A stretch of 64,000 nt of DNA from Natronorubrum sediminis (lineage in GTDB: Archaea; Halobacteriota; Halobacteria; Halobacteriales; Natrialbaceae), in contig NZ_FNWL01000004.1 in assembly GCF_900108095.1 (NCBI RefSeq), forward strand, positions 124,001 through 188,000, read 5' to 3'. Position 1 is the first letter of the stretch; each line of letters begins with the position of its first letter. The position numbers were made by a program, and so were the translations under genes. Below the pieces are notes generated by a model. The model searched no databases. It saw only the letters and a list, made by a program, of their open reading frames with translations, and was not told the origin of the DNA. Shown in pieces: positions 1 to 64,000 of this stretch.

Positions 1-435
1 GGAGCGGATCGGACCGGCGTAGTAGACGTTGACGAACTCGCTCCCGTCGTCGTTCGTGAGGAGTTCGACCCTGTCGATCCCCTCGATGGGCGCGGCGACG
101 ACACCTTCGGTCAGCAAGGCGACCGCGGTCCTGACTGCACCCTCGATCTTGCCCGCTTTCGTCTCGTAGTCGCCGACGCGGCCTTCGGCGAAGTCTTCGG
201 CGAGGGCGAGGGCCGCCTCCTCGCGGGACATCTCGCCCTCGAGTTCGCGGACGCGTTCGGCGACGCCGTCGATGCCGAGGATGTTCTCGACACGGTCGGC
301 CATGTCCTTTGCGACGGGAATCTCGACTTCGGGTTCGGGATCCGCGCCGCGTTCTTTGGCGGTTTCGGCGACCTCGAACGCCTCGTCTAACTGTGACTCG
401 AGTCGGGTGAAGTACTGGCGGTCCTCCTCGCGCAT
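1..435 (-). CDS. polD2: DNA polymerase D large subunit DP2, N-terminal part (runs off the window)
   Basis: This is the amino-terminal 145 residues of the catalytic subunit of the archaeal family D replicative polymerase; the rest lies beyond base 1. It begins [20 protein letters not shown] and contains the conserved DP2 stretches [52 protein letters not shown] and [12 protein letters not shown], the last leading into the core of the family. The start at 435 is one base from the stop of the upstream gene, so the two are probably co-transcribed. In Haloferax the DP2 gene lies some tens of kb from oriC1, and here it is about 45 kb from the origin, which fits. The polymerase and exonuclease motifs are outside the window. 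Confidence 0.93.
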
Positions 436-436
436 A

Positions 437-856
437 TCAGAGCCAGAGGTCGAGGTCGGTCGTCTCGTCGTGTTCGCGCACCAGGTCGTCCTCGAAGACG
501 CGCATGTACACTTCGCCGGCCCAGACGGTCGCCTCGTTCAGGTGGCCGGAGATCGTCTCGCCGTCTGGTCCCGAAAGGACCGCGTGCGTGTGCGCGAACC
601 GTTCGTCGTCGAGCCAGGAAACGTTGCCAATGCAACTCGCGACCTCGAGGGGTTCGTCCGCGTCGATCGCGTAGTACTCGAGATCGTCCTGATCGTAAAA
701 GGCGAGTTCGGCGTCCTGGACAGCACCGAGTGCGCTAAACCAGGCCCCACCGGCGTCGACCTCGCGTGCGAGTGACTCGATTTGGGCCCGCCAGTCGGCC
801 CCGGTCTCGAGGCGAGCGACATACTCGGACGTAGTTTCGACAGCGCGATAGTTCAT
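437..856 (-). CDS. PPC/DUF296 domain protein, upstream of DP2
   Basis: A 139-residue protein of the PPC (plants and prokaryotes conserved, DUF296) family, found in AT-hook DNA-binding proteins of plants and alone in prokaryotes, where the function is poorly known. Visible family features are the early motif [18 protein letters not shown], the core [19 protein letters not shown], and the metal-site-like histidine region [20 protein letters not shown] in the second half. The start at 856 (MNYRAVE) was chosen because homologues begin there; an upstream ATG would add 27 residues of non-haloarchaeal composition. It lies one base before the DP2 start, so it may be the first gene of that operon. A DNA or nucleotide-related role is only an inference from this neighbour. 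Confidence 0.85.
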
Positions 857-1134
857 AGGAAGGCACTGTACCCCCAGGAGAAAAATACTACTGGTCGTGG
901 CGTTCGAGCGGACGACGGCTCGCGACGATCGGTGCACGCGCGGGATGTCGCCAGAGCGATATCACCCTCGAGCAACGATAAACCCGATGTATATTGTTGG
1001 GCAATAGTGTACAAATGGACTCGTTGTTGATAATATGCAAATCTCACGAGGATTGTTATTCAATGATCGATGGTGTAAAGTAAGTGCAAACTGGGTGAAA
1101 AACCAAAACTAATAAGAGTTTTGCCATCGGCAGG
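857..1134. promoter_or_regulatory. Divergent intergenic region with promoter of the peptide ABC operon
   Basis: This 278-base stretch has no credible gene. Its right half is A+T rich. A TATA-like element (AACTAATAAG, about 1106-1115) sits 20-30 bases before the ATG at 1135, the usual haloarchaeal spacing for a leaderless or short-leader transcript. A small inverted repeat (TATTG, five bases, CAATA) lies at 992-1006 and could be an operator, but it is too short to be convincing. Confidence 0.5.
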
Positions 1135-2814
1135 ATGAGTAGTATGAGAGGTAACAACAAGGGTGCAACTCGACGGCGAGTACTTGTCACTGGAGCGTCC
1201 GCAGGGGCAATTGCGCTCGCAGGGTGTATTGGTGGGAACGGCGATGACGATGGCGACGGTGAAATCATCGATCCGGACGAGTACGACTACGAGCGAGACG
1301 AACCGGACGACGAAGACGCTGCGATGGAGAGCACGATGGTCTACACGCAGGAACTCGAGCGAGACGACGACTTCGATCCGGTCGTCTCGAACGACGCATA
1401 CAGTATGCAAGTCGCTAACCTCCTCTACGACAGCCTCTACGAGTTCGACTACGAGTACGAACTCCAGCCGAAGGTTGCCGTCGACTTCCCGGACGTCGAG
1501 CGTGACGATACGCGATTCATCTACGAGATCCACGACGGAATCGAGTTCCACAATGGCGACGAACTGACCGCCGACGACGTGGCACACTCGTTTTTGGCTC
1601 CCGTCGAAGAAGAGACGCCGAACATGTCGTCCTACGACATGATCGATGACATCGAGATCATCGACGACACTCAGTTGCAAGTCGATCTCGAGTTCCCCTA
1701 CGGACCTTGGGAGATGTTCAATCAGGGAGTCAACATCGTTCCGGAAGACGCCCGAACGGACGACACCGAAGCGTTCAACACCGATCCGATCGGCTCCGGG
1801 CCGTTCATGTGGAGCGACTACCAGATGGGCGAGTACGTCGAACTCGAGCGAAACGACGACTACTGGGACGACCCGCTGCCGTACCTCGCGGAGATTCGAT
1901 TCGAGGACAACGTCGACGACTCGAGTCGCGTTGGTGAGATTCTGGCTGGGGACACGGACGCGATCGGTGACGTGCCAAACGCCGACTGGGACGAAATCGA
2001 CGGCGAAGACGACATCAACGCACACGTCGCGGAGAGCCCGTCGGTCGCGTACATGTTCTTCAACTGTAACGACGGGGCGGGAACGGCCGACGCGGACGTT
2101 CGTCGCGGCATCGCTCACGCGTTCTCGGCGACGGACTACGTCGAGACGTACCTGTACAACGCGGCAGCGCCGGTCGTGACGCCGACGTCACCGATCACGA
2201 ACGAACTGTGGGACTTCCCGCTCGACGACTGGGGGGAGGCCTATCCCGACTACGACCCCGATCTCGCACAGGAGTTACTCGACGAGAACGCTCCGGACGA
2301 TTGGAATCCGACGTTCATGGCTCCCGACGACGAGCGAGCGACGCTCGCCGAACGCGTTGCTCAACGCCTCGACGAAATCGGCTACGACATGGAAGTCCAG
2401 ACGATGGCGTTCGACCAGATGCTGGATCAGACCGTCTACAGTGAGGGCGATCCGGACGACTACGAACTGTACATCTCCGGGTGGACCGGCGGACCCGACC
2501 CCGACCAGTATCTCTACCCCAACTTCCACGAGAGTCAGGAGAGTCTCAATCAGGGTCACTTCTACGACGGAAGCGACGACTTCCACGACAACATCATCGC
2601 AGCCCGCGAAACCGGGGACCAGGCGGAACGCGAAGAACTCTACACCGACGTGATCGGCGAGATTATCGAGGAAGTTCCGGCACTGCCGATCTTCACGGAA
2701 CACAACTCGATGGCGACGGGCGAGCATATCAAGGACATGCACGTCCACCCGCAGATGCAGTACAACCCACACGTCGTCTCCGGAGACGGAAACGTCTGGG
2801 TCGACGACGACTGA
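1135..2814 (+). CDS. Peptide/dipeptide ABC transporter substrate-binding lipoprotein
   Basis: Binding protein of family 5 (DppA/OppA, SBP_bac_5), 559 residues, which would capture peptides or other small solutes outside the cell for the permeases encoded downstream. The amino terminus has a twin-arginine signal (TRRRVLVTGASAGAIALAGC) ending in a lipobox cysteine, so it should be Tat-exported and lipid-anchored. It is followed by a low-complexity acidic spacer. Typical family segments follow: LYDSLYEFDYEYELQPKVA, IHDGIEFHNGDELTADDVAHS and DPIGSGPFMWSDYQMGEYVE. It opens a five-gene operon; the gap to the first permease is 111 bases and contains a GC hairpin. Substrate cannot be read from sequence. 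Confidence 0.92.
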   Translation: MSSMRGNNKGATRRRVLVTGASAGAIALAGCIGGNGDDDGDGEIIDPDEYDYERDEPDDEDAAMESTMVYTQELERDDDFDPVVSNDAYSMQVANLLYDSLYEFDYEYELQPKVAVDFPDVERDDTRFIYEIHDGIEFHNGDELTADDVAHSFLAPVEEETPNMSSYDMIDDIEIIDDTQLQVDLEFPYGPWEMFNQGVNIVPEDARTDDTEAFNTDPIGSGPFMWSDYQMGEYVELERNDDYWDDPLPYLAEIRFEDNVDDSSRVGEILAGDTDAIGDVPNADWDEIDGEDDINAHVAESPSVAYMFFNCNDGAGTADADVRRGIAHAFSATDYVETYLYNAAAPVVTPTSPITNELWDFPLDDWGEAYPDYDPDLAQELLDENAPDDWNPTFMAPDDERATLAERVAQRLDEIGYDMEVQTMAFDQMLDQTVYSEGDPDDYELYISGWTGGPDPDQYLYPNFHESQESLNQGHFYDGSDDFHDNIIAARETGDQAEREELYTDVIGEIIEEVPALPIFTEHNSMATGEHIKDMHVHPQMQYNPHVVSGDGNVWVDDD

Positions 2815-2839
2815 CGACTGAGAGACAGCCAGTTTGCGA

Positions 2840-2870
2840 TTCGACGCGGCCGGTCGGCGGCCGCAAACGT
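2840..2870 (+). terminator. GC-rich hairpin between binding protein and permease
   Basis: The gap between the binding protein and the first permease contains a G+C palindrome (GCGGCCGGTCGGCGGCCGC at about 2849-2867) that can fold as a stable hairpin. In ABC operons such a structure commonly stabilises the binding-protein transcript or lowers expression of the following genes. Here that role is inferred from position only. Confidence 0.35.
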
Positions 2871-2925
2871 CCATTCGCGTTTCACCAAAAACGGAAGAGA
2901 CACCAATTTAACAGACGATTTCGAG

Positions 2926-3990
2926 ATGGGACTACTTCGATACACACTGTACCGATTCGTGCAAGCGATTCCCGTACTGTTCGGAATCACGATTATCACG
3001 TTTGCCCTCGCGAATCTGGCACCCGGCGACCCCGTCCAGATCATGCTGCAGGGACAGGAAGTCGACGAGGACCTGATCCAGACGATGGAAGAACGGTACG
3101 GACTCGACGAACCCGTACACGAACGGTACATCTCGTATATGACTGGGGTATTGCAAGGCGACCTCGGGCAGAGTTTTCACTACAACCAGCCCGTTTCTGA
3201 TCTGATCATGAGTCGCCTCGGACCAACGCTTCTCCTCGTGTTGTCGGCGTATGCGTTCGCGATCGTCACGTCGATACCACTCGGTATCCTCGCCGCGAAG
3301 CGACGAAACGAGCCAGCAGACCACATTTCGCGCATCGTCGCACTGCTGGGCGTCAGCACGCCGTCGTTCTGGATCGGCATCATGCTCATCATCATCTTCG
3401 CCGTCCAACTCGGGTGGTTCCCGTCGACCGGCCTCGTCTATCCGTGGTGGTCACCCGAGGCCTACGGCTACACCGGGTGGCCCGGACCGCTCGAGCAACT
3501 TCCCGTCGTTGGGGCGATATTCAGCCAGTACACGCTGGGTGGGTGGCCCGAGCACGTGTTCCAGATCGTTCGGCACCTGCTGCTACCGATGATCGCGCTG
3601 GGAACGTTACAGATGGCGACGCTGATGCGTATCGAGCGCACGCAGATGATCGAATCGCTGCAAGGAGAGTACGTCAAACTCGCTCGAGCCTACGGCGTCT
3701 CAGAGCGGACGATCCTCCGAAAGCACGCCTTCCGAACGGCGCAGTTGCCGATCATCACGATCATCGGATTGAACCTGTCGACGGCACTCGGCGGCGCGGT
3801 GCTCGTCGAGTACGTCTTCAACATCAACGGAATGGGACGGCTGTTCATCGATGCGATTCACAACCTCGACTATCAGTTGATCATGGGAGTAACGCTCATC
3901 TTCGGGACGATATTCATCATCGGCGTCATCATCACCGACATCTCCTACGCGTACGTCGATCCGCGAGTTACGTATGGAGGTGAGGACTAA
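2926..3990 (+). CDS. dppB: Peptide ABC transporter permease, DppB type
   Basis: Inner-membrane permease of 354 residues. It starts with the classical MGLLRYTLYRFVQAIPVLFGITIITF helix, followed by LAPGDPVQIMLQGQEV and RYGLDEPVHERYISYM, the signatures of DppB/OppB permeases. About six hydrophobic segments are visible, and the EAA loop that docks to the ATPase is GEYVKLARAYGVSERTILRKHAFRTAQ, followed by the FNINGMGRL motif. It would pair with the next permease. The stop at 3990 is two bases before the next start, so translation is coupled. Confidence 0.94.
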   Translation: MGLLRYTLYRFVQAIPVLFGITIITFALANLAPGDPVQIMLQGQEVDEDLIQTMEERYGLDEPVHERYISYMTGVLQGDLGQSFHYNQPVSDLIMSRLGPTLLLVLSAYAFAIVTSIPLGILAAKRRNEPADHISRIVALLGVSTPSFWIGIMLIIIFAVQLGWFPSTGLVYPWWSPEAYGYTGWPGPLEQLPVVGAIFSQYTLGGWPEHVFQIVRHLLLPMIALGTLQMATLMRIERTQMIESLQGEYVKLARAYGVSERTILRKHAFRTAQLPIITIIGLNLSTALGGAVLVEYVFNINGMGRLFIDAIHNLDYQLIMGVTLIFGTIFIIGVIITDISYAYVDPRVTYGGED

Positions 3991-3992
3991 CG

Positions 3993-4988
3993 ATGGCGAT
4001 CGGTGAATCACAGGTCGACGACGGCAAATCGTCCGACACCGTCGAGGCGGAGTTCGGCTGGCGACACTCGGTGAAGAAGATCAAAGACGATACGACCGCC
4101 AGATGGGGGCTCTACATCGTCGTCCTCGTCTTACTCATCTCGGCGTACACGATGATCGATAGTAACCTCTCGCGACTCACGCTCGGAGCCGTCTCCGACT
4201 TCACGTTCGCGGAGATGCTCCCGATATTCGATCACCCAGAGCGGATTCCACCGCCGGGACAAGGTGAGGAGAACGTGCCGCCTGCGTTTCACGTCGACGG
4301 CTCGATGAGCCACCCACTCGGCACCGATCCGGACGGACGGGATTACTTCACCCGACTCGTCTACGGGGCGCAAGTGTCGGTGAGCGTCGGCATCGTCTCG
4401 ACGCTCATCGGATTCGTCGGCGGAACGGCCATCGGTGCCGTCGCCGGCTTCTACGGTGGAAAGGTCGACGACATCCTCATGCGTAGTGTCGAGACGATCT
4501 ACGCGATTCCGCCACTGATCCTCATCATCGTCTTCACGGTCTTCGTGAGCGGTGGGACACCCGACATCAGATACGCCGTCATCGGCGTCGGAATCACGTT
4601 CATCCCGGTGTTCGCGCGGATCATCCGCAGCGAGGTGTTGTCCGTCCGCGAGATGGACTACATCGAAGCGGCGCGCGCCTCGGGGGTGAAAAACAGACAC
4701 ATCATCCTCAGACACGTGATACCGAACAGTTTCGCACCGGTTCTCGTCTACGCGACGCTTCAGATCGGTGTGACGATCCTCATCGTCGCCGGCCTCTCGT
4801 TCCTCGGCTACGGCGCGCAGCCGCCGACCCCCGACTGGGGCGAGATGCTGAACGTCGCCCACGGCTACATGCACGCGAACGTCTGGCTCTCGATCTGGCC
4901 GGGCTTCGCGATCCTCATCACGATTATGGGATTCAACCTCTTCGGCGACGGCCTCCAAGACGCCCTCGATCCACGACTCAACGAATAA
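3993..4988 (+). CDS. dppC: Peptide ABC transporter permease, DppC type
   Basis: Second permease of the peptide importer, 331 residues. It has a longer cytoplasmic amino terminus than DppB, one hydrophobic segment (WGLYIVVLVLLISAYTMI), then a periplasm-side loop with the DppC hallmark HPLGTDPDGRDYFTRLVYGA, and further membrane helices. The EAA loop is MDYIEAARASGVKNRHIILR, and the carboxy end GFNLFGDGLQDALDPRLNE is diagnostic of the DppC/OppC family. It sits two bases after dppB and two bases before the first ATPase gene, within the same operon. Confidence 0.94.
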   Translation: MAIGESQVDDGKSSDTVEAEFGWRHSVKKIKDDTTARWGLYIVVLVLLISAYTMIDSNLSRLTLGAVSDFTFAEMLPIFDHPERIPPPGQGEENVPPAFHVDGSMSHPLGTDPDGRDYFTRLVYGAQVSVSVGIVSTLIGFVGGTAIGAVAGFYGGKVDDILMRSVETIYAIPPLILIIVFTVFVSGGTPDIRYAVIGVGITFIPVFARIIRSEVLSVREMDYIEAARASGVKNRHIILRHVIPNSFAPVLVYATLQIGVTILIVAGLSFLGYGAQPPTPDWGEMLNVAHGYMHANVWLSIWPGFAILITIMGFNLFGDGLQDALDPRLNE

Positions 4989-4990
4989 GT

Positions 4991-6100
4991 ATGGCTGAAC
5001 CACTCCTTCGCGTCGAAAACCTCAAGACACAGTTCTTCACCGAGAGCGGTACCGTTCGTGCCGTCGACGGAATCTCCTTTACCGTCGACGAAGGCGAAAT
5101 CGTCGGTCTCGTCGGCGAAAGCGGCGCCGGCAAATCAGTCGCCTCGATGAGTCTGTTGCGACTAGTCGAGAATCCCGGCGAAATCGTCGCCGGCGAAATT
5201 ACCTACAAGGGCCAGACCATCTTCGGCCTCGAGGAGGGGCCGGACGGCGAGCCTCGAGAGCGAGCGGAGATGCTCTCCGAGCAAGAAGTTCGCCAGCAGA
5301 TCCGTGGCAACGAAATCGCCGTGATCTTTCAGGATCCGATGGAGTCGCTCAATCCGGTCTTTACGGTCGGCGGCCAACTCCGCGAGTTCATCGAACTCAA
5401 TCGCGACCTCTCGAAAGACGAGGCGAAACGGGAAGCGATCGAGATGCTTCGGGAAGTCGGCATTCCGGATCCCGAGGACCGATACGGCGAGTACCCACAC
5501 CAGTTCTCGGGCGGAATGCGCCAGCGCGTGCTCATCGCGATGGCGCTGGCCTGTGAGCCGAGTCTCATCATCGCCGACGAACCGACGACGGCACTCGACG
5601 TGACCGTCGAGGGCCAGATTCTCGACCTCGTCGACGACTTACAGGAGAAGTACGATACGAGCTTCATCTGGGTGACCCACGACATGGGCGTCGTCGCCGA
5701 GATCTGCGATCGGGTGAACGTGATGTACCTCGGCGAGATCGTCGAGCAAGCGCCGGTCGACGAGTTGTTCCACGACACGCACCATCCCTACACGAACGCG
5801 CTGTTGAACTCGATGCCCCGACCCGACCGCACGGTCGAGGACTTAGAGGCGATCCGCGGGGTGATGCCCGAGGCCGTCGATCCGCCGGCGGGCTGTCGCT
5901 TCCACACGCGCTGTCCGGACGCCAGAGAAGCCTGTCGGCGCGTCCACCCCGAACCGGCGGAAGTCGCTCGAGACGGCGAGTACGTCCATCGATCGGCGTG
6001 TATCAAACACGACGCCTTCGACGTGGGCTACGACGAGAGCGCACCACTCGAGGAAGCGCCACAGCTCACGACGACGCCGGAGAGGGGTGAGGACCGATGA
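4991..6100 (+). CDS. dppD: Peptide ABC transporter ATP-binding protein, DppD type
   Basis: Nucleotide-binding subunit of 369 residues that powers the importer. Walker A is GESGAGKS, the Q-loop is [14 protein letters not shown], the ABC signature is FSGGMRQR, Walker B is [12 protein letters not shown], and the switch histidine is in WVTHDMG. The carboxy-terminal oligopeptide-transporter extension is present, with the cysteine cluster [17 protein letters not shown] that binds an iron-sulfur cluster in many relatives. The stop overlaps the start of the second ATPase gene by four bases (ATGA), which indicates coupled translation. Length and motif order are ordinary for the family. Confidence 0.95.
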
Positions 6101-7722
6101 GCGAGGTGAGCAACGTCGCCGACGAACAGGAGACTGGCGAGTCGGCGGAGGGCGACGAGCGGGTCGCCTTCGGTGAGACGCTGGTCGACGTCGACGGGTT
6201 GAAGAAGTACTTCACCCAGAGTTCGGGGCTATTCTCGAGTATCTCGTTCGAGCCGGATCAGTTCCCGCCGGTCAGTCTCGGCCAGCAGAAGGTGAAAGCC
6301 GTCGACGACGTGAGTTTCGAGATCAAACGCGGCGAGACGCTCGGTCTCGTCGGCGAGTCCGGCTGTGGGAAGAGTACGCTGGGTCGCTCGCTCTTACGAC
6401 TGGTCGATCCGACCGACGGGACGATCGAGTTCAAAGGCGAGGACCTCGCGGACATTTCCGGCGAGGAACTGCGCCAGAAGCGCTCGGAGATCCAGATGAT
6501 CTTCCAGGACCCCCAGTCGTCGCTCGATCCGCGGATGAAGATGGGCCAAATCGTCGAGGAACCCATGCGCGCCCACGACATGCCGAAGTCGGATCCGGAC
6601 GTGGCGACGACGGCGTCGGTCACGGTCGAGAACGTCGACGAGCCGGTCGACGTTACCGTCGCGGACGACGTCGACCTCGTCGTCGAACCCGACGATGGGG
6701 GCGTGGCAACGGTGCCGGTGACGGTCGCTCGAGACGAGTACGGCGTGACGGCGACCGTTCCCGAGCACCTCGAGGCGACGGCGTCGGTCGAGTCGGATGG
6801 CACCATCTCGGTTGCCGTTTCGGTCTCGACGTCGAAAGACGAACTCCGACGCGAACGGGCGAAGGAACTCCTCGGGAAAGTCGGGCTCGATCCGGCCTAC
6901 TACAATCGGTATCCACACGCCTTCTCCGGCGGGCAGCGCCAGCGGATCAACCTCGCACGGGCGCTGTCGGTCGACCCCGACTTCGTCGTCTGTGACGAAC
7001 CCGTCTCCGCGCTCGACGTCTCGATTCAGGCGCAGGTGATGAACACGATGGAAGAACTCCAAGAGGAGTTCGGACTAACGTATCTCTTCATCGCCCACGA
7101 CCTCTCGGTCATCCGGCACATCTCCGACCGCGTCGCGGTGATGTACCTCGGTCACATCGTCGAAATTGCGGAGAAGGAGGAACTGTTCGAGAATCCCCAA
7201 CACCCCTACACGAAGGCGTTGCTCGAGTCGATTCCCGTCCCGGACCCCCGAAACGAGGGCGCTCGCGGAGTGCTCGAGGGAGAGGTGCCGAGCCCACAGA
7301 ATCCACCATCGGGCTGTCGGTTCCGAACGCGGTGTCCGGAACTCATCGCTCCCGACGAGTACGACCTGCCCGACGAGCAGTGGGCTCACGTTCGCACGTT
7401 CATGCGGGCGGTCAAACGGCGAACGTTCGAACCGATGACGGCCGAGGAACTCGAGGCGGAGTTCTTCGGCGGCACGCTCCCCTGGGACGAGGCTGGCGAG
7501 GTCGTACGCGATGCCATCGACCTGATTGCGACCGACCGACAGGGCGGCGAACGGACGCCTGACGGCGACGACGAGGTCGAAGAGAACTGGGAAGAAGCGA
7601 CCGACCTCCTCCTCGAGTCGTTCGCCGAGCGCAGTATTTGCGCACAGGAACGACCGTCCTACGAACTCGAGTCCGAGTACGGGTCGGGAACGCACTTCGC
7701 AGCGTGTCATCGACACCGCTGA
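6097..7722 (+). CDS. dppF: Peptide ABC transporter ATP-binding protein, DppF type, with a beta-rich insertion
   Basis: Second ATPase of the importer, 541 residues, longer than the usual 330-430. Walker A is GESGCGKST (about residues 86-94), the Q-loop [12 protein letters not shown] (135-146), the signature SGGQRQR (277-283), Walker [13 protein letters not shown] (296-307) and the switch histidine AHDLS. Between Q-loop and signature, roughly residues 165-245, is an extra segment very rich in Val, Thr and Asp (for example [20 protein letters not shown]) that looks like beta strands and is not part of the ABC fold. The carboxy end has the [11 protein letters not shown] cysteine motif plus an acidic tail of about 100 residues ending in further cysteines. 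It is the last gene of the operon. Confidence 0.92.
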
Positions 7723-7943
7723 CAGACGGTTCGACCGAAAGTCGGTTGTTGTGTCTGATTTTGTATGTTTGTGATATGGCCTCGTGACTCGATCGTTTGG
7801 TTCACACCAATTGGTGAATTTGCACTCGAGACGGCTGGAAAGGCCCATTTGGAGATTTACTCGAGGGCAGCAATCGCGGTCGAACTAACACAATTGTTCA
7901 TCTCGAAAATACTTATGTGCGTGGCGCTCGTCTTTACTCGTGT

Positions 7944-8099
7944 ATGAGTAAGATCCTCGCTACCCTCACGGCAGGCACGCAACGACTCGCAAAGGCACGA
8001 CGAACGATCGAGCACTCGCCGGAGTTCGGTGCAGACGACGAGACCAACGAGGACAGCCCAACGGGACAGATCCCACCCGGTGGCTTCCTCACCGGATAA
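7944..8099 (+). CDS. Small unknown protein, 51 residues
   Basis: A 51-residue reading frame beginning MSKILATLTAGTQRLAKARR and ending in a Pro/Gly-rich tail (IPPGGFLTG). The first 20 residues could form an amphipathic helix, and the middle is acidic. A TATA-like element (AAATACTTATG, 7908-7918) lies about 25-30 bases upstream, so a leaderless transcript starting near the ATG is plausible. Codon use (mostly C or G in third position) fits a real haloarchaeal gene. I do not recognise a family. It stands alone between the peptide transporter operon and a pyrimidine-rich tract. Confidence 0.6.
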   Translation: MSKILATLTAGTQRLAKARRTIEHSPEFGADDETNEDSPTGQIPPGGFLTG

Positions 8100-8119
8100 G
8101 CAGGAACTGCGACCGCAAC

Positions 8120-8275
8120 AGTTCGCCCTCCCTCTCGTCTACACCGTCTCTCTCTCGCTACTACCCTCCTCTCGTCTACTCCCTCCCTCTCTCCCAGCGA
8201 TCCTGTCTACCGACCATCTACACGCTACGTCGCCCTCCGTTTTCTTCTCTCTCTCTCTCTCGTCTCACGTGCAGT
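8120..8275 (+). repeat. Polypyrimidine (CT-rich) low-complexity tract
   Basis: About 150 bases of almost pure C and T on the plus strand, including an uninterrupted CT run near 8244-8261. It lies between two genes that are transcribed towards each other, the 51-residue protein and the next minus-strand gene, and it contains no reading frame with normal codon use. It may serve as a shared terminator or adopt an unusual structure; see findings. Confidence 0.75.
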
Positions 8276-8322
8276 AACTCCTCCTCAGGCGCAAGCAGGT
8301 GCGAGAACTCGAGGGCCAGTCG

Positions 8323-8850
8323 TTACTCGAGGCGAATCGTCGTCGAGTCACTCGGCTGGTAACGGCCGTTGTGCGTCGCGACGAACGCGCGAAGTTCGTA
8401 CTCACCGGCATCGGGGAGCACGGACTCGTAGCGAGTGTCAGCCCGATCATCGGTCGTGCGCTTGAGTCGACCGTTCCAGGTGACCGTCGCTCGTTTTCGC
8501 TCGCCGCCGTGAAATTCGAACGTTGATGGACGCTCTCGGGTGAACAGTCGTTCGTCGGTGGCCTCGAGTTCGCCGTCGAACGTCCACCCCCAGCGGCGTC
8601 GGCGCGGCGTCGGAATCGAGACGGGAAGCGGCGATCGGTTTTTGAACTCGACTGTGAGTTCGACGGGGTCGCCGCGTTCGTAGACCGTTCGAGTCGTCTC
8701 GAGCGAGACGGTGATCGCTCGACGAGCGAGAGCCGTCGGGACGAGCGCCGAGAGAAAGGTCGCAGCGGTGTAGCGATCGCTCTCCGGTCGCGTCCCGAAC
8801 TCGTCCGTCGCATCGGCTCCCTGTTCGTCTCGCGGGCGTGGACCGACCAT
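8323..8850 (-). CDS. Conserved haloarchaeal protein with a BsuPI/Ig-like beta-sandwich domain
   Basis: A 175-residue protein with no signal peptide and one weakly hydrophobic stretch (ATFLSALVPTALA, about residues 29-41). From residue 47 on, the pattern ITVSLETTRTVYERGDPVEL, then VEFKNRSPLPVSIPTP, then WNG and finally LPDAGEYELRAFV resembles intracellular proteinase-inhibitor (BsuPI)-type or related immunoglobulin-like sandwiches, in which the spacing GDPVELTVEFKNRS and the closing Gly-x-Tyr-x-Leu are typical. This assignment is from pattern only. The gene stands alone and converges on the CT-rich tract. No catalytic residues are recognisable. Confidence 0.6.
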   Translation of the reverse strand: MVGPRPRDEQGADATDEFGTRPESDRYTAATFLSALVPTALARRAITVSLETTRTVYERGDPVELTVEFKNRSPLPVSIPTPRRRRWGWTFDGELEATDERLFTRERPSTFEFHGGERKRATVTWNGRLKRTTDDRADTRYESVLPDAGEYELRAFVATHNGRYQPSDSTTIRLE

Positions 8851-9051
8851 CGAACGCCCCTACGCACGTCACCGACAAAACTGTACTAGCCACTGCACGT
8901 CAGTGCACGGCTGATCGCCAGACGGTTCGACGAGCAGTGTGTAATCCGTTTCAGGTGGTACTATAGACGGTATCTGACAGCGCGGTCTGTGGCACCATTT
9001 GTCTAAATCGGCCGATAACACCGCCGTCACCCGGGGAAACCGATGTCCGGG

Positions 9052-9066
9052 AACGCCTATATCTAT
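9052..9066 (+). promoter_or_regulatory. TATA box of the DoxX-family gene
   Basis: The sequence CGCCTATATCTATC at about 9054-9067 lies 25-38 bases before the ATG at 9092 and is the only strong A+T block in the 240-base gap. The spacing is that of a haloarchaeal leaderless promoter. Confidence 0.5.
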
Positions 9067-9091
9067 CTGGTCCCTCAGAAACTAGTGCACG

Positions 9092-9541
9092 ATGATATTT
9101 GCTATCGAAACGGCTGCGCTCCAGACGTTCGATGGAGCCTTTGCTGACGAACTGTTCCTCGCTGCGCGCATTCTCTTTGGCGGAGTAATCGCGTTCATCG
9201 GCCTCAACCACTTCCTGAATCTCGAGGAGATGGCGGGCTACGCCGAATACAAAGGCGCACCGGCACCGACGCTCTCCGTCGGTGCCTCCGGTGTCGTCTT
9301 GGTGCTCGGCGGACTCGCGGTTGCACTGGGTGCGTTCCCCACGCTCGCGGCGGGCGCACTCGCGGGCTTCCTGGTCGTCGCGACGCCGATGATGCACGAC
9401 TTCTGGGCCGTTCCCGAGGACCAACGACAGGACGAACTGAACAGTTTTCTCAAGAACGTCGGCTTGCTCGGAATGACGGTGCTCTTGCTGGCGGTCAGTA
9501 CGGTCGAGTGGCCCTACGCGGTGGGCGTCGGCCTCGTCTGA
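9092..9541 (+). CDS. DoxX family membrane protein
   Basis: A 149-residue membrane protein with four hydrophobic helices. The amino-terminal ARILFGGVIAFIGLNHFLNL and the following MAGYAEYKGAPAPTLSV are typical of DoxX/DoxD-like proteins, as is the later MMHDFWAV, which carries a conserved His-Asp pair. The family includes a subunit of terminal oxidases in some archaea and redox or thiol-stress membrane proteins in bacteria; no quinol oxidase partner is encoded here, so the role stays open. It is monocistronic, with its own TATA box and a T-rich stretch (ATTCTTTTAG) about 35 bases after the stop. Confidence 0.85.
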   Translation: MIFAIETAALQTFDGAFADELFLAARILFGGVIAFIGLNHFLNLEEMAGYAEYKGAPAPTLSVGASGVVLVLGGLAVALGAFPTLAAGALAGFLVVATPMMHDFWAVPEDQRQDELNSFLKNVGLLGMTVLLLAVSTVEWPYAVGVGLV

Positions 9542-9690
9542 GCGGACTCCGCTGTACCGGACGAACGTACTCGCATTCTTTTAGTGTGGTAACTCGAGGG
9601 TCGAAGCGACGGCACTCGGGACAGACGTGCGTCAATCGAGAGAAGCAGAGTCGACGTGCCAGCAGAATCGAATGGACCGATTAGCAGAGA

Positions 9691-9852
9691 TTATCGCCAT
9701 GCCGGGAGTGACGGTGCGTCGTCCGCTTGCATCGATAACCAGGCTCCGTCGGCCGAAATATCGGCGATGACGTAGTCCGTACTCGAGTCGCTCGAGTCGA
9801 TCGACCCAACGACGGTTTCGTCGGACGATACGACGTGGGAGTTCGTCGCCAT
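9691..9852 (-). CDS. Small haloarchaeal protein, DUF7556-like
   Basis: A 53-residue acidic protein, MATNSHVVSSDETVVGSIDS followed by STDYVIADISADGAWLSM and ending DDAPSLPAWR. The closing pattern, YVIADIS then AWLS then DAP and W-R, matches small proteins that are widespread in haloarchaea and classed as DUF7556; their function is unknown. A TATA box (GTTTATATAC in the minus direction, around 9876-9885) lies about 25-33 bases before the start, in line with a leaderless transcript. A longer minus-strand frame covering the same bases has poor codon use and was rejected. Confidence 0.7.
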   Translation of the reverse strand: MATNSHVVSSDETVVGSIDSSDSSTDYVIADISADGAWLSMQADDAPSLPAWR

Positions 9853-9979
9853 GTATGAGAGTGTCTCTCACCCGTATATAAACTCGTCGGATTGAATTCT
9901 CACGCGATCTGATCAATCAGCGAAATCACGGACCAGTGAAACACTGGGTTTATACTCATTTTCGCCGTAGCGTGGGGAT

Positions 9980-10831
9980 ATGAACGTAGCCGACGCCATG
10001 ACGGCTCGCGAGGACGTGGTCACCGTGGAACTACCCGGCACCCGCTCGGACGTCCTCGAGTACCTGCAAGAACGGTCGTTCTCGTCCGTTCCGGTCGTCA
10101 AAGAGACCGACGACGGCCTCGAGTACCGCGGACTCGTCTCGCGGGACGTCCTGATCGAACAACCCGACGAGGACCAACTCGTGATGCTGATGGACGACGT
10201 CCCGACGACGACAGCCGAGACCGCGCTCGAGGACGTCGCGCGAACGATGGTCGAGGAGGGAGCACGGCGCGTCCCAGTCGTCGACGGCGAATTCGAGGGG
10301 ATCGTCACGGTCACCGACGTGATTCACGCGATCGCAGCGGGCGACCAAGAGACCGACGGGGCCGTCGACGAACACGCGAGCACCGACGTGAACACGAGTT
10401 ACGAGGGCGCACCGCTGCCGGTCGCCGAGCGGGAGCTGTACTACGCGAACGTCCCATACACCGTCGCGCTGGACGACGAGGGGCAGATGAACGGCGTCCT
10501 CACGGAAGTCGACATCATCGACGTCGCGCGTATCGTCGAGGGCGAAGAGGAGACGGGGAACAACTTCCCGGATCAAGATTCCCAGTGGTCCTGGGAGGGA
10601 ATCAAGGGAGTCGGCAGCCGCTACCTCCCCACGCGGGACATCGAGATCCCGAACGGGCCGGTCAGCGAGTTCATGACCGACGACGTAGTGACGGTGTCGG
10701 CCCAGACGTCGATCCAGGACGCCGCACAGAAGATGATCACCAACGACATCGAGCAGATTCCGATGGTCACGGGCGAGCAACTCGTCGGCATCGTCTGTGA
10801 CGTCGACCTGCTGGAGGCCCTCTATGAGTGA
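9980..10831 (+). CDS. Four-CBS-domain protein, coupled to glyS
   Basis: A 283-residue cytosolic protein made of two CBS pairs: MNVADAMTAREDVVTVELPG starts the first, VMLMDDVPTTTAETALEDVA the second, then a third unit around YYANVPYTVALDDEGQMNGVL and a fourth, VSEFMTDDVVTVSAQTSIQD. CBS pairs bind adenine nucleotides and act as energy or ligand sensors. No enzymatic domain is attached. The stop overlaps the start of glyS by eight bases, so the two are translated together. Whether it regulates the synthetase is an inference from the gene order. Confidence 0.88.
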   Translation: MNVADAMTAREDVVTVELPGTRSDVLEYLQERSFSSVPVVKETDDGLEYRGLVSRDVLIEQPDEDQLVMLMDDVPTTTAETALEDVARTMVEEGARRVPVVDGEFEGIVTVTDVIHAIAAGDQETDGAVDEHASTDVNTSYEGAPLPVAERELYYANVPYTVALDDEGQMNGVLTEVDIIDVARIVEGEEETGNNFPDQDSQWSWEGIKGVGSRYLPTRDIEIPNGPVSEFMTDDVVTVSAQTSIQDAAQKMITNDIEQIPMVTGEQLVGIVCDVDLLEALYE

Positions 10832-12608
10832 ACACCAGCACACAGAACCGACCGACGACGCAGCGGAACCGACGAGCGAGAAACTGGTCGAACTGGCCAA
10901 GCGGAGAGGCTACTTCTTCCAGTCCTCGGGAGCCTACGGCGGCGTCGGCGGCTTCTACACCTTCGGTCCGCAGGGAGCCTCGTTGAAGGGCAACGTCGAA
11001 GACGCCTGGCGCGACCGCTTCGCCGTCGCCGAGGGCAACATGGAGATCGACGCGCCGACGATCATGCCCGAACCCGTCTTCGAGGCGTCGGGCCACCTCG
11101 ACGGCTTCGACGACATGCTAATCGAGTGTCCGGAGTGCGAGACGAGCAGCCGTGCGGACCACCTCGTCGAGGACAACACGGAGTACGAAGACGCAGAGAG
11201 CCTCCCAATTCCGGAAGTCGAGGAGGTCATCGCCGAACACGAACTCGTCTGCCCCGAGTGCGGTAGCGGCCTCGCAGACGTCGCCGTCGAGAACTTCAAC
11301 CTCATGTTCGCGACGAACATCGGCCCAGGCGACTCCGATCCGGGCTACCTGCGCCCCGAGACGGCACAGGGCATCTTCGTCGAGTTTCCCCGACTGAAGG
11401 AGTACGCCCGGAATCAGCTTCCCTTCGGCGTGACCCAGATCGGTCGGGCTTACCGAAACGAGATCAGCCCGCGGCGCTCGATCATTCGGACCCGCGAGTT
11501 CACGCAGGCCGAACTCGAGTTCTTCGTCGATCCCGAGGAGGACGAACCCGACCTCGAAGCGGTCGCAGACGTCGCGGTGACGCTCTACCCGGCCAGCGAG
11601 CAAAACGCCGAGGACGGCGACGAGATCCGGACGACCATCGGCGACGCCGTCGAGGAGGGTATCATCGGCGATGAGTGGGTCGCCTACTTCCTCGGCGTCG
11701 CCAAGCCGTGGTACGACGCCGTCGGCGTCGACATGGACCGATTCCGGTTCCGCCAACACCTCTCGGGCGAGCGCGCCCACTACGCGGCAGATTGTTGGGA
11801 CGCCGAGAGCGAAATCGACGGCAACTGGATCGAGATGGCCGGCTTCGCCTACCGCGGCGACTACGACCTCTCGAAACACGCCGAACACTCCGGCGACCGA
11901 TTCACCGTGTTCAAGCAGTACGACGAACCGAAGACGGTCGAACGCGCCACCGTCGACCCTGACATGAGTTACCTCGGTCCGGAGTTCGGCGGCGACGCGC
12001 AGGCCGTCGTCGAGAAACTCGAGACACTGGCCGGCCGCAACCGCGCGGCATTCGAGGGTGAGAGCGTCGAAATCGAACTCGAGGGTGAGAGCCACGAACT
12101 CCCCGTCGAGAAGACCGGCTTCGCGGTCGAAGAACAGACGGAGGCGGGCGAGCATATCGTCCCCCACGTGGTCGAACCCTCCTTCGGCGTCGACAGACTG
12201 GTCTACACCGTGCTCCACCACGCCTACCGCGAGGACGAGGTCGACGGCGAGGAGCGGACGTACCTCGAACTCGAGCCCGAGGTCGCCCCGACCTTCGTCG
12301 GCGTCTTCCCGCTGCAAAGCGACGACGAACTTGAGGCTGTCGCGGACGACGTCGTCGACGACCTCCGGGAAGCGGGGCTCTCGATCGCCTACGACGACTC
12401 GGGCAACATTGGCCGGCGATACCGCCGCCAGGACGAGGTCGGCACGCCGTTTTGCGTGACGATCGACTACGAGACCGTCGAGGACGAGGAGACGACCGTC
12501 ACGGTCCGCGAACGAGACACGACCGACCAGACGCGACTGCCCGTCGACGGACTGGCGGAGACGCTCTCGGCGATTCGGGAGGGCGACCTCGAGTTCGAGG
12601 AGTTGTAA
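10824..12608 (+). CDS. glyS: Glycyl-tRNA synthetase, class II
   Basis: A 594-residue dimeric-type (eukaryotic and archaeal) glycyl-tRNA synthetase, which attaches glycine to tRNA-Gly. Visible are the amino-terminal RGYFFQSSGAYGGVGGFYTF, a zinc-site-like pair (ECPECETSS and CPECGSG), motif 2 around YRNEISPRRSIIRTREFTQA, the glycine-pocket segment WIEMAGFAYRGDYDLSKHAE, motif 3 in VEPSFGVDRLVYTVLHHAY, and the anticodon-binding domain beginning APTFVGVFPLQ. The start at 10824 (MSEHQHTEP) was chosen because an earlier frame start lies well inside the upstream CBS gene. This length is normal for the family. Confidence 0.96.
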   Translation: MSEHQHTEPTDDAAEPTSEKLVELAKRRGYFFQSSGAYGGVGGFYTFGPQGASLKGNVEDAWRDRFAVAEGNMEIDAPTIMPEPVFEASGHLDGFDDMLIECPECETSSRADHLVEDNTEYEDAESLPIPEVEEVIAEHELVCPECGSGLADVAVENFNLMFATNIGPGDSDPGYLRPETAQGIFVEFPRLKEYARNQLPFGVTQIGRAYRNEISPRRSIIRTREFTQAELEFFVDPEEDEPDLEAVADVAVTLYPASEQNAEDGDEIRTTIGDAVEEGIIGDEWVAYFLGVAKPWYDAVGVDMDRFRFRQHLSGERAHYAADCWDAESEIDGNWIEMAGFAYRGDYDLSKHAEHSGDRFTVFKQYDEPKTVERATVDPDMSYLGPEFGGDAQAVVEKLETLAGRNRAAFEGESVEIELEGESHELPVEKTGFAVEEQTEAGEHIVPHVVEPSFGVDRLVYTVLHHAYREDEVDGEERTYLELEPEVAPTFVGVFPLQSDDELEAVADDVVDDLREAGLSIAYDDSGNIGRRYRRQDEVGTPFCVTIDYETVEDEETTVTVRERDTTDQTRLPVDGLAETLSAIREGDLEFEEL

Positions 12609-12698
12609 CGCGCCACGTTTCCGAAATCACTCCGCGGCTGACTCGAAGACCGATCGTCGCAGTACCCTTTATTCTACTGGCGTACATACTGTATTCGA

Positions 12699-13679
12699 AT
12701 GTCAGACGAGAGTGACGCGGCGGACTATCGGGTGAGCGCGGACGACGACGCCGTTCACAGTAACTGGAACAACGACCTCGAGCCGGTGGCGACGGTCGAG
12801 CCGGGCGACGTCGTCCGGTTCGAGTGTCGAGACGCGACGAACGGGCAGCTCGGTCCCGGCTCGACGGCCGCGGATATCGCGACGCTAAACGTCGAGCCAA
12901 TCCACCCGCTGACGGGTCCGATCGCAATCGAGGGCGCTCGTCCGGGGGACGTACTCGAGGTCGAACTGCTCGAACTCGAACATCACGGCTGGGGACAGAC
13001 GCTGGTTCTCCCCGGGGAACTCGAACTCGGACTGCTCGCTGACGAGTTTCCGGAGCCTGCGCTCCACGTCTGGGAACTCGAGGACGGCGTCGCCCGGTTC
13101 GTCGACGGGATCGAGGTTCCGATCGACCCGTTCCCCGGCGTGATCGGGGTCGCACCAGCCGAGGACGGCGCACACAGCACCTTCCCGCCGCGGTCCGTTG
13201 GCGGGAACGTAGACATCAAGCACCTCACGGCGGGGTCAACGCTGTCCCTCCCCGTCGCGGTCGAGGACGCGCTGTTCTCGATCGGCGACTGTCACGCCAC
13301 ACAGGGCGACGGCGAGGTCTGTGGAACCGGCATCGAGGCGCCGATGACGGTGACGTGTCGCTTCGACATCCGCTCGGACTCCCCGATCGAACAGCCCCGA
13401 TTCGAGACGACGGGCCCGTTCACGCCGACCGGCCGAGACGAGCCGATGTACGGGACGACTGGCGTCGGCGACGATCTGCTGGCAGCCGCCAGAACGGCGA
13501 TTCGCCAGCAGATCGACCACATGCAGGCCGAACGCGGGCTCGGCCGAACGGAGGCGTACATGCTGTGTTCGGCCGCCGTCGACCTCAAGGTGAGCGAAGT
13601 GGTCAATGCCCCGAACTGGGTCGTCTCCGCGTACCTTCCAGAAGGAATCTTCCCGGAGGACCGTCGCCGGCCAACGTGA
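12699..13679 (+). CDS. Acetamidase/formamidase family protein
   Basis: A 326-residue hydrolase of the FmdA/AmdA family, which cleaves short amides such as formamide or acetamide to ammonia and the acid. Family features are VHSNWNNDLEPVATVEPGD, the GPIAIEGARPGDVLEVELLE segment, FPGVIGVAPAEDG, the glycine-rich RSVGGNVDIKHLTAGSTLSL, and the metal-site motif IGDCHATQGDGEVCGTGIE. The start at 12699 is preceded by an A+T element (CCTTTATTCTACTGG, near 12666). It is monocistronic and lies before a sensory regulator gene. The true substrate is unknown, since many haloarchaeal members are not linked to amide growth. Confidence 0.9.
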   Translation: MSDESDAADYRVSADDDAVHSNWNNDLEPVATVEPGDVVRFECRDATNGQLGPGSTAADIATLNVEPIHPLTGPIAIEGARPGDVLEVELLELEHHGWGQTLVLPGELELGLLADEFPEPALHVWELEDGVARFVDGIEVPIDPFPGVIGVAPAEDGAHSTFPPRSVGGNVDIKHLTAGSTLSLPVAVEDALFSIGDCHATQGDGEVCGTGIEAPMTVTCRFDIRSDSPIEQPRFETTGPFTPTGRDEPMYGTTGVGDDLLAAARTAIRQQIDHMQAERGLGRTEAYMLCSAAVDLKVSEVVNAPNWVVSAYLPEGIFPEDRRRPT

Positions 13680-13870
13680 TCGTGACGGACCGTCACAATG
13701 GGTGACCTGTGGAACACACATATCCGCTGAGACCGTATCGAAGCTATGGGGTGGCATCGACTCGCCGACCGAACGGTCGATCCGACGCACAGACGAACAG
13801 GGTGTCTACTCGCTGGCGAACGGTTCAACCGACAGCCACACCGATGGCGTTCACGTGAGGTGGTGGAACG

Positions 13871-15013
13871 GTGACGGACTCATCAGCTGACGAGAGTGAT
13901 ATCGACGGAGCGACCGAATACAGGTCGAACGACCTCGAGTGGACGCCGCCGAGTGATCTGGCTCGGCGAGTGTTCGACGTCACTCCGGTCGGTACCATCG
14001 TCGTCAATTCGGCGGGGGAGATGGTCTACGCGAACCGACGCGCGGCTGAAATTCTCGACCTCGCGCGCGAGGACCTCACCAGCCGAGAGTACGACGCCGC
14101 CGACTGGAATATCTACTACGACGACGGAAATCCCGTCCCGGTATCGGAGAATCCCGTCACCCGCGTGTTCGAAACCGGTGAACCGGAGTTCGGGTTCGAA
14201 CACTGGATCGAACTCTCCGACGGCACCGAACGGTGGCTCTCGAGCAACACGACGCCCATCTACGACAACGGGGGAGCCGTCGAGTTCGTCGTCGTCGCGT
14301 TCGAGGACGTGACGGCGTTGAAACGCCGCGAAAAGCGATTGACCAGCGACCACGTTCGCCACCTCGAGTTCCGCGCCGACGAGTCGGCGGTTCCGCCGAG
14401 CCTTCGCGTCGAAGACAGCGAGATCCACCTCGATATCGATTCGGTCGTCCCCCTTCCCGATGGAACGACGGTCCAGTACATGGGAACCGCCGACCTCCCC
14501 GCGAGTGACCTCATCGTTGCAGTCGAAGAGGTTCCCCACTACCTCGACGCCCGCCTGCTCAGTTCGATCGAGGGCTACAACCGAGTCGAGGCGCACGCCG
14601 AATCGTCGACGGTCTCGCAGGTGTTTACTTCGCTCGGCGGCCGCGCCCGAACCATCGTCATCGCCCCGGACGAGGTCAGGTTCCTCGGAGAGTTGCCAGG
14701 CGACGTCGACTCCCGCCAGGCAGCCGACGGAATTCGGAAGTTCCACTCGAACGTCGAACTGGTGTCGGAAGACCTCGTCTACTCGCCGCACCTGCTGTAC
14801 GACGTCGTCGCCGACGCGCTCACCGAGCGACAACTCGCCGTACTCGACACTGCGTACTTCGGCGGCTACTTCGATTCACCCCGAACCAGCACGGGCGACG
14901 AACTCGCGGACCGATTCGACGTGACACGACAGACGTTCAACCAGCACCTCCGCAAAGCCCAACAGATCGTCTTCCGTCACCTCTTCGAAAAATCCGGCGC
15001 GGACGCACACTGA
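13871..15013 (+). CDS. PAS domain and HTH_10 (bacterio-opsin activator type) regulator
   Basis: A 380-residue transcription regulator. Residues about 30-155 form a PAS domain (VFDVTPVGTIVVNSAGEMVY, AAEILDLAREDL and a closing FEDVTALKRREK), followed by a GAF/HTH-associated Bat region, and the carboxy end is the HTH_10 helix-turn-helix: LTERQLAVLDTAYFGGYFDS, then ADRFDVTRQTFNQHLRKAQ. Bat-type proteins sense light or redox state and activate target promoters. The chosen start is a GTG at 13871. The gene is followed after 46 bases by a small HalOD1 protein, and the pair may be co-transcribed. No bacteriorhodopsin gene is in the window, so the target is unknown. Confidence 0.88.
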   Translation: MTDSSADESDIDGATEYRSNDLEWTPPSDLARRVFDVTPVGTIVVNSAGEMVYANRRAAEILDLAREDLTSREYDAADWNIYYDDGNPVPVSENPVTRVFETGEPEFGFEHWIELSDGTERWLSSNTTPIYDNGGAVEFVVVAFEDVTALKRREKRLTSDHVRHLEFRADESAVPPSLRVEDSEIHLDIDSVVPLPDGTTVQYMGTADLPASDLIVAVEEVPHYLDARLLSSIEGYNRVEAHAESSTVSQVFTSLGGRARTIVIAPDEVRFLGELPGDVDSRQAADGIRKFHSNVELVSEDLVYSPHLLYDVVADALTERQLAVLDTAYFGGYFDSPRTSTGDELADRFDVTRQTFNQHLRKAQQIVFRHLFEKSGADAH

Positions 15014-15059
15014 CTAGTCAGCGTCCCCTCTTAGGCCGTTGCACCCGTACTCAAGTCTA

Positions 15060-15383
15060 ATGAACGATGAAACAGTACGCACGGAAACGCCGTCGGTCAG
15101 CGATGACAGCGTGGGTTACGACCCAACGACAGAGACGTTCCACGCGCGTTTCGACGGGGGGACGGAGACAGTCACATTGGCGATCGTCGAAACCGTCGCT
15201 ACCGTCATCGACTGTCGGCTCGTTTCGATGACGCCGCTTTACGACATCGTCGATCCGGAGGCCCTCTCCACACTCCTTGCGTCACCACGAAACCACTCCG
15301 TCGAGGCGAAATTCACGTACGAGGGCTGTCACGTAACCGTCTCGAACGACGGCTCCGTCGTCGTCAAGCCGCCGGACACCTGA
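15060..15383 (+). CDS. HalOD1 output domain protein
   Basis: A 107-residue acidic protein consisting of a HalOD1 output domain, a haloarchaea-specific domain usually found at the end of signalling chains. The recognisable core is LAIVETVATVIDCRLVSMTP, LYDIVDPEALSTLL, then a hydrophobic-acidic alternation closing with GCHVTVSNDGSVVV. The start at 15060 (MNDETV) was preferred over an in-frame start seven codons earlier. It lies 46 bases after the PAS/HTH regulator on the same strand, which suggests they belong to one signalling unit. Confidence 0.82.
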   Translation: MNDETVRTETPSVSDDSVGYDPTTETFHARFDGGTETVTLAIVETVATVIDCRLVSMTPLYDIVDPEALSTLLASPRNHSVEAKFTYEGCHVTVSNDGSVVVKPPDT

Positions 15384-15499
15384 ACGCGTCCGGCCCTACC
15401 TCCTGCAGACAGCGAGTGACGGACACCACGAAGGACCGCCTCTCGTTCGAGACGACGTAACCGACGGACTGAAGGTACCGACCTTCGAGGATTGGCCTG

Positions 15500-16090
15500 A
15501 TGGCCGACGAACTGAAACGACGGCTCGTCCACTCGAGTGGCGCGGGACTCGTCGCACTTTACCTCCTCGCGAACTACGCCGACCTCGGGCTGACGTGGCC
15601 CCGGTTTCAGGCGCTGATGGTCGTCCTCGCGGTCGGGACGATCGGACTCGAGTTCCTCCGTCTGCAGGTCGGATTAGACTGGACGATCTACGACAAACTC
15701 ACGCGTGAGTACGAACAGGACCAGTTCGCGGGCTACGGCTACTACATGGTCAGTATGACGGTCGCCGTGTTGCTCTTCGACCCCCAGATCGCCCTCCCCG
15801 CGATGTTGATGCTCGCGCTCGGCGATCCGATCAGCGGGGCCGTCTCGGACGACAGCCTCAAATTCGTCAAGGGGCCGAAGGTGCTCCTCACGATGTTCGT
15901 CGTCAGCGCGATTATCGCGACTCCCTTCCTCTACGAACTCCCACTCGCAGTCGTCGCGGCGGCGCTGGGAGCGACGATCGCCGACGGCGTCAAGCTCAGA
16001 ATCGGCGACTACATCGTCGACGACAACCTGACGATTCCGATCTACGCGGGGGTTCTGGCCTGGCTGGTCGTCGAATTCGTGCCGGCCTAA
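15500..16090 (+). CDS. Dolichol kinase/CTP-dependent lipid kinase-like membrane protein
   Basis: A 196-residue integral membrane protein with about six hydrophobic helices, beginning MADELKRRLVHSSGAGLVAL, the amphipathic start common to dolichol kinase and diacylglycerol kinase (SEC59/DGK1-type) proteins. Other family marks are the intervening DKLTREYEQDQFAGYGYYMV, LALGDPISGAVS, the basic K-FVKGPK loop and the closing ALGATIADGVKLRIGDYIVD-DNLTIP, corresponding to the conserved GDxxAS and DDNLxIP motifs. It would phosphorylate a polyprenol or similar lipid with CTP. The exact substrate is inferred from the family only. Confidence 0.8.
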   Translation: MADELKRRLVHSSGAGLVALYLLANYADLGLTWPRFQALMVVLAVGTIGLEFLRLQVGLDWTIYDKLTREYEQDQFAGYGYYMVSMTVAVLLFDPQIALPAMLMLALGDPISGAVSDDSLKFVKGPKVLLTMFVVSAIIATPFLYELPLAVVAAALGATIADGVKLRIGDYIVDDNLTIPIYAGVLAWLVVEFVPA

Positions 16091-16092
16091 CT

Positions 16093-16108
16093 GGCCGCCG
16101 ATTTTTCC
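16093..16108 (+). terminator. T-tract after the lipid kinase-like gene
   Basis: A short inverted G+C element (TGGCCGCC) followed by five T residues, just after the stop at 16090, is a plausible archaeal terminator. Confidence 0.4.
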
Positions 16109-16139
16109 GGTGAGCAACTTCGACGAGAGAACGACTCGC

Positions 16140-16427
16140 GATGGCTCCGTAGCCGTTGGGGAGGACGCCGACGCGCTGGCGAATCGCCGCGCTCTCGGTG
16201 GCGACGTCGTTCTCGAGGACGCGAACCGTTCCCTCGGTGGGCGCGGCGTAGTCGAGCAAGAGATCGATCGTGGTGGATTTTCCGGCCTCGTTCGGTCCTA
16301 AAAATCCGAATATCTCACCCGATCGGACGGTGAGGTCGACGTCGTGGAGGGCGGTGATCGATCGGCCTCTCAGAGGGCCGAAACGCTCGTAGCGTTTGGT
16401 CACGCCGCGGAGTTCGATTGCAGTCAT
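16140..16427 (-). pseudogene. Truncated ABC transporter ATP-binding protein (amino-terminal relic)
   Basis: About 95 residues of an ABC-2 type exporter ATPase, from MTAIELRGVTKRYERFGPLR through the Walker A region GPNEAGKSTTIDLLLDY to RQRVGVLPNGYG, after which similarity ends and the frame runs into the neighbouring gene in another frame. The ABC signature, Walker B and switch histidine are absent, so no working ATPase can be made. Walker A has Glu where relatives have Gly (GPNGAGKST in the intact gene at 62591). The same layout in that gene shows that the fragment is a relic of a similar transporter. No permease fragment is adjacent. Confidence 0.8.
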
Positions 16428-16584
16428 ACGTCGGTCATCTGAGTAGTATCGTATGAGATTTTTGATGGTTTGACGGCAGCGTCGGTCGTTGATGACGGCG
16501 TCGGGATTTCCTGATACGAGCGGTATCGGCAACACCGTCGCTGAACGGTGTGATCTTGGGGGCTGCCCGACCAAGGCACAGACA

Positions 16585-17802
16585 GTGGCACAGGTACTCG
16601 GATTCGACGGGCAGCACGTGCGGGACGTCCTCGCCGACGGTCGCGGACAGATCCTCTTCGCCGTCGCGCTCGGGTGGTGTCTCTCGATCGGCGTCAGACT
16701 CGCCTACCCGGTGTTGTTGCCCTACCTCCAGTCCGGACTGGGTCTCGACCTGACGACGGCCGGCTTTTTGCTGACCGTTCTCTGGCTCGCCTACGCGCTC
16801 GGACAGCTCCCGGGTGGCATTCTCTCGGACCGACTCGGCGAGGGAAACGTCCTCGTCCTCAGCACGGCGATTTCGGCGGTGATGCTCGGCGTCGTGGCCG
16901 TCGCCGGCTCGGCACCGCTGGTCTTCTTCGCGACGGCGTGTTTCGGGTTCGGCACGGCGCTCTACGGCGTCGCCCGCTTCACGATTCTCTCGGCGGTATT
17001 TCCGAACAACGACGGGACGGCGATCGGCATCACGATGGCCGCCGGCGAGGTCGGCAACGCCGTCCTCCCACTCGTCGCCGGGGGAATCGCGGCCACGCTC
17101 GCCTGGCAGTACGGCTTCGGCCTCGCCGTCCCCGTCTTCGCGCTCGTCGCCGTCCTCCTCTGGCTCGTCGTCCCCGCCCGAACCTCGGGTGCCACGAGCG
17201 CCGTCGACAGCCTCTCGCTCGAGGCCGCGCGCTACGTCGTGGCGGAGCTTCGCCGCCCAGCCATCATCGTCGTCACAGTGATCCAGATCCTGACGTACTG
17301 CATCTGGCAGGGCTTTACGGGCCTCTATCCGACGTACCTGATCGAGATGAAGGGCTTTTCGGAGGCGATGGCGACGGGGCTGTTCAGCGCGTTCTTCGCG
17401 CTCGGCATCGTCGTCCAACCCCTGACGGGACGACTGTACGATAGCTTCGGCATTCGGCGATCGCTTCCCGTCGTCTTGGGCGTGATCACGGTCTCGCTCG
17501 TCGCACTGCCGTTTCTCGAGGGCTTTTGGCCCGTCGTCGTCGGCACGGTCTTTCTCTCGAGCATCCTCGGCTACGGGACGATCACGCTGCCGTACATGAC
17601 CGCGGCGTTCCCCGCGGACATGAAGGGGACGGGACTCGGCCTTTTACGGACGTTTTACATGACCATCGGAGCCGCGAGTCCAGCCTTGTTCGGCATCCTC
17701 GCGGACAACGGCTACTTCGACGAGGGCTACATCGTGCTGGCCGGATTCGCCGTCGTGGCGATCGCCCTCATTCCGTTGTTGCCAAACGAAGCGCGAGGGT
17801 GA
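16585..17802 (+). CDS. MFS transporter
   Basis: Major facilitator superfamily carrier of about 405 residues with twelve predicted helices. Family signs are the loop 2-3 motif GGILSDRLGEGNVLVLS, helix 4-5 GTALYGVARFTILSAVF, the TMAAGEVGNAVLPLVAGG stretch, and the repeated half with GIVVQPLTGRLYDSFGIRRS. Substrate cannot be told. The start is uncertain: a GTG at 16585 gives a normal short amino terminus, while an ATG at 16492 would add 31 residues with low acidity and unusual Cys content that do not look native. The gene is divergent from the ATPase relic and is not in an obvious operon. Confidence 0.86.
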   Translation: MAQVLGFDGQHVRDVLADGRGQILFAVALGWCLSIGVRLAYPVLLPYLQSGLGLDLTTAGFLLTVLWLAYALGQLPGGILSDRLGEGNVLVLSTAISAVMLGVVAVAGSAPLVFFATACFGFGTALYGVARFTILSAVFPNNDGTAIGITMAAGEVGNAVLPLVAGGIAATLAWQYGFGLAVPVFALVAVLLWLVVPARTSGATSAVDSLSLEAARYVVAELRRPAIIVVTVIQILTYCIWQGFTGLYPTYLIEMKGFSEAMATGLFSAFFALGIVVQPLTGRLYDSFGIRRSLPVVLGVITVSLVALPFLEGFWPVVVGTVFLSSILGYGTITLPYMTAAFPADMKGTGLGLLRTFYMTIGAASPALFGILADNGYFDEGYIVLAGFAVVAIALIPLLPNEARG

Positions 17803-17867
17803 GAAGCGGCGGAGGGGAGATGCGTCCTCGAGGGGACCCACGCGTTTGAAGGGGGTTCCAGCTTCGC

Positions 17868-18374
17868 TCACGCGTTGAGCCGCCAGATTTCGGCGTTGAG
17901 CACGGCGGCGAACGTCACCCACGCGATGTACGGGACGAGCAACGCTCCGGCGCGTCGGTCGACGCGAGCGAACGCGGCGAGCGTCCCCGCAACCAGCACC
18001 CAGAGGACGACGATGATGCCGAAGGCGACCAGCGGCGCCTCGAGCGAGAAGAACGCGGGCGTCCACGTGACGTTGACCACCATCTGGACGGCGAACAGGC
18101 CGAGCGCGAGTCGCCGTCCCGACGAGTCGCTGCGCCAGACGAGCCACAGCGCGATCCCGAGGAGCGTGAAGATGACCGTCCAGGCGACCGAGAACGTGAT
18201 TCCGGGCGGGTAGAACCACGGTTTCTCGAGTTGTTGAAACCAGGCCGTATCGCTCGTCGAGAGGACGCCGGGGAGGCTGCCGATCAGGTTGACGAGGATG
18301 ACGAAGCCGACGGCCTGAAGCAGCGGGTCCCGATCGGGAAGGCGACGTTTGACGCTGGCGAAGTCGGCGACCAT
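17868..18374 (-). CDS. tspO: TspO/MBR family tryptophan-rich membrane protein
   Basis: A 168-residue protein with five membrane helices. The family motif KPWFYPPGITFSVAWTVIFT and the later LFAVQMVVNVTWTPAFFSLE are diagnostic of TspO (translocator protein, CrtK, peripheral benzodiazepine receptor), and the last loop PYIAWVTFAAVLNAEIWRLN carries the conserved Trp, Asn and Trp. TspO proteins bind porphyrins and are involved in tetrapyrrole or oxidative-stress handling in other organisms; the role in haloarchaea is not established. The gene is alone and converges on the MFS gene, with 65 bases between the stops. Confidence 0.93.
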   Translation of the reverse strand: MVADFASVKRRLPDRDPLLQAVGFVILVNLIGSLPGVLSTSDTAWFQQLEKPWFYPPGITFSVAWTVIFTLLGIALWLVWRSDSSGRRLALGLFAVQMVVNVTWTPAFFSLEAPLVAFGIIVVLWVLVAGTLAAFARVDRRAGALLVPYIAWVTFAAVLNAEIWRLNA

Positions 18375-18521
18375 AGTGTGAACACGACCGGCGACCGGAA
18401 AGTGATACGCCCGTCATCAGCAACCTCGACGGAGGCTTCGACGGGGGGAGACGACTGAGGCCGTCAGAGAGAGTGTCCCGATAGAAACACCTATTGTGTT
18501 CGATTAGAATCACATTGGCAG

Positions 18522-20174
18522 ATGAGTCCCGCTTCTCGCGACGCCCTCTACCAGTCGGGACGGCGGCTTCGGACGTACCTGCGTCGACGGATTCGCATCG
18601 ACACGCGATCACTGGCCGTCTTTCGGATCTTCGTCGGCGTCCTGATCGTCGCCGACTTGCTGGCTCGCTCGAGGAATTTCTCGCGATTCTACACGGACGA
18701 CGGCGTCGTCCCGCAGGCACTCGCACAGGAGTTGAGTGCCGACGGCGCGTTCTCGTTCTACCATCTGACGTCGGATCCAACCGTCATCGCTGGATTGTTC
18801 GTCCTGCAGGGGCTGATCGCAATTCAGCTCATCGTCGGCTACAAGACCCGCATCGCGACGATCCTCTCGTTTCTGTTCGTCATCTCGCTCGACCACCACA
18901 ACCCGTTCGTCTTGAGTTACGCTGACACGCTCTTTCGGCTCCTGTTGTTCTGGGCCATCTTCCTCCCGCTCGGGGAACGCTGGTCGGTCGACGCCGTCCA
19001 CGCCGACGGCGAGCGACGGGCACACGTCGCCAACGCCGCCACCGTCTTGATCCTGGCTCAGATGGTCTACATGTACCTCACGAACGGCCTCATCAAGTCC
19101 CAGTCGGACGTCTGGACCAGCGGCGACGCGGCCCCGCTCGTGCTCGGCATCGACGAGATGACGTTCTTCCTCGGGAATACGATCCGGCAGGCACCGATCC
19201 TACTCGAGCTCGGCGGGCGCGTCTGGTTCACCATCCTCCTGTTGTCGTGGCTGCTCGTCGTCCTACCGGCTCGAGCACGGTATCCGCTCGTCGCCCTGTT
19301 CGCCATCGGACACGTCTCGTTTGCCCTCACGGTTCGCATCGGCGCGTTCCCCTACGTCCCGCTCGCGGGGCTCGTGCTCTTCTTACAGGGGGCGTTCTGG
19401 ACGGACCTGAACCGCCTCGGCGAGTACGCGACCGTCGACTCGAGTCGCGTCGCCGGGGCGGTGACGCGGCTCTCGACCCTCGCGGCGGCCGTTCCGGACT
19501 ATCGGCTGACCGCCGAGCGAATTCGGCGTGCACGCGGGGTCGCCTACAGTCTCGCACTCGGCATCGTCGTCGTCTCGCTCCTGTTCGTCGCCGTCGTCAT
19601 GGCGTTCAACGTCGGCACTTCGATAGCCGACACCGAAGCGGATCAGTCGATGGACGAACGCGTCGAGGGAACCGTCGACGAGACGCTGTACGAGACGGCA
19701 GGGGTGAAACAGATCGAATCCACCGCCTCGAGGTTCGGCGTCGATCAGCCCGTTGGCTGGGCCGTCTTCGCCGGGCCGGATCCCAGAACGACGGATCGCT
19801 ACTACGTTTTCCCCGCCGAAACCGAGAGCGGGGAGGTGGTCGACGCCTACAACGAGCGGGAGTTGACCTACGACAGGCCGTACGACGGCGAGTTACAGAA
19901 ACAATACGGCAGCTATCGAGAACGCTTCTACATGAACAGCGTCCGAAACGGCGGTCACCAGAACGACGTGCCCGTCGAGTTTGGCGACGAGATCTGCGAG
20001 CGCTGGAGCGAGGAGCACGACGAGGAACTCGTGCGGATCTCGATGTACGTCGTCGAAGAGGACATCACCCATGACACGATCACCGAACCCGACGACCGCG
20101 AGCAGGAGTTCGACGAGTTCTACCGTCACGGCTGCGGTGACAACGAACCAGCGGAAGTCGACTCGCCGACGTAA
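18522..20174 (+). CDS. HTTM domain membrane protein (paralogue 1)
   Basis: A 550-residue protein of the HTTM (horizontally transferred transmembrane, vitamin-K-dependent gamma-carboxylase-like) family. The first 330 residues hold about eight hydrophobic helices with the family motifs RSLAVFRIFVGVLIVADL, FSFYHLTSDPTVI, SLDHHNPFVLSYADTLFRL and LIKSQSDVWTSGDA, whose Lys and Trp match conserved positions of the family. From about residue 390 a soluble carboxy-terminal domain follows (FGVDQPVGWAVFAGPDPRT, TYDRP, YGSYRERFYMNSVRNGG and a closing YRHGCGDN). The protein closely resembles that at 26187; function is unknown. The start has no clear ribosome site. Confidence 0.82.
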   Translation: MSPASRDALYQSGRRLRTYLRRRIRIDTRSLAVFRIFVGVLIVADLLARSRNFSRFYTDDGVVPQALAQELSADGAFSFYHLTSDPTVIAGLFVLQGLIAIQLIVGYKTRIATILSFLFVISLDHHNPFVLSYADTLFRLLLFWAIFLPLGERWSVDAVHADGERRAHVANAATVLILAQMVYMYLTNGLIKSQSDVWTSGDAAPLVLGIDEMTFFLGNTIRQAPILLELGGRVWFTILLLSWLLVVLPARARYPLVALFAIGHVSFALTVRIGAFPYVPLAGLVLFLQGAFWTDLNRLGEYATVDSSRVAGAVTRLSTLAAAVPDYRLTAERIRRARGVAYSLALGIVVVSLLFVAVVMAFNVGTSIADTEADQSMDERVEGTVDETLYETAGVKQIESTASRFGVDQPVGWAVFAGPDPRTTDRYYVFPAETESGEVVDAYNERELTYDRPYDGELQKQYGSYRERFYMNSVRNGGHQNDVPVEFGDEICERWSEEHDEELVRISMYVVEEDITHDTITEPDDREQEFDEFYRHGCGDNEPAEVDSPT

Positions 20175-20307
20175 GTCGTCTCACTCGCACCATCTACCCA
20201 CCCACACCGTCGATAGTGCCAACTGAAACGGTTTACACACCGACCGCACAGCTATCGTGCGATCGAGTGTCCGCTGACTCGCAGTGGCACCTATACTTTC
20301 ACCCCGG

Positions 20308-20318
20308 TACGAGAACCC
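20308..20318 (+). promoter_or_regulatory. TATA-like element of hef
   Basis: The sequence GAACCCTTATTC, around 20311-20322, lies 26-37 bases before the chosen hef start at 20348, the usual distance for a leaderless transcript, and so supports that start over an in-frame one 44 codons earlier. Confidence 0.45.
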
Positions 20319-20347
20319 TTATTCACCGCGAGGATGAATCACCGGCA

Positions 20348-22816
20348 ATGGCGACAACGGACGAGGGTGCAGAGCCACCATCAATCGAGCACCCCCTCCT
20401 CGAGCCCGATTTTCTCGAGCGGCGACTCTACCAGTTGAAACTCGCGGGGACGGCCGCGAACGGCCACACGCTCGTCTGTCTCCCGACGGGACTCGGGAAG
20501 ACGACGGTCAGCCTGCTCGTGACGGCTCGCAGGCTCGAGGAAGTCGGCGGGAAATCGTTGATGCTCGCACCGACAAAACCGCTCGTCCAGCAACACGCGG
20601 ACTTTTACCGGGAAGCCCTCCAGATCCCAGACGAAGAGATCATCGTCTTCACGGGCGACGTCAGCCCGGACGATCGGGCGGCGACGTGGGAAGAAGCGAC
20701 GATCGTCATGGCCACCCCGCAGGTCATCGAAAACGACCTCGTCGGCAGCCGAATCTCGCTTTCCGACGTGACCCACATCACCTTCGACGAGTGCCACCGC
20801 GCGACCGGCGACTACGCCTACAACTACATCGCAGAACGCTACCATGCCGACGCGAATCAACCCCTCGTGACGGGCATGTCGGCCTCGCCCGGCGGCGACG
20901 AGGAGGCCATCCTCGAGGTCTGTGAGAACCTCGGCATCAGCGAGGTCGAGGTGATGACCGAAGAGGACGCCGACGTCTCCGAATTTACCCACGACACCGA
21001 CGTCGAGTGGGAACGAATCGGCCTCCCCGAGGACGTCCTCGAGATTCGCGACGCGTTGAACGAGGTGATCACGGATCGCCTCGAGAAACTCAAGGAACTC
21101 GGCGTTGCCTCCTCGACCCAACCCGACCAGTCCCAGAAGGACCTCAATCGAATGCGCGCGGAACTCCAGAAGTTGATCAACAACGACCAATCGGAGGGGT
21201 TCAAGGGAATGTCCGTCCACGCGGAGGTGATGAAACTCCGTCAGGCCGTCACGCTCGTCGAAACTCAGAGCGTCGAGGCCGTCCGGCGGTACTTCGATCG
21301 TCAGCGCAATCAAGCCAGATCCTCGGGGGCCTCGAAGGCCAGCCAACGCATGGTTTCGGATCCGCGCGTTCGCGAAGCTATACGACAGGCCGAGCGTTTC
21401 GACGAACTCCACCCCAAGTACCGCAAGACCCGGATGTTACTCGCCGAGACGCTTGGACTCGAGGGCGGCGAGCGCGTCATCGTCTTCACCGAATCTCGAG
21501 ACACGGCAGAGGCCCTGACGGACTTCCTCTCCGAGAGTTTCGACGCGAAGCGATTCGTCGGACAGGGCGACCGAGAGGGGTCGGACGGCATGACCCAGAA
21601 GCAACAACAGGAGGTGTTAGACCAGTTCCGCGGCGGCGAGTTCGAGGTGCTCGTCTCGACTTCCGTCGCCGAGGAGGGACTGGACGTGCCCGAAGTCGAC
21701 CTCGTGTTGTTCTACGAGCCGGTTCCGACGGCGATTCGCTCCATCCAGCGCAAGGGGCGAACGGGCCGCCAGTCCGAGGGCCGGGTCGTCGTCCTCATGG
21801 CCGAAGACACCCGCGACGAGGCGTACTTCTGGATCTCCCGGCGCCGCGAGAAGGAGATGGAGTCCGAACTCCGCGAACTCAAGGGCATGGCCGACACCCT
21901 CGCGGACGAACTCGACGACTCCCAGCAGGCGCTGTCAGACTTCGGCGGCGAAACCGCCGGCAGCGACGGCGCTGACGAACGCGACCCCGACGCAGTCGGC
22001 GACTCTTCCAGTGGAAATGAAGGGGGTTCGACAGCACCAGGATTACAGGACTTTTCGAAGGACGTGAACGACACCGGGGATGGGACAGAGAGCAACGACA
22101 CCGATTCGGAGTCGAACGCTGACGACGTCACAGTCCACGAACCACACGCCGAGGGCGAGACGATCGAAATCGTCGCCGACCAACGCGAGATGGACGCCAA
22201 CATCGCCCGTGACCTCTCGAGACGCGAAGAGATAGATATCCGCCTCGAGACGCTCGAGGTGGGCGACTACGTCTGTTCGGATCGCGTCGTTATCGAGCGA
22301 AAATCGGTGGCCGACTTCGTCGACTCGTTAGTCGGCGGCGAGCGCTCGATCTTCGAGCAGGTCGGCGCGATGGCCAGACACTACTCGCGACCGATCGTCC
22401 TCGTCGAGGGCGAGGGACTGTACGAGCAGCGGGATATTCACCCGAACGCGATTCGGGGCGCGCTCTCGAGTCTGGCCGTCGACTTCGGTGCGAGCGTGCT
22501 CCGGACCGAGAGTGAAGACGAGTCGACCGAACTGCTCGCAGTGCTCGCCGGTCGCGAACAACAAACGTCAGACCGCGAGGTCTCGGTCCACGGCGAGAAA
22601 GGGGCCAAGACGGTCGCCGAACAACAGGAGTACGTCGTCTCCTCGATCGCCGAAATCGGCCCCGTCACGGCCCGTTCGCTGCTCGAGGAGTTCGGCACCG
22701 TCGAAGCGGTGATGATCGCGAGCGAGGACGAGTTACAGGAAGCCGACGGCGTCGGGTCGGTTACGGCCGAGCGGATGCGAGAGGTTATCGGCACCGAGTA
22801 CACGGGATCGAAGTGA
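20348..22816 (+). CDS. hef: Hef helicase/nuclease (FANCM-XPF type)
   Basis: An 822-residue enzyme for stalled forks, uniting a superfamily 2 helicase and an XPF/ERCC4 nuclease. Helicase motifs are LPTGLGKTTVS (Walker A), APTKPLVQQH, TFDECHRA, SASPGG, then the second RecA domain with VIVFTESRDTAEAL and motif VI RSIQRKGRTGRQ. A disordered acidic linker (about residues 540-595) precedes the nuclease, whose active site is VADQRE, GDYVCSDRVVIERKSVADF and the dimerising region. The end holds helix-hairpin-helix repeats (SIAEIGPVTARSLLEEFGTV). The linker DNA carries a 19-base G-string motif at 22009-22027. The intact helicase and nuclease motifs suggest both activities. Confidence 0.95.
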   Translation: MATTDEGAEPPSIEHPLLEPDFLERRLYQLKLAGTAANGHTLVCLPTGLGKTTVSLLVTARRLEEVGGKSLMLAPTKPLVQQHADFYREALQIPDEEIIVFTGDVSPDDRAATWEEATIVMATPQVIENDLVGSRISLSDVTHITFDECHRATGDYAYNYIAERYHADANQPLVTGMSASPGGDEEAILEVCENLGISEVEVMTEEDADVSEFTHDTDVEWERIGLPEDVLEIRDALNEVITDRLEKLKELGVASSTQPDQSQKDLNRMRAELQKLINNDQSEGFKGMSVHAEVMKLRQAVTLVETQSVEAVRRYFDRQRNQARSSGASKASQRMVSDPRVREAIRQAERFDELHPKYRKTRMLLAETLGLEGGERVIVFTESRDTAEALTDFLSESFDAKRFVGQGDREGSDGMTQKQQQEVLDQFRGGEFEVLVSTSVAEEGLDVPEVDLVLFYEPVPTAIRSIQRKGRTGRQSEGRVVVLMAEDTRDEAYFWISRRREKEMESELRELKGMADTLADELDDSQQALSDFGGETAGSDGADERDPDAVGDSSSGNEGGSTAPGLQDFSKDVNDTGDGTESNDTDSESNADDVTVHEPHAEGETIEIVADQREMDANIARDLSRREEIDIRLETLEVGDYVCSDRVVIERKSVADFVDSLVGGERSIFEQVGAMARHYSRPIVLVEGEGLYEQRDIHPNAIRGALSSLAVDFGASVLRTESEDESTELLAVLAGREQQTSDREVSVHGEKGAKTVAEQQEYVVSSIAEIGPVTARSLLEEFGTVEAVMIASEDELQEADGVGSVTAERMREVIGTEYTGSK
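22009..22027 (+). repeat. Origin-box-like G-string motif inside hef linker
   Basis: The 19 bases CAGTGGAAATGAAGGGGGT are identical to those at 34643-34661 in cgi121 and match the core of the origin recognition boxes at 45.3-45.7 kb. In hef the frame reads Ser-Ser-Gly-Asn-Glu-Gly-Gly-Ser in the linker between helicase and nuclease. Confidence 0.7.
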
Positions 22817-22897
22817 GCGCACCGAACCCCACAATCGATAGTCGAAGACACTGAGCGACACCGCCCCAACACACTCACTACGGAACGTTCAGGACGT

Positions 22898-22908
22898 AGT
22901 TATATACC
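22898..22908 (+). promoter_or_regulatory. TATA box before usp leader
   Basis: GTTATATACC at about 22899-22908 is a strong TATA box. The next start codons are an ATG at 22939 (short leader frame) and the usp ATG at 22998, so the usp message probably has a leader of some 60-70 bases. Confidence 0.6.
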
Positions 22909-22938
22909 GGTCGGTCCCGTCAAAATGACGAGAGGATA

Positions 22939-23001
22939 ATGTGTCCCCGCATTGCTGCCGTCGCTCGTGTCCGTGCCGGATTTCGGCGTGATAGTCGATG
23001 A
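22939..23001 (+). CDS. Possible 20-residue leader frame overlapping usp start
   Basis: A frame of 20 codons, MCPRIAAVARVRAGFRRDSR, preceded by a GAGAGG element resembling a ribosome-binding site. Its stop overlaps the usp start codon as ATGA, an arrangement typical of translational coupling. The peptide is basic, unlike normal haloarchaeal proteins, so the peptide itself may not matter. It could be a regulatory upstream frame or chance. Confidence 0.35.
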   Translation: MCPRIAAVARVRAGFRRDSR

Positions 23002-23915
23002 CGACACCGCTCTTCGAACGCGTGTTGGTTCCAATCGCCGAACCGGAAGACGCGAAAGCGACGTGCGAGGCCGTCGTTCCCTACCTCGAGTCGTCGGGAG
23101 AGGTCGTCGTCGTGCACGTCATCGAGAAGACCGAGGGCGGACCCGACAAAGCGCCCAGAGAAGCCAGACAGGCGCAAGCAACAGAGATTTTCGCGCTCGC
23201 TCGTGAGCAATTCGGCGATGCCGGCTACGACGTGGAGACGGAACTTCGATACGGGCCGGACGTCGTCGACGAAATTCTCGCCACTGCGGCGGCCTTCGAC
23301 GTGACCGCGATTGCCTTCACACCCCGCCCAGGGGGTCGCTGGATCAAACTGCTCACCGGAAATCGCGCGAATCGGTTGACGCGAGAGAGCACGTACCCGA
23401 TTTTGATCGTTCCCCACTCCGAAAAAGAAACCCCCGAGATAACCGAGGCTACCGCGGCGACGACTGGCGATACCGACGGAACCGGCTACCGCGTACTCGT
23501 CCCGATCGACGGCACCGAGGAGGCCCTGTCGGCCGTTTCCCACGCCTGTCGCGCCTATCCGACCGCCGACGTGACCTGTCTCTACGTCCACGAGTCGGCG
23601 AGTACCGACGTCTACGCGTCGATGACCGGCGGCGACTCGAGTGGGGTCGACGACGAAGATCGCGAGTGGCAACAAGAAGTGACACAACGCTTCGAAGAAG
23701 CACAGGCCGTGGCCAACGACCACGGCGTCGAACTCGAGACCGTGACGTTCCCCGGGGCCGTTCCCGACGCCATCGTCACGTGCGCGGACGAACTCGGCGT
23801 CGACCTGATCGTCATGGCCACTCGAGGTCGAGAAGGCCTCAAGCAAAAGCTCCTCGGGAGCACCACCGAGACCGTCGTGCGCCGATCACCCGTTCCTGTC
23901 ACCGTCGTCCGATAG
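22998..23915 (+). CDS. Universal stress protein with two UspA domains
   Basis: A 305-residue cytosolic protein composed of two UspA units. The first runs from FERVLVPIAEPEDAKATCEA to about residue 135, ending YPILIVPHSEKET; the second from YRVLVPIDGTEEALSAVSHA to the end, where GVDLIVMATRGREGLKQKLLGSTTE and VVRRSPVPVTVVR form the usual nucleotide-binding loop (G-x-G-x9-G-S/T type). The first unit lacks a clear version of this loop, having TPRPGGRWIKLLTGN instead. Next on the same strand is an antiporter with a Usp-like tail, so the two may work together in salt or pH stress. Confidence 0.88.
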   Translation: MTTPLFERVLVPIAEPEDAKATCEAVVPYLESSGEVVVVHVIEKTEGGPDKAPREARQAQATEIFALAREQFGDAGYDVETELRYGPDVVDEILATAAAFDVTAIAFTPRPGGRWIKLLTGNRANRLTRESTYPILIVPHSEKETPEITEATAATTGDTDGTGYRVLVPIDGTEEALSAVSHACRAYPTADVTCLYVHESASTDVYASMTGGDSSGVDDEDREWQQEVTQRFEEAQAVANDHGVELETVTFPGAVPDAIVTCADELGVDLIVMATRGREGLKQKLLGSTTETVVRRSPVPVTVVR

Positions 23916-23981
23916 CACCGTGAGTAGCCACGGACGCTCGCGGACGAACGTGCATTTCGACTCACTTCCGTGTCGGTATCG

Positions 23982-26126
23982 ATGAACGAACTGTGCCCTC
24001 CGTCGCTGGTGAGTACGCATTCGGTGGTGGCTACGGACGGCGTCCGTCTCGAAGGATACGAGACGCTGTTGTCGACGGGTCCATCACTGACGCCGCCGTT
24101 CGACGATCCCGTCCTCATCTTCGGGCTCGCGATGGTGATCTTCCTCGTCGCCCCGCTCGTCCTCGAGCGCTATCGACTGCCGGGGATCATCGGGATCATC
24201 CTGATCGGTGCGGCGATCGGCCCCAACGGCGCGCACTTACTCGAACGAGACGCCACGATCGAGTTGCTCGGCGAGGTCGGCCTGATCTACCTGATGTTCA
24301 TCGCGGGCCTCGAGATTAACCTCACGCAGTTTCTCGAGTACAAGGATCGAAGCATCGTCTTCGGATTGCTGTCGTTCGTGATTCCACAGGCGGTCGGAAC
24401 GGTCGTCGGCGTCTCGTTGCTCGGATTGGAGCTTCCGGCGGCACTGTTGTTCGCCGCCATTTTCTCCTCGCACACGCTGCTCGCGTATCCGGTCGTCAAC
24501 CGACTCGGCATCGCGAACGACGAAGCGATGACCGCGACGATCGGCGGCACTATTCTGACGGACACGCTCGCGTTGCTCGTGCTCGCGATCGTCATCGCCG
24601 GCGTCGACGGGACGCTCGACGCCGCGTTCTGGACACAGCTGTCGGTCGGATTGACGCTGTTTTTCATCGGCGTCTGGGTACTCGTCCCTCGACTCGGTCG
24701 CTGGTTCTTTCGCATCCACAGCGAGGAGAGTTACTTCGAGTTTCTGTTCGTCATGGCCGTGTTGTTCATCTGTGCGTTTCTCGCCGAACTCGTCGGCGTC
24801 GAGCACATCATCGGGGCGTTCCTCGCCGGATTGACGCTCAACCGACTAATCCCAGAGTCGGGAACGCTGATGAATCGCATCGAGTTCGTCGGCAACGCGC
24901 TCTTCATCCCCTTCTTCCTCCTCTCGGTGGGGATGCTCGTCAACGTCGGCGTCGTGCTCGAGGGAGTCGACACGCTCGCACTCGCCGGTTCGCTTCTCGT
25001 CATGGTCTTCGTCACGAAATACGTCGCAGCGTGGGCCGCCGGCCGCGTCTACGGCTACGATCGGGATCAAGTCCTCGGGATGTTCGGCCTCTCCGTGGGG
25101 CAGGCCGCCGCTGCACTCGCGATCGTCCAGATCGGGTTCGACGCAGGCGTTCCGGGATTCGGCCAGGACATGATCAACGCCGTCGTCGTGATGATCCTCG
25201 TCGTGAGTCTGTTCAGTCCCGCGCTGGTCGAACGGGCCGGTGTCGCACTCGTCCGTGCTCGCGACCACGAAGCGTACGATCCAGGCGAGACGTCACAACG
25301 GATCCTCGTTCCCATCTCGAGAGAAACTGAATACGCGGAGTCGCTACTCGATCTCGCCGTCACGATCCGTAACGAACGCGCACACGAGCCGATTCACACG
25401 GTCACGGTGGTCCGCCCGGAACAGCGATCGCGGACCACGGCGAACGTCGCCGACGTCGAAACGCGTCTCGAGGACCTCGAGGCGTACACCGCCGGTGCCG
25501 AAGTTCCGATCGAACCCCACACTCGAGTCAACCACAACATTGCTTCGGGCATCGTTCGCTCGAGCGTCGAGAACCGGATTACGACGCTCGTCGTCGGCTG
25601 GGACGGGCAGAAAGCACGGACGCAGCAGGTGTTCGGCCACATCATCGATCAGGTGCTCGATCGAACCACGGAGTTGACGCTGGTCGGTCGACTCAGGGAG
25701 CCACTCAACACGACCCAGCGGATCGTCCTCGTGCTCCCGCCGGATATCCACCACAACGACGGGTTCTCCGAGTCGGTGCACACGGTGAAACGTATCTCGG
25801 CGCAAACCGGAGCCCCGATTCACGGCCTCGTCGTCGACGGAAATCCGAGCCACTTCGATCGAGTGACAACGCGCCTCGAGCCACCGACGTCGGCGACGTT
25901 CCACGCGGTCGACGGCTGGAACGAGTTGTTCGAAGAACTCCGCGACGAGACGCGATCGGACGACTTCCTCGTCTGCGTGAGCGCCCGGCGAAACGAAGTC
26001 GGCTGGCACAGCGAGTTACGGACCCTCCCGAACCGACTCGCAAGAGTGACAGATGCAAATTTCGTCGTGATGTACCCGGCGACGGAAGAACGAGCAGACG
26101 ACAGGCAGTTCCTCAGATTCCCCTGA
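23982..26126 (+). CDS. CPA2-type cation/proton antiporter with carboxy-terminal Usp-like domain
   Basis: A 714-residue protein. The first 400 residues hold about twelve helices of the monovalent cation:proton antiporter-2 (KefB/NapA-like) family, with [20 protein letters not shown], the [20 protein letters not shown] segment, [20 protein letters not shown] and the later [20 protein letters not shown]. The remaining 290 residues are soluble, start at about [20 protein letters not shown], and resemble Usp/adenine nucleotide-binding domains. It would exchange Na+ or K+ for protons and be gated by the cytosolic part. The start at 23982 was preferred over a GTG four codons earlier. It follows usp by 66 bases and is likely co-expressed. 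Confidence 0.88.
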
Positions 26127-26186
26127 ACGAGGTATTGTCACCCCGAGATCAGTTTCGACCGAAATGATTATTTCGATAACATCGGC

Positions 26187-27788
26187 ATGTGTGAGCACAT
26201 GGAGCGTCCCGTGCGGTCGCAACTCGAGACAGGGGCCCATCGAGTGCGACGGAACCTCGCAGACTCCGTTCGGATCGATACGCGGACGCTCGTGGTCTTT
26301 CGCGTCTTCGTCGGCCTCCTCATCATCGCCGACGTGTTCCTTCGCTCGCGAAACCTTTCCTTTTACTACACCGAGGACGGCGTCGTCCCCCAATCGATCG
26401 CGATGGAGTTGAGCGCAGATAACGCGTTCTCGTTCTATCACCTGACGACCGATCCGACGGTTATCGCCGCGCTGATGGGACTGCAAGTGCTGATCGCGAT
26501 TCAGCTGATCGTCGGCTACAAGACGCGTCTAGCGATGGTCCTCTCGTTCCTGTTCGTCGTCTCCTTAGATCACCACAACCCACTCGTCTTGAGCTACGCC
26601 GACACGCTCTTTCGGCTCCTGTTGTTCTGGGCCATCTTCCTCCCCCTCGGGGAACGCTGGTCGGTCGACGCCGTTCACGCCGACCGCGGGCCACGGGAGT
26701 CGGTCGCCGGTATCGCCTCCGCGTTGATCCTCTCGCAGATGGTGTACATGTACTTCCTCAACTGGTATCACAAGTCCCAGAGCGACCTGTGGACCGGCGG
26801 GGAGGCGACGCCGCTCGTCATGGGCCTCGACGACATGACCTTTCTCCTGACACCGTACATCCGGCAGTTCCCGGCGTTGCTCGAGTTGGGAACCCACCTC
26901 TGGTACTACATGCTCATGTTCTCCTGGCTGCTCATCGTCCTCGTCGGCCGGAAACGCATGTTCCTCGTCGCGCTGTTCGTCGGCGGGCACGTCTCGTTCA
27001 TCCTCACGGTCCGTATCGGCGCGTTCCCCTACGTCGCGATCGCCGGCCTGTTGTTGTTCCTCCAGGCGCAGTTCTGGACCGATCTGAAGCGAGTCGCCGA
27101 CCTTCTCGACGTCGACAGGTCTCGTCTCACCCGAACCAGACGAACGCTCGCCTCACACGCCGCGTCCGTGCCGAATCCGTGTCTCTCGAGTCCGTCCCTC
27201 GATCGGTTCCGGGGCAACGTCCACAGCGTCTTCCTCGGCATCGTCGTCGGCTCGCTCGTGTTGCTCTCGATCCTGTCGTACGTGCCCGTGGTCTCCGTCA
27301 TCGACGGCAACTCACCGCCCGAACAACAGGTCGACGATATCGCCTCGAGTTTCGGCGTCGACCAACCCGAGTGGAGCGTGTTCGCCCCCGAACCGCGGAC
27401 GACGGACCGATACTACGTCTTCCCGGCAGTGACCGAGGATGGCGAGTACATCGACGCCTACAACGAACGGGAGCTGACGTACGAACGGCCGTCCGACGAA
27501 CTCCAGACCCAATACGACACGTATCGCGAACGCTTCTACATGAACAGCGTCCGCAGCAGCGGGCTAAACGACAACGAGGTGCCAACGGCGCTCGCCGAAC
27601 ACCTCTGTTCGACGTGGGAAGACGATCACGGCGAAGAACTGACGCACATCAACATGTACGTCGTCAGCGAAGACATCACCTACGAGACCATCGACGACCA
27701 CGACGAGCGAGACAGGAACACGACGCACCTCTACGAACACGGCTGTGGCGACAACGAACCGAAAGAGATCCAGCCACCCGAGCTGTAG
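26187..27788 (+). CDS. HTTM domain membrane protein (paralogue 2)
   Basis: A 533-residue paralogue of the protein at 18522, with the same plan: cytoplasmic amino terminus, eight or so helices with RTLVVFRVFVGLLIIADVFL, FSFYHLTTDPTVIAALM, SLDHHNPLVLSYADTLFRLL and WYHKSQSDLWTGGEATP, and a soluble carboxy-terminal domain with FGVDQPEWSVFAPEPRTTD, YDTYRERFYMNSVRSSG and a closing YEHGCGDNEPK. One 84-base DNA segment is nearly identical in the two genes (see findings). A TATA-like AATGATTATTTCG lies about 25 bases upstream of the ATG. The function, possibly lipid or protein modification at the membrane as in the gamma-carboxylase relative, is unproven. Confidence 0.82.
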   Translation: MCEHMERPVRSQLETGAHRVRRNLADSVRIDTRTLVVFRVFVGLLIIADVFLRSRNLSFYYTEDGVVPQSIAMELSADNAFSFYHLTTDPTVIAALMGLQVLIAIQLIVGYKTRLAMVLSFLFVVSLDHHNPLVLSYADTLFRLLLFWAIFLPLGERWSVDAVHADRGPRESVAGIASALILSQMVYMYFLNWYHKSQSDLWTGGEATPLVMGLDDMTFLLTPYIRQFPALLELGTHLWYYMLMFSWLLIVLVGRKRMFLVALFVGGHVSFILTVRIGAFPYVAIAGLLLFLQAQFWTDLKRVADLLDVDRSRLTRTRRTLASHAASVPNPCLSSPSLDRFRGNVHSVFLGIVVGSLVLLSILSYVPVVSVIDGNSPPEQQVDDIASSFGVDQPEWSVFAPEPRTTDRYYVFPAVTEDGEYIDAYNERELTYERPSDELQTQYDTYRERFYMNSVRSSGLNDNEVPTALAEHLCSTWEDDHGEELTHINMYVVSEDITYETIDDHDERDRNTTHLYEHGCGDNEPKEIQPPEL

Positions 27789-27846
27789 CGTGGGTCGCTC
27801 TCGAGTCCGAACTTCGTTCTCAACCCGTATCGAACCCGTTTCAGCC

Positions 27847-28644
27847 CTACCGGAGCGTCTCGAGCGCCTCGCTCGCCTCGCGTGCGGCCTCGAGACAGGC
27901 CGTCGCGTGGCGTGGGTCGTCCGTTTCGGCCGCCTTCGCGGCGAACTTCTCGAGCGCCCGGACGAGCGAGGCTCGAGCGGCCTCGCGGTCGCCGTCGACC
28001 GCCGGTGCAGACGGTGTCTCGTCGCGACGAGGCGACCGAGATTCGTCCTCGACACCGACATCGGCCGTCGGTTGCCGAGCGCTCGGCGATCGCTGGTTCG
28101 GTGTCGATAGCTGCTCGGGAGTTACGGATCGGTTCGGTGCCGATTCGGCAGCGCTCGAGGATGGTTGGGTGGATTCTCTCGAAGGGGTCTGCTCGGCTGC
28201 ATTCTGAGTGGGTCGCTCGGCTGCGTTCGACGACGCCCCCTCGTTTCCACTCGAGTTCGGTCGTTCAGTGGCAGTCCCGTCGGGCTGGCCAGCAGTATTC
28301 GAGGCCGCCGCTTCGTTTCGTCGGGACTCACGCTCACTCGAGTCAGCGGTGGAGTCTGACGCATCACCAGCGTCAGCGGTAGCGTTAGCGTCCGATTCGG
28401 TCGCCGGCTGCGCCTCGAGGTCCGTCCCTTCGACCGCGTCGGGATTGCCGTGACAACTCGGACAGAACGTGGTTCCGTTTTGCTGGAACAGCGGGTCGCC
28501 ACAGGTCCCACAGTGGGCGTTCGTCATCGTCGCCCCTTTGAGCAGCAGATCGCTCATTCGCTGGGTCGCCTCGCGCTCTTTGGCGTCGCGTTCGTACTTC
28601 TCTCGAAGTTTCTCGCGTTCGGCTTCCTTGTCGAAGTCGCTCAT
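27847..28644 (-). CDS. Sssca1/autoantigen p27-type zinc-ribbon protein
   Basis: A 265-residue protein. The amino terminus has a helical charged segment (FDKEAEREKLREKYERDAKE), the conserved MSDLLLKGATMTNAHCGTCG, and a treble-clef zinc ribbon of two Cys pairs (CGTCGDPLFQQNGTTFCPSC), the signature of the Sjogren syndrome/scleroderma autoantigen 1 (p27) family. Residues about 75-215 are Ser, Glu, Asp and Thr rich and probably disordered. The last 45 residues form a helix (ASLVRALEKFAAKAAETDDP). The linker DNA carries a G-string motif (28236-28253). Function is unknown; the archaeal family is widespread. Confidence 0.8.
   Translation of the reverse strand: MSDFDKEAEREKLREKYERDAKEREATQRMSDLLLKGATMTNAHCGTCGDPLFQQNGTTFCPSCHGNPDAVEGTDLEAQPATESDANATADAGDASDSTADSSERESRRNEAAASNTAGQPDGTATERPNSSGNEGASSNAAERPTQNAAEQTPSRESTQPSSSAAESAPNRSVTPEQLSTPNQRSPSARQPTADVGVEDESRSPRRDETPSAPAVDGDREAARASLVRALEKFAAKAAETDDPRHATACLEAAREASEALETLR
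28236..28253 (-). repeat. Origin-box-like G-string motif inside the zinc-ribbon gene
   Basis: On the minus strand the bases are CGAGTGGAAACGAGGGGG, one of the motif copies described in findings. They code for Ser-Ser-Gly-Asn-Glu-Gly-Ala in the disordered linker, the same frame and nearly the same peptide as in hef and cgi121. Confidence 0.6.
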
Positions 28645-28723
28645 AGCCGACAGAAAGCGCCCGACCGTCGAAAAAGCTGCGGAGACGCGCGCACTCCGTC
28701 AAGCGTCGACGGTGGCGTGTCAC

Positions 28724-29149
28724 TCACTCTATCCGGCGGTGCATCCCCTTAGAACCCGGGCGGACGGGTTCGTAACCGAATCGCTCGTAGAAGTCGTCGA
28801 CGTCGGCGACGAGGTTGACGTACGCGCCAGCCGGCGCCTCGGCCTCGAGATGGGCCTCGAGACGGTCCATGATTCCAGTTCCGAGCCCTTTCCCCTGATG
28901 GTCCGGATGGACCGCCATATCCGAAATCTGGTAGACTGCACCGCCGTCGCCGACGAGTCGCCCCATGCCAATGACCTCACCGGACGGTTCGTGAACCGCG
29001 ATCACGCCGTAAATCGTATTCGGGAGGCCGCGTTCGATTGCCTCGAGCGAACGCGGACCCATGCCAGCGACCTCGCGCAAGTGGGCGAACGTCTCGGGAT
29101 CGGGCAGTTCATCGCGGAGTACGTACGCGTCCGATTCGTCGACAGTCAT
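28724..29149 (-). CDS. GNAT family N-acetyltransferase
   Basis: A 141-residue acetyl-CoA-dependent acetyltransferase. The acetyl-CoA pyrophosphate loop is AVHPDHQGKGLGTGIMDRLE (motif A, Q/R-x-x-G-x-G type), preceded by the beta strand GVIAVHEPSGEVIGMGRLVG and followed by NLVADVDDFYERFGYEPVRP and the closing GMHRRIE. The substrate is unknown; small GNATs of this kind act on amino groups of small molecules or proteins. The gene is separated by 79 bases from the zinc-ribbon gene and by 51 from the LOG-like gene, on the same strand as both. Confidence 0.88.
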   Translation of the reverse strand: MTVDESDAYVLRDELPDPETFAHLREVAGMGPRSLEAIERGLPNTIYGVIAVHEPSGEVIGMGRLVGDGGAVYQISDMAVHPDHQGKGLGTGIMDRLEAHLEAEAPAGAYVNLVADVDDFYERFGYEPVRPGSKGMHRRIE

Positions 29150-29200
29150 ACCGGAACAACCCGACGGAGACCGAAGGCGATACCGATTCGCCGGCCGCGT

Positions 29201-29677
29201 TCACCGCGATTGGGCGACCGCGGCTTCGATCGCATCGACGGCTTCGGCAGGCGTCTCGACGGTCTCGAGGCCGAGGTCACGGTCGGCCTCGAATGGCGAG
29301 AAATCGTGCGTCTCGAGGCCGACGATCGGTCGGTCGTAGATGCCGGCGAAGCCGATCTCCGAGAGCGTGCCGACGCCACCCGCGAGCGCGATCACCGCGT
29401 CACCGTTCAACGGAACGAGCGCGTTGCGGGCGTGGCCCAGTCCGGTCGCGATGGCGATATCGACGAACTCGTTCGCGTCCTCGCGGTGCTCGCCGGGTAA
29501 AATGCCGATGGTCGTTCCTCCTGCATCGTTCGCACCACGGCAGACGGCCGCCATCGTTCCGCCACGACCGCCACAGACGACCGTGTGGCCTCGAGTCGCA
29601 AGCTCGCGACCGACGGCTTCGGCTCGATTCGCCGCGGTCTCGCTGATCGTTCCGCCGCCGATAACACTGACTCGCAT
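29201..29677 (-). CDS. LOG/TIGR00725-like Rossmann-fold protein
   Basis: A 158-residue protein with a Rossmann-like nucleotide-binding fold. It begins [20 protein letters not shown] and has [20 protein letters not shown] and the PGG-x-GT-x3-E-like [20 protein letters not shown], matching the SLOG superfamily (TIGR00725, LOG/lysine decarboxylase-like). Members bind or hydrolyse nucleotide derivatives; the cytokinin enzyme role of LOG proteins does not necessarily apply here. The start at 29677 was chosen because the fold needs its first strand directly after Met; an upstream in-frame start would add 69 residues that do not resemble haloarchaeal protein. Confidence 0.78.
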
Positions 29678-29945
29678 AGCCGAGACGTCGCGGGCAGCGA
29701 CCATGATCGGTTCGATACGAGCGTCTCTCCGCGGAGACGAACCGTTCCGCATAGCCGACGGTATCCACTCGAGGACGGTTGCAATCGATTCACTCTCGAG
29801 CGTGACCGCGGCTGGTCGGCGGTTCGACGCCGGTAGCTGCCCGATCGCGAGTGGTTCGACAGGTGTCGATCTAGTTCTCGTCAAATCGCTCGAGAGAAGG
29901 GGTTTCGACGGATTTAACGCACGGGGTGGCCGATGTTTACGTGGT

Positions 29946-30860
29946 ATGACGAAAGTTAGCGTGGTCGGCGCGGCTGGAACGGTTGGAGCCGCAGCGGGCT
30001 ACAACATCGCACTTCGGGATATCGCCGACGAACTCGTCTTCGTGGACATTCCGGATCAAGAGGACACGACGGTCGGACAGGCTGCGGACACCAACCACGG
30101 TGCAGCCTACGACTCGAACACGACGATCCGTCAGGGAGGCTACGAGGACACCGAGGGCTCGGACGTCGTCGTCATCACGGCCGGCATTCCGCGCCAGCCC
30201 GGCCAGACACGAATCGACCTCGCGGGCGACAACGCACCGATTATGGAGGATATCGGTTCCTCCATCGCGGAGTACAACGACGACTTCATCACCGTCACAA
30301 CCTCGAACCCCGTCGACCTGCTCAACCGCCACCTCTACGAGGTCGGCGACCGCGCACGCGAGCAGGTGGTCGGCTTCGGCGGCCGACTCGACTCCGCTCG
30401 ATTCCGCTACGTCATCTCCCAGCGCTACGACGCCCCCGTTCAGAACGTCGACGCGACCATCCTCGGCGAGCACGGCGACGCCCAAGTCCCCGTCTTCTCG
30501 AAAGTCCGCGTCGACGGACAGGACCGCGAGTTCGACGAGAACGAGAAAGAAGAACTGCTCGAGGAACTCCAGACCTCCGCGATGAACGTCATCGAGAAGA
30601 AAGGCGCGACGCAGTGGGGGCCAGCGACCGGCGTCGGACACACCGTCGAGGCCATCCTGCGCGACACCGGCGAAGTGCTTCCGTGCAGCGTCCCCCTCGA
30701 GGGCGAGTTCGGCCACGAGGACACCGCATTCGGCGTCCCGGCCAAACTCGGCTCCGACGGCGTCGAAGAGATCGTCGAGTGGGACCTCTCGGAGTTCGAG
30801 CGCGACCAACTCGGCGAAGCCGCCGAGAAGCTCTCGGATCAGTACGACAAAATCTCGTAA
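29946..30860 (+). CDS. mdh: Malate dehydrogenase, NAD-dependent
   Basis: A 304-residue malate dehydrogenase of the LDH-like (tetrameric) haloarchaeal type, which interconverts malate and oxaloacetate. Visible are the NAD loop [20 protein letters not shown], the acidic residue D at the end of strand two (VFVDIPDQ), the substrate loop with [18 protein letters not shown], the [11 protein letters not shown] segment, the arginine region [15 protein letters not shown] and the catalytic His in [13 protein letters not shown]. The upstream frame extends further, but the Met at 29946 gives the standard start, and a TATA-like TTTAACG lies about 35 bases upstream. The protein is very acidic, as in Haloarcula. 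Confidence 0.96.
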
Positions 30861-30861
30861 C

Positions 30862-30897
30862 GCGACCGCGACCGCGACCGATACCGTCATTTTTTCA
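30862..30897 (+). terminator. GACCGC repeats and T-tract after mdh
   Basis: Just after the mdh stop come four tandem CGACCG-like units and then ATTTTTTC at 30889-30896. The T run marks a likely archaeal terminator. Confidence 0.5.
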
Positions 30898-30945
30898 CCG
30901 CATCCGCGAACAGTCAGCGAAGGTCGACGGATAAGAGCGCTGCGT

Positions 30946-31191
30946 TCACGGAATCAACTGCTCGCCATCGTCGTCGTAGATCGTGATTGCGTCGACGGGA
31001 CAGGTTCGAGCCGCGAACTTCGCGTCGAGTTCCGCGCCTTCGGGGACATCGCGGACGAAGATGCCGTCTTCGACCTCCTCGCTGTCCTCGAGAACCGCTT
31101 TGCCTTTCGTCTTGTCCTCCTCGAAGGCGTCCCACTCGGCGACGCACTGATACATGCCGATACAGGTCTCCTCGTCGAATTCGACTTTCAT
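30946..31191 (-). CDS. Small ferredoxin, single-cluster type
   Basis: An 81-residue ferredoxin. The cluster ligands are arranged as C-x5-C (TCIGMYQC) near residue 10 and CP (RTCPVDAITIYDDDGEQLIP) near residue 65. With only three cysteines in these positions, a [3Fe-4S] or a [4Fe-4S] cluster with a non-cysteine ligand is likely, as in small monocluster ferredoxins of cytochrome P450 systems. The protein is acidic, suiting high salt. The start at 31191 (MKVEF) was preferred over an earlier in-frame Met because homologues begin here. It is not in an operon with any obvious partner enzyme. Confidence 0.85.
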   Translation of the reverse strand: MKVEFDEETCIGMYQCVAEWDAFEEDKTKGKAVLEDSEEVEDGIFVRDVPEGAELDAKFAARTCPVDAITIYDDDGEQLIP

Positions 31192-31282
31192 GATCGATGG
31201 TTGGGCCGATTGTCGTAAATCGTTAGCGGTCCGCGAGAATCCTTCCTCGTGATCTCTCTGCACCTGGAAACGAGATATCGAC

Positions 31283-31867
31283 TTATCGACGGACGTAGTA
31301 GACGGCGATTCCCGGAACCGTCATGATCGCGAACACGGAGAGTAGCGTGAGTTCGTACCCGAAAACCACGTGCGAATCGCCCAGCGAATCGGTCCACGCA
31401 CCGGCCGCGAGCAGCGTCGTGCCGTAACACCCGGAGGCGAGTCCCCGCGGGCCGCCGACGACCGACAACAATCGTTGCCAGCGAGACGTTTCGACCCACG
31501 GCATCGCGCCGTAGACCGTCGATCCCACCCGCCGAAAGACGCCGCCGACTGCGGGAAGCGCCACCAGTGCCGGGAGTCCAATCCCAAACCCGAACGTTCC
31601 GAGGAGGCCGTATCCCGCCGCGCGTTTGAGTGTGCCGAGTAGGTACCGAGCGAAGGCCACTGCGACGGCTGCGCCGACCAACACGAGGCAGGCCTCGAGT
31701 ACCGAAATCGACGTTTCCAGCGCCTCGAGTCGGCGGTCGAGCGTCCCGGTGAACATCCCGAGCGTGAGCACGACGAGCGCGGTCCCGACGAGGAGTTTAC
31801 CGCTTCGACCCCGCGGCTTCTTCGTCCGCAGCGGCGACGACTCGAGCGCGCGGGCGAGTGTCGACAT
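31283..31867 (-). CDS. Unknown membrane protein
   Basis: A 194-residue protein with about five hydrophobic helices (for example [57 protein letters not shown] and [19 protein letters not shown]), a basic amino-terminal stretch and a carboxy-terminal Arg pair. No enzymatic motif is recognisable and I do not recognise the family. Codon use is typical of the neighbourhood. It is divergent from hel308, with 116 bases between starts. Confidence 0.6.
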
Positions 31868-31983
31868 GCGTGAGTGTCAACCCGAGTGGAACAAAAACGC
31901 CGCGACTCGTCGACGTCACGGGTGGACCGACGGACGGGCCTCGAGACGACAGTTTAAACCACGGGACGCGCCAAAGACGGGTA

Positions 31984-34335
31984 ATGAATCTCGAGGAGCT
32001 GTCGGGGCTCCCACCCGGTGCCACGGACCACTTTCGGCAAGAGGGCATCGAGGAGCTCTACCCGCCACAGGCCGAGGCGGTCGACGCCGGCGCGACCGAC
32101 GGCGAGAACCTCGTCGCTGCCGTGCCAACTGCGAGTGGCAAGACCATGATCGCCGCGCTCGCGATGCTCTCGGCGGTCGAACGCGGCGGGAAAGCGCTGT
32201 ACATCGTCCCGTTGCGAGCGCTCGCCAGCGAGAAACGAGACGAGTTCGAGGCGTACGAACAGTTTGGCATCACGACCGGCGTCACGACGGGCAACTACGA
32301 GAGCACCGACGACTGGCTCGCGACGAAGGATATCATCGTCGCGACGAGCGAAAAGGTCGACTCACTCGTCCGAAACGGGGCTGGCTGGCTCTCCGAACTC
32401 ACCTGCGTCGTCAGCGACGAAGTGCACCTGATCGACGACCGAAATCGAGGGCCCACACTCGAGGTGACCCTCGCGAAACTCCAACAGCTCAATCCCGCGA
32501 TGCAAACCGTCGCGCTCTCTGCAACCGTCGGGAACGCCGACGAAATCGCCGACTGGCTCGACGCCTCCCTCGTCGACAGCGACTGGCGACCGATCGACCT
32601 GGAGATGGGCGTCCACTACGGGAACGCGCTCAACTTCGACGACGGCTCGACGCGAGAGGTTCCCGTCGAGGGCAGCGAAAAACAGGAAGCTGCGCTCGTG
32701 CGAGACATCCTCCAAGAAGGTGGCTCCTCGCTCGTCTTCGTCAGCTCCCGGCGCAACGCCGAGGCCGCCGCGAGCAGATTGGGTGGCGTCTCGGGTCCGG
32801 AGCTATCGGGCGAGGAGCGCACCGAACTGGCCGAACTCGCCGCGGAGATTCGCGACGACAGCGACACCGAGACAAGCAAGGATCTGGCCGACTGCGTCGA
32901 GCGCGGTGCAGCATTTCACCACGCCGGACTCTCGAGCACCCAGCGCTCGCTCGTCGAGGACGCCTTTCGCGACCGGCTGTTGAAGGTCATCTCCGCGACG
33001 CCGACCCTCGCCGCCGGGGTGAACACGCCCGCCCGTCGCGTGATCGTCCGCGACTGGCGACGCTTCGATCCGAGTGCGGGCGGGATGGCTCCCCTGGACG
33101 TCCTCGAGGTCCACCAGATGATGGGACGAGCCGGACGTCCCGGTCTCGACCCCTACGGTGAAGCCGTCTTGCTCGCCAAGAGCCACGACGAGAGCCAAGA
33201 GCTGTTCGACCGCTACATCTGGGCCGATCCGGAGGCCGTCCGATCGAAACTCGCGGCTGAACCCGCACTCCGGACGCACGTCCTCGCCACCATCGCCTCC
33301 GGCTTCGCCCGCACACGGGGCGGACTCCTCGAGTTCCTCGAGGCCACCCTCTACGCGAGTCAGTCGAGCGAAGCCGGGCGACTCGAGAGCGTCACCGACG
33401 AAGTGCTGAGCTACCTCGAGCGAAACGACTTCATCGAGCGGGACGGCAAAACCGAACAAACGAACGACGACGCCGGGGCATTCACCTCGGCAGCCGACCT
33501 CGCGGACCAACAGCGCTCGAAGAACGAACAGACGCTCGAGGCAACCAGCCTCGGTCACACCGTCTCCCGACTCTACCTCGATCCGATGAGTGCAGCGGAG
33601 ATCGTCCACGGTCTCGAGGGAGCCGAGGAGCGGCCAACGGCACTCGGCCTGTACCAACTCGTCTCGCGGACACCCGACATGTACGAACTCTACTTGCGCT
33701 CGGGCGAGGACGAGAAATTCGGCGAGTTGTTCTACGAGCGCGAGCGCGAACTGCTCGGTGACGCCCCAAGCGAGTTCGAAGAAGGACGCTTCGAAGACTG
33801 GTTGGCCGCCCTCAAAACAGGGACGCTGCTCGAGGACTGGGCCGAAGAGGCCGACGAGGAGACGATCACCGAACGCTACAAGATCGGACCCGGCGACCTC
33901 CGCGGGAAGGTCGATACCGCCGAGTGGCTGTTGGGTGCCGCCGAGTCCCTGGCCGCCGAAATCGACAGCGAGTGGACCGTCGCCGTCCGCGAAGCCCGCG
34001 CACGCGTCGAACACGGCGTCGGCGAGGAGTTGCTCGAACTCGTTTCGGTCGGCGGCGTCGGTCGGAAACGGGCGCGCCGACTCTACGAAGCCGGGGTCGA
34101 GGAGCCAGCCGACCTTCGCAGTGCCGAGAAAGAGGTCATCCTCGGAGCGCTAAAGGGTGAGAAAACGGCCGAGAACATCCTCGAGAACGCCGGTCGAGAG
34201 AATCCGTCGATGGACGGCGTCGAACCGGCTAGTGGTGTCGTAAGCGCGACGAGCGACGGGTCGAAAGCAGGCACAAGTGACGAGACGAACGAAGAAACGG
34301 CGGACGACAACCAATCCAGTCTGGGTGATTTCTAG
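31984..34335 (+). CDS. hel308: Hel308 (Hjm) DNA helicase
   Basis: A 783-residue superfamily 2 helicase that unwinds lagging-strand and forked structures at stalled replication forks. Motifs are VPTASGKT (Walker A, about 48-54), [17 protein letters not shown] (motif II, about 144-151), ALSATVGN (III), [14 protein letters not shown], the later [18 protein letters not shown] and the motif [13 protein letters not shown]. The ratchet domain and a helix-hairpin-helix segment ([20 protein letters not shown]) end the conserved region, followed by a disordered acidic tail. The ATG at 31984 is preceded by a TATA-like TTTAAACC about 30 bases upstream. The stop overlaps the start of cgi121 by one base, so the two are coupled. 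Confidence 0.95.
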
Positions 34336-34883
34336 TGGAACTCCTCGAGTGTACACTGACGGTCGACGACCTCGACGAATTCGTCGCCCAACTGGGTCGA
34401 ATCGGTGACCGACACGACGTGACGATCCAAGCCTTCGATGCGCGCTACGTCGTCGACCGCTCACACCTCGAGCACGCGCAAAAATTGGCAGACCGCGCCA
34501 TCGCTCGTGGGGACAACATCGCCAGAGATCGAGCAGTCGAAATCCTGCTCTACGCCGCCGGTCGACGACAGATCAACCGTGCACTCGAGATGGGAATCGA
34601 CGTCGGCGAAACGGACGCCATCATCCTGATCGACGCCGATTGCAGTGGAAATGAAGGGGGTAACGAAGACGAGAGTGCTGGGGCACTCGAACGGGAGACG
34701 GCTGCCCGGCAGGAACTGCTGACGTTAGACGCCGTCGAACCCTCCGGATCGACGCTCGAGTCCGTCGACACCGAAACGGTCTGTTCGTTTTACGACATCA
34801 CCGACACCGAGCGGGCGACAACCGACGCGTCGCTTTCGGACCTCGTCCGCGAACGCGTGGCCTTACTCGAGGTCGAAAAGTGA
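34335..34883 (+). CDS. cgi121: KEOPS complex subunit Cgi121
   Basis: A 182-residue Cgi121 protein, a subunit of the KEOPS complex that helps make the t6A modification of tRNA by binding tRNA. Visible are LTVDDLDEFVAQLGRIGDR, the FDARYVVDRSHLEHAQKLAD stretch and the conserved ILLYAAGRRQINRALEMGID. An acidic insertion after about residue 100 (CSGNEGGNEDESAGALE) is encoded by a 19-base G-string motif also found in hef. The start is a GTG overlapping the hel308 stop by one base. The end, SFYDITDTERATTD and a helix, agrees with the family. Confidence 0.9.
   Translation: MELLECTLTVDDLDEFVAQLGRIGDRHDVTIQAFDARYVVDRSHLEHAQKLADRAIARGDNIARDRAVEILLYAAGRRQINRALEMGIDVGETDAIILIDADCSGNEGGNEDESAGALERETAARQELLTLDAVEPSGSTLESVDTETVCSFYDITDTERATTDASLSDLVRERVALLEVEK
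34643..34661 (+). repeat. Origin-box-like G-string motif inside cgi121
   Basis: CAGTGGAAATGAAGGGGGT, identical over 19 bases to the copy in hef and read in the same frame (Cys-Ser-Gly-Asn-Glu-Gly-Gly-Asn). Confidence 0.7.
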
Positions 34884-34955
34884 GACGTTAGTCCCTCGAA
34901 TAGCGGATTATCGTTGGCATCTACGCGTCAGGATATGCGAAGGGCCCGGCATGCA

Positions 34956-35816
34956 TCAATTGTCAGTGGCGTCCTCGAGGCGATCCGTCCTGGCCTCGCG
35001 AAGCCCATCGCAAATGCCGCCCTGACTCGACATATTGACTTTCGCGAGGCGACAGCGTCGGTGGACGAGCGGGAACGATTCGGAATCGATCGGGTCGCCC
35101 TCGGGGGTCCGAAAGAGACGCGCGTCCGGTTCGGAGAGCAGGCCGGTTTCGCGGGCCTTTTCGACGTAATGGTTGATCGGTGTCCCCGGGAGCGTGACGG
35201 CGAACGAGCGGTCGTGAGCGTAGACGGCGAGTCGTTCGGATGCGTCGCTGGCTCCGGGAGATCTATCGGTGTGTACAGCAGCCGTTTCGGCGTCTTCGAT
35301 CTCGCCGAGACCGTGTTCGGCGGCGGAGTCTCCGGAAACGGTCTCGAAATCAGGCAGTCGGAGACCGACGATCGTCGCCGCGTCGAGGCCGGATTCGAGG
35401 AGCGCCTCGACGGCATCGTACTGACGGGCCACGCGTGCCTTTCTATCGAGCTCCGCACGGACGGCGCTGACGTCACCGTCGGCGTCCGGAAACGCCTCCG
35501 CAAACGAGCGACGATTGTTCACCCCGCGAGTGATCGCGTCCTCGTGGACGTGTTCACGAAGCGTGACGGTTGCCGTTTCGACCGACTGGAGCGTCTCTAC
35601 TTCGTCTCGAGCGTCGCTCGCCATCATCCAGGCGAACGCCGGGGAACACCACGCCGTCGGCAGCGTGAATTCGACGGCGACGTGATTTCCCGCGATCTCG
35701 ATCGCATCGACGTACTCGAGTCTGACTATCGATCGGTCGAGTTCCGGATCGGTGACTCGATCCAACCGTTCGCGGACGACCCGCCGCGTGACCTCATCGG
35801 ATGTCTGTGCAGTCAT
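34956..35816 (-). CDS. DUF59/MIP18-type iron-sulfur assembly protein with long carboxy extension
   Basis: A 286-residue protein. The first 95 residues form a DUF59/PaaD (MIP18) domain: TDPELDRSIVRLEYVDAIEI and the characteristic LPTAWCSPAFAWMMASDARD with the conserved cysteine. The remaining 190 residues are soluble, include a FxxKARxxRQ-like segment (LDRKARVARQYDAVEALLES), then a Cys-containing end (RRCRLAKVNMSSQGGICDGL). In actinobacterial propane monooxygenase clusters a similar long DUF59 protein sits beside an amidohydrolase and an alcohol dehydrogenase, the same neighbours as here. It probably helps assemble a metal or iron-sulfur cofactor. The start overlaps the amidohydrolase stop by one base. 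Confidence 0.75.
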   Translation of the reverse strand: MTAQTSDEVTRRVVRERLDRVTDPELDRSIVRLEYVDAIEIAGNHVAVEFTLPTAWCSPAFAWMMASDARDEVETLQSVETATVTLREHVHEDAITRGVNNRRSFAEAFPDADGDVSAVRAELDRKARVARQYDAVEALLESGLDAATIVGLRLPDFETVSGDSAAEHGLGEIEDAETAAVHTDRSPGASDASERLAVYAHDRSFAVTLPGTPINHYVEKARETGLLSEPDARLFRTPEGDPIDSESFPLVHRRCRLAKVNMSSQGGICDGLREARTDRLEDATDN

Positions 35817-36880
35817 TAGTCGTCCGCCGTTGCTGGTTCTTCGTTTGCATAGTGATCCTCGAGTCCGAACTGCGCGCTTATCTCGTCGTCTTGGAACGTC
35901 CGCCGTCTGTCGTCGATGTCGATATCGTAGAGTTCGGCGGCATTTTCTCCCATCACCTTCTTTTTCGTCTCGAGATCCCATTCGACGCCGTACTCGAGAC
36001 GGTCTTCCTGGGTGAGTTCCGCTTCGATGACTTCCTCAACGAGCCAATCGGGGTTCCAGAGGGCGTAGTCCGAACCGAACAACACTCGATCCTCACCGAG
36101 CCACCAGAGAAGTTCGGACATGATCTCCGAGAACTTCCCGGGGCGATTTTGTGCGAACGGTGCCGCGACCGCGAGGCCACCGTAGACGTTCGGTTCCTGC
36201 CCGGCGATCCAGCAGAAGTCGTCGAGGCGAGGTAATCCGACGTGTTCGACGACGAAGTTGAGGTCGGAGAACGACGAGGCCGCGTCGTCGACGTCTTTCA
36301 CGTCGAATGCGTCGCGATTCAACGGTCTGATCGTCGGCCCCTTGTGGACGTGAATATTGTCGATTCCGAGGTCGCTACACCGCTCGAGGAAGCCGAACGC
36401 GTCCTCGTCATCCAGTCGCCACCCCTTCGAGTCGCCACGCCACTCTGCGGTGTAGAGTTTGACGCCCGGAATATCGTATGTCTCGTGCAATTCCTCGAGG
36501 TACTCGAGGCCCGGATCCGCATCTCGCGGGTCGAACGACCCGTTCAGGACGAATCGCTCTGGATACTCCTCGGCCAGTTCGGCGTTTTGCTCGGTCGTGT
36601 TGAATCCATCTTCGTAAAAGTCGGTGAGGTACGTCGGCTGAAAGATTCCCATATCGACTGCTGCACTCGAGAACAGGTCGTCGAGCATTCGCTCGGCACC
36701 GTACTTTCGGTATTCGTCGATGTCCCACTGACGGTCCTCGGGTGTGAACGTCGTGTGATAATCGTAAAAACACTGGATGAACTCCTCCCCGCCGTCGTGA
36801 ACGATGTTCGACTCGGTCGCATCCCATAGGTGAACGTGACCATCGATGACGAAGATGTCTTCTCCGTTGTGCCGGTACAT
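35816..36880 (-). CDS. Amidohydrolase of the propane-monooxygenase-cluster type
   Basis: A 354-residue member of amidohydrolase family 2 (TIM barrel). It begins MYRHNGEDIFVIDGHVHLWD, the H-x-H metal site of the family, and continues with FQPTYLTDFYEDGFNTTEQN, LYTAEWRGDSKGWRLDDED, IHVHKGPTIRPLNRDAFDV and VEHVGLPRLDDFCWIAGQE, ending VLFGSDYALWNPDW with the catalytic Asp. These segments closely match the amidohydrolases encoded beside actinobacterial propane and acetone monooxygenases, where their role may be in protein maturation rather than amide cleavage. The start at 36880 matches homologues; an ATG at 36910 would add ten residues. It is divergent from the alcohol dehydrogenase. Confidence 0.88.
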   Translation of the reverse strand: MYRHNGEDIFVIDGHVHLWDATESNIVHDGGEEFIQCFYDYHTTFTPEDRQWDIDEYRKYGAERMLDDLFSSAAVDMGIFQPTYLTDFYEDGFNTTEQNAELAEEYPERFVLNGSFDPRDADPGLEYLEELHETYDIPGVKLYTAEWRGDSKGWRLDDEDAFGFLERCSDLGIDNIHVHKGPTIRPLNRDAFDVKDVDDAASSFSDLNFVVEHVGLPRLDDFCWIAGQEPNVYGGLAVAAPFAQNRPGKFSEIMSELLWWLGEDRVLFGSDYALWNPDWLVEEVIEAELTQEDRLEYGVEWDLETKKKVMGENAAELYDIDIDDRRRTFQDDEISAQFGLEDHYANEEPATADD

Positions 36881-37064
36881 GGCATTATGATAATTGTTAC
36901 CAACAACCATTATACTTCTTCAGATATAACAGAATGAGTGTTTCTCACCAGTTATCAGCCCAGTAGCACCCAAACCTCGTTAATATGTCAAACAGTGTAT
37001 TTGATAGTTTGCGACACGAGGGGGGAACATTATCTGCGAGGGTACCGAAGTGGCCCATGTTAAC
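36881..37064. promoter_or_regulatory. Divergent promoter region of amidohydrolase and alcohol dehydrogenase
   Basis: This 184-base gap is A+T rich. A TATA-like ACATTATCTG (about 37027-37036) precedes the alcohol dehydrogenase start by some 30 bases. On the other strand TTATATCTG (about 36922-36930) would serve the amidohydrolase, with a leader of about 40 bases. An ATTATGATAAT palindrome at 36893-36903 lies inside that leader and could be an operator. A shared regulator is plausible but no regulator gene is adjacent. Confidence 0.5.
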
Positions 37065-38108
37065 ATGCAAGCAGCCCGTCTCCACGAGTATACCGACGAC
37101 ATGAGCCAGGGACTCGAGATCGACGACATCGACCGCCCAACGGTCGATCGGTCGGATGAAGTCGTCGTCGACGTCGAAGGCGCGGGATGGTGCCAGACTG
37201 ACAACCACATTATCGAAGGAATGTGGACCGACTACGCCCCGCAGGACCTGCCGATGACGCTCGGTCACGAGAACGCAGGAATCGTCGCCGAAACCGGCGA
37301 CGAAGTGACGCTCGTCGAGGAGGGTGACCCGGTCATCTGTCACCCCGTCCAAACGTGTGGCATCTGTCGCCCCTGTCGACTCGGCGAGGACATGTACTGT
37401 GAGAACAGCGCGTTCAACGGCCTCACAACCGACGGCGGATTCGCTGAGTCCCTGCTGACCAACGAGCGGGCAGTCATCCCACTACCGGAGGGCGTCGATC
37501 CGACCGAAATCGCCCCCCACGCGGACGCAGGGATTACGGCCTACCACGCCGCGAAGAAGGCAGTCCGAGAACTCAACCCCGGCGAGACGGCAGTCGTCAT
37601 CGGCATCGGTGGACTCGGTCACATCGGACTCCAGTGTCTCGACACGATGAGCGCCGCGGATATCGTCGCCGTCGACCGCAAAGACGAGGCGCTCGAATTA
37701 GCCGCCAACCTCGGTGCGCACCACACCGTCAACTCGAGCGAGGAGGAACTCTCGAGCAGAGTGATGGACCTGACCGACGACGAAGGGGCCCAACAAGTGC
37801 TCGATTTCGTCGGCGCGGACGAAACCACTGCAACTGCACCTGAAATGGTCGCCGCGGGCGGCGATCACCACGTCGTCGGCTACGGCGGCAACATCCACGA
37901 ACCGTGTCAGGCCCTCGTCAATGGCGAGTTCTCGTTCAAAGGGACGCTCGTCGGTCGCTACACCGAACTACAGGAACTCGTCTCGCTCGTCGATCGGGGA
38001 GACGTCGAATTGCACACCGAACGCCACGACCTCGAGGAGATCAACACCGTCGCGGAACGACTCGAGCACGGCGAGATCGAAGGTCGTGCGGTCATCCTCC
38101 CACCCTGA
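37065..38108 (+). CDS. Zinc-dependent alcohol dehydrogenase, NAD(P)-type
   Basis: A 347-residue medium-chain dehydrogenase. Catalytic zinc ligands are Cys in AGWCQTDNHIIEG, His-Glu in GHENAGIVAETGDEV and Cys/Asp-position residues later; the structural-zinc cluster is CHPVQTCGICRPCRLGEDMY. The nucleotide fold is VVIGIGGLGHIGLQCLDTMS, with the acidic residue in DRKDEALELA favouring NAD. The product most resembles alcohol dehydrogenases encoded with propane monooxygenase in Gordonia and Rhodococcus, which oxidise the 2-propanol formed. The start at 37065 follows an in-frame earlier GTG that would add five residues. It has its own TATA box and is divergent from the amidohydrolase. Confidence 0.9.
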   Translation: MQAARLHEYTDDMSQGLEIDDIDRPTVDRSDEVVVDVEGAGWCQTDNHIIEGMWTDYAPQDLPMTLGHENAGIVAETGDEVTLVEEGDPVICHPVQTCGICRPCRLGEDMYCENSAFNGLTTDGGFAESLLTNERAVIPLPEGVDPTEIAPHADAGITAYHAAKKAVRELNPGETAVVIGIGGLGHIGLQCLDTMSAADIVAVDRKDEALELAANLGAHHTVNSSEEELSSRVMDLTDDEGAQQVLDFVGADETTATAPEMVAAGGDHHVVGYGGNIHEPCQALVNGEFSFKGTLVGRYTELQELVSLVDRGDVELHTERHDLEEINTVAERLEHGEIEGRAVILPP

Positions 38109-38199
38109 TCCGAGTAGGGCGGAGAGATCGCGTCGTTCGGACCAAATCGTGCTCTCGAAGGGACAGTATTCTCTTGACCGTCCCCGCTGTATACACTGT

Positions 38200-39555
38200 A
38201 TGACCACCCTCGAGGAACCACTCGAGATCGGCGGCGTGACGGTCCCAAACCGGCTCTATCGTGCCCCGTTGCTCGAGTGTGCGGGAAACGGTCCGAACGC
38301 AGTCGATACCCTGATCGACGACCTCGAGCCAGCAGCCGAGTCGGGTGTCGGCCTTATTTGCCAGGGTGCGACAATCGTACGCGGCGACGGTGGCTGTGCT
38401 GCACCCGGAATGACTCGCGTACACGACCCCGACTTCGTCTCGAAACTCACTCGTCTGACCGACCGGATCCACGATCACGGCAGCCGGATCTTCCTGCAAC
38501 TCGAGCACGGCGGCCTGCGAAGTATGGAAACCTGGCACGCTGCGTATCGTCGAGAGAACCCGACTCTCGAGCAACTAGCGGTTTCGAACCCGCCCTGGCA
38601 GTTGCGAGCGCTCGATCGGCTCGGATTTTTGAACTACGACCCGCACGTGCTCTCGACCGACGAGGTGTACGAACTCGCCGCGGATTTTGGTCGCTGCGCA
38701 GCCTCGGCCGTCGACGCCGGCTACGACGGAATCCACCTCGCCGGAGCCAACATGGGGATCGTCCAGCAGTTCCTCTCGCCGTTTTACAACCGACGCGAGG
38801 ACGAGTTCGGCGGTGATCCCGACTCGAGACTCGAGTTTCTCGCCGTCGTCCACGACGAGATTCGCGACCGGGCCGGAGACGTTCCGCTGATCACCAAGGT
38901 GCCGGCCGAAACGGCTACACCGCCGTCACCGATCGTGCGTCGAAAGCTCTCCCTCGGAGATGGGGTCGAAATTGCACGGAGACTCGAGCAAATCGGCTAC
39001 GACGGCATCGTGCCGGTGCAAGCCTCCGTCGTCTGGGATATGAGCATCGTTCGCGGGGAGTATCCCGACCGAGCGTGGGCGAACGAACAGTTACACGAGG
39101 AGTACGACGAAGCCTTCGGCGGCGCACATCGGCGGCGTCTCGTCGCTGGCGCAAACTGGATTCAGTCGCGACAGTACGACTTCGAAGCTGCGTGGAACGA
39201 ACCGTTCTGTCGGCGCGTTCGTGAACAGGTCTCGATTCCAGTACTGACGGAAGGTGGCGTTCGCGAACGTGCGGAAATGGATCGATTACTCGGTAGGACG
39301 GCGGACCCCGAGGTGCCGGCTTGTGACATGGTCGGCATGGCTCGTCCGTTTTACGCCGAGCCAAAACTCGGGGCACGATTGCTCGAGTCCGCGGCCGATG
39401 ATACGGGAAAATTGCCACGAGTGCTCTGTGAAAGCTGTAACAACTGCACCGTTCCACAGGTGACCGGCGCACCGGGAATCTGTCGGACCCCCACTGTTCT
39501 GCGAAAACGCGGCGAACTCGAGCGAGACGGGGCCTACGAACGTGATGACGTGTAA
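38200..39555 (+). CDS. Old Yellow Enzyme-type NADH:flavin oxidoreductase with iron-sulfur motif
   Basis: A 451-residue flavoprotein of the OYE/2,4-dienoyl-CoA reductase family, with an FMN-binding TIM barrel. Visible are IGGVTVPNRLYRAPLLECAG near the start, LQLEHGGLR (His-Gly), the FGRCAASAVDAGYDGIHLAG segment, SPFYNRREDEFGGDPDSRLE, the phosphate loop around VLTEGGV and MVGMARPFYAEPKLGARLL. The end holds CESCNNC, then eleven residues, then Cys (VTGAPGIC), the [4Fe-4S] pattern of the dienoyl-CoA reductase branch, but no FAD domain follows. It lies 91 bases after the alcohol dehydrogenase on the same strand and probably reduces an enone, ketone or nitro compound; the substrate is unknown. Confidence 0.88.
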   Translation: MTTLEEPLEIGGVTVPNRLYRAPLLECAGNGPNAVDTLIDDLEPAAESGVGLICQGATIVRGDGGCAAPGMTRVHDPDFVSKLTRLTDRIHDHGSRIFLQLEHGGLRSMETWHAAYRRENPTLEQLAVSNPPWQLRALDRLGFLNYDPHVLSTDEVYELAADFGRCAASAVDAGYDGIHLAGANMGIVQQFLSPFYNRREDEFGGDPDSRLEFLAVVHDEIRDRAGDVPLITKVPAETATPPSPIVRRKLSLGDGVEIARRLEQIGYDGIVPVQASVVWDMSIVRGEYPDRAWANEQLHEEYDEAFGGAHRRRLVAGANWIQSRQYDFEAAWNEPFCRRVREQVSIPVLTEGGVRERAEMDRLLGRTADPEVPACDMVGMARPFYAEPKLGARLLESAADDTGKLPRVLCESCNNCTVPQVTGAPGICRTPTVLRKRGELERDGAYERDDV

Positions 39556-39625
39556 TCAGCTGTCGGGCCCGAATCAGTGTGCAGCGATTCTCGAGTGGAA
39601 GGTGCGTTATGGGCCGCCTATCGAA

Positions 39626-39643
39626 CCCCTTCGTTTCAACTGG
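39626..39643 (-). repeat. Origin-box-like G-string motif, intergenic
   Basis: Minus-strand CCAGTTGAAACGAAGGGG, 50-70 bases from tRNA-Gln. One of the dispersed copies described in findings. Confidence 0.65.
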
Positions 39644-39694
39644 AGACGGACGGACGGCTGGGCGATGAACCTCGAGACGAACGAACGAGAAGAG

Positions 39695-39767
39695 TAGTCC
39701 ATCCTGGATTCGAACCAGGGTCGAAGCCCCCAGAAGGCTTCAGGATTGGCCACTACCCCAATGGACT
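39695..39767 (-). tRNA. tRNA-Gln (CUG anticodon)
   Basis: Read on the minus strand, bases 39767-39696 fold as a cloverleaf: acceptor AGTCCAT pairs with ATGGACT, the anticodon stem AAGCC/GGCTT encloses the loop TTCTGGG with anticodon CTG (glutamine), and the T arm CCTGG-TTCGAAT-CCAGG is standard. The discriminator base is A (39695), and CCA is not encoded. No intron is present in the anticodon loop. Confidence 0.95.
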
Positions 39768-39996
39768 GCGATCACCCGTCAGGTATCGCTTCTAACGGTG
39801 TAGAGGATAGTAGTGGGCATCCGTATTAAGGTGTTACGAACTCGGGTGAGCCAGACAGGAGAGAGCCACCGACCGTCGCCGTCGTCGGGTCACCGCCCGA
39901 GCAACGCCGACATCGCCCGTCTTTCGAATGACGGCAAATTCGGCCACGCTGGGGAGAATCGACATTCCTTTTCCGTTCACCTGCGCAGGTTCGCGC

Positions 39997-40587
39997 ATGT
40001 ACATCGGACGATTCGTCGTCGTCGGTCCCGACGTCGGTGCCTACCGCGTCTCATCACGATCCTTCCCGAACCGAAAGATTTCGACTCGAGACGACGCACT
40101 CACCGTCGGTCCCACGGCGGATGCACCCGAAACGGACAACCCGTACGTCTCGTATAATTGTCTCCGACTCGTCGACACCCCGACGGGCGAAACGGCCGCC
40201 TTCGGAAACGGCTCACACGTCGACCCAATCGCAGAGAAGCTCGAACTGGGCTATCCCGCTCGAGACGCCCTCGCCGAGAGTCTCCTCGCACTCGACTACG
40301 AGAAAGACGACTACGATACGCCCCGAATCGGGGCGACGATCGGTGCCGACGGCGAGGCCCTGATCGGAACGGTCCGAAAAGACGCCCTGTTCGTCGAGAC
40401 CGTCGAAGAGCCGACGCTCGTCGCGACCTACGAGAAGAACGCACCCGACTCGTTCGAGTTCGAGGCAACCACCGCGACAGAAGCAGCAACCGACGCTTAC
40501 GACCTCGAGTTCGAACACGCAGTCTGTGCAGCGGGCGTCGCCCGAACCGACAACGGCTTCGAGACGGCACTCGAGAACGGCGACTGA
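39997..40587 (+). CDS. purO: IMP cyclohydrolase, archaeal PurO type
   Basis: A 196-residue archaeal IMP cyclohydrolase (PurO), which closes the ring of FAICAR to IMP in the last step of purine synthesis. The start [20 protein letters not shown] and the following FPNRKIST are typical, as is [20 protein letters not shown], then [20 protein letters not shown]. The start at 39997 was chosen because homologues begin MYIGRF; earlier in-frame residues are not conserved. It is monocistronic, upstream of a T-tract terminator at 40599-40605 and a phosphoesterase gene. Confidence 0.93.
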
Positions 40588-40596
40588 GTACGTACA

Positions 40597-40608
40597 GCCC
40601 TTTTTGCG
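40597..40608 (+). terminator. T-tract after purO
   Basis: The run CCCTTTTTGC at 40598-40607 follows the purO stop by ten bases and is a plausible archaeal terminator. Confidence 0.4.
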
Positions 40609-40750
40609 GCACTAAACGTTCGACCTCCATCGTACTGGCTCGAACTGCCGATTTCGGGGTCAAATTGCTGGAAGTGGGAGTCAGACACGGTGCGTTCAAT
40701 GGGCGTTCGCCCGGCGAACGTACAAACTGCTCGAGACCCTACACTCGGGT

Positions 40751-41419
40751 ATGAACGTCGGACTACTCTCCGACATCCACGGCAACCGGATCGCCCTCGA
40801 GGCAGTGCTCGAGGACATGCCGTCAGTCGACCGCCTGCTGTGTGCCGGTGACGTCGTCGGCTACAACCCGTGGCCGGCGGACTGTGTCGACGTACTTCGC
40901 TCGCGAGACGTGCCGACAGTGATGGGAAATCACGACGCCGCAGTCGTCGACGAGGCTCCGTTTCAGTTCAACGGAATGGCCCGTGCTGGCGTCGAACACG
41001 CGACGGACCAGCTCTCCGACGATCAGTTGGGGTGGCTCGAGTCGCTGCCGACCGAACGACTGGCGTGTGACGGACGAGTAAAACTCGTCCACGGCCATCC
41101 TGACGACCCGAAACGCTACACTCGCTACACCTACCCCAACGAGTTCTCACCGAGGCTCCTTGAGGACGAAGACGTCCTGGTTCTGGGCCACACGCACGTC
41201 CAGGGCGTCGAGCGCTTTCGCGAGGGAATCGTCGTCAATCCAGGCAGCGTTGGCCAACCTCGAGACGGCGATCCACGGGCGGCCTACGCGGTGGTCGACC
41301 TCGATCGCCTGACGGTCGACACGTACCGTGTGGAGTACGACATCGAATCGGTCCAGACGGCAGTTTCCGACGCCGATCTCCCGACACGAATCGGGTCTCG
41401 ACTCGAGCGCGGGAAGTAG
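40751..41419 (+). CDS. Calcineurin-like metallophosphoesterase
   Basis: A 222-residue metallophosphoesterase of the MJ0936/YfcE type. The metal-binding motifs are complete: DIHGN (residues 8-12), GDVVGYNPWP, GNHDAAVV, KLVHGHPD and GHTHVQG. The carboxy terminus, GIVVNPGSVGQPRDGDPRAA and a closing VVDLDRLTVDTYRVEYDI, fits the family. It would cleave a phosphodiester or phosphomonoester, but the natural substrate is not known. A possible TATA element is lacking; the gap to the upstream purO terminator is 140 bases. Confidence 0.88.
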   Translation: MNVGLLSDIHGNRIALEAVLEDMPSVDRLLCAGDVVGYNPWPADCVDVLRSRDVPTVMGNHDAAVVDEAPFQFNGMARAGVEHATDQLSDDQLGWLESLPTERLACDGRVKLVHGHPDDPKRYTRYTYPNEFSPRLLEDEDVLVLGHTHVQGVERFREGIVVNPGSVGQPRDGDPRAAYAVVDLDRLTVDTYRVEYDIESVQTAVSDADLPTRIGSRLERGK

Positions 41420-41444
41420 TTCGCTCGAGGCGCGGAAACGAACC

Positions 41445-41456
41445 CTTTTAGGTGAT
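41445..41456 (+). promoter_or_regulatory. TATA-like element before the cysE leader
   Basis: CCCTTTTAGG at about 41444-41453 lies 23-32 bases before the ATG at 41476, so transcription probably begins at or close to that ATG, some 140 bases before cysE. Confidence 0.45.
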
Positions 41457-41475
41457 TTCGCCGGAACGGACGGGT

Positions 41476-41634
41476 ATGAACACCACCGGCAAGAGTATTG
41501 AAATCGGCTGGAACGACCACACTCGCGTCGACAGCCGGTGGTGTCACTCGTGCGGTCGAACGAACGTTCCCAGTGCACATCACACTCCAGCGACCGCGAC
41601 CTCTCGGGAGGAAAATGCTCAGCCGGCTTCGTGA
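41476..41634 (+). CDS. Small frame upstream of and overlapping cysE, with a Cys-x2-Cys motif
   Basis: A 52-residue frame, beginning [20 protein letters not shown] and containing [12 protein letters not shown], with stop at 41632-41634, overlapping cysE by 20 bases in another frame. The ATG is 23-32 bases downstream of a TATA-like element, so it would be the first start on a leaderless message. Third positions in its first thirty codons are mostly G or C. It may be a leader peptide controlling cysE, since the product is a cysteine-biosynthesis enzyme and the frame contains two Cys codons, or a small zinc-binding protein. No family is recognised. Confidence 0.4.
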
Positions 41635-42130
41635 AGACGTCCGCACAATGTGCGAGCGTGACCCGGCTGCAACCGGGTCCCTCGAGGTCGTCTGTTGTTA
41701 TCCTGGGTTGCACGCCGTCTGGGCCCACCAGGTCGCCCACTGGCTCTGGACGCGCGACCTTCGAGTTCTCGCCAGGTTCCTCTCGCATCTCGTCCGCATA
41801 GTGACCGGCGTCGAGATTCATCCCGGTGCGACGCTCGGACGACGCGTGACGATCGACCACGGAATGGGCGTCGTCATCGGCGAAACGGCCGAAATTGGTG
41901 ATGACGTACATCTCTACCACGGCGTTACGCTCGGGGGCGATCGGAACGAACCGGTCAAACGACACCCGACAGTCGAAGACGAGGTCCACATCGGGGCGAA
42001 CGCGACGTTACTCGGCGACATCACGATCGGTGAAGGTGCAGCTGTCGGCGCAGGCTCGGTCGTCACGAAAGACGTCGACGCGAACACGACCGTTGCCGGC
42101 GTTCCAGCCGAACGCGTCGACGAAGAGTAA
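41615..42130 (+). CDS. cysE: Serine O-acetyltransferase
   Basis: A 171-residue serine acetyltransferase, which makes O-acetylserine for cysteine synthesis. It begins [20 protein letters not shown] and has the left-handed beta-helix hexapeptide repeats: [20 protein letters not shown], then [20 protein letters not shown] with the catalytic His, [28 protein letters not shown] and [20 protein letters not shown]. The short amino terminus is typical of the archaeal/plasmid class. The start at 41615 is directly preceded by a GGGAGG element (41606-41611), an unusually good ribosome-binding site for this genome. The upstream leader frame overlaps it. Confidence 0.92.
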
Positions 42131-42221
42131 CCAAACGGCTCAGAGAGAAAACAGCGCTCGAGGACGCTGCACCGAATGACAGACGACAGTCGCCTCACGC
42201 ATTAACCGACGGTACAGCGGG

Positions 42222-42668
42222 TTATTCGTCGGTCTCGATCTCGAGTCGAAGCGCATCGCCATCTTGGATCTCGTAGGAGGTCGGATCGACTGATTCGTCG
42301 TCGGCGAGAAAGTCGATCGACATCGTAGACTCCGACCCGTCGTAGACAGTGTCATCTATCGTCACAACGTGGTCGTCGGCTTCGGTTTCGTACTCGAAGT
42401 GAGGAAGGAGATCGATTCCGGTTGCGAACGTTACCGGTTCCTCACCTTCCATGTACCACTGATCGTTGTGTTCGTGGAGGTGAAAGTCGATCGAGTGATC
42501 GTCGGCGTGTTCCGCCTGATATCGATCAGCGGAAAGGTCGTGTGGTTCGCCGTCGATGACGACATCGAGTTCTCCTCGTTTATCGATCGCATCGTCTTCG
42601 AAAAGTGTCGTACAGCCAGCCAGTGGTAGCAGACTCGAGCACGCGACGAGAACTGCTCGTCTGTTCAT
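42222..42668 (-). CDS. Lipoprotein of unknown function
   Basis: A 148-residue secreted lipoprotein with a short signal (MNRRAVLVACSSLLPLAGCT) ending in a lipobox LAGC at residues 16-19. It lacks a clear Arg-Arg-x-Phe-Leu Tat motif but has Asn-Arg-Arg near the start. The mature part is acidic (FEDDAIDKRGELDVVIDG), with a His-rich stretch (AEHADDHSIDFHLHEHNDQW) and a beta-rich core; the last residues YEIQDGDALRLEIETDE resemble a domain boundary. The His cluster might bind metal. I do not recognise the family. It lies beyond the orc1 stop, 169 bases away on the same strand. Confidence 0.7.
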   Translation of the reverse strand: MNRRAVLVACSSLLPLAGCTTLFEDDAIDKRGELDVVIDGEPHDLSADRYQAEHADDHSIDFHLHEHNDQWYMEGEEPVTFATGIDLLPHFEYETEADDHVVTIDDTVYDGSESTMSIDFLADDESVDPTSYEIQDGDALRLEIETDE

Positions 42669-42719
42669 ACGAGAGCGGAGGCAGTCGCAGCATATCGGTG
42701 CTTCGTTGTCCGCCGATAG

Positions 42720-42737
42720 CCCCCCTATTTCGACTGG
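42720..42737 (-). repeat. Origin-box-like G-string motif, intergenic
   Basis: Minus-strand CCAGTCGAAATAGGGGGG in the gap between the orc1 stop and the lipoprotein start. Confidence 0.6.
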
Positions 42738-42837
42738 ACAGGGGAGACGCGCGGGCTCTCGACAGGAACGACGTTGCTGTTCTCGGTGTATCAATCGAGG
42801 GAGACTCGAGTACACGGTTCCCTCACGAGGAACGGAG

Positions 42838-44643
42838 TTAGTTTTCGAATCGTGCCTGGACGAACGGCTGAACTTCGTCGATATCGCTGAGGCGGGAATC
42901 CGAGAGCAACACGGCCTCCGTCTCACCGAGAGGAACGGAGAGACTGATCTCCTTCGTTCGACCGTATCGTCCCTTCGAGACGACGACTGCGTTCACGATA
43001 CCGAGCATATCGAGTTCGCTGATGAGGTCTGTCACCCGGCGTTGGGTCAATACGTCTGCGTCGATCTCTTCACAGAGGCGCTTGTAGATGTTGAACACTT
43101 CGCCAGTGTTGATGCTATTGACGCCGTTTTTCTCGAGCAAAATGATCGCGAAGAGGACGAGTTTGCTCTGTGTCGGCAGCGTTCGAACGACTTCGACGAC
43201 TCGGTCGAGTTCGATCTTGTCCTGTGCCTGGCGGACGTGTTCTTCGACGATCGTCTCCGTTTGAGATCGTTCCGCTAACTCGCCTGCCGTGCGAAGCAAA
43301 TCGAGCGCTCGGCGTGCGTCACCGTGTTCCTGTGCGGCGAATGCAGCACAGAGGGGAATAACGTCGTCCGAAAGAGCACCTTCTTTAAACGCAACCTCCG
43401 AGCGGTGCTCGAGGATATCACGCAGTTGATTTGCGTCGTAGGGTGGGAAGACGATCTCTTCTTCGCCGAGTGAGGATTTGACGCGAGGATCGAGAAAGTC
43501 GGTGAACTTCAGATCGTTCGAGATACCGATAATCGACACGCGCGAATTCTCGAGTTCGGAGTTCATTCGCGAGAGGTTGTACAGCGTATCATCGCCGCTT
43601 TTCTCCACGAGTTTGTCGATCTCGTCGAGCATGATGACGACGACGCGTTCGTCGTAATCGACGGCGTCGAAAAAGACGCTGTAGACACGGTCTGTCGGCC
43701 ATCCAGTCATCGGAACTTCCTCGAAGGATTCCTTGTCGTCTTCGAGTTCGGCGATTCGATCGTCGATATCCTCGCTCGTTTCGAACGGCGTCGACTCGAG
43801 TGGGTGTGGCGATGATTCCGCCGTGGCCGGTGTGTCGGAACCCGCCGCCGTCGACTCGGTAGGTTCCCCCTTCGTTTCAGCTGGAACCGCGGAAGGGTGT
43901 TCGGAGTCATCAGCCGACGATGCGTTCGGAGTAGCTCGATCATCGGTGTGGGTATCAGTTTCCGATGATTCGTCGGTAACAGCGTGCGTATCTACGTCAT
44001 CTGGAGATCCCAACTCCGTGGATGTACCCCCGGATGTATCGTCGTGGTCCGCCGTCTCTGAGAACAACGTTTCCGACCCGGTGTCAGTTCCAGCGGAAAC
44101 GTCGGGGTCCGACTGAGACGCTCGATCGTACTCCTCGAGTGCCTCTTTGAGCGTCTCGAGGTCGTCGATTCGGTCGTCGATGCGTTCTTTGTTCTTGTCG
44201 ATAAACTTGTTCGCGAGTTGCGCGAGCACGCGATACTGCGTATCAGTGACTTCACAGTTGATGTATTCGACGTCACAGGGAACGCTATACTTCTGGGACG
44301 TACTCTCGAGTTCTTTGCTGACGAATTTTGCACTCGCAGTTTTCCCGGTACCAGTTTTCCCGTAGATGAGAATGTTCGAGGGTGTCTCCCCGCGCAACGC
44401 TGCGACGAGAATCGTCGCCATCTTGTTGATCTGGTCGCTTCTGTGTGGGAGCTCGTGTGGCGTGTAGGAAGGACGAAGCACTTCCTTGTTCTCGAAAATC
44501 GGTTCACCGCTGAGCAGATCGTCGAATAGCCCCTGGCTCGAGTCGTTGCCATCGAGATCGGATCGCTCGAGATTCGAGAATCCGTGTGCCTCGTCGGTAT
44601 CGACGTGGTCTGCGCCTGTGGGTTCTGAATTATCGTCTGACAT
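42838..44643 (-). CDS. orc1: Orc1/Cdc6 origin initiator
   Basis: A 601-residue AAA+ initiator of replication. Walker A is GKTGTGKT (about 95-102), Walker B VVVIMLDEIDKL (333-344), sensor 1 SIIGISNDLKF, the arginine finger region DPRVKSSLGEEEI, sensor 2 HGDARRALDLLRTA, and the end is a winged helix (VLTQRRVTDLISELDMLGI). Between residues about 177 and 290 is an acidic, Ser/Thr-rich insertion, which makes the protein longer than most archaeal Orc1. The gene reads away from the origin to the right of it. An origin-box-like motif between the TATA-like element and the start (44658-44675) suggests autoregulation. The start at 44643 was preferred over a more distal one. Confidence 0.95.
   Translation of the reverse strand: MSDDNSEPTGADHVDTDEAHGFSNLERSDLDGNDSSQGLFDDLLSGEPIFENKEVLRPSYTPHELPHRSDQINKMATILVAALRGETPSNILIYGKTGTGKTASAKFVSKELESTSQKYSVPCDVEYINCEVTDTQYRVLAQLANKFIDKNKERIDDRIDDLETLKEALEEYDRASQSDPDVSAGTDTGSETLFSETADHDDTSGGTSTELGSPDDVDTHAVTDESSETDTHTDDRATPNASSADDSEHPSAVPAETKGEPTESTAAGSDTPATAESSPHPLESTPFETSEDIDDRIAELEDDKESFEEVPMTGWPTDRVYSVFFDAVDYDERVVVIMLDEIDKLVEKSGDDTLYNLSRMNSELENSRVSIIGISNDLKFTDFLDPRVKSSLGEEEIVFPPYDANQLRDILEHRSEVAFKEGALSDDVIPLCAAFAAQEHGDARRALDLLRTAGELAERSQTETIVEEHVRQAQDKIELDRVVEVVRTLPTQSKLVLFAIILLEKNGVNSINTGEVFNIYKRLCEEIDADVLTQRRVTDLISELDMLGIVNAVVVSKGRYGRTKEISLSVPLGETEAVLLSDSRLSDIDEVQPFVQARFEN
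43866..43884 (-). repeat. Origin-box-like motif inside orc1 insertion
   Basis: Minus-strand CCAGCTGAAACGAAGGGGG in the DNA for the acidic insertion. It is as close to the box core as the intergenic copies, but it is read in a different frame (Pro-Ala-Glu-Thr-Lys-Gly) than the copies in hef and cgi121. Confidence 0.65.
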
Positions 44644-44657
44644 CCGTCGTACACATA

Positions 44658-44675
44658 CCCCCTTACTTCGAGTGG
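44658..44675 (-). promoter_or_regulatory. Mini origin box in the orc1 promoter
   Basis: Minus-strand CCACTCGAAGTAAGGGGG, 15-32 bases before the orc1 start, next to a TATA-like TTGTATTCC. Binding of Orc1 here would block its own transcription. Confidence 0.55.
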
Positions 44676-45311
44676 AATACAAGACCCAAAATCAGGAATA
44701 TTGTGGGGTAGATGGCCCAAATTCGGTGATCTACTACCAAACGTTCCTAACCAGGGTCCAGTTGATGCAAACGAAACAGAGGAAAACCAGGCTATTAAAT
44801 TCTTCCCTTCGCTGCAGAGCGAGGAACGAGAGAGTCGACGATTGTCGTCCGTTGAGCGCTAATACGCAAAACCTGCGATCGACCGAAGACAGATTGACCC
44901 ATCAGAACCTCTTAACACGTCCGTTTCAGGTCGATTGTACACGAACAGTGTTCGACGGTCGATGTACTCCGCTCGCAGTGTCTCGAGTAGTAGTAGAACG
45001 TTACTCGAGTTTTGTGTTTAATTGTGCTAACATCCAACGTAGTGGTGTGATTTACATAGCGAGATTGGAGAGACTAGCTTGTGGATCGAGCATCGTCCGT
45101 ATCACACTGTACTAGTACCAATAAGGGTAATTAGATATTGCGATAAGAGTTCTAGGAATACCGACGGAGGCTGCTCGATCGGCGAAGTAATCGATTTGAT
45201 TGGACGGTCGGAGACGGAAGCAAAATTCCGTTGGACGTCCGGAAACGGCCGTGAGATCCCCTCTAAACGAGATTGGTTCGTTTTCGAAGCCAGTTACGCG
45301 ATTGGGTGAAG

Positions 45312-45336
45312 CCCCCCACCCCTTCGTTTCAGGTGG
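45312..45336 (-). promoter_or_regulatory. Origin recognition box 1 with G-string
   Basis: Minus-strand CCACCTGAAACGAAGGGG followed by TGGGGGG. This is the haloarchaeal ORB pattern with its halophile-specific G-string. It is inverted relative to box 2, and the A+T-rich segment lies between. Next to it, at 45341-45362 on the plus strand, is a degenerate copy (ATCGAAGGAGGGTGGGGGTC). Confidence 0.85.
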
Positions 45337-45422
45337 AACGCATCGAAGGAGGGTGGGGGTCTCGAGAGGTCTTCTAAACAGGAGGGATTTAAGTGGTTGG
45401 GTGAGAAACTCGGTCCGTAGCA

Positions 45423-45514
45423 CTAGCAAAAACAGATTTTTACTAGGTGGATTGGTTTTAGTTACTAGATCCTGCTAGAACGCCGTCTCTAGACCGCATG
45501 GGTTACTAGACTAG
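45423..45514. repeat. CTAG-dense A+T-rich segment between the origin boxes
   Basis: Seven CTAG tetranucleotides occur in 92 bases (45423, 45443, 45465, 45475, 45489, 45506, 45511), although CTAG is otherwise rare in the window. The segment includes runs such as CAAAAACAGATTTTTACTAG and is the best candidate for the duplex unwinding element. Confidence 0.7.
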
Positions 45515-45636
45515 CTCTCCTCCACCTAATCACTCCTCAGGAGGCTTCACGTCCGGAACATCAGCAGTATCATCGTTTTCTCCAGCCGGAAGCGACCAGA
45601 TTCGACGAAAGATCCCCCACTGGGGGTCGGGCGTCT

Positions 45637-45660
45637 CCAGTCGAAACGAAGGGGTGGGGG
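45637..45660 (+). promoter_or_regulatory. Origin recognition box 2 with G-string
   Basis: Plus-strand CCAGTCGAAACGAAGGGG followed by TGGGGG. It matches box 1 in the core TGAAACGAAGGGGTGGGGG except for the base before GAAAC, and is inverted to it, about 300 bases away, flanking the A+T-rich segment. Confidence 0.85.
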
Positions 45661-45943
45661 TGATTCCCCTCGGCCATTCAGTGTCGAGTTCCAAACTAGT
45701 GTTCCGGTTCCCATGTTACAGGTTTTCAATGCCCCTGGTTGGCATGTTGTCCGTTCCTAGTACTCATGGGATATGTTCTTAGCATCCATGACCTGTCAGA
45801 TCGAAATTCTTGATACTCGTGGGGATGCATCCAGCCTACACGACGACAACTCTCGAACACGGATCGGTTCTGAACGAAGGTTACTTCTGCTTTAGACCCA
45901 GGCGAGTTCCAATCGATCCGAGGTATTCCGTACTCGTTTCTAT

Positions 45944-46027
45944 CATCGCGCACGGATCGTGACGGCGAACGGTGCGCACAAATTGTGACGATGGACGGTG
46001 CGCACGAATTGTGACGACGAACGATGA
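45944..46027 (+). repeat. 26-base tandem repeat next to oapA
   Basis: Units at 45959-45984 and 45985-46010 share the conserved parts GTGACG, GACGGTGCGCAC (or AACGG) and AATT; a third partial unit begins at 46011, and a degenerate unit (GCGCACGGATCGTGAC) precedes at 45949. The period is exactly 26 bases. Confidence 0.75.
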
Positions 46028-46201
46028 GGAGCGACTGCAGTGAGTGTGAAAGATCGGTGAGTAGCAACTAGAGTAATAGAATGTGAAGGTAGCTTCAACG
46101 CATCACTCAACTCTCGAGAATCACATCACGCTACACTGGTACGGTGAATTGTCTATCCGTCTGACGTAGGCTTAAGTAGATTCAGTTTGTAGTACGCGCA
46201 G

Positions 46202-46282
46202 ATGCACCCCGCGGTCGCGCAACTGCCACCCGCGGTGCTGGAGGGCCCCAAGGATGGGACTGTTCACAGAACTCAAAACTAG
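46202..46282 (+). CDS. Possible 26-residue leader frame overlapping oapA start
   Basis: The frame MHPAVAQLPPAVLEGPKDGT, six more codons and a TAG overlaps the oapA start in another frame. A TATA-like element (CTTAAGTAG, about 46171-46179) sits 23-31 bases before the ATG at 46202, so the leader frame would be the first start on the message, and oapA would be reached from inside it. The peptide is not acidic. It could equally be chance, with the leader simply untranslated. Confidence 0.35.
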   Translation: MHPAVAQLPPAVLEGPKDGTVHRTQN

Positions 46283-46892
46283 TATCTCTCGGGTTACAGA
46301 CCGCCTCTTTACGGATGAGGAACCCAAACGAATCGGTATCTACGGTCCACCAAACGCTGGAAAGACAACGCTCGCCAACCGAATCGCTCGAGACTGGACT
46401 GGTGACGCAATTGGTGCGGAGAGTCATATCCCACACGAAACGCGTCGCGCACGCCGGAAAGAAGATGTTCAGATCGAACGTGAGGGGAAGTCGGTAACGA
46501 TCGATATCGTCGACACGCCTGGTGTGACGACGAAAGTCGACTACGAGGAGTTTACCGACGAGATGGAAGAAGACGACGCAATCCGTCGCTCCCGTGAGGC
46601 CACCGAAGGCGTCGCAGAGGCGATGCACTGGCTTCGTGAGGACGTCGATGGCGTCATTTACGTACTCGATAGCGCGGAGGATCCGATCACGCAGGTCAAC
46701 ACGATGTTGATCGGAATCATCGAATCTCGTGATCTCCCGGTGTTGATCTTCGCGAACAAGATCGACCTCGAGGACTCGAGTGTCAAACGGATCGAAGACG
46801 CATTCCCACAGCACAAGACCGTCCCGCTCTCGGCGAAAGAAGGCGAGAATATGGACGAAGTGTACGAAAAAATCGCGGAGTACTTCGGGTGA
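46254..46892 (+). CDS. oapA: Era-like GTPase, origin-associated protein OapA
   Basis: A 212-residue GTPase of the Era/TrmE-like group, first of the oapABC genes found beside the main origin of haloarchaea. G1 is GPPNAGKTTLANRI (about residues 31-44), G3 is VDTPGVTT, G4 is ANKIDLED (NKxD) and G5 is PLSAKEGENM. The amino terminus (MGLFTELKTSISRVTDRLFT) is a short helical segment. Members are thought to influence replication or chromosome handling, but the biochemical role is unproven. The stop is seven bases before oapB, and the genes form one operon. Confidence 0.9.
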   Translation: MGLFTELKTSISRVTDRLFTDEEPKRIGIYGPPNAGKTTLANRIARDWTGDAIGAESHIPHETRRARRKEDVQIEREGKSVTIDIVDTPGVTTKVDYEEFTDEMEEDDAIRRSREATEGVAEAMHWLREDVDGVIYVLDSAEDPITQVNTMLIGIIESRDLPVLIFANKIDLEDSSVKRIEDAFPQHKTVPLSAKEGENMDEVYEKIAEYFG

Positions 46893-46898
46893 GCAACG

Positions 46899-47300
46899 AT
46901 GCCACACGCAACTAACGCAGACGACCCAGACACACCCGACGGTGTCCAGATCGACTTGATCAGCGGCGAACGGATGGACAGTTTGGCCTCGATGGAGAAG
47001 ATCCGAATGATCTTGGATGGCGTCCACGAGGGCAATATCGTCATCCTCGAGGAGGGACTGAGTCCCGACGAAGAGAGCAAACTGATCGAGGTGACGATGT
47101 CCGAGATCAGCCCCGACGAGTTCAACGGGATCGAAATCGAGACGTATCCAAAATCTTCGACACGCGATTCCTCGTTGCTCGGTCGAATTATGGGCAACAA
47201 TGAGTCGACAGCAAAGCTGACCGTTATCGGCCCGGCAAATCAAATCGAAACGCTCCACAAGGATGAAACGCTGATCAGTGCCCTCGTGTCCCGAGACTAA
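46899..47300 (+). CDS. oapB: DUF2073 protein OapB
   Basis: A 133-residue protein of the DUF2073 family. The core VQIDLISGERMDSLASMEKI, RMILDGVHEGNIVILEEGLS and ESKLIEVTMSEISPDEFNGI is characteristic, and the tail TAKLTVIGPANQIETLHKDE with its Gly-Pro-Ala-Asn-Gln is conserved. No catalytic residues are seen. It is the second gene of the origin-linked operon, seven bases after oapA; its stop overlaps the oapC start by one base. The function is unknown, but conserved linkage suggests that it acts with the OapA GTPase. Confidence 0.88.
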   Translation: MPHATNADDPDTPDGVQIDLISGERMDSLASMEKIRMILDGVHEGNIVILEEGLSPDEESKLIEVTMSEISPDEFNGIEIETYPKSSTRDSSLLGRIMGNNESTAKLTVIGPANQIETLHKDETLISALVSRD

Positions 47301-48424
47301 TGCCACACGAATGTACGAACTGCGGTCGCACATTTCCCGACGGTTCCAAAGAGATGTTGTCGGGGTGTCCAGACTGCGGTGGAAACAAGTTCCAGTTTGC
47401 ACCGTCTGGACAAGCGACGAGCAACTCAGCTCACTCGAGTGAGGCGTCAGCGGGTGCCACCGAGAGTGCTGGTGACGCGTCCTCTTCGTCTTCATCTTCT
47501 ACCACCGGAACCGTCGGGCGTGCTGCGAAAACAGTTCGTGGCTGGGTTTCCTCGGAGTCAGATACCGCAGACGATGTTCCATCGGTCTCGAACGAATCGC
47601 CGTCACCTACGAGCGAATCGCCGTCACCTACGAGCGAATCGCCGTCACCTACGAGCGAATCGCCAGCAGCTACGAGCGAAACGCCACAAGCCTCGAGTGA
47701 TTCCTCACCAGAACGATCGCCGCAGTCGAGTACACCGAGCCAACGCGATACGTCACAGCCACAGCCCCAATCGTGGCCCGACGAGGCCAAACCGGACAAC
47801 CCGTCCGAAGAGTCGACGACGGAGGAATTTACTGCGTGGCCCGAAACGGCTCGTCGACCCGAAAATCGGTCGAATGCCCCGTCGGATGGGAATCGAGGTG
47901 CACCGGAAACACGGGGGTCGGCGTCGGCCACCCCGACTTCGAGTCCAGCGTCGTCTGACCCCTCGAGTGACGGCAACGAGCGTGCACCCGAAACGAACGC
48001 CGAACCAACTCCAACTCGAGCAGACGGGACGATGGTTGCCGACGACGAGGATACAGCACAGGCCGATGCTCGGAGTGAAGTCGTCTCGAGTAACGATCTT
48101 CCGGAAACGGCTCACCCGTCTCCAGATACACGAGATGGCTCGTCTCATCCACCACAACAGGCAAACGCAGCCTCGAGCGATGAGCAGCCACCGAGTGACG
48201 GCCGTGTCGTCAGCGAACCGACGGGAGAGCAACCGTCGATCGAAGAACTCCGCGCGGAACTCAACGAACAATTCGAGAGTATCAAGATCGTGAGTCCGGG
48301 ACAGTACGAACTCAATCTCATGGAACTCTACAATCGCGAAGAGTACATTATCTCGCTGCAAGAGGACGGCCGGTACGTTATCGACGTTCCCGATTCCTGG
48401 CGAAACGACGAAGACGAGGTGTAA
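47300..48424 (+). CDS. oapC: Zinc-ribbon protein OapC with long disordered linker
   Basis: A 374-residue protein. The first 30 residues form a zinc ribbon (MPHECTNCGRTF, then GCPDCGGNKF). A long Ser, Pro, Thr and Glu-rich linker, residues about 35-310, includes five seven-residue repeats of the type ESPSPTS, made by 21-base DNA repeats. The last 65 residues are conserved and fold (EELRAELNEQFESIKIVSPG, QYELNLMELYNREEYIISLQ, then YVIDVPDSW). It completes the oapABC operon. Both ends are probably functional and the linker length is likely free to vary. Confidence 0.88.
   Translation: MPHECTNCGRTFPDGSKEMLSGCPDCGGNKFQFAPSGQATSNSAHSSEASAGATESAGDASSSSSSSTTGTVGRAAKTVRGWVSSESDTADDVPSVSNESPSPTSESPSPTSESPSPTSESPAATSETPQASSDSSPERSPQSSTPSQRDTSQPQPQSWPDEAKPDNPSEESTTEEFTAWPETARRPENRSNAPSDGNRGAPETRGSASATPTSSPASSDPSSDGNERAPETNAEPTPTRADGTMVADDEDTAQADARSEVVSSNDLPETAHPSPDTRDGSSHPPQQANAASSDEQPPSDGRVVSEPTGEQPSIEELRAELNEQFESIKIVSPGQYELNLMELYNREEYIISLQEDGRYVIDVPDSWRNDEDEV
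47593..47697 (+). repeat. Five 21-base direct repeats inside oapC
   Basis: Units of 21 bases start at 47593, 47614 and 47635 (these three identical, beginning CGAATCGCCGTCACC), with two degenerate units to 47697. They code for the seven-residue repeat Ser-Glu-Ser-Pro-Ser-Pro-Thr and lie in the disordered linker. Confidence 0.9.
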
Positions 48425-48855
48425 TTTCGTGGGTTGGGTCCCTCGGGTAGCCCGTTAGTCGAGTTCACCGGGTAGTCCAGTAGTAGCGTTCGTCCCCTTC
48501 GAGTGCCACCAGGGACGACCGAGACCAACGAGTCTCTCGAGGGAGTCGATTCCGAAACCAGAGCGTTTGGATTCGGTTCGCTCAGGCATCCCTTAACAGA
48601 CCCCTCTGTTGCAACTCCAGAACCCTACTTCTGGCGGCATACGATGGGAGTATACAGAATACATACTCCAGTTGAAATGAAGGTGGTTCCACTATCCACA
48701 CCCGTTTCGTTTTCCGAAGGGATCTAAGCGGACGCCACCCCTGCTCTGGGGATCGTCTCAGATCGGTGCTCGTGAGTCTCGTTCGCGATGGAACTCGTCG
48801 GGGATCGGTAGGCGAGACAGATGGATTTAAGCGACGCGGTCGAGTTCAGTAGCGT
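48425..48855. other. Gene-free stretch after oapC
   Basis: No frame of normal composition covers these 431 bases. They contain two origin-box-like motifs, one degenerate at 48601-48620 (minus) and one at 48668-48683 (plus, CCAGTTGAAATGAAGG), and a TATA-like element (GGATTTAAGCG at about 48822-48832) for the next small gene. The stretch could include an outer set of origin elements. Confidence 0.5.
48668..48683 (+). repeat. Origin-box-like motif after oapC
   Basis: Plus-strand CCAGTTGAAATGAAGG, matching the box core up to the shortened G-string (TGG follows). It is outside the inner origin by 3 kb. Confidence 0.55.
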
Positions 48856-48945
48856 ATGAGCACCCCAACCAAGGTCGTTCTCACCACGATCACCGTCGCA
48901 GCACTCCTGTCACTGTTGGTCGTCTTCCAGACTGTTCTCGTCTGA
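48856..48945 (+). CDS. Single-helix membrane microprotein, 29 residues
   Basis: A 29-residue protein, MSTPTKVVLTTITVAALLSL followed by nine more hydrophobic residues, that is essentially one membrane helix. A TATA-like GATTTAAG lies about 25-33 bases upstream, and the stop overlaps the next gene start (TGATG), so it is transcribed and coupled with it. Small genes of this kind are often missed. I do not recognise a family; it may be an accessory subunit to the following protein. Confidence 0.6.
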   Translation: MSTPTKVVLTTITVAALLSLLVVFQTVLV

Positions 48946-49727
48946 TGTTCCAGACTCGCGACCTCTCGAGTTCGGTCGAGTCCGTTCGTGAGTCCTACGC
49001 GCCAACAGTTCACGTCCTCGAGTCAGATCGGGACTTCGAGACGATTCCTCCCACAGAGGCCGAAGATCTCGGTCTACTCGTCGACTCGCTCGAGCCGGCG
49101 AGTTATCCTGCCGAGTGGCTTCCGAACGACGCCCCGACGTTGCTCACTCGATACGCGGGTACGGACTTCACGATCGGGATGCCGGGTGATGGAAGCGTCG
49201 CGTGGACTCGCCAGAGTGATCCGCCGGTCGTGATTATCAAGCCTCGTGTCGGTGGGTCGCCGGAGGCGTTCGTCGACTTCTTACTCGCCGAGGCGGTCGT
49301 CGAGGTCTCACTCGGCGTTCCCGAACACTTCCTCGGGTTTTTCGAAGACAAGTATCGCGAACTCGACGACGCGGTCACACTCGATCCGAACGAGACGTAT
49401 CAGGTAGCGTCGGCACTGTACGATGGATGGGTTGGCCTCCAGACCCGAGCAGAGTTCGCGACGTGGAACGAGAACCATCCTGCCCTCGCCGACGCGTGGC
49501 AGGATGCGGGAACACGACTCGAGGATCGAGTCTCGGAATTGCCACGGGCCGTTGCTCGGGGTGAGACGGACTTCGCAGATGCAACCGAACTCGCGTGTGC
49601 AGCGATCAAACACGCCATCGAACTTCCAGCCCCGTTTGCGGCACTCGACACGGACGCCTATCGTGATCACGGCGCCGAGTACGCGGTGACATGGGCCGAG
49701 AAGACGTTCGATTCTCTCGAGGAGTGA
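48945..49727 (+). CDS. Conserved haloarchaeal protein, DUF7089-like
   Basis: A 260-residue acidic soluble protein. Segments such as FQTRDLSSSVESVRESYAPT at the start, DYS-free hydrophobic patches and WVGLQTRAEFATWNENHPAL in the middle give no motif of known catalysis. A protein of this kind is encoded downstream of oapC in other haloarchaea, where it is classed as DUF7089; that label is from memory and is less sure than the gene itself. The start overlaps the stop of the 29-residue membrane protein by one base. Function is unknown; the origin-proximal location is conserved. Confidence 0.7.
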   Translation: MFQTRDLSSSVESVRESYAPTVHVLESDRDFETIPPTEAEDLGLLVDSLEPASYPAEWLPNDAPTLLTRYAGTDFTIGMPGDGSVAWTRQSDPPVVIIKPRVGGSPEAFVDFLLAEAVVEVSLGVPEHFLGFFEDKYRELDDAVTLDPNETYQVASALYDGWVGLQTRAEFATWNENHPALADAWQDAGTRLEDRVSELPRAVARGETDFADATELACAAIKHAIELPAPFAALDTDAYRDHGAEYAVTWAEKTFDSLEE

Positions 49728-49757
49728 CACGCTCGAAAAACGAACGCGAGCGACTAG

Positions 49758-50339
49758 TTATTCGAAGTCAGTGTCGATGTGGCCGTCCTCGTCGAGATCG
49801 ATCGTTCCGTCGAATACGTCACGGAACTGCGCAACGAGTGCCTCGTCGTGGGGGTCTTCCGAGACGTGAAAGAGACCGATTGCGTCGTGTTCTTCGAGTA
49901 ATTCGACGATTCGTTCGGCGGTTTCGAGGGCTTCCTCGTCGCCGGCGTAGTAGGCGAGTTCGGTGATGGAGTCGAAACTGAGGCGAAGTTTGCCGTCGTG
50001 TGCCTCGAGGAAGCCGTCGATGTGTTCGACGATTCCGTCGACATCGTCGGGTGCGGCGACGTAGTGGACGGTGTCGGCGGAGCGTCGAGAGTAGCCGCGT
50101 TCGATACTGAGGGTGTCGAGGATCTCGGCACAGTCTTCGTCGACGTCGTAGTACTCGAGTTTTTGTTTGACTTCGCGGGCGGTGGTTCGTGTGGAGATGA
50201 CGAGGAAGTGGTCGGTATCGGTTTTGAGAAAATCAGTATCGATGCGGTCCGTTTCACCCGTACTCGGGTGAAGTAACAGTACACCCGTTCCACCCGATAC
50301 CGTTGCTGGTGTCTCGTCGATTGCAAGCGAATACTCCAT
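49758..50339 (-). CDS. RecA/KaiC-like fold protein, DUF7090-like
   Basis: A 193-residue acidic protein starting MEYSLAIDETPATVSGGTGV. The alternation of predicted strands and helices (HFLVISTRTTAREVKQKLEY, then IVEHIDGFLEAHDGKLRLSF) suggests a degenerate RecA/KaiC-like domain of the kind found in haloarchaeal DUF7090, but the Walker A loop is not recognisable, so ATP binding is doubtful. The start at 50339 follows a TATA-like TATTAAGTCGG about 28 bases upstream on the minus strand, implying a leaderless transcript. It converges on the DUF7089-like gene, 30 bases apart. The name is by similarity of layout only. Confidence 0.6.
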   Translation of the reverse strand: MEYSLAIDETPATVSGGTGVLLLHPSTGETDRIDTDFLKTDTDHFLVISTRTTAREVKQKLEYYDVDEDCAEILDTLSIERGYSRRSADTVHYVAAPDDVDGIVEHIDGFLEAHDGKLRLSFDSITELAYYAGDEEALETAERIVELLEEHDAIGLFHVSEDPHDEALVAQFRDVFDGTIDLDEDGHIDTDFE

Positions 50340-50445
50340 TACTGGCCTGAACAACTTTCGGAACCGACTTAATAGTGCGGATCTGTTTGGTGTCGACAAC
50401 TGATACTCTGACGTTTCTTCTATCGGTTTGAGTGATTGCGAATGC

Positions 50446-52065
50446 TCAGTTGAGATCGCTCCCTTCCTGGCGAAGCAAGATGAGCATCGAGAATCCCGAG
50501 ATGAGGATGAGCAACAGCGACGGGAACGCCGCGTATCGATAGGCGAGGTCGGCCTGAGCCCCCCAGATGATGGAAACCAATGTCTCCATGCCGACGGGAC
50601 GAAGCATCAGCGTTACTGGGAGTTCCTTCATGGTCGTCAGAAAGACGAGAACACCGCCAGCGACCACGCCGGGCATGATCAGCGGGAGCGTAATTCGTCT
50701 GAACGCTTCGAGTCGACTGGCGTTTAGCGTTCGTGCGGCTTCGATCGTCTTCGCGTCTACCTGCAGGACCGACGAACGAACGGTTCCGACGGCCTGTGGC
50801 AGGAAGCGAACGACGTAGGCGAAGACGAGCAGCCAGATGCCCTGGCGGTAAAACGAAGGGAGCGTTCTGGTCCCGAGAAACACCAGTGCCAGTCCGATGA
50901 CGACGCCGGGAACGGCGAATCCGATGTAGGTCGCTCGCTCTAAGATCCGTGATAGCAGTGAGTTCGTTCGGCCCGAGTAGTAGGCGACGGGAAGGGCGAA
51001 CAGACAGGCGACGAATGCGGCGATCAGGGCGAGGTGGACCGAGTTGAACGCGTAGACCCACTCGAATTCGAGCGACGAGATCGGATCTCCCTGACTGCGA
51101 AACAGCCAGTTCGTAAAGATCGCAACCGGAATGACGAGCGTGAGCACTCCGAGCGAGGAGATGAAGCCTATTGCCAGCCACTTCCAGCGGCCAAGGTGGA
51201 TCACGCTGCCACTGCTCGGGCCACCGGTTGCGTCTTCGTCACGACCGATTCCCGCTTCGATGACGAGAACGATCGCGACGATCGCGATCAACTGCAGCGC
51301 GAGCAAAGCGGCGTACTCGACGGCGAAGTTGTTGAACTCCCAGTAGATTCGACTCGTGAAGACGCTCGCACCCATAAACGCGGGCGTTCCGAAGTCCGAA
51401 ATAGCGTAGAGGCCGGCGAGCAACGCCCCGGCGGCAATTCCCGGCCTAATCTGTGGAAAGGTGACGCGGCGAAACGCCTCGAGCGGGCCGGCGTTCAGGG
51501 TTCGTGCGGCGTCGATGATCGAACTATCCATCGACAGCAACGCGGCTCTCGTCGTCAAGAACACGTAGGGGTACGTGTACAGCGTGATGATGAATATGGC
51601 CCCCGGGAGCCCGTCGAGATTCGGAATCGTCGTCCCGAAGAGCGTATCGACCTGCCCACCGGAGCCAAACATTCCGGTAAACGCGATGGCACCGATATAG
51701 CTCGGGATAACGAGCGGGAGTGCAGCGACGATGGTCCAGAATCGTGGGTTTGGGAGGTCTGTTCTGGTCGTGAGGATCGCTAGCGGAACGCCGAGTCCAA
51801 TCGAGAACACGGTCACGAGCCCCATCAAGGCGATACTGTTGATCGTCGTTCCGGCGGTCCGCGAAGAGAAGATGAGGTCGATCGCTCGCGACGGTTCGAC
51901 CGTAATCGCACGCCAGAGCAACCAGAACATCGGGGAGATGACGAGAAACGCGACGACGGCACTAAGGAGTACCAAAACGGCCATCGAACGGTCGGTCACG
52001 CCGAGTCGCTTCGAGAGTTCCTCGAGTGACCGCAGGGAGTCGAGATGGTTCGTGAGTGATTTCAT
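50446..52065 (-). CDS. Iron(III) ABC transporter permease, FbpB type
   Basis: A 539-residue membrane protein with about twelve helices in two homologous halves, each with the EAA loop (first AARTLNAGPLEAFRRVTFP, second AARTLNASRLEAFRRITLP). This is the fused FbpB/AfuB permease of ferric iron transporters. The first half starts after LVLLSAVVAFLVISPMFWLL. It lies downstream of an iron-binding protein on the same strand, with 152 bases and a DtxR-type palindrome between them, so it may have its own iron-regulated promoter. No ATPase gene is adjacent, so the motor protein must come from elsewhere. Confidence 0.9.
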   Translation of the reverse strand: MKSLTNHLDSLRSLEELSKRLGVTDRSMAVLVLLSAVVAFLVISPMFWLLWRAITVEPSRAIDLIFSSRTAGTTINSIALMGLVTVFSIGLGVPLAILTTRTDLPNPRFWTIVAALPLVIPSYIGAIAFTGMFGSGGQVDTLFGTTIPNLDGLPGAIFIITLYTYPYVFLTTRAALLSMDSSIIDAARTLNAGPLEAFRRVTFPQIRPGIAAGALLAGLYAISDFGTPAFMGASVFTSRIYWEFNNFAVEYAALLALQLIAIVAIVLVIEAGIGRDEDATGGPSSGSVIHLGRWKWLAIGFISSLGVLTLVIPVAIFTNWLFRSQGDPISSLEFEWVYAFNSVHLALIAAFVACLFALPVAYYSGRTNSLLSRILERATYIGFAVPGVVIGLALVFLGTRTLPSFYRQGIWLLVFAYVVRFLPQAVGTVRSSVLQVDAKTIEAARTLNASRLEAFRRITLPLIMPGVVAGGVLVFLTTMKELPVTLMLRPVGMETLVSIIWGAQADLAYRYAAFPSLLLILISGFSMLILLRQEGSDLN

Positions 52066-52116
52066 TATAGTCGGCTACTCGGTATGTCGAAACCGGCTGT
52101 CGCTACGTGCTTTGAG

Positions 52117-52130
52117 TTAGGTTCACCTAA
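52117..52130 (-). promoter_or_regulatory. DtxR-type iron operator before the permease
   Basis: TTAGGTTCACCTAA is a perfect inverted repeat (TTAGGT, two bases, ACCTAA), 52-65 bases before the permease start. The sequence is of the type bound by DtxR/IdeR and haloarchaeal Idr repressors. Confidence 0.7.
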
Positions 52131-52217
52131 ATCCCCCGAACCGCTCTCGCCGTACTGGAAATCAAAGGCGGATAGTTACGACGCCCCTCGCGGTGTGTAA
52201 CGACTCGTTCTCGCGTT

Positions 52218-53387
52218 TTAGACTTCCATCCCTTCGTCTTCGATGATATCTCTGGCACCCTGCATGTCCATGTCGAAGTCGCTGAGATCGAATTCAGGTG
52301 GGTTGATCTCGTCGAGGTCTGGGAGTTCGTCGACGTAGTCGATATCCTCGACGACGGGGTACTCGCCGTTTTGTTCCATCATGAGTTCTTGGCCTTCTTC
52401 GGCGATCAGGTGACGGATGAACTCCGCAACCATGTCGGGGTCGCTGACGGCGTTCGTGGCGGCGACGCCCGCGACGCTGAACAGACAACCGGCGTCGTTC
52501 TCGGTGAACGCGACGTCGACCGGTGAGTCGGGGTCCTCGCTGATGAGACGGGCGGCGTAGTAGCTGTTTCCGAGTGCGATGATCGGGTCGTCGTCACCGC
52601 CTTGCTCGACGGCCGCGGCCTGGTCTCCCCCGCTCGTGAAGAGTTGGGCGTCTTGATCTTCCATCATATCGCTGACCCACTCGCGGGTCGCTTCCTCGCC
52701 CTCGAGTTCGACCATCGCCTGGATGAACCCGCGGAAGGTTCCGGAGTTGGGTCGCGTCGAAATAATTCCCTGGAACCGCTCGTCAGTCGCAAATTCCATG
52801 ATGTCGTCTGGAAAGTCCTCGGGGCCATCGAACTCCGTTTCGTCCAGTCGGTCGCTGTTGTACTGGATCGCACGGACGCGGCCGGTGACGCCGGTCCAGT
52901 AGCCGTCGGGATCTCGGTAGCTTTCGGGGACACCCTCGACGATGTCGTCGGGCAGCGCCTGAACGACGCCCTCGCGCTCGAGTTCCCCGAGGGCGCCGGG
53001 GTCCTGTGAGTACATGAGGTCCGCAGCGGTGGCGTCGCCTTCCTCGATGATCTGGTTCACGTGGACGTCGTTGTCGTCGTAACCGACCCTGACGGTGAGA
53101 TCGTCGTACTCGTCCTCGAGCGCCTCGAACACGTCGTCGATCTGATCACGGTCGCGACCGCAGTAAATGCTGATCTCGCCCTCGAGATCGCCGAGATCGT
53201 CCCACCTGACGCCACCGGAATCGACCCCGGTCTCCCCCGGACCGGAGTCTGTCAGCGGTGGAGCGTCGTCGTCACCAAGACAGCCGGCGAGTCCGGCGAG
53301 TCCGGCTACCGAAGCGCTCGTGGCTGCGAGGAACGGTCGACGACTCATCGTAGATTGCTGCGTTTGATCGCTATCGCGCTGTTGCAT
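52218..53387 (-). CDS. Iron(III) ABC transporter substrate-binding lipoprotein
   Basis: A 389-residue extracellular binding protein. The Tat signal contains SRRPFLAATSASVAGLAGLA, and the lipobox Leu-Ala-Gly-Cys is near residue 36. The mature part is the FbpA/FutA-type fold (family 1 or 8) with an early ISIYCGRDRDQIDDVFEALE and a middle LMYSQDPGALGELEREG. The tyrosines of the iron site include SYYAARLIS (Tyr pair) in the carboxy half, typical of ferric-binding proteins. The start at 53387 lies seven bases from an iron-type operator palindrome; a later Met at 53348 is possible. It pairs with the permease gene downstream. Confidence 0.9.
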   Translation of the reverse strand: MQQRDSDQTQQSTMSRRPFLAATSASVAGLAGLAGCLGDDDAPPLTDSGPGETGVDSGGVRWDDLGDLEGEISIYCGRDRDQIDDVFEALEDEYDDLTVRVGYDDNDVHVNQIIEEGDATAADLMYSQDPGALGELEREGVVQALPDDIVEGVPESYRDPDGYWTGVTGRVRAIQYNSDRLDETEFDGPEDFPDDIMEFATDERFQGIISTRPNSGTFRGFIQAMVELEGEEATREWVSDMMEDQDAQLFTSGGDQAAAVEQGGDDDPIIALGNSYYAARLISEDPDSPVDVAFTENDAGCLFSVAGVAATNAVSDPDMVAEFIRHLIAEEGQELMMEQNGEYPVVEDIDYVDELPDLDEINPPEFDLSDFDMDMQGARDIIEDEGMEV

Positions 53388-53393
53388 ATCTAG

Positions 53394-53411
53394 TTTTAGG
53401 CTGGCCTAAAA
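53394..53411 (-). promoter_or_regulatory. DtxR-type iron operator over the binding-protein promoter
   Basis: TTTTAGGCTGGCCTAAAA has arms TTTTAGGC and GCCTAAAA around two bases and lies between the TATA-like element and the start codon at 53387, where bound repressor would block transcription. Confidence 0.8.
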
Positions 53412-53536
53412 CACATATAGATTCCGATTATCTTAGAACCTGTTGCCAAAAAAGTGTGTCAGCAGGAGCTATTGGTTCGGCCTTCGCCCGATGCCCACGG
53501 GATTTCGGCCGGCCTAAACCTCTCCGCCCTCATCTT

Positions 53537-53552
53537 TTTAGGCTGCCCTAAA
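53537..53552. promoter_or_regulatory. Second DtxR-type palindrome pair
   Basis: TTTAGGCTGCCCTAAA (arms TTTAGG and CCTAAA around four bases) at 53537-53552, with a weaker one (TTTCGGCCGGCCTAAA) at 53503-53518, starts 34 bases apart. No start codon lies within 200 bases on either strand, so the target is unclear. Confidence 0.65.
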
Positions 53553-53717
53553 GAACCTGTCGATCCCGTCGATCGACCGAGAACGGTGGGTTCTGGAAAG
53601 GACTCACTGAAGCACTATCGAACCAACTGAATCAACGTACGGACTTATCGCAACCACGGCTGCCGATCGAACGGACGAGGACTCGTCGTAGCTCTTCTCG
53701 TCCGCTGGCAGTTGCGA

Positions 53718-53736
53718 CCCCCTTCACTTCGAGTCG
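53718..53736 (-). repeat. Origin-box-like motif upstream of methyltransferase
   Basis: Minus-strand CGACTCGAAGTGAAGGGGG, one of the dispersed copies. Confidence 0.6.
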
Positions 53737-53771
53737 AACGCGTTTTGATCGCCGAGCGTGAGCACTCGAGT

Positions 53772-54452
53772 ATGAGCGTTCGTGAGGAGTTCAACGAGTG
53801 GGCGACGAGCGGCCGCGACCGAGGGATGGAAGACCGGCACTGGCACACCGCGAAACACGTCCTCGCGCGGATGCCGGTGGAGGTTGGCGACACGATTCTC
53901 GACCTCGGATGCGGCAGCGGCTACGCCGGTCGGGCACTGCGGGATACGAAGGACGCGGGCCGTGTATACGGGCTCGACGGCTCACCCGAGATGGCACGCA
54001 ATGCGGCGGGGTACACCGACGACCCCGCCGTCGGCTTCCTCGTCGGTGATTTCGACGAGTTACCGTTCGCCGACGACTCGATCGACCACGTGTTCTCGAT
54101 GGAGGCGTTTTACTACGCAGCGGATCCACACCACACGCTCGAGGAAGTTGCGCGCGTGCTTCGTCCGGGCGGAACGTTCTACTGTGCGGTCAACTATTAC
54201 GAGGAAAACGTTCACTCTCACGAGTGGCAAGACAACATCTCGATCGAGATGACGCGCTGGGATCGCGACCAGTATCGCACCGCGTTCCGAGAGAGCGGAC
54301 TCGCAGTCGCCGAGCAGGACCACGTTCCGGATCGCGAGATCACGATCCCAGCCGAGGCCGAGTTCCCACTCGAGGAGTGGGACACGCGCGAAGCGATGGT
54401 CGAACGGTATCGAGAGCTTGGAACGTTACTCACCGTCGGCGTTTCGCCGTAA
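53772..54452 (+). CDS. Class I SAM-dependent methyltransferase
   Basis: A 226-residue methyltransferase. The SAM-binding motif I is ILDLGCGSGYAGRAL, motif II has VYGLDGSPEMARNA, motif III is VGDFDELPFADDSIDHVFSM, and the segment EEVARVLRPGGTFYCAVNYY completes the Rossmann-like core (Methyltransf_11 type). It has an extension with HSHEWQDNISIEMTRWDRDQ and a carboxy strand with the closing LLTVGVSP. The substrate is unknown; such proteins methylate small molecules, lipids or quinones. The start at 53772 was preferred over a frame start 20 codons earlier. It is alone on the plus strand, with a G-string motif 35 bases upstream. Confidence 0.88.
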   Translation: MSVREEFNEWATSGRDRGMEDRHWHTAKHVLARMPVEVGDTILDLGCGSGYAGRALRDTKDAGRVYGLDGSPEMARNAAGYTDDPAVGFLVGDFDELPFADDSIDHVFSMEAFYYAADPHHTLEEVARVLRPGGTFYCAVNYYEENVHSHEWQDNISIEMTRWDRDQYRTAFRESGLAVAEQDHVPDREITIPAEAEFPLEEWDTREAMVERYRELGTLLTVGVSP

Positions 54453-54552
54453 CGATCTGTCCGACCCGACCGATGACGCGACGAACCGACTCCTGCTCGA
54501 GACGTTCGGTGAGACGCCCCGCTATTTCGACTCGAGGCACCCCATCCGGCAA

Positions 54553-54570
54553 CCCCCTCGTTTCTACTCG
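54553..54570 (-). repeat. Origin-box-like motif, intergenic
   Basis: Minus-strand CGAGTAGAAACGAGGGGG in the 229-base gap after the methyltransferase. The gap contains no credible gene. Confidence 0.5.
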
Positions 54571-54681
54571 AACCCTGTCGCTTGTTGCGATTTTGCGTGT
54601 GCTCGGCGGACTCGAAACGGTCCCGACAGTCGAGGTCGAAGGTTCGAGCAGAAGCCGCCGTCAGCGAGGGTGACGGTCACG

Positions 54682-55275
54682 CTACTCGTTGCGTTCGCCG
54701 GCGGGAATCGTCACTTCGAGCCAGTTTTCTTCCGGCGGGAGGGGACAGTCGAACGTCTCGCTATAGGCACAAAACGGCGTGTACGCGATGTTGAAGTCGA
54801 CGGTAAGCTCGTCGCCGTCTTCGAGCCCCCGATCGGGGGCTAACTCCATGTACCGTCCGCCCTCGTAGCTCTGTTGACCGGTCGTCTTGTCTCGGAAGGG
54901 CACGAACAGCGGTTCGTCGTTGGGACTCTCGAGTTGGTAGGCTCCGAGTTCGTACGTCCCGTCCTCGAGTTCCTCGTCGGCTCGAGTGAGGTCGAACTCG
55001 AGGGTCGCGACGCGAAGATAGCGCATCTCTCTGCCCGCCGTCGTCTCCATCAGAACGACCTCGGGGTCGTCGTGGACGGTCGCCGTCGCGGTGACGCGAT
55101 AATCGAGGTCCGGTTCGAAGTACTCGAGTCCGTCGAACGTCTCGCGGTCTTCCGGCGGAACCGGTGATTGGGGATGTTCCGCGAAGAATTCGTCCTTTTC
55201 GGTGCGTTTCGACTCGAGTTCCTCGCGCCAGCGGTCGGCGTCGACGGCCGAATCAGAATCGTCAGGTTCGCTCAT
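54682..55275 (-). CDS. DUF1684 family protein
   Basis: A 197-residue DUF1684 protein. The amino-terminal RWREELESKRTEKDEFFAEH is the family start, followed by SPVPPEDRETFDGLEYFEPD, a region TFELTRADEELEDGTYELGA-like (LEFDLTRADEELEDGTYELGA split by one residue), then FVPFRDKTTGQQSYEGGRYM and the conserved end NIAYTPFCAYSETFDCPLPP, with three Cys or Pro-rich positions. Function is unknown, but in some genomes the domain is linked with acyl or peptide hydrolysis. The start at 55275 was chosen from the position of the family start. Confidence 0.85.
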   Translation of the reverse strand: MSEPDDSDSAVDADRWREELESKRTEKDEFFAEHPQSPVPPEDRETFDGLEYFEPDLDYRVTATATVHDDPEVVLMETTAGREMRYLRVATLEFDLTRADEELEDGTYELGAYQLESPNDEPLFVPFRDKTTGQQSYEGGRYMELAPDRGLEDGDELTVDFNIAYTPFCAYSETFDCPLPPEENWLEVTIPAGERNE

Positions 55276-55343
55276 ATCGGTACGAGGGTGGCAAAACGGG
55301 AATGGGTTGTGTTTCACCCGCGTCGGCGAGCCTGACGCGGCGG

Positions 55344-55583
55344 TTACTCTTTGATCGTGAGCACGCCGTTATTGACGGTGATGTCGCTGGCTTCGGGTGG
55401 CAGTTCGAACTCGAACTGCTCGTCGTCGGTCACGATGAGCGCGACGGAGTCGACAACGTCGATCGCGACGTTCTCACCGGTGTCGCCGAAGTCGACGGCG
55501 ATGATGCTTCCGTCGTCGTACTCCTGGGTGCGAACGACTACACCGTCTCGATCGACTTCGCGGAGGGACTTGGGGACTTTCAC
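55344..55583 (-). CDS. Small Hsp20-like protein, DUF7127-like
   Basis: A 79-residue protein beginning at a GTG (MKVPKSLREVDRDGVVVRTQ), with IIAVDFGDTGENVAIDVVDS and a closing FEFELPPEASDITVNNGVLT. The end, with ELP then NNGVLTI, is the signature of the alpha-crystallin/Hsp20 beta sandwich (usually ENGVLTV), so this is probably a minimal Hsp20-like domain, classed in haloarchaea as DUF7127 by my memory. It may act as a chaperone-like or regulatory protein. It is downstream of a weak promoter with a TATA-like element and divergent from the helicase gene. Confidence 0.75.
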   Translation of the reverse strand: MKVPKSLREVDRDGVVVRTQEYDDGSIIAVDFGDTGENVAIDVVDSVALIVTDDEQFEFELPPEASDITVNNGVLTIKE

Positions 55584-55796
55584 GTTTGTACTATGGCGCC
55601 CAGCACTGGTAAGGACTACGCCGGCAACGTCCAGCCGAAACGCTGAAATACGCGTCAGTTTTCCCTTCTCGAGGCTTCTTTCGGTAATCGATGGGGGGCG
55701 AGTACACTCGCACTCGAGCGCCACACCTTTATCAGCGATAAGGGAGCCAGTCTGGTTCGTCACAGCTATGGACGACCGACGACGAGTACGGAACCC

Positions 55797-58172
55797 ATGA
55801 CGGACTGGCGTTCGATCTTCGGCCACCGCGAGCCCTACGACGAGCAAGTCGACGGCATCGAATCCGCTATCGACACCGCTCGAGAGGACGGCTATACCGT
55901 CATCGAAGGGGCCTGTGGTACCGGGAAGACGATGATCGCGCTCACCGCCGGGATCGACCTCGTTCGCGACCCCGACACCGACTACGAGCGCGTCTTCGTT
56001 CTCACGAGCGTCAAACAGCAACTGCGCCAGTTCGAAACCGACCTCGAGACGATCAACGAGAATTTGCCCGACGACTGGAACCCCGTTTCGGGGCTCACGC
56101 TCGTCGGAAAGGCCGACGTCTGTCCGTACAACCGCGAGGGGAAAGCTGGCATCGACGACGGCAACGTCTACGACCGCTGTGAGACGCTCCGTGATCGAAC
56201 CCGCGACCTCACTGGCGAAGGCGGCGATACGACCGCACAGAACCTCGCCACACGCGCTCGCAGCCAACAGATCGGACTGGCGGATAGCGGCTCTCGTGGC
56301 GGCGGAACCAGCCAGTTCCTCGAGACCGCGGGCGAACCGACGCCGTATCCGCCAGCTCTCCCCGAGTACGGTGAGGGCGGCCCGGTAGGTGCCGAAATCG
56401 AGTACTGTCCGTTTTACGCGCAGTATCTCGAGGACCTCCCCGAGGATGGCAGCGATGGTGACGCAGTCGAAGCCGTCCCCTACGACTTCACCGAGGCGGG
56501 AATGCTCACGCCCGAAGACCTGGTCGCGCGCTCCGTCGCCCACGGAACCTGCCCGCACTCGGTGATGGGGGCCGTGTTGGGCCACGTCGAGGTCGTCATC
56601 GGAAACTACTACCACGCGTTCGATCCACAGACGACCGGGTCGTTCACCGGAGCGCTCCTCGACGACTCGACGTTCGTCGTCTGCGACGAGGCTCACATGT
56701 TAGAACCCCGCGTGCGCGATCTGGTCAGTGACGGCGTGGGAGACCGTACCCTCCGAGACGCCGAAGGCGAACTCTCTCGAGTCATCCAGCCGGTCAAGTT
56801 CGAACGTGAGGGCAGACAGGCACAGGGTGGCTCGAAGACGGCCGACGCGGACCTCGTCAGGGCGGAACTGAACGATAGCGACGTTACCTACGACGAACTC
56901 ACCCGAACGCTCGAGTTCGTCCAGGACGTTCGGAGCGAACTCGACCGACGAGTGACCGCGTTTCTCGACCGGAAACACAGGGGGTGGCAGTCGAATCTCG
57001 CGGAGCTCGACGATGCCGAGATTCCCCTCCGCGATCCGGCCGAGCCCGCGGAAGACGAACTGACAGAGTGGGCCCAAACGGAAGGGTACAGTGACGTCGA
57101 TTGGGTTCGTGTCGAATCCGTCGGTGCCGTCGTCGAGCGAATTTTGAACGAAGCCGAAGACGAAGACAGAACTCGCGCAGCCCCCACCGTCGGTCGCGTC
57201 CTGGGCGAGTGGTACCGTCGCGGTCACACCGACTACTTCCGAGAGATCGAACTCGAGCGCACGTGGGACGACACCGAGCCGGCCGATTCCTGGCGACGCG
57301 CGTACAACGCTCGTTTCTCCTTGCACAACTGCGTGCCGAGCGACGCCATCGGCGACCGACTCGCCTCCTTTGGCGGCGGCATCCTCATGAGCGCGACCCT
57401 CGAGCCGATGGACGCGTTTACCGACGTGACTGGCTTGCAGTACCTCGAGCGCGAAGAAGACCGGCCGGTCGTCGAACGACGCTACGGTCTCCACTTCCCG
57501 GCCGAAAACCGCGAGAGTTTCGCGGTCGCTGCGCCGAAGTTCACTTACGATAACCGCGGCCCTCCCGGGGACGAGAACCCGACTCGAACGCACTACGTGG
57601 ACGCCATATCGAAAGTCGGCCGGCTTCCCGGCAACGTTCTGGTCGGCATGCCGAGTTACGCCGAGGCCGACTGGACCGCCAGCGCGCTCGAGGACCGCCT
57701 CGAGAAACCCGTCTTACTCGACGCGGCGAGCGACGCCGAGACGACCCAGTCGCTTAAACGCGAGTTCTTCGACGGCGATGGGAAGGTTCTCGTCACGAGC
57801 CTCCGGGGAACGCTCACCGAGGGCGTCGATTACAGTGGCGACCGCCTCTCGGCGGCCGTCATCTGTGGCGTGCCGATCGTCAACACCTCGAGTCCGCGGA
57901 CGAAGGCGGTCCGACGGGCCTACGAGGACGAATTCGGCGACGGGTTCACCTACGCGCTCACGATTCCGGCGGTCAGAAAGGCTCGTCAGGCGATCGGACG
58001 CGTCATTCGCTCTCCACAGGATGTCGGCGTCCGCGTGCTCCTCGACGAACGGTACGCGCGCGATAGCTGGGATTCGGTTCGGCCGTTCCTCCCCGACGAC
58101 GGCGAGTTCCAGGCCGTCAGCCCGGATATGCTCGAGATGGGTCTCGATCGGATTCGGTCGCGTCTCGAGTAA
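55797..58172 (+). CDS. XPD/DinG-type superfamily 2 helicase with iron-sulfur cluster
   Basis: A 791-residue DEAD_2-type helicase. Walker A is EGACGTGKTMIAL (about residues 37-49); the cysteines in DVCPYNRE, YDRCETL, EYCPFYAQ and GTCPHSV mark the iron-sulfur cluster of XPD, Rad3 and DinG helicases; motif II is VVCDEAHMLE; motif III is GGILMSATLEPM; and motif VI is ARQAIGRVIRSPQD (arginine finger). The arch domain includes long helices. These proteins unwind DNA 5' to 3' in repair. Its carboxy half agrees with the family in length. An identical-strand T tract is not seen after the stop. Confidence 0.92.
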   Translation: MTDWRSIFGHREPYDEQVDGIESAIDTAREDGYTVIEGACGTGKTMIALTAGIDLVRDPDTDYERVFVLTSVKQQLRQFETDLETINENLPDDWNPVSGLTLVGKADVCPYNREGKAGIDDGNVYDRCETLRDRTRDLTGEGGDTTAQNLATRARSQQIGLADSGSRGGGTSQFLETAGEPTPYPPALPEYGEGGPVGAEIEYCPFYAQYLEDLPEDGSDGDAVEAVPYDFTEAGMLTPEDLVARSVAHGTCPHSVMGAVLGHVEVVIGNYYHAFDPQTTGSFTGALLDDSTFVVCDEAHMLEPRVRDLVSDGVGDRTLRDAEGELSRVIQPVKFEREGRQAQGGSKTADADLVRAELNDSDVTYDELTRTLEFVQDVRSELDRRVTAFLDRKHRGWQSNLAELDDAEIPLRDPAEPAEDELTEWAQTEGYSDVDWVRVESVGAVVERILNEAEDEDRTRAAPTVGRVLGEWYRRGHTDYFREIELERTWDDTEPADSWRRAYNARFSLHNCVPSDAIGDRLASFGGGILMSATLEPMDAFTDVTGLQYLEREEDRPVVERRYGLHFPAENRESFAVAAPKFTYDNRGPPGDENPTRTHYVDAISKVGRLPGNVLVGMPSYAEADWTASALEDRLEKPVLLDAASDAETTQSLKREFFDGDGKVLVTSLRGTLTEGVDYSGDRLSAAVICGVPIVNTSSPRTKAVRRAYEDEFGDGFTYALTIPAVRKARQAIGRVIRSPQDVGVRVLLDERYARDSWDSVRPFLPDDGEFQAVSPDMLEMGLDRIRSRLE

Positions 58173-58218
58173 GCCGTCGGACCCACCGACGTCGGTCTCG
58201 TTTCGACCGTTCGAGTCG

Positions 58219-58530
58219 TTATTCGGACTGACGAATCGTGACGGTGGTCGTCATCGACGTCTCGGCGTACAGCGAGTACAGGACGATTCCGAACCCGCCA
58301 GCGGTGAACGAACTCTGAATCGTGACGCCGAGGGCGACGTTGTCACCGAGGAGGTGGACGAACGCGCCGAAGACCGACCCGGCGACGATGAAGCTAAACC
58401 CGATCGCGAGCGCTCGCAATGCGCCAGACCCAGTCCGACGAAAGGCGCGGTAGGCGAGTAACGCGACGGCCCCGCCTGTGAGGACCGTTGCGGTGTTCGC
58501 GACCGCGATGAGGAGAACGTACTCGTCCAT
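58219..58530 (-). CDS. Small membrane protein, DUF7521-like
   Basis: A 103-residue protein with three hydrophobic helices (LLIAVANTATVLTGGAVALL, LAIGFSFIVAGSVFGAFVHL and QSSFTAGGFGIVLYSLYAET), matching the size and layout of a haloarchaeal membrane protein class named DUF7521. The central helix pair has the loop RRTGSGALRALAIGF. Function is unknown; similar genes are often paired with transcription regulators, but none is adjacent here. The gene lies between the helicase and the thiamine-type binding protein. Confidence 0.7.
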   Translation of the reverse strand: MDEYVLLIAVANTATVLTGGAVALLAYRAFRRTGSGALRALAIGFSFIVAGSVFGAFVHLLGDNVALGVTIQSSFTAGGFGIVLYSLYAETSMTTTVTIRQSE

Positions 58531-58593
58531 ACTGCTGGTGAGTACGCCGCCGTGCTCGAATGTACCGATTGCCGCGTGAGAAACGAGCAGTGA

Positions 58594-59733
58594 CTACTCG
58601 TTCTCGAGGACGTCGTCGCCGACGCGGTCGTCCCACTCCTCGAGCCAGTCGGTGACAGTCCCCTCGAGGTCGTCGTAGCCCAGCGCGACGGGATCGGACG
58701 GTTCGCGAGCGATGCCGTCGAACGCCGAGTCGGTGTCGATGCCGTCGATGACGGGGAACTGGAGATTTCGGTGAGCGAGTTCGGATTGGGCTTCTTCTGT
58801 GAGGATCGTGCTGAGAAAGCCGTAGGCGAGATCGGGTTCGGTCGCCTCCTCGAAGATCCCCATTCCCTCGGGGAGCGCGTACCCTTCGTCGTCCAGAAAT
58901 GCGACCTGGTGGCGAGTCGTGTCGTCTGCTTCTCTGGCGGCGAAGGCGGGATCGGTCGAGTACGAGACGACCATCGGGCGCTCCTCCTCGAGGTAGCCGT
59001 CGACGTAGGAATCGCTCCAGGATCGGCGGACGTCGACGCCGGCGTCGACGAGGTCTTCCCACCACTCGAAGGCCTCGGATTCACCCATCGCGTCGATCGT
59101 CCACAGGAAGAAAGCCTGTCCCGGGTTGGACGTTCGCGGATCCTGTGCGAGGAGGGTTTCCTCGTACTCGCCGTCCAACAGCTCGTCGAACGTCTCCGGC
59201 CCTTCGAGTTCGTTCCCGTCGTACACGAGGTTCACGAAGCCCGTGTCGAACGGCAGTGCCCGTCCGTGTGGATCACCGAACTCGTACTCGTCTTGGATTT
59301 CGTCGACGCCCTCGACTCGCTCGAGATTGAGTTCGCGAAGGAGTCTCCCTTCCTCGATTCGCTCGTCGATTCGTGTGAGGTCGCCGACGGTAAAGCCAAA
59401 GAGCACGTCGACGTCGATCTGGCCGCTGTACTCCGAGCGGCGAATGTAGTGGTCGACGCCGCCGTTTGGAACCACCCACTCGAGTTCGGCGTCGGGGAAC
59501 TCCTCCGTAAACGCCTCCTCGAGCCACTCGCCGGCCGGGTTCGGGCCTTCGACCATCGACCGGTACGTCGCGACCCTGAGCGTGCTGTCGTATCGCGGTT
59601 CGTCGGGCTCTGGATCGCCGTCGTCGCCGTTCGGTGGCTCGTCGTCCCCGTTTCGCGTCAGACAGCCGGCGAGTCCAGCCGTGGCTCCCGTCCCGACGCC
59701 GCCGAGGGCACGAACGACCGTCCGGCGTTTCAT
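58594..59733 (-). CDS. Thiamine-type ABC transporter substrate-binding lipoprotein
   Basis: A 379-residue extracellular binding protein with a signal MKRRTVVRALGGVGTGATAG ending in LAGC, then a Pro/Asp/Gly-rich spacer. The mature part begins STLRVATYRSMVEGPNPAGE and includes VDVLFGFTVGDLTRIDERIE, FDTGFVNLVYDGNELEGPET and the tail YALPEGMGIFEEATEPDLAY, matching thiamine-binding TbpA-type proteins. Thiamine or a phosphorylated form is the likely substrate. No thiamine permease or ATPase gene is in the window, so it is an orphan. The start is supported by the signal. Confidence 0.82.
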   Translation of the reverse strand: MKRRTVVRALGGVGTGATAGLAGCLTRNGDDEPPNGDDGDPEPDEPRYDSTLRVATYRSMVEGPNPAGEWLEEAFTEEFPDAELEWVVPNGGVDHYIRRSEYSGQIDVDVLFGFTVGDLTRIDERIEEGRLLRELNLERVEGVDEIQDEYEFGDPHGRALPFDTGFVNLVYDGNELEGPETFDELLDGEYEETLLAQDPRTSNPGQAFFLWTIDAMGESEAFEWWEDLVDAGVDVRRSWSDSYVDGYLEEERPMVVSYSTDPAFAAREADDTTRHQVAFLDDEGYALPEGMGIFEEATEPDLAYGFLSTILTEEAQSELAHRNLQFPVIDGIDTDSAFDGIAREPSDPVALGYDDLEGTVTDWLEEWDDRVGDDVLENE

Positions 59734-59857
59734 CCTGCGAGACTACGTAGTGAAGACGTAAGTCTCGTTCCCAACCAATCGAATCTCAAATATATCTGCT
59801 TGAAGACAATAACGGGCTCGAGTGACGGCCCCGAACCCGTTCGCGACGTCGTCCTCG

Positions 59858-61216
59858 TCACTCGTATCGGAGCGCGTCGATCGGATCCGTTCGCGCCGCT
59901 CGCCAGGCCGGATACAGGCCCGAGAGGATTCCGACGAGGACGCCGACGGCAATCGCCAGCGCGACGTATTCGTAGGGGTAGACCAGCGGCAGATCGATGT
60001 ACCAGACGCCGAGATAGCCCGCGGCGAGACCGAGTATCGTGCCGATGATCGCTCCGACGACGCCGAGGATCACTGCTTCGGCGAGGAATAACCCCAGAAT
60101 CTCTCGGTTTTGGGCCCCGACAGCCTTCATGATCCCGATTTCGCGGGTTCGTTCGGTGACGGAGACGAGCATGATGTTCGCGATGCCGATGGAGCCGACG
60201 AGCAACGAGAGCGCGGCGATGCCGACGATGAAGTTCTGTAGGAGGCCCAACACGTCCTCGAGTTGCTGGAGCAACTCCGTACTCGTCTGTAACGTCATCT
60301 CGAGGTCCTCGTCGAGCAATTCACCGGCGTCGGAGTCCTCGCTCTCGAGGTAGGTAGTCGCACTCTCCTGGGCGCGATCGATCGCTTCCTCGTCAGCCGA
60401 TTCGGCTTCGACGACGATGGCGAGGAAGCGGGCGTCTGCCATCGCCTGATCGTCCTCCTCGCCGTTCTCGCCAGCATTCTCGTCGGTAGCTTCGCCCCCT
60501 TCGGTGCCCTCCCCGCCGGCGGCGTCGCCGTCACCGCCGGCCTCGCCTCCGGGGAGGTCCCCGGCAGCGTCTTCGGTGTAGTAGGGGTCCGTCGGGACGT
60601 ACACTCGCGGCGACGGCTCGAAGCCCTCGAAGGGACTCAGCCCCTCCGACGTTTCGGTGATGCCGACGACGGTGACGCTGGTCTGCTCGCCGCCCTGTAA
60701 CGCGACGGTCAGTTCGTCGCCGATCTCGAGATCCTCCTCGAACTGGCCGGCGACGGCGGGATTGACGACCGCCTCGCGTTCGCCCTGTTCGAACTGTCGG
60801 CCCTCCTCGAGCGTGTCGTCTCTGATGTACGTCGGCCCGGCCGCGACCAGCGCGTCGCTCTGTGGAGAGAGTTCGTCCTCGTAGACGAGCGCCTGCGTCG
60901 AAATCGGCATGTAGCCGTAGGCGGCGTCGATATCCTCGTCGTCGGAGAGCGTCTCGAGGTCGTCCTCACTGAAGACGGGTTGGGCACCGGCCAGCGGGCC
61001 GCCCTCGGTGTCGGGGTCGCTCGCCCAGCCGTAGCTATTTCGCTGGTCGTCGGGGCTAATGTCGCCGATGACGCCCGCCTGCAGGCTCGCTCCAAGCGTG
61101 ACGAACGCGATCACGGCTGCGATGCCGATGACGATGCCGAGCGTCGTCAGCGACGAGCGAAGTTTGTGCCCTCGAATCGACCGCCAGGCGAGCGCCAGAC
61201 TCGCACCGGGACGCAT
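59858..61216 (-). CDS. ABC transporter permease, MacB/FtsX type
   Basis: A 452-residue permease of the MacB class. One helix at the start (LTTLGIVIGIAAVIAFVTLG, residues about 22-41) is followed by a large extracytoplasmic domain (MacB_PCD) that contains a Gly/Glu/Ala-rich low-complexity insertion (GGEAGGDGDAAGGEGTEGGE and beyond), then three helices in the FtsX arrangement (FIVGIAALSLLVGSIGIANI, AVILGVVGAIIGTILGLAAG, VALAIAVGVLVGILSGLYPA). The start overlaps the ATPase stop by one base. Such systems export lipoproteins, peptides or macrolide-like substrates. Confidence 0.9.
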   Translation of the reverse strand: MRPGASLALAWRSIRGHKLRSSLTTLGIVIGIAAVIAFVTLGASLQAGVIGDISPDDQRNSYGWASDPDTEGGPLAGAQPVFSEDDLETLSDDEDIDAAYGYMPISTQALVYEDELSPQSDALVAAGPTYIRDDTLEEGRQFEQGEREAVVNPAVAGQFEEDLEIGDELTVALQGGEQTSVTVVGITETSEGLSPFEGFEPSPRVYVPTDPYYTEDAAGDLPGGEAGGDGDAAGGEGTEGGEATDENAGENGEEDDQAMADARFLAIVVEAESADEEAIDRAQESATTYLESEDSDAGELLDEDLEMTLQTSTELLQQLEDVLGLLQNFIVGIAALSLLVGSIGIANIMLVSVTERTREIGIMKAVGAQNREILGLFLAEAVILGVVGAIIGTILGLAAGYLGVWYIDLPLVYPYEYVALAIAVGVLVGILSGLYPAWRAARTDPIDALRYE

Positions 61217-61977
61217 CAGTGGCCTCCGTGTACGCCGCTTCGATCGTCCGTGCCGTCGGATTCCTCGAGCGACTCGACGTCCTCGAGCGTTCCATCGAGC
61301 AGGTGAACGATCCGTTCGGCGTGGGTGGCGACGTGGCGTTCGTGGGTCACGACGACCATCGTCGTCCCGGCCTCGTGGAACTCGGCGAACAGTTCGAGCA
61401 CGTTCGCGCCGGTTTCGGTGTCCAGATTGCCCGTCGGCTCGTCGGCGAGGATGAGTTCGGGTTCGTTGACGAGCGCTCGAGCCAGCGCCACCCGCTGTCG
61501 CTGCCCGCCGGAGAGTTCATTCGGGAGGTGGTCCGCTCGATCCGCGAGGCCGACGCGCTCGAGCAACGCACTCGCTCGTTCACGGCGTTCCGCTCGGCCA
61601 ATGTTTCGAAACAGCTGTGGCATCGCCACGTTCTCGAGGGCGGACAGGCGCGGCATGAGGTTGAACGTCTGGAAGACGAAGCCGACGGTCGTCCCGCGGA
61701 GGGTCGTTCGCTCGGCGTCGCTCAGACTGCCAACGTCGCGGCCGTCAACCACGACGGTGCCACTCGTCGGCGTGTCGAGACAGCCAACGAGGTTCATCAA
61801 CGTCGACTTGCCGGAGCCACTCGGGCCCATGATCGCCGTGTACGACCCTCGCGGAATCTCGAGTGAGACGCCGTCGAGCGCGTGAACTGGCTCACCGAGG
61901 TGGTAGGTCTTGTGGACGTTCTGGAGGGAGACTGCCGACCCGGAGTCACCGGTAGTCGCTGGGTCCGATGTCGCCAT
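61216..61977 (-). CDS. ABC transporter ATP-binding protein, MacB/LolD type
   Basis: A 253-residue ATPase of the LolD/MacB class. Walker A is GPSGSGKST, the Q-loop is FVFQTFNLMPRL, the signature LSGGQRQRVALARAL, Walker B LILADEPTGNLD, and the switch histidine VVVTHERH. The start MATSDPATTGDSG was preferred over a more distal in-frame Met at 62013, which lies in poor sequence. It forms a pair with the downstream permease through a one-base overlap and probably serves as its motor. Confidence 0.93.
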   Translation of the reverse strand: MATSDPATTGDSGSAVSLQNVHKTYHLGEPVHALDGVSLEIPRGSYTAIMGPSGSGKSTLMNLVGCLDTPTSGTVVVDGRDVGSLSDAERTTLRGTTVGFVFQTFNLMPRLSALENVAMPQLFRNIGRAERRERASALLERVGLADRADHLPNELSGGQRQRVALARALVNEPELILADEPTGNLDTETGANVLELFAEFHEAGTTMVVVTHERHVATHAERIVHLLDGTLEDVESLEESDGTDDRSGVHGGH

Positions 61978-62020
61978 GGGTGTCCGACCACAGCGGGGGC
62001 GAAAAAGGTTCAAGTGACTC

Positions 62021-62431
62021 TCAGCGTCGGATCGAGTTCACGAACTCGAGCCAGCGTTCGTGGCCGTCGAGCGAGGCCGTCCGTGTTTGCGCTGCGAACC
62101 GATCCCGTCGAAGGCTCCGCAGTGCGTTACGCGCCCGGTCGATACCGACGATCATCTCGAGGAGTTCCTCGCCTTCCGCGCGATCGATCGGTGCCGACTC
62201 GAGGCGTTCGACGAGTCGACTCCGCTCGTCGGTCAGTTCCAGTTCCGTCTCCCGGAGCACCGGCTTCACGTCGTCCGGAATGCCGTCGATCTTGCGCGTC
62301 TCGATGAGGAACTCCTCGAGTGGCAGTTGTGCCTCACCGACGGTGATGGTGTCTGGCAGTTCTTGTCCGATGGTCGCACTCTGGCTATTCGCACGCTCGA
62401 GGAGCTTTCGTCGTTCGGTCGTATCCATCAT
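62021..62431 (-). CDS. DUF5788 family protein
   Basis: A 136-residue acidic, largely helical protein. The sequence RKLLERANSQSATIGQELPD at the start, then LPLEEFLIETRKIDGIPDDV and GEELLEMIVGIDRARNALRS, is typical of haloarchaeal DUF5788. It has no membrane segment and no known catalytic motif. It lies upstream of the MacB-like ATPase, on the same strand but with 43 bases between them. Two adjacent Met codons at 62431 and 62428 are equally possible starts. Confidence 0.75.
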   Translation of the reverse strand: MMDTTERRKLLERANSQSATIGQELPDTITVGEAQLPLEEFLIETRKIDGIPDDVKPVLRETELELTDERSRLVERLESAPIDRAEGEELLEMIVGIDRARNALRSLRRDRFAAQTRTASLDGHERWLEFVNSIRR

Positions 62432-62590
62432 CGTGATCGTATCGACTGGCTGAGTGGCTCAGTCCACTGCTGGCCGAATGGTTCGGTCCATTGCCGGCTG
62501 GGTAACTCGATCCAGCGACCTTCTCGATAGTGAGTCATCCAGTGCAATAAGTTATGTCTTTTGAGAAACAACTACTAACTAATACAAACT

Positions 62591-63523
62591 ATGGCGACGA
62601 TCGATATTTCCAACGTGACGAAACGATACGGGTCGGAAACCGCGCTCGAGGATTTGTCTCTCACCGTCCGACGCGGCGACATATACGGCTTCCTCGGTCC
62701 GAACGGGGCTGGCAAGTCGACGACGATCAACTTGCTCCTCGACTTTATTCGACCGACGACGGGCGACGTCCGCGTCTTCGGTCTCGACGCTGCCGACGAC
62801 ACGCTCGAGATTCGGTCCCGGACCGGAATCTTACCGGAGGGCGTCGCGTGTTACGACCGACTGACCGGTCGCCAGCACGTCGCGTTCGCTATCGAATCGA
62901 ACGAGGCGGCCGACGATCCGGACGACCTCCTCGAGCGAGTTGGGATCGCCGACGCGGCCGACCAGAAGGCCGGGGGCTACTCGAAGGGAATGGCCCAGCG
63001 ACTCATGCTCGCGACGGCGCTCGTGGGCGAGCCGGATCTCCTCATCTTGGACGAGCCGTCGACGGGACTCGATCCCAACGGGGCCCGCGAGATGCGCGAG
63101 ATCATCCGCGAGGAGAACGCTCGCGGCGCGACGGTCTTTTTCTCCTCGCACGTCCTCGGCCAGGTGGAAGCCATCTGCGACCGGGTGGGAATCCTCCGGG
63201 ACGGCCAGTTGATCGCCGAAGATACCGTCGACGGCCTTCGGGACTCGATGCCGAATCAGACTCAGCTTCGTCTCCACCTCGATGAGATTCCCGAGGACGC
63301 CTCGGCCGCACGGGCGGCCCTCGAGTCGATTGAAGGGGTCTCGCGGGTGACGACGGACGGATCGACGGTCGTCGTCACCTGTGGGGATGGCACGAAGACG
63401 ACCGTCATGCGGACCATCGAGGAGTACGGCGTCACCGTCGAGGACTTCGCAACCGACGAATCATCGCTCGAGGACCTGTTCGTCGCGTACACCGAGGGCG
63501 ATGCTCGAGAGGTGACTCAATGA
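62591..63523 (+). CDS. ABC-2 type exporter ATP-binding protein
   Basis: A 310-residue ATPase of the NatA/CcmA (ABC-2) type. Walker A is GPNGAGKSTTINLL, the Q-loop region is RTGILPEGVACYDRLTGRQH, the signature YSKGMAQRLMLATAL (an altered Leu-Ser-Gly-Gly), Walker B LLILDEPSTGLD, and the switch histidine SSHVLGQ. The carboxy 90 residues form the extra domain of these exporters. The stop overlaps the permease start (AATGA). A long A+T-rich stretch before it (AAGTTATGTC and TACAAACT) holds the probable promoter. Confidence 0.93.
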   Translation: MATIDISNVTKRYGSETALEDLSLTVRRGDIYGFLGPNGAGKSTTINLLLDFIRPTTGDVRVFGLDAADDTLEIRSRTGILPEGVACYDRLTGRQHVAFAIESNEAADDPDDLLERVGIADAADQKAGGYSKGMAQRLMLATALVGEPDLLILDEPSTGLDPNGAREMREIIREENARGATVFFSSHVLGQVEAICDRVGILRDGQLIAEDTVDGLRDSMPNQTQLRLHLDEIPEDASAARAALESIEGVSRVTTDGSTVVVTCGDGTKTTVMRTIEEYGVTVEDFATDESSLEDLFVAYTEGDAREVTQ

Positions 63524-64000
63524 GTGCGATCACCGTCGGGAAGAAGGAGTTTCGAGACGCCGTTCGCTCGCGAAAGCTGGCGCTTTTGACGGCCGTCTTC
63601 GCCCTGTTCACGCTCGGCGGCGCGTATCTAGCGTCGTGGGCGGGCGACCTCTTCGCGGAGGTCGACGGCGAGGGTGCCCAGTCGACGACGGAACTCGTCC
63701 TCGCACTGCAGAGTCCCGCGGGGTTTCTCGTGCCGATCATCGCGCTGGTAATTAGCTACGCGGCGATCGCTCGCGAACGCGAGCGAGGGAGCCTGAAGTT
63801 CTTGCTGGGGCAGCCACACAGTCGCCGCGAGGTCGTCGCGGGAAAAATCCTCGGCCGATCTGCCGTCGTCGCCGTCTCGATTCTCGTCGGCTTCGGCGTG
63901 GGCTTCGTCGGACTCATCGTCTTCGTTGGGTCGGTATCGATCGTCGACTATCTGCTGTTTACGCTCGTGACGATGCTGTTCGGGGCCGTCTACGTCTGTA
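63520..64000 (+). CDS. ABC-2 type exporter permease, amino-terminal part
   Basis: The first 160 residues of a NosY/ABC2-type permease, cut by the end of the window. It starts MSAITVGKKEFRDAVRSRKL, has a first helix (LLTAVFALFTLGGAYLASW), the conserved FLVPIIALVISYAAIARERE, and the RGSLKFLLGQPHSRREVVAG loop that contacts the ATPase, followed by two more helices. It is coupled with the ATPase gene by a four-base overlap. Confidence 0.9.
   Translation, partial: MSAITVGKKEFRDAVRSRKLALLTAVFALFTLGGAYLASWAGDLFAEVDGEGAQSTTELVLALQSPAGFLVPIIALVISYAAIARERERGSLKFLLGQPHSRREVVAGKILGRSAVVAVSILVGFGVGFVGLIVFVGSVSIVDYLLFTLVTMLFGAVYVC

Follow-up and report, generated by a model that had tools for sequence, protein, structure and literature searches.

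Predicted origin recognition boxes in protein linkers and between genes around the oriC1-type origin of Natronorubrum sediminis

Identity of the repeated motif

Why do unrelated genes of a haloarchaeon carry the same short DNA sequence in the linkers of their proteins? In the window (the whole 64-kb stretch of DNA that was analysed), CAGTGGAAATGAAGGGGGT occurs at 22009-22027 (+) in hef and at 34643-34661 (+) in cgi121, identical over 19 bases as the first-pass annotation had reported, and a related copy lies in a gene for a p27-type zinc-ribbon protein. All three are read as Ser-Gly-Asn-Glu-Gly followed by Gly or Ala, so the common reading frame described previously is confirmed, as is the different frame of a copy in the Orc1 linker, which belongs to the same set of sites and reads Pro-Ala-Glu-Thr-Lys-Gly. 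The gene names Hef, Cgi121, p27 and orc1 agree with the Pfam and NCBIfam assignments.

The motif found in these linkers also flanks the replication origin of the window. An 18-bp pattern, CNASNNGAAAYGARGGGG, is common to the Hef and p27 sites and to two boxes at 45319 (-) and 45637 (+), which form an inverted pair 318 bp apart upstream of orc1, each followed by the halophile G-string. Only the region 45319-45654 has the layout of an oriC within the window, that is, inverted boxes in an A+T-rich intergenic region beside an orc/cdc6 gene. We take this orc1 gene to belong to the oriC1 branch, judging from the adjacent pair of boxes and from the known character of that branch. The inverted pair and G-string agree with the features of haloarchaeal oriC1 given in the available portions of the published descriptions (PMC3528665, PMC3936714). 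By eye, the G-rich stretches next to each box in the oriC1 core resemble an inverted repeat.

Judged by its sequence, the repeated motif represents a haloarchaeal origin recognition box (ORB) of the oriC1 type, a predicted Orc1/Cdc6 site, and from what is known of this family each ORB would be bound by Orc1. Allowing up to 3 mismatches to AGTGGAAAYGARGGGG, 14 matches were found in the window against 1.21 expected, and none of 100 shuffles reached 14. The whole 3.78-Mb genome contains 9 exact CNASNNGAAAYGARGGGG sites, all within C4:89,881-197,619 (108 kb around oriC1), and 0 exact sites for the reversed control pattern. At 2 mismatches the same genome yields 69 sites versus 23 for reversed controls, and weak sites are therefore not claimed. 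The features are listed in Table 1.

Table 1. Positions in the window of orc1, oriC1 and the predicted ORBs.
Feature	Position	Strand	Remarks
Satellite ORB CCAGTGGAAATGAAGGGG, linker of hef (20216-22816), Ser-Ser-Gly-Asn-Glu-Gly-Gly	22008..22025	+	exact
Satellite ORB CGAGTGGAAACGAGGGGG, p27-type zinc-ribbon gene (27847-28644, minus), Ser-Ser-Gly-Asn-Glu-Gly-Ala	28236..28253	-	exact
Satellite ORB GCAGTGGAAATGAAGGGG, cgi121 (34335-34883), Cys-Ser-Gly-Asn-Glu-Gly-Gly	34642..34659	+	1 mismatch to the 18-bp pattern
Satellite ORB CCAGTTGAAACGAAGGGG, intergenic, flanked by OYE-type oxidoreductase gene (37921-39555) and purO (39928-40587)	39626..39643	-	exact
orc1 (Orc1/Cdc6 initiator), with acidic insertion	42838..44682	-	NF001625, PF09079, PF22703; also TIGR02928; likely ATG start 13 codons into the ORF
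Satellite ORB CCAGCTGAAACGAAGGGG, Orc1 linker, Pro-Ala-Glu-Thr-Lys-Gly	43867..43884	-	exact; also in G001
Degenerate ORB immediately 5' of the likely Orc1 ATG	44658..44675	-	2 mismatches, a level of high background; some relatives have exact copies here
oriC1 left ORB, extended G-string, GGGGTGGGGGG	45319..45336	-	exact pattern match
oriC1 core between the two ORBs	45337..45636	.	~48% A+T; window 61% G+C
oriC1 right ORB, extended G-string, GGGGTGGGGG	45637..45654	+	exact pattern match
ORB-like site CCAGTTGAAATGAAGGTG	48668..48685	+	1 mismatch; no ORF of at least 100 aa over the site
ORB-like site CGACTCGAAGTGAAGGGG	53719..53736	-	1 mismatch
Satellite ORB CGAGTAGAAACGAGGGGG	54553..54570	-	exact; G001 has a site similarly far from orc1 (9.8 kb)

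Distribution of ORBs around oriC1

The motif is linked to an orc1/cdc6 gene here, and it clusters around orc1 in relatives as well. ORBs were counted as distal when over 5 kb separated them from orc1 or when they were on a different contig. With the sites of related genomes treated as independent in both p-values, 31 of the 57 distal ORBs of 19 family genomes lie at 5-100 kb from orc1 where 4.7% would be expected (binomial p ~2.6e-26), and a further set of family genomes gave 31 of 46 against 2.15 expected (p ~1.5e-30). Of the 29 genomes in this second set, the counts come from the 18 usable ones, in which an exact -/+ pair is spaced at 250-450 bp; the other 11 have no such pair and were left uncounted. 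Five of nine distal sites fall in the same range among 12 genomes of other families. Of the 113 family sites, 15 are separated from orc1 by more than 100 kb and 11 are on contigs other than its own.

Satellite ORBs are mostly single, are concentrated within ~100 kb of oriC1, and lie partly between genes and partly in coding linkers. They share with the oriC1 ORBs of haloarchaea the pattern, the region and the link to an oriC1-type orc1 gene, but lie at distances of up to tens of kb, partly in genes, and do not have the organisation of an oriC. They also differ in what follows the box. Sequence was fetched for 106 of 145 sites, and in 36 of them at least 6 of the 8 bases that follow the box are G; none of these 36 lies at 5-100 kb, and the satellites at that distance are therefore ORB-like sites without the origin-essential extended G-string. 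In their own genome, the polarity of the satellites relative to oriC1 appears mixed by eye.

A pair of boxes also occurs in reading frame in the gene for the PolD small subunit DP1, with starts 58 bp apart. In 16 of 19 family genomes the gene that holds this pair is the one just downstream of orc1 (gap of at most ~2.3 kb). The exact sense box is absent from 17 of 30 DP1 orthologues, the antisense box is exact in G010 only, and the base changes in some copies may weaken binding. Searched at strict stringency, an exact inverted pair was found in 11 of 194 genomes of the order, belonging to four families, with 0 for the control; its placement in DP1 refers to the pairs other than those of G046, G078, G090, G141 and G193.

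A possible role in the control of re-initiation

We consider it reasonably probable, from their sequence and distribution, that these oriC1-type ORBs act as origin-centred satellites which, without firing themselves, bind Orc1 and, once duplicated, titrate it. The satellites would bind Orc1 and, with less certainty, would be unable to fire, because they have neither the extended G-string nor the pairing seen at oriC1. As an origin-linked sink they would be doubled soon after initiation; the doubled sites would then lower the amount of free Orc1, and re-firing would be delayed. Titration of Orc1 might require more than some ten single sites, however.

Comparable arrangements exist in bacteria, where DnaA-box clusters surround oriC in Bacillus. 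The available parts of two papers describe datA as a set of bacterial initiator sites outside the origin that is duplicated after initiation (PMC3936714, PMC4010727). The present sites resemble datA, so described, and the DnaA-box clusters in lying outside the origin and in being doubled after initiation, but they concern another initiator and are single, dispersed and located in reading frames. For archaea, the accessible literature places initiator sites at origins and, in the case of Haloarcula, in a cluster beside cdc6E. According to the available sections of one report (PMC3936714), oriC2D of Haloarcula hispanica is an ORB cluster next to cdc6E which exerts negative control of oriC2, likely through Cdc6E titration, and its 11 ORBs share a single intergenic region of 722 bp downstream of cdc6E. 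Loss of a dense titration cluster of this kind would probably lead to over-initiation. Extra initiator sites outside the origin are common to oriC2D, as portrayed there, and to the window, and the DP1 pair lies downstream of orc1 as oriC2D does of cdc6E; unlike oriC2D, the sites described here are of the oriC1 type, partly coding and spread over ~100 kb, with no single dense cluster. A search of mostly open-access literature for dispersed, intragenic or scattered ORBs and for Orc1 ChIP-seq returned no paper on such sites.

The same geometry could serve to organise the origin region: Orc1-bound ORBs might mark or fold it, in the manner of parS, for segregation or the handling of sister origins. 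ParB-parS organises the region around bacterial oriC, and parS fields likewise consist of short single sites around the origin, some of them in genes. Single ORBs to either side of oriC1, scattered through tens of kb, in mixed orientation and tolerated in genes, resemble such a field. They are, however, initiator boxes for which we know of no ParB partner, and in G012 the DP1 copy is kept although it lies ~193 kb from orc1. We regard a parS-like role as unlikely.

Host genes and intergenic sites

The genes that carry or follow the sites suggest another reading, in which Orc1 or a paralogue bound at the ORBs would regulate transcription locally (e.g., of orc1, DP1, hef and purO). Several host genes work in replication or repair. 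Exact ORBs lie at the 5' end of orc1 in G002, G006, G008, G009, G014 and G017, and intergenic copies precede purO (coding for IMP cyclohydrolase) and a KH-domain gene. Yet the copies in Hef, Cgi121 and DP1 lie within coding sequence, Cgi121 and p27 are not known as replication genes, and the clustering tracks distance to oriC1. Transcriptional control thus seems rather improbable to us, even if an archaeal Orc1-2 is a damage-response regulator, as stated in the available part of one paper (PMC9738581).

The individual copies are conserved to different degrees. The intergenic ORB beside purO has homologous ORFs on both flanks in 13 family genomes (18 sites compared), a conserved position that speaks for the ORB reading. 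An ORB with at most 2 mismatches stands at the aligned position of Hef in 16 of 19 family genomes, the other three having no match at this level. GAAG or GAAC replaces GAAA in 12 of the 19, a change that might weaken or abolish Orc1 binding. The other two SGNEG copies are narrowly spread: the p27 copy is exact in two genomes, G000 and G001 (21 orthologues scanned), and its peptide is present only in these two among the 29 rows of an alignment, 2 of which are blank at the site. The ORB core in Cgi121 was found in 7 of 10 same-genus genes (5 exact) and in none of 20 others. At 18 cgi121 loci from a named collection, several of them short with flanks of at most 10 kb, there was no exact ORB and there were two with 1 mismatch.

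Codon-level constraint in Hef, Cgi121 and DP1

Column-wise synonymous diversity proved weakly informative because preferred codons are also fixed, and it was replaced by a surprisal test, for which the bases 5' of the start codons were trimmed off in Hef, Cgi121 and DP1. The ORB is the most codon-anomalous 7-codon window of Hef (rank 1/780) and of Cgi121 (rank 1/165), and in DP1 each of the five top windows overlaps its box pair. Given the peptide, the chance of an ORB is 0.0075, 0.0018 and 0.0001 per independent gene. For p27, which was run with two rows and with the bases 5' of start codons included, no codon signal was seen (rank 132/261). In DP1 the codons GAA (19/19) and GGG (18/18) are fixed, and variation occurs at the free position of the ORB. 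The first-pass annotation had proposed that what is conserved is the DNA and not a similarity of the proteins, and had pointed to the same peptide in other codons as the sign of a protein-level reason. Among 30 Cgi121 orthologues, all 7 with GNEG encode its two Gly by GGA and GGG, while a related GSGGTEGG in G004 uses GGC where the others have GGG. The codon test supports the proposal for Hef, Cgi121 and DP1, whose DNA appears to be held beyond the needs of the peptide alone, but finds no backing in p27. The earlier suggestion that the sites are held for binding likewise gains support from the ORB identity, the excess at 5-100 kb and the apparent codon constraint in these three genes.

A selection for short linear motifs such as SGNEGG and PVETKG, with the likeness in DNA as a by-product, is very improbable in our view. 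Family Hef proteins do keep SSG-x-EG beside a conserved and possibly PCNA-binding PGL-x-x-F segment, and in DP1 of family members G003, G005, G006, G015 and G016, where the Lys codon has become one for Gly or Glu, the surrounding PVET-x-G persists despite the lost box. But the one DNA motif yields three unrelated peptides in different genes (SGNEGG, PVETKG and, antisense, PxVSTG), rare codons are kept, an ORB is improbable given the peptide, and the intergenic copies encode no peptide; we disfavour protein-level selection on the first two of these grounds. The common SGNEG reading would reflect coding limits, since a linker accepts an ORB only in those frames that contain neither stops nor basic or hydrophobic residues.

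It is possible, if on balance doubtful, that haloarchaea maintain a field of initiator sites centred on the origin within reading frames by codon-level selection, and that the ~100-kb oriC1 domain serves as a replication counter or as the archaeal counterpart of parS. Archaea would then have a titration or domain-marking system like the DnaA-site or parS fields of bacteria, and what looks like a conserved linker peptide in a haloarchaeal protein may in some cases be the by-product of a DNA site. Since individual sites can be abolished by synonymous changes, with the proteins unaltered, the control of re-initiation in haloarchaea is directly testable.

Insertions of a mobile DNA element tolerated in linkers, as also suggested earlier, seem very improbable to us: the motif-bearing Cgi121 and p27 linkers are longer than in many orthologues, but by eye the likeness between sites stops at the box, with no larger common unit, the positions in Hef, in DP1 and beside purO are aligned across genera, and the sites concentrate in the oriC1 region. 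In Cgi121, the ORB lies within a linker of variable length in the 7 of 10 same-genus genomes that have it.

The linker motif as an oriC1-type box

The window holds an oriC1-type origin, with orc1 (42838-44682, minus) and, upstream of it, two inverted boxes 318 bp apart. Haloarchaeal origins are described as inverted origin recognition boxes (ORBs, the Orc1/Cdc6 sites) with a terminal G-string, adjoining orc/cdc6 (PMC3528665, PMC3936714). The first-pass annotation had reported one motif in three unrelated genes (Hef, Cgi121 and a p27-type zinc-ribbon gene) read in a common frame, and an Orc1 linker copy in a different frame. Both claims were borne out, the first three copies all translating to SGNEG(G/A) and the Orc1 copy to PAETKG. 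Pattern CNASNNGAAAYGARGGGG matches both oriC1 boxes as well as the copies in Hef, p27 and Orc1, and fits the Cgi121 copy with a single mismatch; judged from this comparison, the motif of the four genes is the same box as the oriC1 ORBs. Fourteen matches at up to 3 mismatches were found in the window versus 1.21 expected, a count reached in 0 of 100 shuffles.

ORBs and related features of the N. sediminis genome (C4, contig; other coordinates, window)
Feature	Position	Strand	Sequence	Gene identity or location
Hef copy	22009-22027		CAGTGGAAATGAAGGGGGT	NF010337
p27-type gene copy	28236-28253	minus	CGAGTGGAAACGAGGGGG	PF06677
Cgi121 copy	34643-34661		CAGTGGAAATGAAGGGGGT	NF011465
Intergenic ORB	39626-39643			between OYE-type oxidoreductase gene and purO
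Orc1 copy	43867-43884			NF001625
oriC1 left box	45319	minus	CCACCTGAAACGAAGGGG(TGGGGGG)
oriC1 right box	45637	plus	CCAGTCGAAACGAAGGGG(TGGGGG)
Intergenic ORB	C4:89,881			just upstream of KH-domain gene
DP1 (PolD small subunit) gene	C4:197,230-198,855			NF003116; outside window

In a six-frame translation of four ORB variants, the SGNEG frame was open only if the base preceding GA is not T, and gave Gly instead of Arg only with GGA. The remaining sense frames were PVETKG-like (as used by DP1 and Orc1), lysine/arginine-rich or stop-containing, while antisense frames were mostly hydrophobic, except for a PFVSTG-like frame used in DP1. Consequently, an ORB in an acidic halophile linker is forced into one of few readings, which would, in our view, explain why the Hef and Cgi121 copies are identical.

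The G-rich stretches immediately inside the oriC1 ORBs (45337-45636) resemble the G-rich inverted repeat reported to act as an enhancer in Haloarcula hispanica oriC1. Six relatives have an exact ORB directly 5' of the orc1 start codon (loci L049, L053, L057, L066, L085, L093), which suggests possible autoregulation by Orc1; the window counterpart (44658-44675, minus) is degenerate.

Clustering around oriC1

All nine exact sites of the 3.78-Mb genome fall within C4:89,881-197,619, which includes the window (reversed control, 0). Allowing one mismatch, 13 of 18 sites genome-wide lie inside this stretch; at up to two mismatches, 69 sites were found versus 23 in controls. N. sediminis and 30 relatives together contain 145 exact sites (controls, 0). 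Among the 113 sites of the 19 Natrialbaceae genomes, 56 are at most 5 kb from orc1 and 57 are distal; of the latter, 31 fall 5-100 kb away (4.7% expected), 15 lie farther out and 11 are on other contigs. Outside the family (12 genomes), 5 of 9 distal sites fall in the 5-100 kb range. Another 29 family genomes contributed 131 sites, with the origin defined by an exact -/+ pair at a spacing of 250-450 bp; 18 have such a pair, and the remaining 11 were excluded from the count. In those 18, the 5-100 kb range contains 31 of 46 distal sites versus 2.15 expected. Sites on separate contigs of broken assemblies were scored as far, as were those of G143 and G187; in these two the origin sits at the end of a contig, and the sites may be near across the circular join. 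Clustering p-values serve as guides only, related genomes not being independent. The purO-side ORB has homologous ORFs on both flanks in 13 family genomes (18 sites compared). In relative G013, an ORB ~52 kb from orc1 is overlapped by an open frame of 542 aa (L077:1418-3043) that ends in a DUF5786 domain; around the ORB this frame may be non-coding.

Constraint on coding boxes

Orthologues were collected by protein, irrespective of whether they carry the motif; the sets comprise 30 Cgi121, 30 DP1 and 30 Hef loci (one DP1 locus being without usable ORF) and 29 genomes for p27. The Cgi121 core occurs in 7 of 10 same-genus genes, five of them exact to the 18-bp pattern, and in 0 of 20 others; Cgi121 of G006 and G007 is without the insertion. 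The aligned linker site of Hef is present in 16 of the 19 family genomes; three copies are exact, 11 have one mismatch and two have two. G012, G013 and G016 have no site at that position. Twelve of the 19 show Asn changed to Ser/Thr and GAAA to GAAG or GAAC, and outside the family 1 of 11 (G029) has a two-mismatch site elsewhere in the gene. Among 21 genomes scanned, the p27 copy was found in N. sediminis and G001 only.

An exact sense ORB is present in DP1 at 13 of 30 loci (PVETKG in 12, PVETRG in one) and was lost through a Lys codon change in family members G003, G005, G006, G015 and G016. Just 5' of the sense box, 15 of 30 keep CCC-NNN-GTT-TC(A/G)-ACT-GGA, which resembles an ORB in antisense and matches one exactly in G010 only. 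The linker thus often carries an inverted, partly degenerate pair with box starts 58 bp apart, a stricter form of which occurs in 11 of 194 Halobacteriales genomes from four families (control, 0). One box of the N. sediminis pair (C4:197544-197619, L044) has one mismatch.

Codon anomaly was calculated as the mean surprisal of codons given the amino acid, in 7-codon windows of aligned family genes, coding sequence only (19 rows for Hef, 19 for DP1, 10 same-genus for Cgi121). SSGNEGG of Hef ranks first of 780 windows and SGNEGG of Cgi121 first of 165, while the top five of 496 DP1 windows all overlap its two boxes (PSVSTGD, rank 5; PVETKGS, rank 14). Rare codons that are kept include GGA (17/17 DP1 and 16/16 Hef genes), ACT (17/18), GTT (16/17), CCA (17/18) and AGT (15/18). 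Within PVETKG the base left free by the ORB pattern varies (GTT/GTC/GTG), with GAA and GGG invariant. Codon anomaly, retained rare codons and variation at the free base point to constraint at the DNA level in Hef, Cgi121 and DP1, and support for Hef and Cgi121 the first-pass proposal that DNA rather than protein similarity is conserved. The motif copies are very probably oriC1-type ORBs held at the DNA level.

Two box classes and possible roles of satellites

Fetched loci covered 106 of the 145 exact sites. In 36 of these, at least six of the next eight bases are G, and 0 of the 36 are located 5-100 kb from orc1. Apart from G012:1,777,040 (far from orc1) and one in G018 (~4 kb from orc1), all 36 are oriC1-type boxes close to orc1, a second copy on G005 contig C11 among them. 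The split is imperfect, since a score of five G is shared by four oriC1-pair members (G006, G009, G010, G021) and by G005:48,677 in cgi121 and two G017 sites >1 Mb away. In H. hispanica, mutating either G-string is reported to abolish minimal oriC1 function (PMC3936714), a requirement suggesting that satellites (ORBs away from the oriC1 pair) likely bind Orc1 but do not fire.

Beyond the ORB identity, clustering and constraint observed here, Orc1 binding of satellites would be expected from the known ORB family, for which one Orc monomer per ORB is described (PMC7776575). Satellites would then form an Orc1 sink linked to the origin and doubled soon after initiation. ORBs are already known, as is an ORB titration cluster, this model having been put forward for oriC2D, next to cdc6E of H. 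hispanica (PMC3936714, PMC4010727). In a literature search covering few subscription papers, we found no description of single satellites around oriC1 written into reading frames. We tentatively favor titration as their main role, at slightly less than even confidence; alternatively, satellites could mark the origin region as a domain, in a parS-like manner, or control transcription via ORBs.

Arrangement of orc1, DP1 and oriC1

DP1 is directly downstream of orc1 in 16 of 19 family genomes; in N. sediminis and G001 it lies ~28 kb from orc1 on the opposite side, a layout consistent with rearrangement of the origin region. In G012, orc1, DP1 and an extended-G-string ORB are far apart (C1:238011, 432596, 1777040, 1777157), so that the origin may have become separated from its orc1 gene. 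The oriC1-orc1-DP1 block of G005 is present twice (contigs C9 and C11), through either real duplication or assembly overlap.

Follow-up and report, generated by a model that had tools for sequence, protein, structure and literature searches.

A haloarchaeal alcohol dehydrogenase-amidohydrolase-DUF59 module that occurs independently of SDIMO oxygenases and may act in secondary-alcohol/ketone metabolism

In the haloarchaeon Natronorubrum sediminis, genes for a zinc alcohol dehydrogenase (ADH), an amidohydrolase (AMH), and a DUF59 protein that has a long extension at its C terminus (DUF59-ext) form a module that is independent of the SDIMO di-iron oxygenases. On balance, we read this set as an autonomous module of secondary-alcohol/ketone metabolism and not as the remnant of a propane monooxygenase (prm) operon. 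A profile search for PF02332 (the SDIMO di-iron hydroxylase) gave no match in the 3.78-Mb genome, which is 99.2% complete; the same search was positive in four haloarchaea and in four of four bacterial controls. Among 391 haloarchaeal genomes, DUF59-ext is present in 123 and SDIMO in 4, and no genome has both, so the block is not a Prm cluster minus its oxygenase. The initial annotation had remarked that no di-iron oxygenase lies in the window (the whole 64,000-nucleotide stretch analyzed here), which holds for the entire genome, and had suggested that the oxygenase might be encoded elsewhere, an idea that we reject given the PF02332 search and the lack of overlap between DUF59-ext and SDIMO.

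The DUF59-ext gene (34956 to 35816, minus strand; PF01883, 286 residues) follows the AMH gene (35816 to 36910, minus strand; PF04909, probable start at 36880), and the AMH stop codon and the DUF59-ext start codon share one base (TAATG, 35818 to 35814). Divergent from this pair is the ADH gene (37065 to 38108, plus strand; PF08240 and PF00107, with an alternative GTG start at 37050), followed by a gene for an OYE-type reductase, a flavoprotein (38200 to 39555, plus strand; PF00724, 7.9e-38). The domain matches confirm the four identities proposed in the initial annotation. The neighbors are CGI-121, a helicase-like gene (named by reading its sequence), ADH, OYE, and IMP cyclohydrolase. In an alignment of six family members, the divergent intergenic promoter region (36911 to 37064) contains one short conserved block, GG-GAACgTT, before ADH and no shared operator, and lends no support to the common control once suspected from the divergent arrangement.

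The arrangement of AMH-DUF59-ext beside a divergent ADH is not due to chance, since it is found again in different haloarchaeal families. In 20-kb haloarchaeal neighborhoods from many genera, AMH, DUF59-ext, and ADH are the only genes that recur outside the family of N. sediminis; the suggestion that the block serves some other oxygenase thus finds no partner gene. Neither GroEL, whose protein cluster is confined to bacterial loci, nor a Rieske ferredoxin (within three genes) was found beside the haloarchaeal block. The OYE gene, whose product carries a C-terminal CX2CX2CX11C motif, does adjoin the block here, as first described. It is found next to ADH in its own family only, however, including loci that lack AMH-DUF59-ext, and we reject it as a member of the conserved unit. 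Own-family relatives without AMH-DUF59-ext (lost or never acquired) retain ADH and OYE, suggesting that the pair moves as a unit, and no consistent replacement gene occupies these loci. An ADH orthologue is present in 220 of the 391 haloarchaea, including 122 of the 123 with DUF59-ext (Fisher 2e-38, kinship ignored), and the 98 haloarchaea that have ADH without the pair indicate that ADH does not need it.

In actinobacteria, prmABCD is followed by genes for a metal-dependent hydrolase, a metal-sulfur cluster enzyme, an ADH, and GroEL (PMC4428276), and AMH, DUF59-ext, and ADH also lie downstream of prmABCD in many Pseudomonadota. These group-5 SDIMO operons include those of Rhodococcus BCP1/RHA1, M. 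smegmatis, and Gordonia and, in our set, of Caballeronia, Aminobacter, Bradyrhizobium, Mesorhizobium, and Paracoccus. Their counterparts are about 50 to 58% (AMH), 26 to 37% (DUF59-ext), and 45 to 51% (ADH) identical to the haloarchaeal proteins, and in both settings DUF59-ext directly follows AMH. The AMH identity in particular bears out the original comparison of the three genes to helper genes of prm operons. Unlike those operons, the haloarchaeal block lacks PrmA, PrmB, PrmC, PrmD, GroEL, and the sigma-54 activator; its ADH is divergent, and its gene order differs.

DUF59-ext adjoins AMH in 79 of 80 bacterial loci. GroEL, in contrast, is present in 54 of the 55 loci with SDIMO versus 1 of the 25 others (this single case, L100, lies on a truncated contig). 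Among 21 bacterial genomes whose locus is SDIMO free, 14, many of them incomplete metagenome-assembled genomes, are entirely without PF02332 (four of four controls positive), and 12 of these 14 have ADH. Overall, GroEL tracks SDIMO in bacteria, and AMH-DUF59-ext tracks ADH (122 of 123 haloarchaea and 12 of 14 SDIMO-free bacteria). In seven Pseudomonadota with an SDIMO-free locus, an SDIMO is encoded elsewhere in the genome, pointing to a strong link between AMH-DUF59-ext and the oxygenase in that phylum. ADH-AMH-DUF59-ext is also oxygenase free in Chloroflexota, Thermomicrobiota, Poribacteria, and some Bacillota: Thermomicrobium, Thermoflexus, Thermogemmatispora, Chloroflexus, and Poribacteria have the same three genes, generically annotated, in genomes without SDIMO. 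These bacterial modules are codirectional, in contrast to the divergent haloarchaeal ones, with DUF59 sometimes preceding AMH, and in Thermomicrobium an IclR regulator is adjacent. The SDIMO association switches at least four times on the tree of AMH and at least five times on that of ADH. Two apparent complications were dismissed: an annotation gap hiding prm genes in T. roseum (no tblastn match) and a Rhodococcus aetherivorans plasmid that seemed SDIMO free but has an unannotated prmA (64%) upstream. Some bacterial loci have glyoxalase-type neighbors (DJ-1/PfpI in Peribacillus and Jeotgalibacillus; VOC and a 2-hydroxyacid dehydrogenase in Rhizobium N324), which weakly fit ketone or ketoaldehyde chemistry.

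The different pathway that the initial annotation offered as its last option gains support from this SDIMO-free module, which probably acts at the alcohol/ketone level. ADH has ADH_N and ADH_zinc_N domains (PF08240/PF00107), the Cys4 structural-zinc motif CGICRPCRLGEDMYC, and, in VAVDRKD, the Asp after the second Rossmann strand that marks the NAD type. It is 47% identical to the Aeropyrum pernix ADH (1h2b) and 39% identical to Rhodococcus ruber ADH-A, the latter a long branch of unsure placement on the ADH tree; the next paralogue in its own genome is about 32 to 34% identical. Its catalytic and structural zinc motifs, NAD-type Rossmann fold, and orthologous clade are those of MDR secondary-alcohol dehydrogenases of the ADH-A/A. 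pernix type, and it is thus predicted to interconvert a small secondary alcohol and the corresponding ketone with NAD, although its substrate could instead be a primary or other alcohol. In the literature collection searched, we found no paper treating haloarchaea, secondary-alcohol dehydrogenase, and acetone together.

AMH belongs to PF04909 (E 5.7e-43, profile search), and its model (pLDDT 90.9) adopts the ACMSD/decarboxylase fold. All elements of an ACMSD-like site are present (HxH on strand 1, His on strands 5 and 6, and Asp on strand 8): H25, H189, H223, and D281 are kept in 132 of 132 homologues and H27 in 130, the two exceptions being Bacillota in which a metal ligand is lost (HxA). In Jeotgalibacillus, the one of these two whose genome was searched, ADH is absent as well, and in these Bacillota a noncatalytic role of AMH is therefore possible. 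K151 is invariant and E222 nearly so. The best structural match is the uncharacterized BB4693 (3irs; Z 26), which was also the sole match among PDB sequences in a profile search (E 0.0015). ACMSD and the gamma-resorcylate and 5-carboxyvanillate decarboxylases, likewise PF04909, share the fold (Z about 19 to 21) and the metal ligands (HxH, H, and D plus the strand 6 His) at an identity to AMH of only 14 to 18%.

DUF59-ext combines a MIP18/SufT-like N-terminal domain (PF01883 at residues 13 to 84 of 286; E 1e-13, profile search) with a C-terminal extension of about 190 residues. Like the PaaD/SufT proteins, it has one conserved Cys in the DUF59 domain; unlike them, it has the C-terminal part, with a second invariant Cys, and Cys57 and Cys269 are identical in 138 of 138 homologues. 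It scores below the NCBIfam PaaD/SufT equivalog cutoffs (31.7 versus 180 bits for NF041868; 20.1 versus 202.6 for TIGR03406). The PDB match of its AlphaFold2 model (mean pLDDT 90) is restricted to the DUF59 part, about 73 columns. The C-terminal part, searched within the whole-chain model, had no Foldseek match of its own, which does not imply a new fold, since it was not predicted alone. Tentatively, AMH may be an ACMSD/decarboxylase/hydrolase-type enzyme that has a mononuclear metal site and uses the ketone-level product as its substrate, with DUF59-ext as the dedicated metal or Fe-S carrier of AMH, working through Cys57 and Cys269. If so, prm operons would have recruited the module, group-5 Prm carrying it because its products are 2-propanol and acetone, and GroEL, not AMH-DUF59-ext, would be the SDIMO-specific helper.

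Maturation of the oxygenase by AMH and DUF59 is made less likely by the distribution of GroEL and by the group-6 SDIMO cluster, for which flanking ADH, aldehyde dehydrogenase, and GroEL genes are given and AMH/DUF59 are not mentioned (PMC11057499). It is conceivable, if unlikely, that the pair instead loads metal into an unlinked non-SDIMO enzyme, a general form of the metal-enzyme maturation raised in the initial annotation. DUF59 is an Fe-S/metal-carrier family, distantly similar to PaaD of phenylacetyl-CoA epoxidase, the Pseudomonadota pair stays with prm oxygenases even when it lies elsewhere in the genome, and the metal-ligand-degenerate AMHs of the two Bacillota could be scaffolds. Such a role sits poorly with the full catalytic metal site of 130 of 132 AMHs, with the group-6 cluster, and with the haloarchaeal neighborhoods, where no third gene except ADH recurs with the pair.

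It is very improbable that AMH is itself a dinuclear Fe or Mn/Fe oxygenase of the AibH2/SfbO/PtmU3 type, metallated by DUF59-ext and hydroxylating, for example, the ketone made by ADH. PF04909 and the fold are common to SfbO, AibH1H2, and TruffO, an Fe-S/metal carrier co-occurs with AMH, as does an ADH, and AibH2-like proteins have been reported from haloarchaea and Chloroflexota (PMC10401708). The AibH2 ligand set, however, is D-x-H, H, E, and D-x2-H (PMC7782822), whereas AMH, with the register set by motif and not by superposed coordinates, has H-x-H in 130 of 132 sequences, x-G after H223 at strand 6, and Ile or Leu three residues after D281 in all 132. Nor is the Rieske ferredoxin that accompanies 90% of AibH2-like genes (PMC10401708) adjacent. 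With this dinuclear signature absent, we disfavor an AibH2-type oxygenase. A similar long shot is that AMH and DUF59-ext are the two components of a new O2-using metalloenzyme that hydroxylates the ketone or alcohol of ADH, with a redox metal placed by DUF59-ext, ligands unlike those of known AROs, and K151/E222 possibly involved; if true, haloarchaea and Prm bacteria would share an unrecognized oxygenase. Least credible is the view that the block decayed from a prm operon gained by horizontal transfer, with prmABCD and groEL lost: the gene content is that of the accessory part of prm operons, but haloarchaeal AMHs form one monophyletic clade (100/100) and are intact, with invariant catalytic residues and 66 to 87% identity to the window copy across families, the divergent ADH is unlike prm, and SDIMO-free modules also occur in distant phyla.

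The autonomous module that we favor gives AMH-DUF59-ext a new context. In the cited propane oxidation literature, AMH and DUF59 have no assigned role beyond the labels hydrolase and metal-sulfur cluster protein. About one-third of haloarchaea and members of several bacterial phyla have the pair without such an oxygenase, nearly always with ADH, and within this stand-alone three-gene set the pair probably acts not on an oxygenase but on the alcohol or ketone. The question of its function thereby shifts from oxygenase maturation to alcohol/ketone metabolism, and haloarchaea with the module are oxygenase-free hosts in which the function of AMH-DUF59-ext can be tested.

Four intact genes occupy positions 34956-39555 of the window. 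The gene for a PF04909 amidohydrolase (AMH; 35816-36910, probable start 36880) lies on the minus strand and is directly followed by one for a PF01883 protein with a long C-terminal extension (DUF59-ext; 34956-35816); the AMH stop and DUF59 start have one base in common (TAATG), suggesting that the two are translationally coupled. Divergent from this pair, on the plus strand, are genes for a zinc alcohol dehydrogenase (ADH; 37065-38108) and an Old Yellow Enzyme-type flavoprotein (OYE; 38200-39555), beyond which lie a tRNA-Gln gene (39694-39767) and an IMP cyclohydrolase gene. The OYE barrel protein (451 amino acids) ends in a 4Fe-4S-like CX2CX2CX11C motif of the TMADH/dienoyl-CoA reductase type but is too short for the C-terminal nucleotide-binding domains of those enzymes.

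In 20-kb neighbourhoods across the haloarchaeal class, only AMH, DUF59-ext, and ADH (here, the module) recur widely outside the family of the source organism, and the OYE, helicase, CGI-121, and IMP cyclohydrolase neighbours are kept only inside it. Within this family the OYE gene adjoins ADH, also in members without AMH-DUF59: five that lack the pair retain ADH, OYE, CGI-121, and helicase in place, and thus AMH and DUF59-ext are acquired or lost together. DUF59-ext occurs in 123 of 391 haloarchaeal genomes, and these are nested almost completely within the ADH carriers (an ADH orthologue in 122/123 versus 220/391 overall; Fisher P 2e-38, uncorrected for shared ancestry). Haloarchaeal AMHs form a single clade (support 100/100).

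The initial annotation likened the block to helper genes of propane-monooxygenase (Prm) operons, and this likeness is sound. Bacterial AMHs found by tblastn against plasmid records are 50-58% identical. Their genes in Caballeronia, Aminobacter, Bradyrhizobium, Paracoccus, Ponticoccus, and Gemmobacter come after those for hydroxylase alpha, reductase, hydroxylase beta, and MmoB; DUF59 and GroEL lie downstream, and one or two ADH genes are close by. One published comparison gives a metal-dependent hydrolase, a metal-sulfur cluster enzyme, ADH, and GroEL as conserved downstream genes of actinobacterial prm regions (PMC4428276); another (PMC9213486) marks an Fe-S assembly protein along with an amidohydrolase. 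On a Rhodococcus aetherivorans BW2 plasmid, a prmA-like sequence (64%; L064, 6597-8066) is missing from the PLSDB gene table, so that its prm locus looks incomplete there.

The observation is confirmed, but its interpretation is right only in part: a Prm cluster that merely lacks its di-iron oxygenase (SDIMO, profile PF02332) or keeps it elsewhere is rejected. The lack of an SDIMO near the block extends to the whole genome, where a profile search gave no PF02332 match; PF02332 occurs in 4 of 391 haloarchaeal genomes, none of which has DUF59-ext, and these four SDIMOs share just about 25% identity with PrmA. The one examined (L060, 5955-11516, genome G064; also L034-L036) belongs to a TmoA-E-like four-component aromatic monooxygenase set with TmoB, Rieske, MmoB, and two PF02332 subunits; a DDE transposase separates its hydroxylase genes, and an extradiol-dioxygenase-like gene lies nearby.

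Among 80 loci from a scan of named bacterial genomes, AMH adjoins DUF59-ext in 79, and GroEL is present in 54/55 loci with SDIMO genes versus 1/25 without, the latter on a 3-kb contig. Twenty-one genomes have a locus free of SDIMO genes, and 14 of them lack PF02332 entirely (search controls, 4/4 positive): Thermomicrobium, Thermoflexus, Thermogemmatispora, Chloroflexus, other Chloroflexota, Poribacteria, three Bacillota, and one actinobacterial and one alphaproteobacterial MAG; 12 of the 14 have ADH. The other seven, Pseudomonadota, carry an SDIMO elsewhere. SDIMO association requires at least four changes on the AMH tree and at least five on the ADH tree. The module is independent of any SDIMO. 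In an alphaproteobacterial MAG (L128, 693-4546), an aldehyde:ferredoxin oxidoreductase gene directly follows AMH-DUF59.

All 132 AMH homologues keep H25, H189, H223, and D281, and 130 keep H27, which together make up the ACMSD-type site; the model (pLDDT 90.9) matches PF04909 decarboxylases and hydrolases. Some PF04909 proteins, SfbO and AibH2 among them, are dinuclear monooxygenases (PMC10811679, PMC10401708), but AMH itself is unlikely to be the missing oxygenase. Judged by motif, the AibH2 ligands (Asp25, His27, His211, Glu265, Asp337, His340; PMC7782822) are not reproduced: AMH has HxH for DxH, a strand 6 His unlike that set, and Ile/Leu for His340 in 132/132 AMHs. In the Bacillota AMHs of Peribacillus and Jeotgalibacillus the HxH motif has become HxA, with loss of the H27 ligand, and the next gene after the pair is of DJ-1/PfpI type (L067, 8983-11428; L147, 7992-10431); ADH is absent from the Jeotgalibacillus genome. 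Two cysteines of DUF59-ext never vary, C57 within its DUF59 domain and C269 within the last helix; its model is confident (pLDDT 90), and the DUF59 part alone matches known structures. ADH displays a structural-zinc Cys4 motif and an NAD-type Asp; the nearest solved structures are those of A. pernix ADH (47%) and R. ruber secondary ADH (39%).

The oxygenase-independent module, a variant of a known gene set, is established in its co-inheritance, adjacency, intact sites, and lack of an SDIMO. ADH would convert a small secondary alcohol to the corresponding ketone and back, AMH would act on the ketone-level product, and DUF59-ext may donate metal or an Fe-S cluster to AMH. A few neighbours (DJ-1/PfpI, VOC, 2-hydroxyacid dehydrogenase) hint at ketoaldehyde chemistry; on a Rhizobium N324 plasmid (L072, 8986-12275; no SDIMO in this stretch), AMH-DUF59 precedes VOC/glyoxalase and 2-hydroxyacid dehydrogenase genes. 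Prm operons, as sources of 2-propanol, may have taken up the same module, with GroEL a separate helper of the SDIMO. The oxygenase-independent module is useful in that it allows a direct test of what two of the genes conserved in prm operons do.
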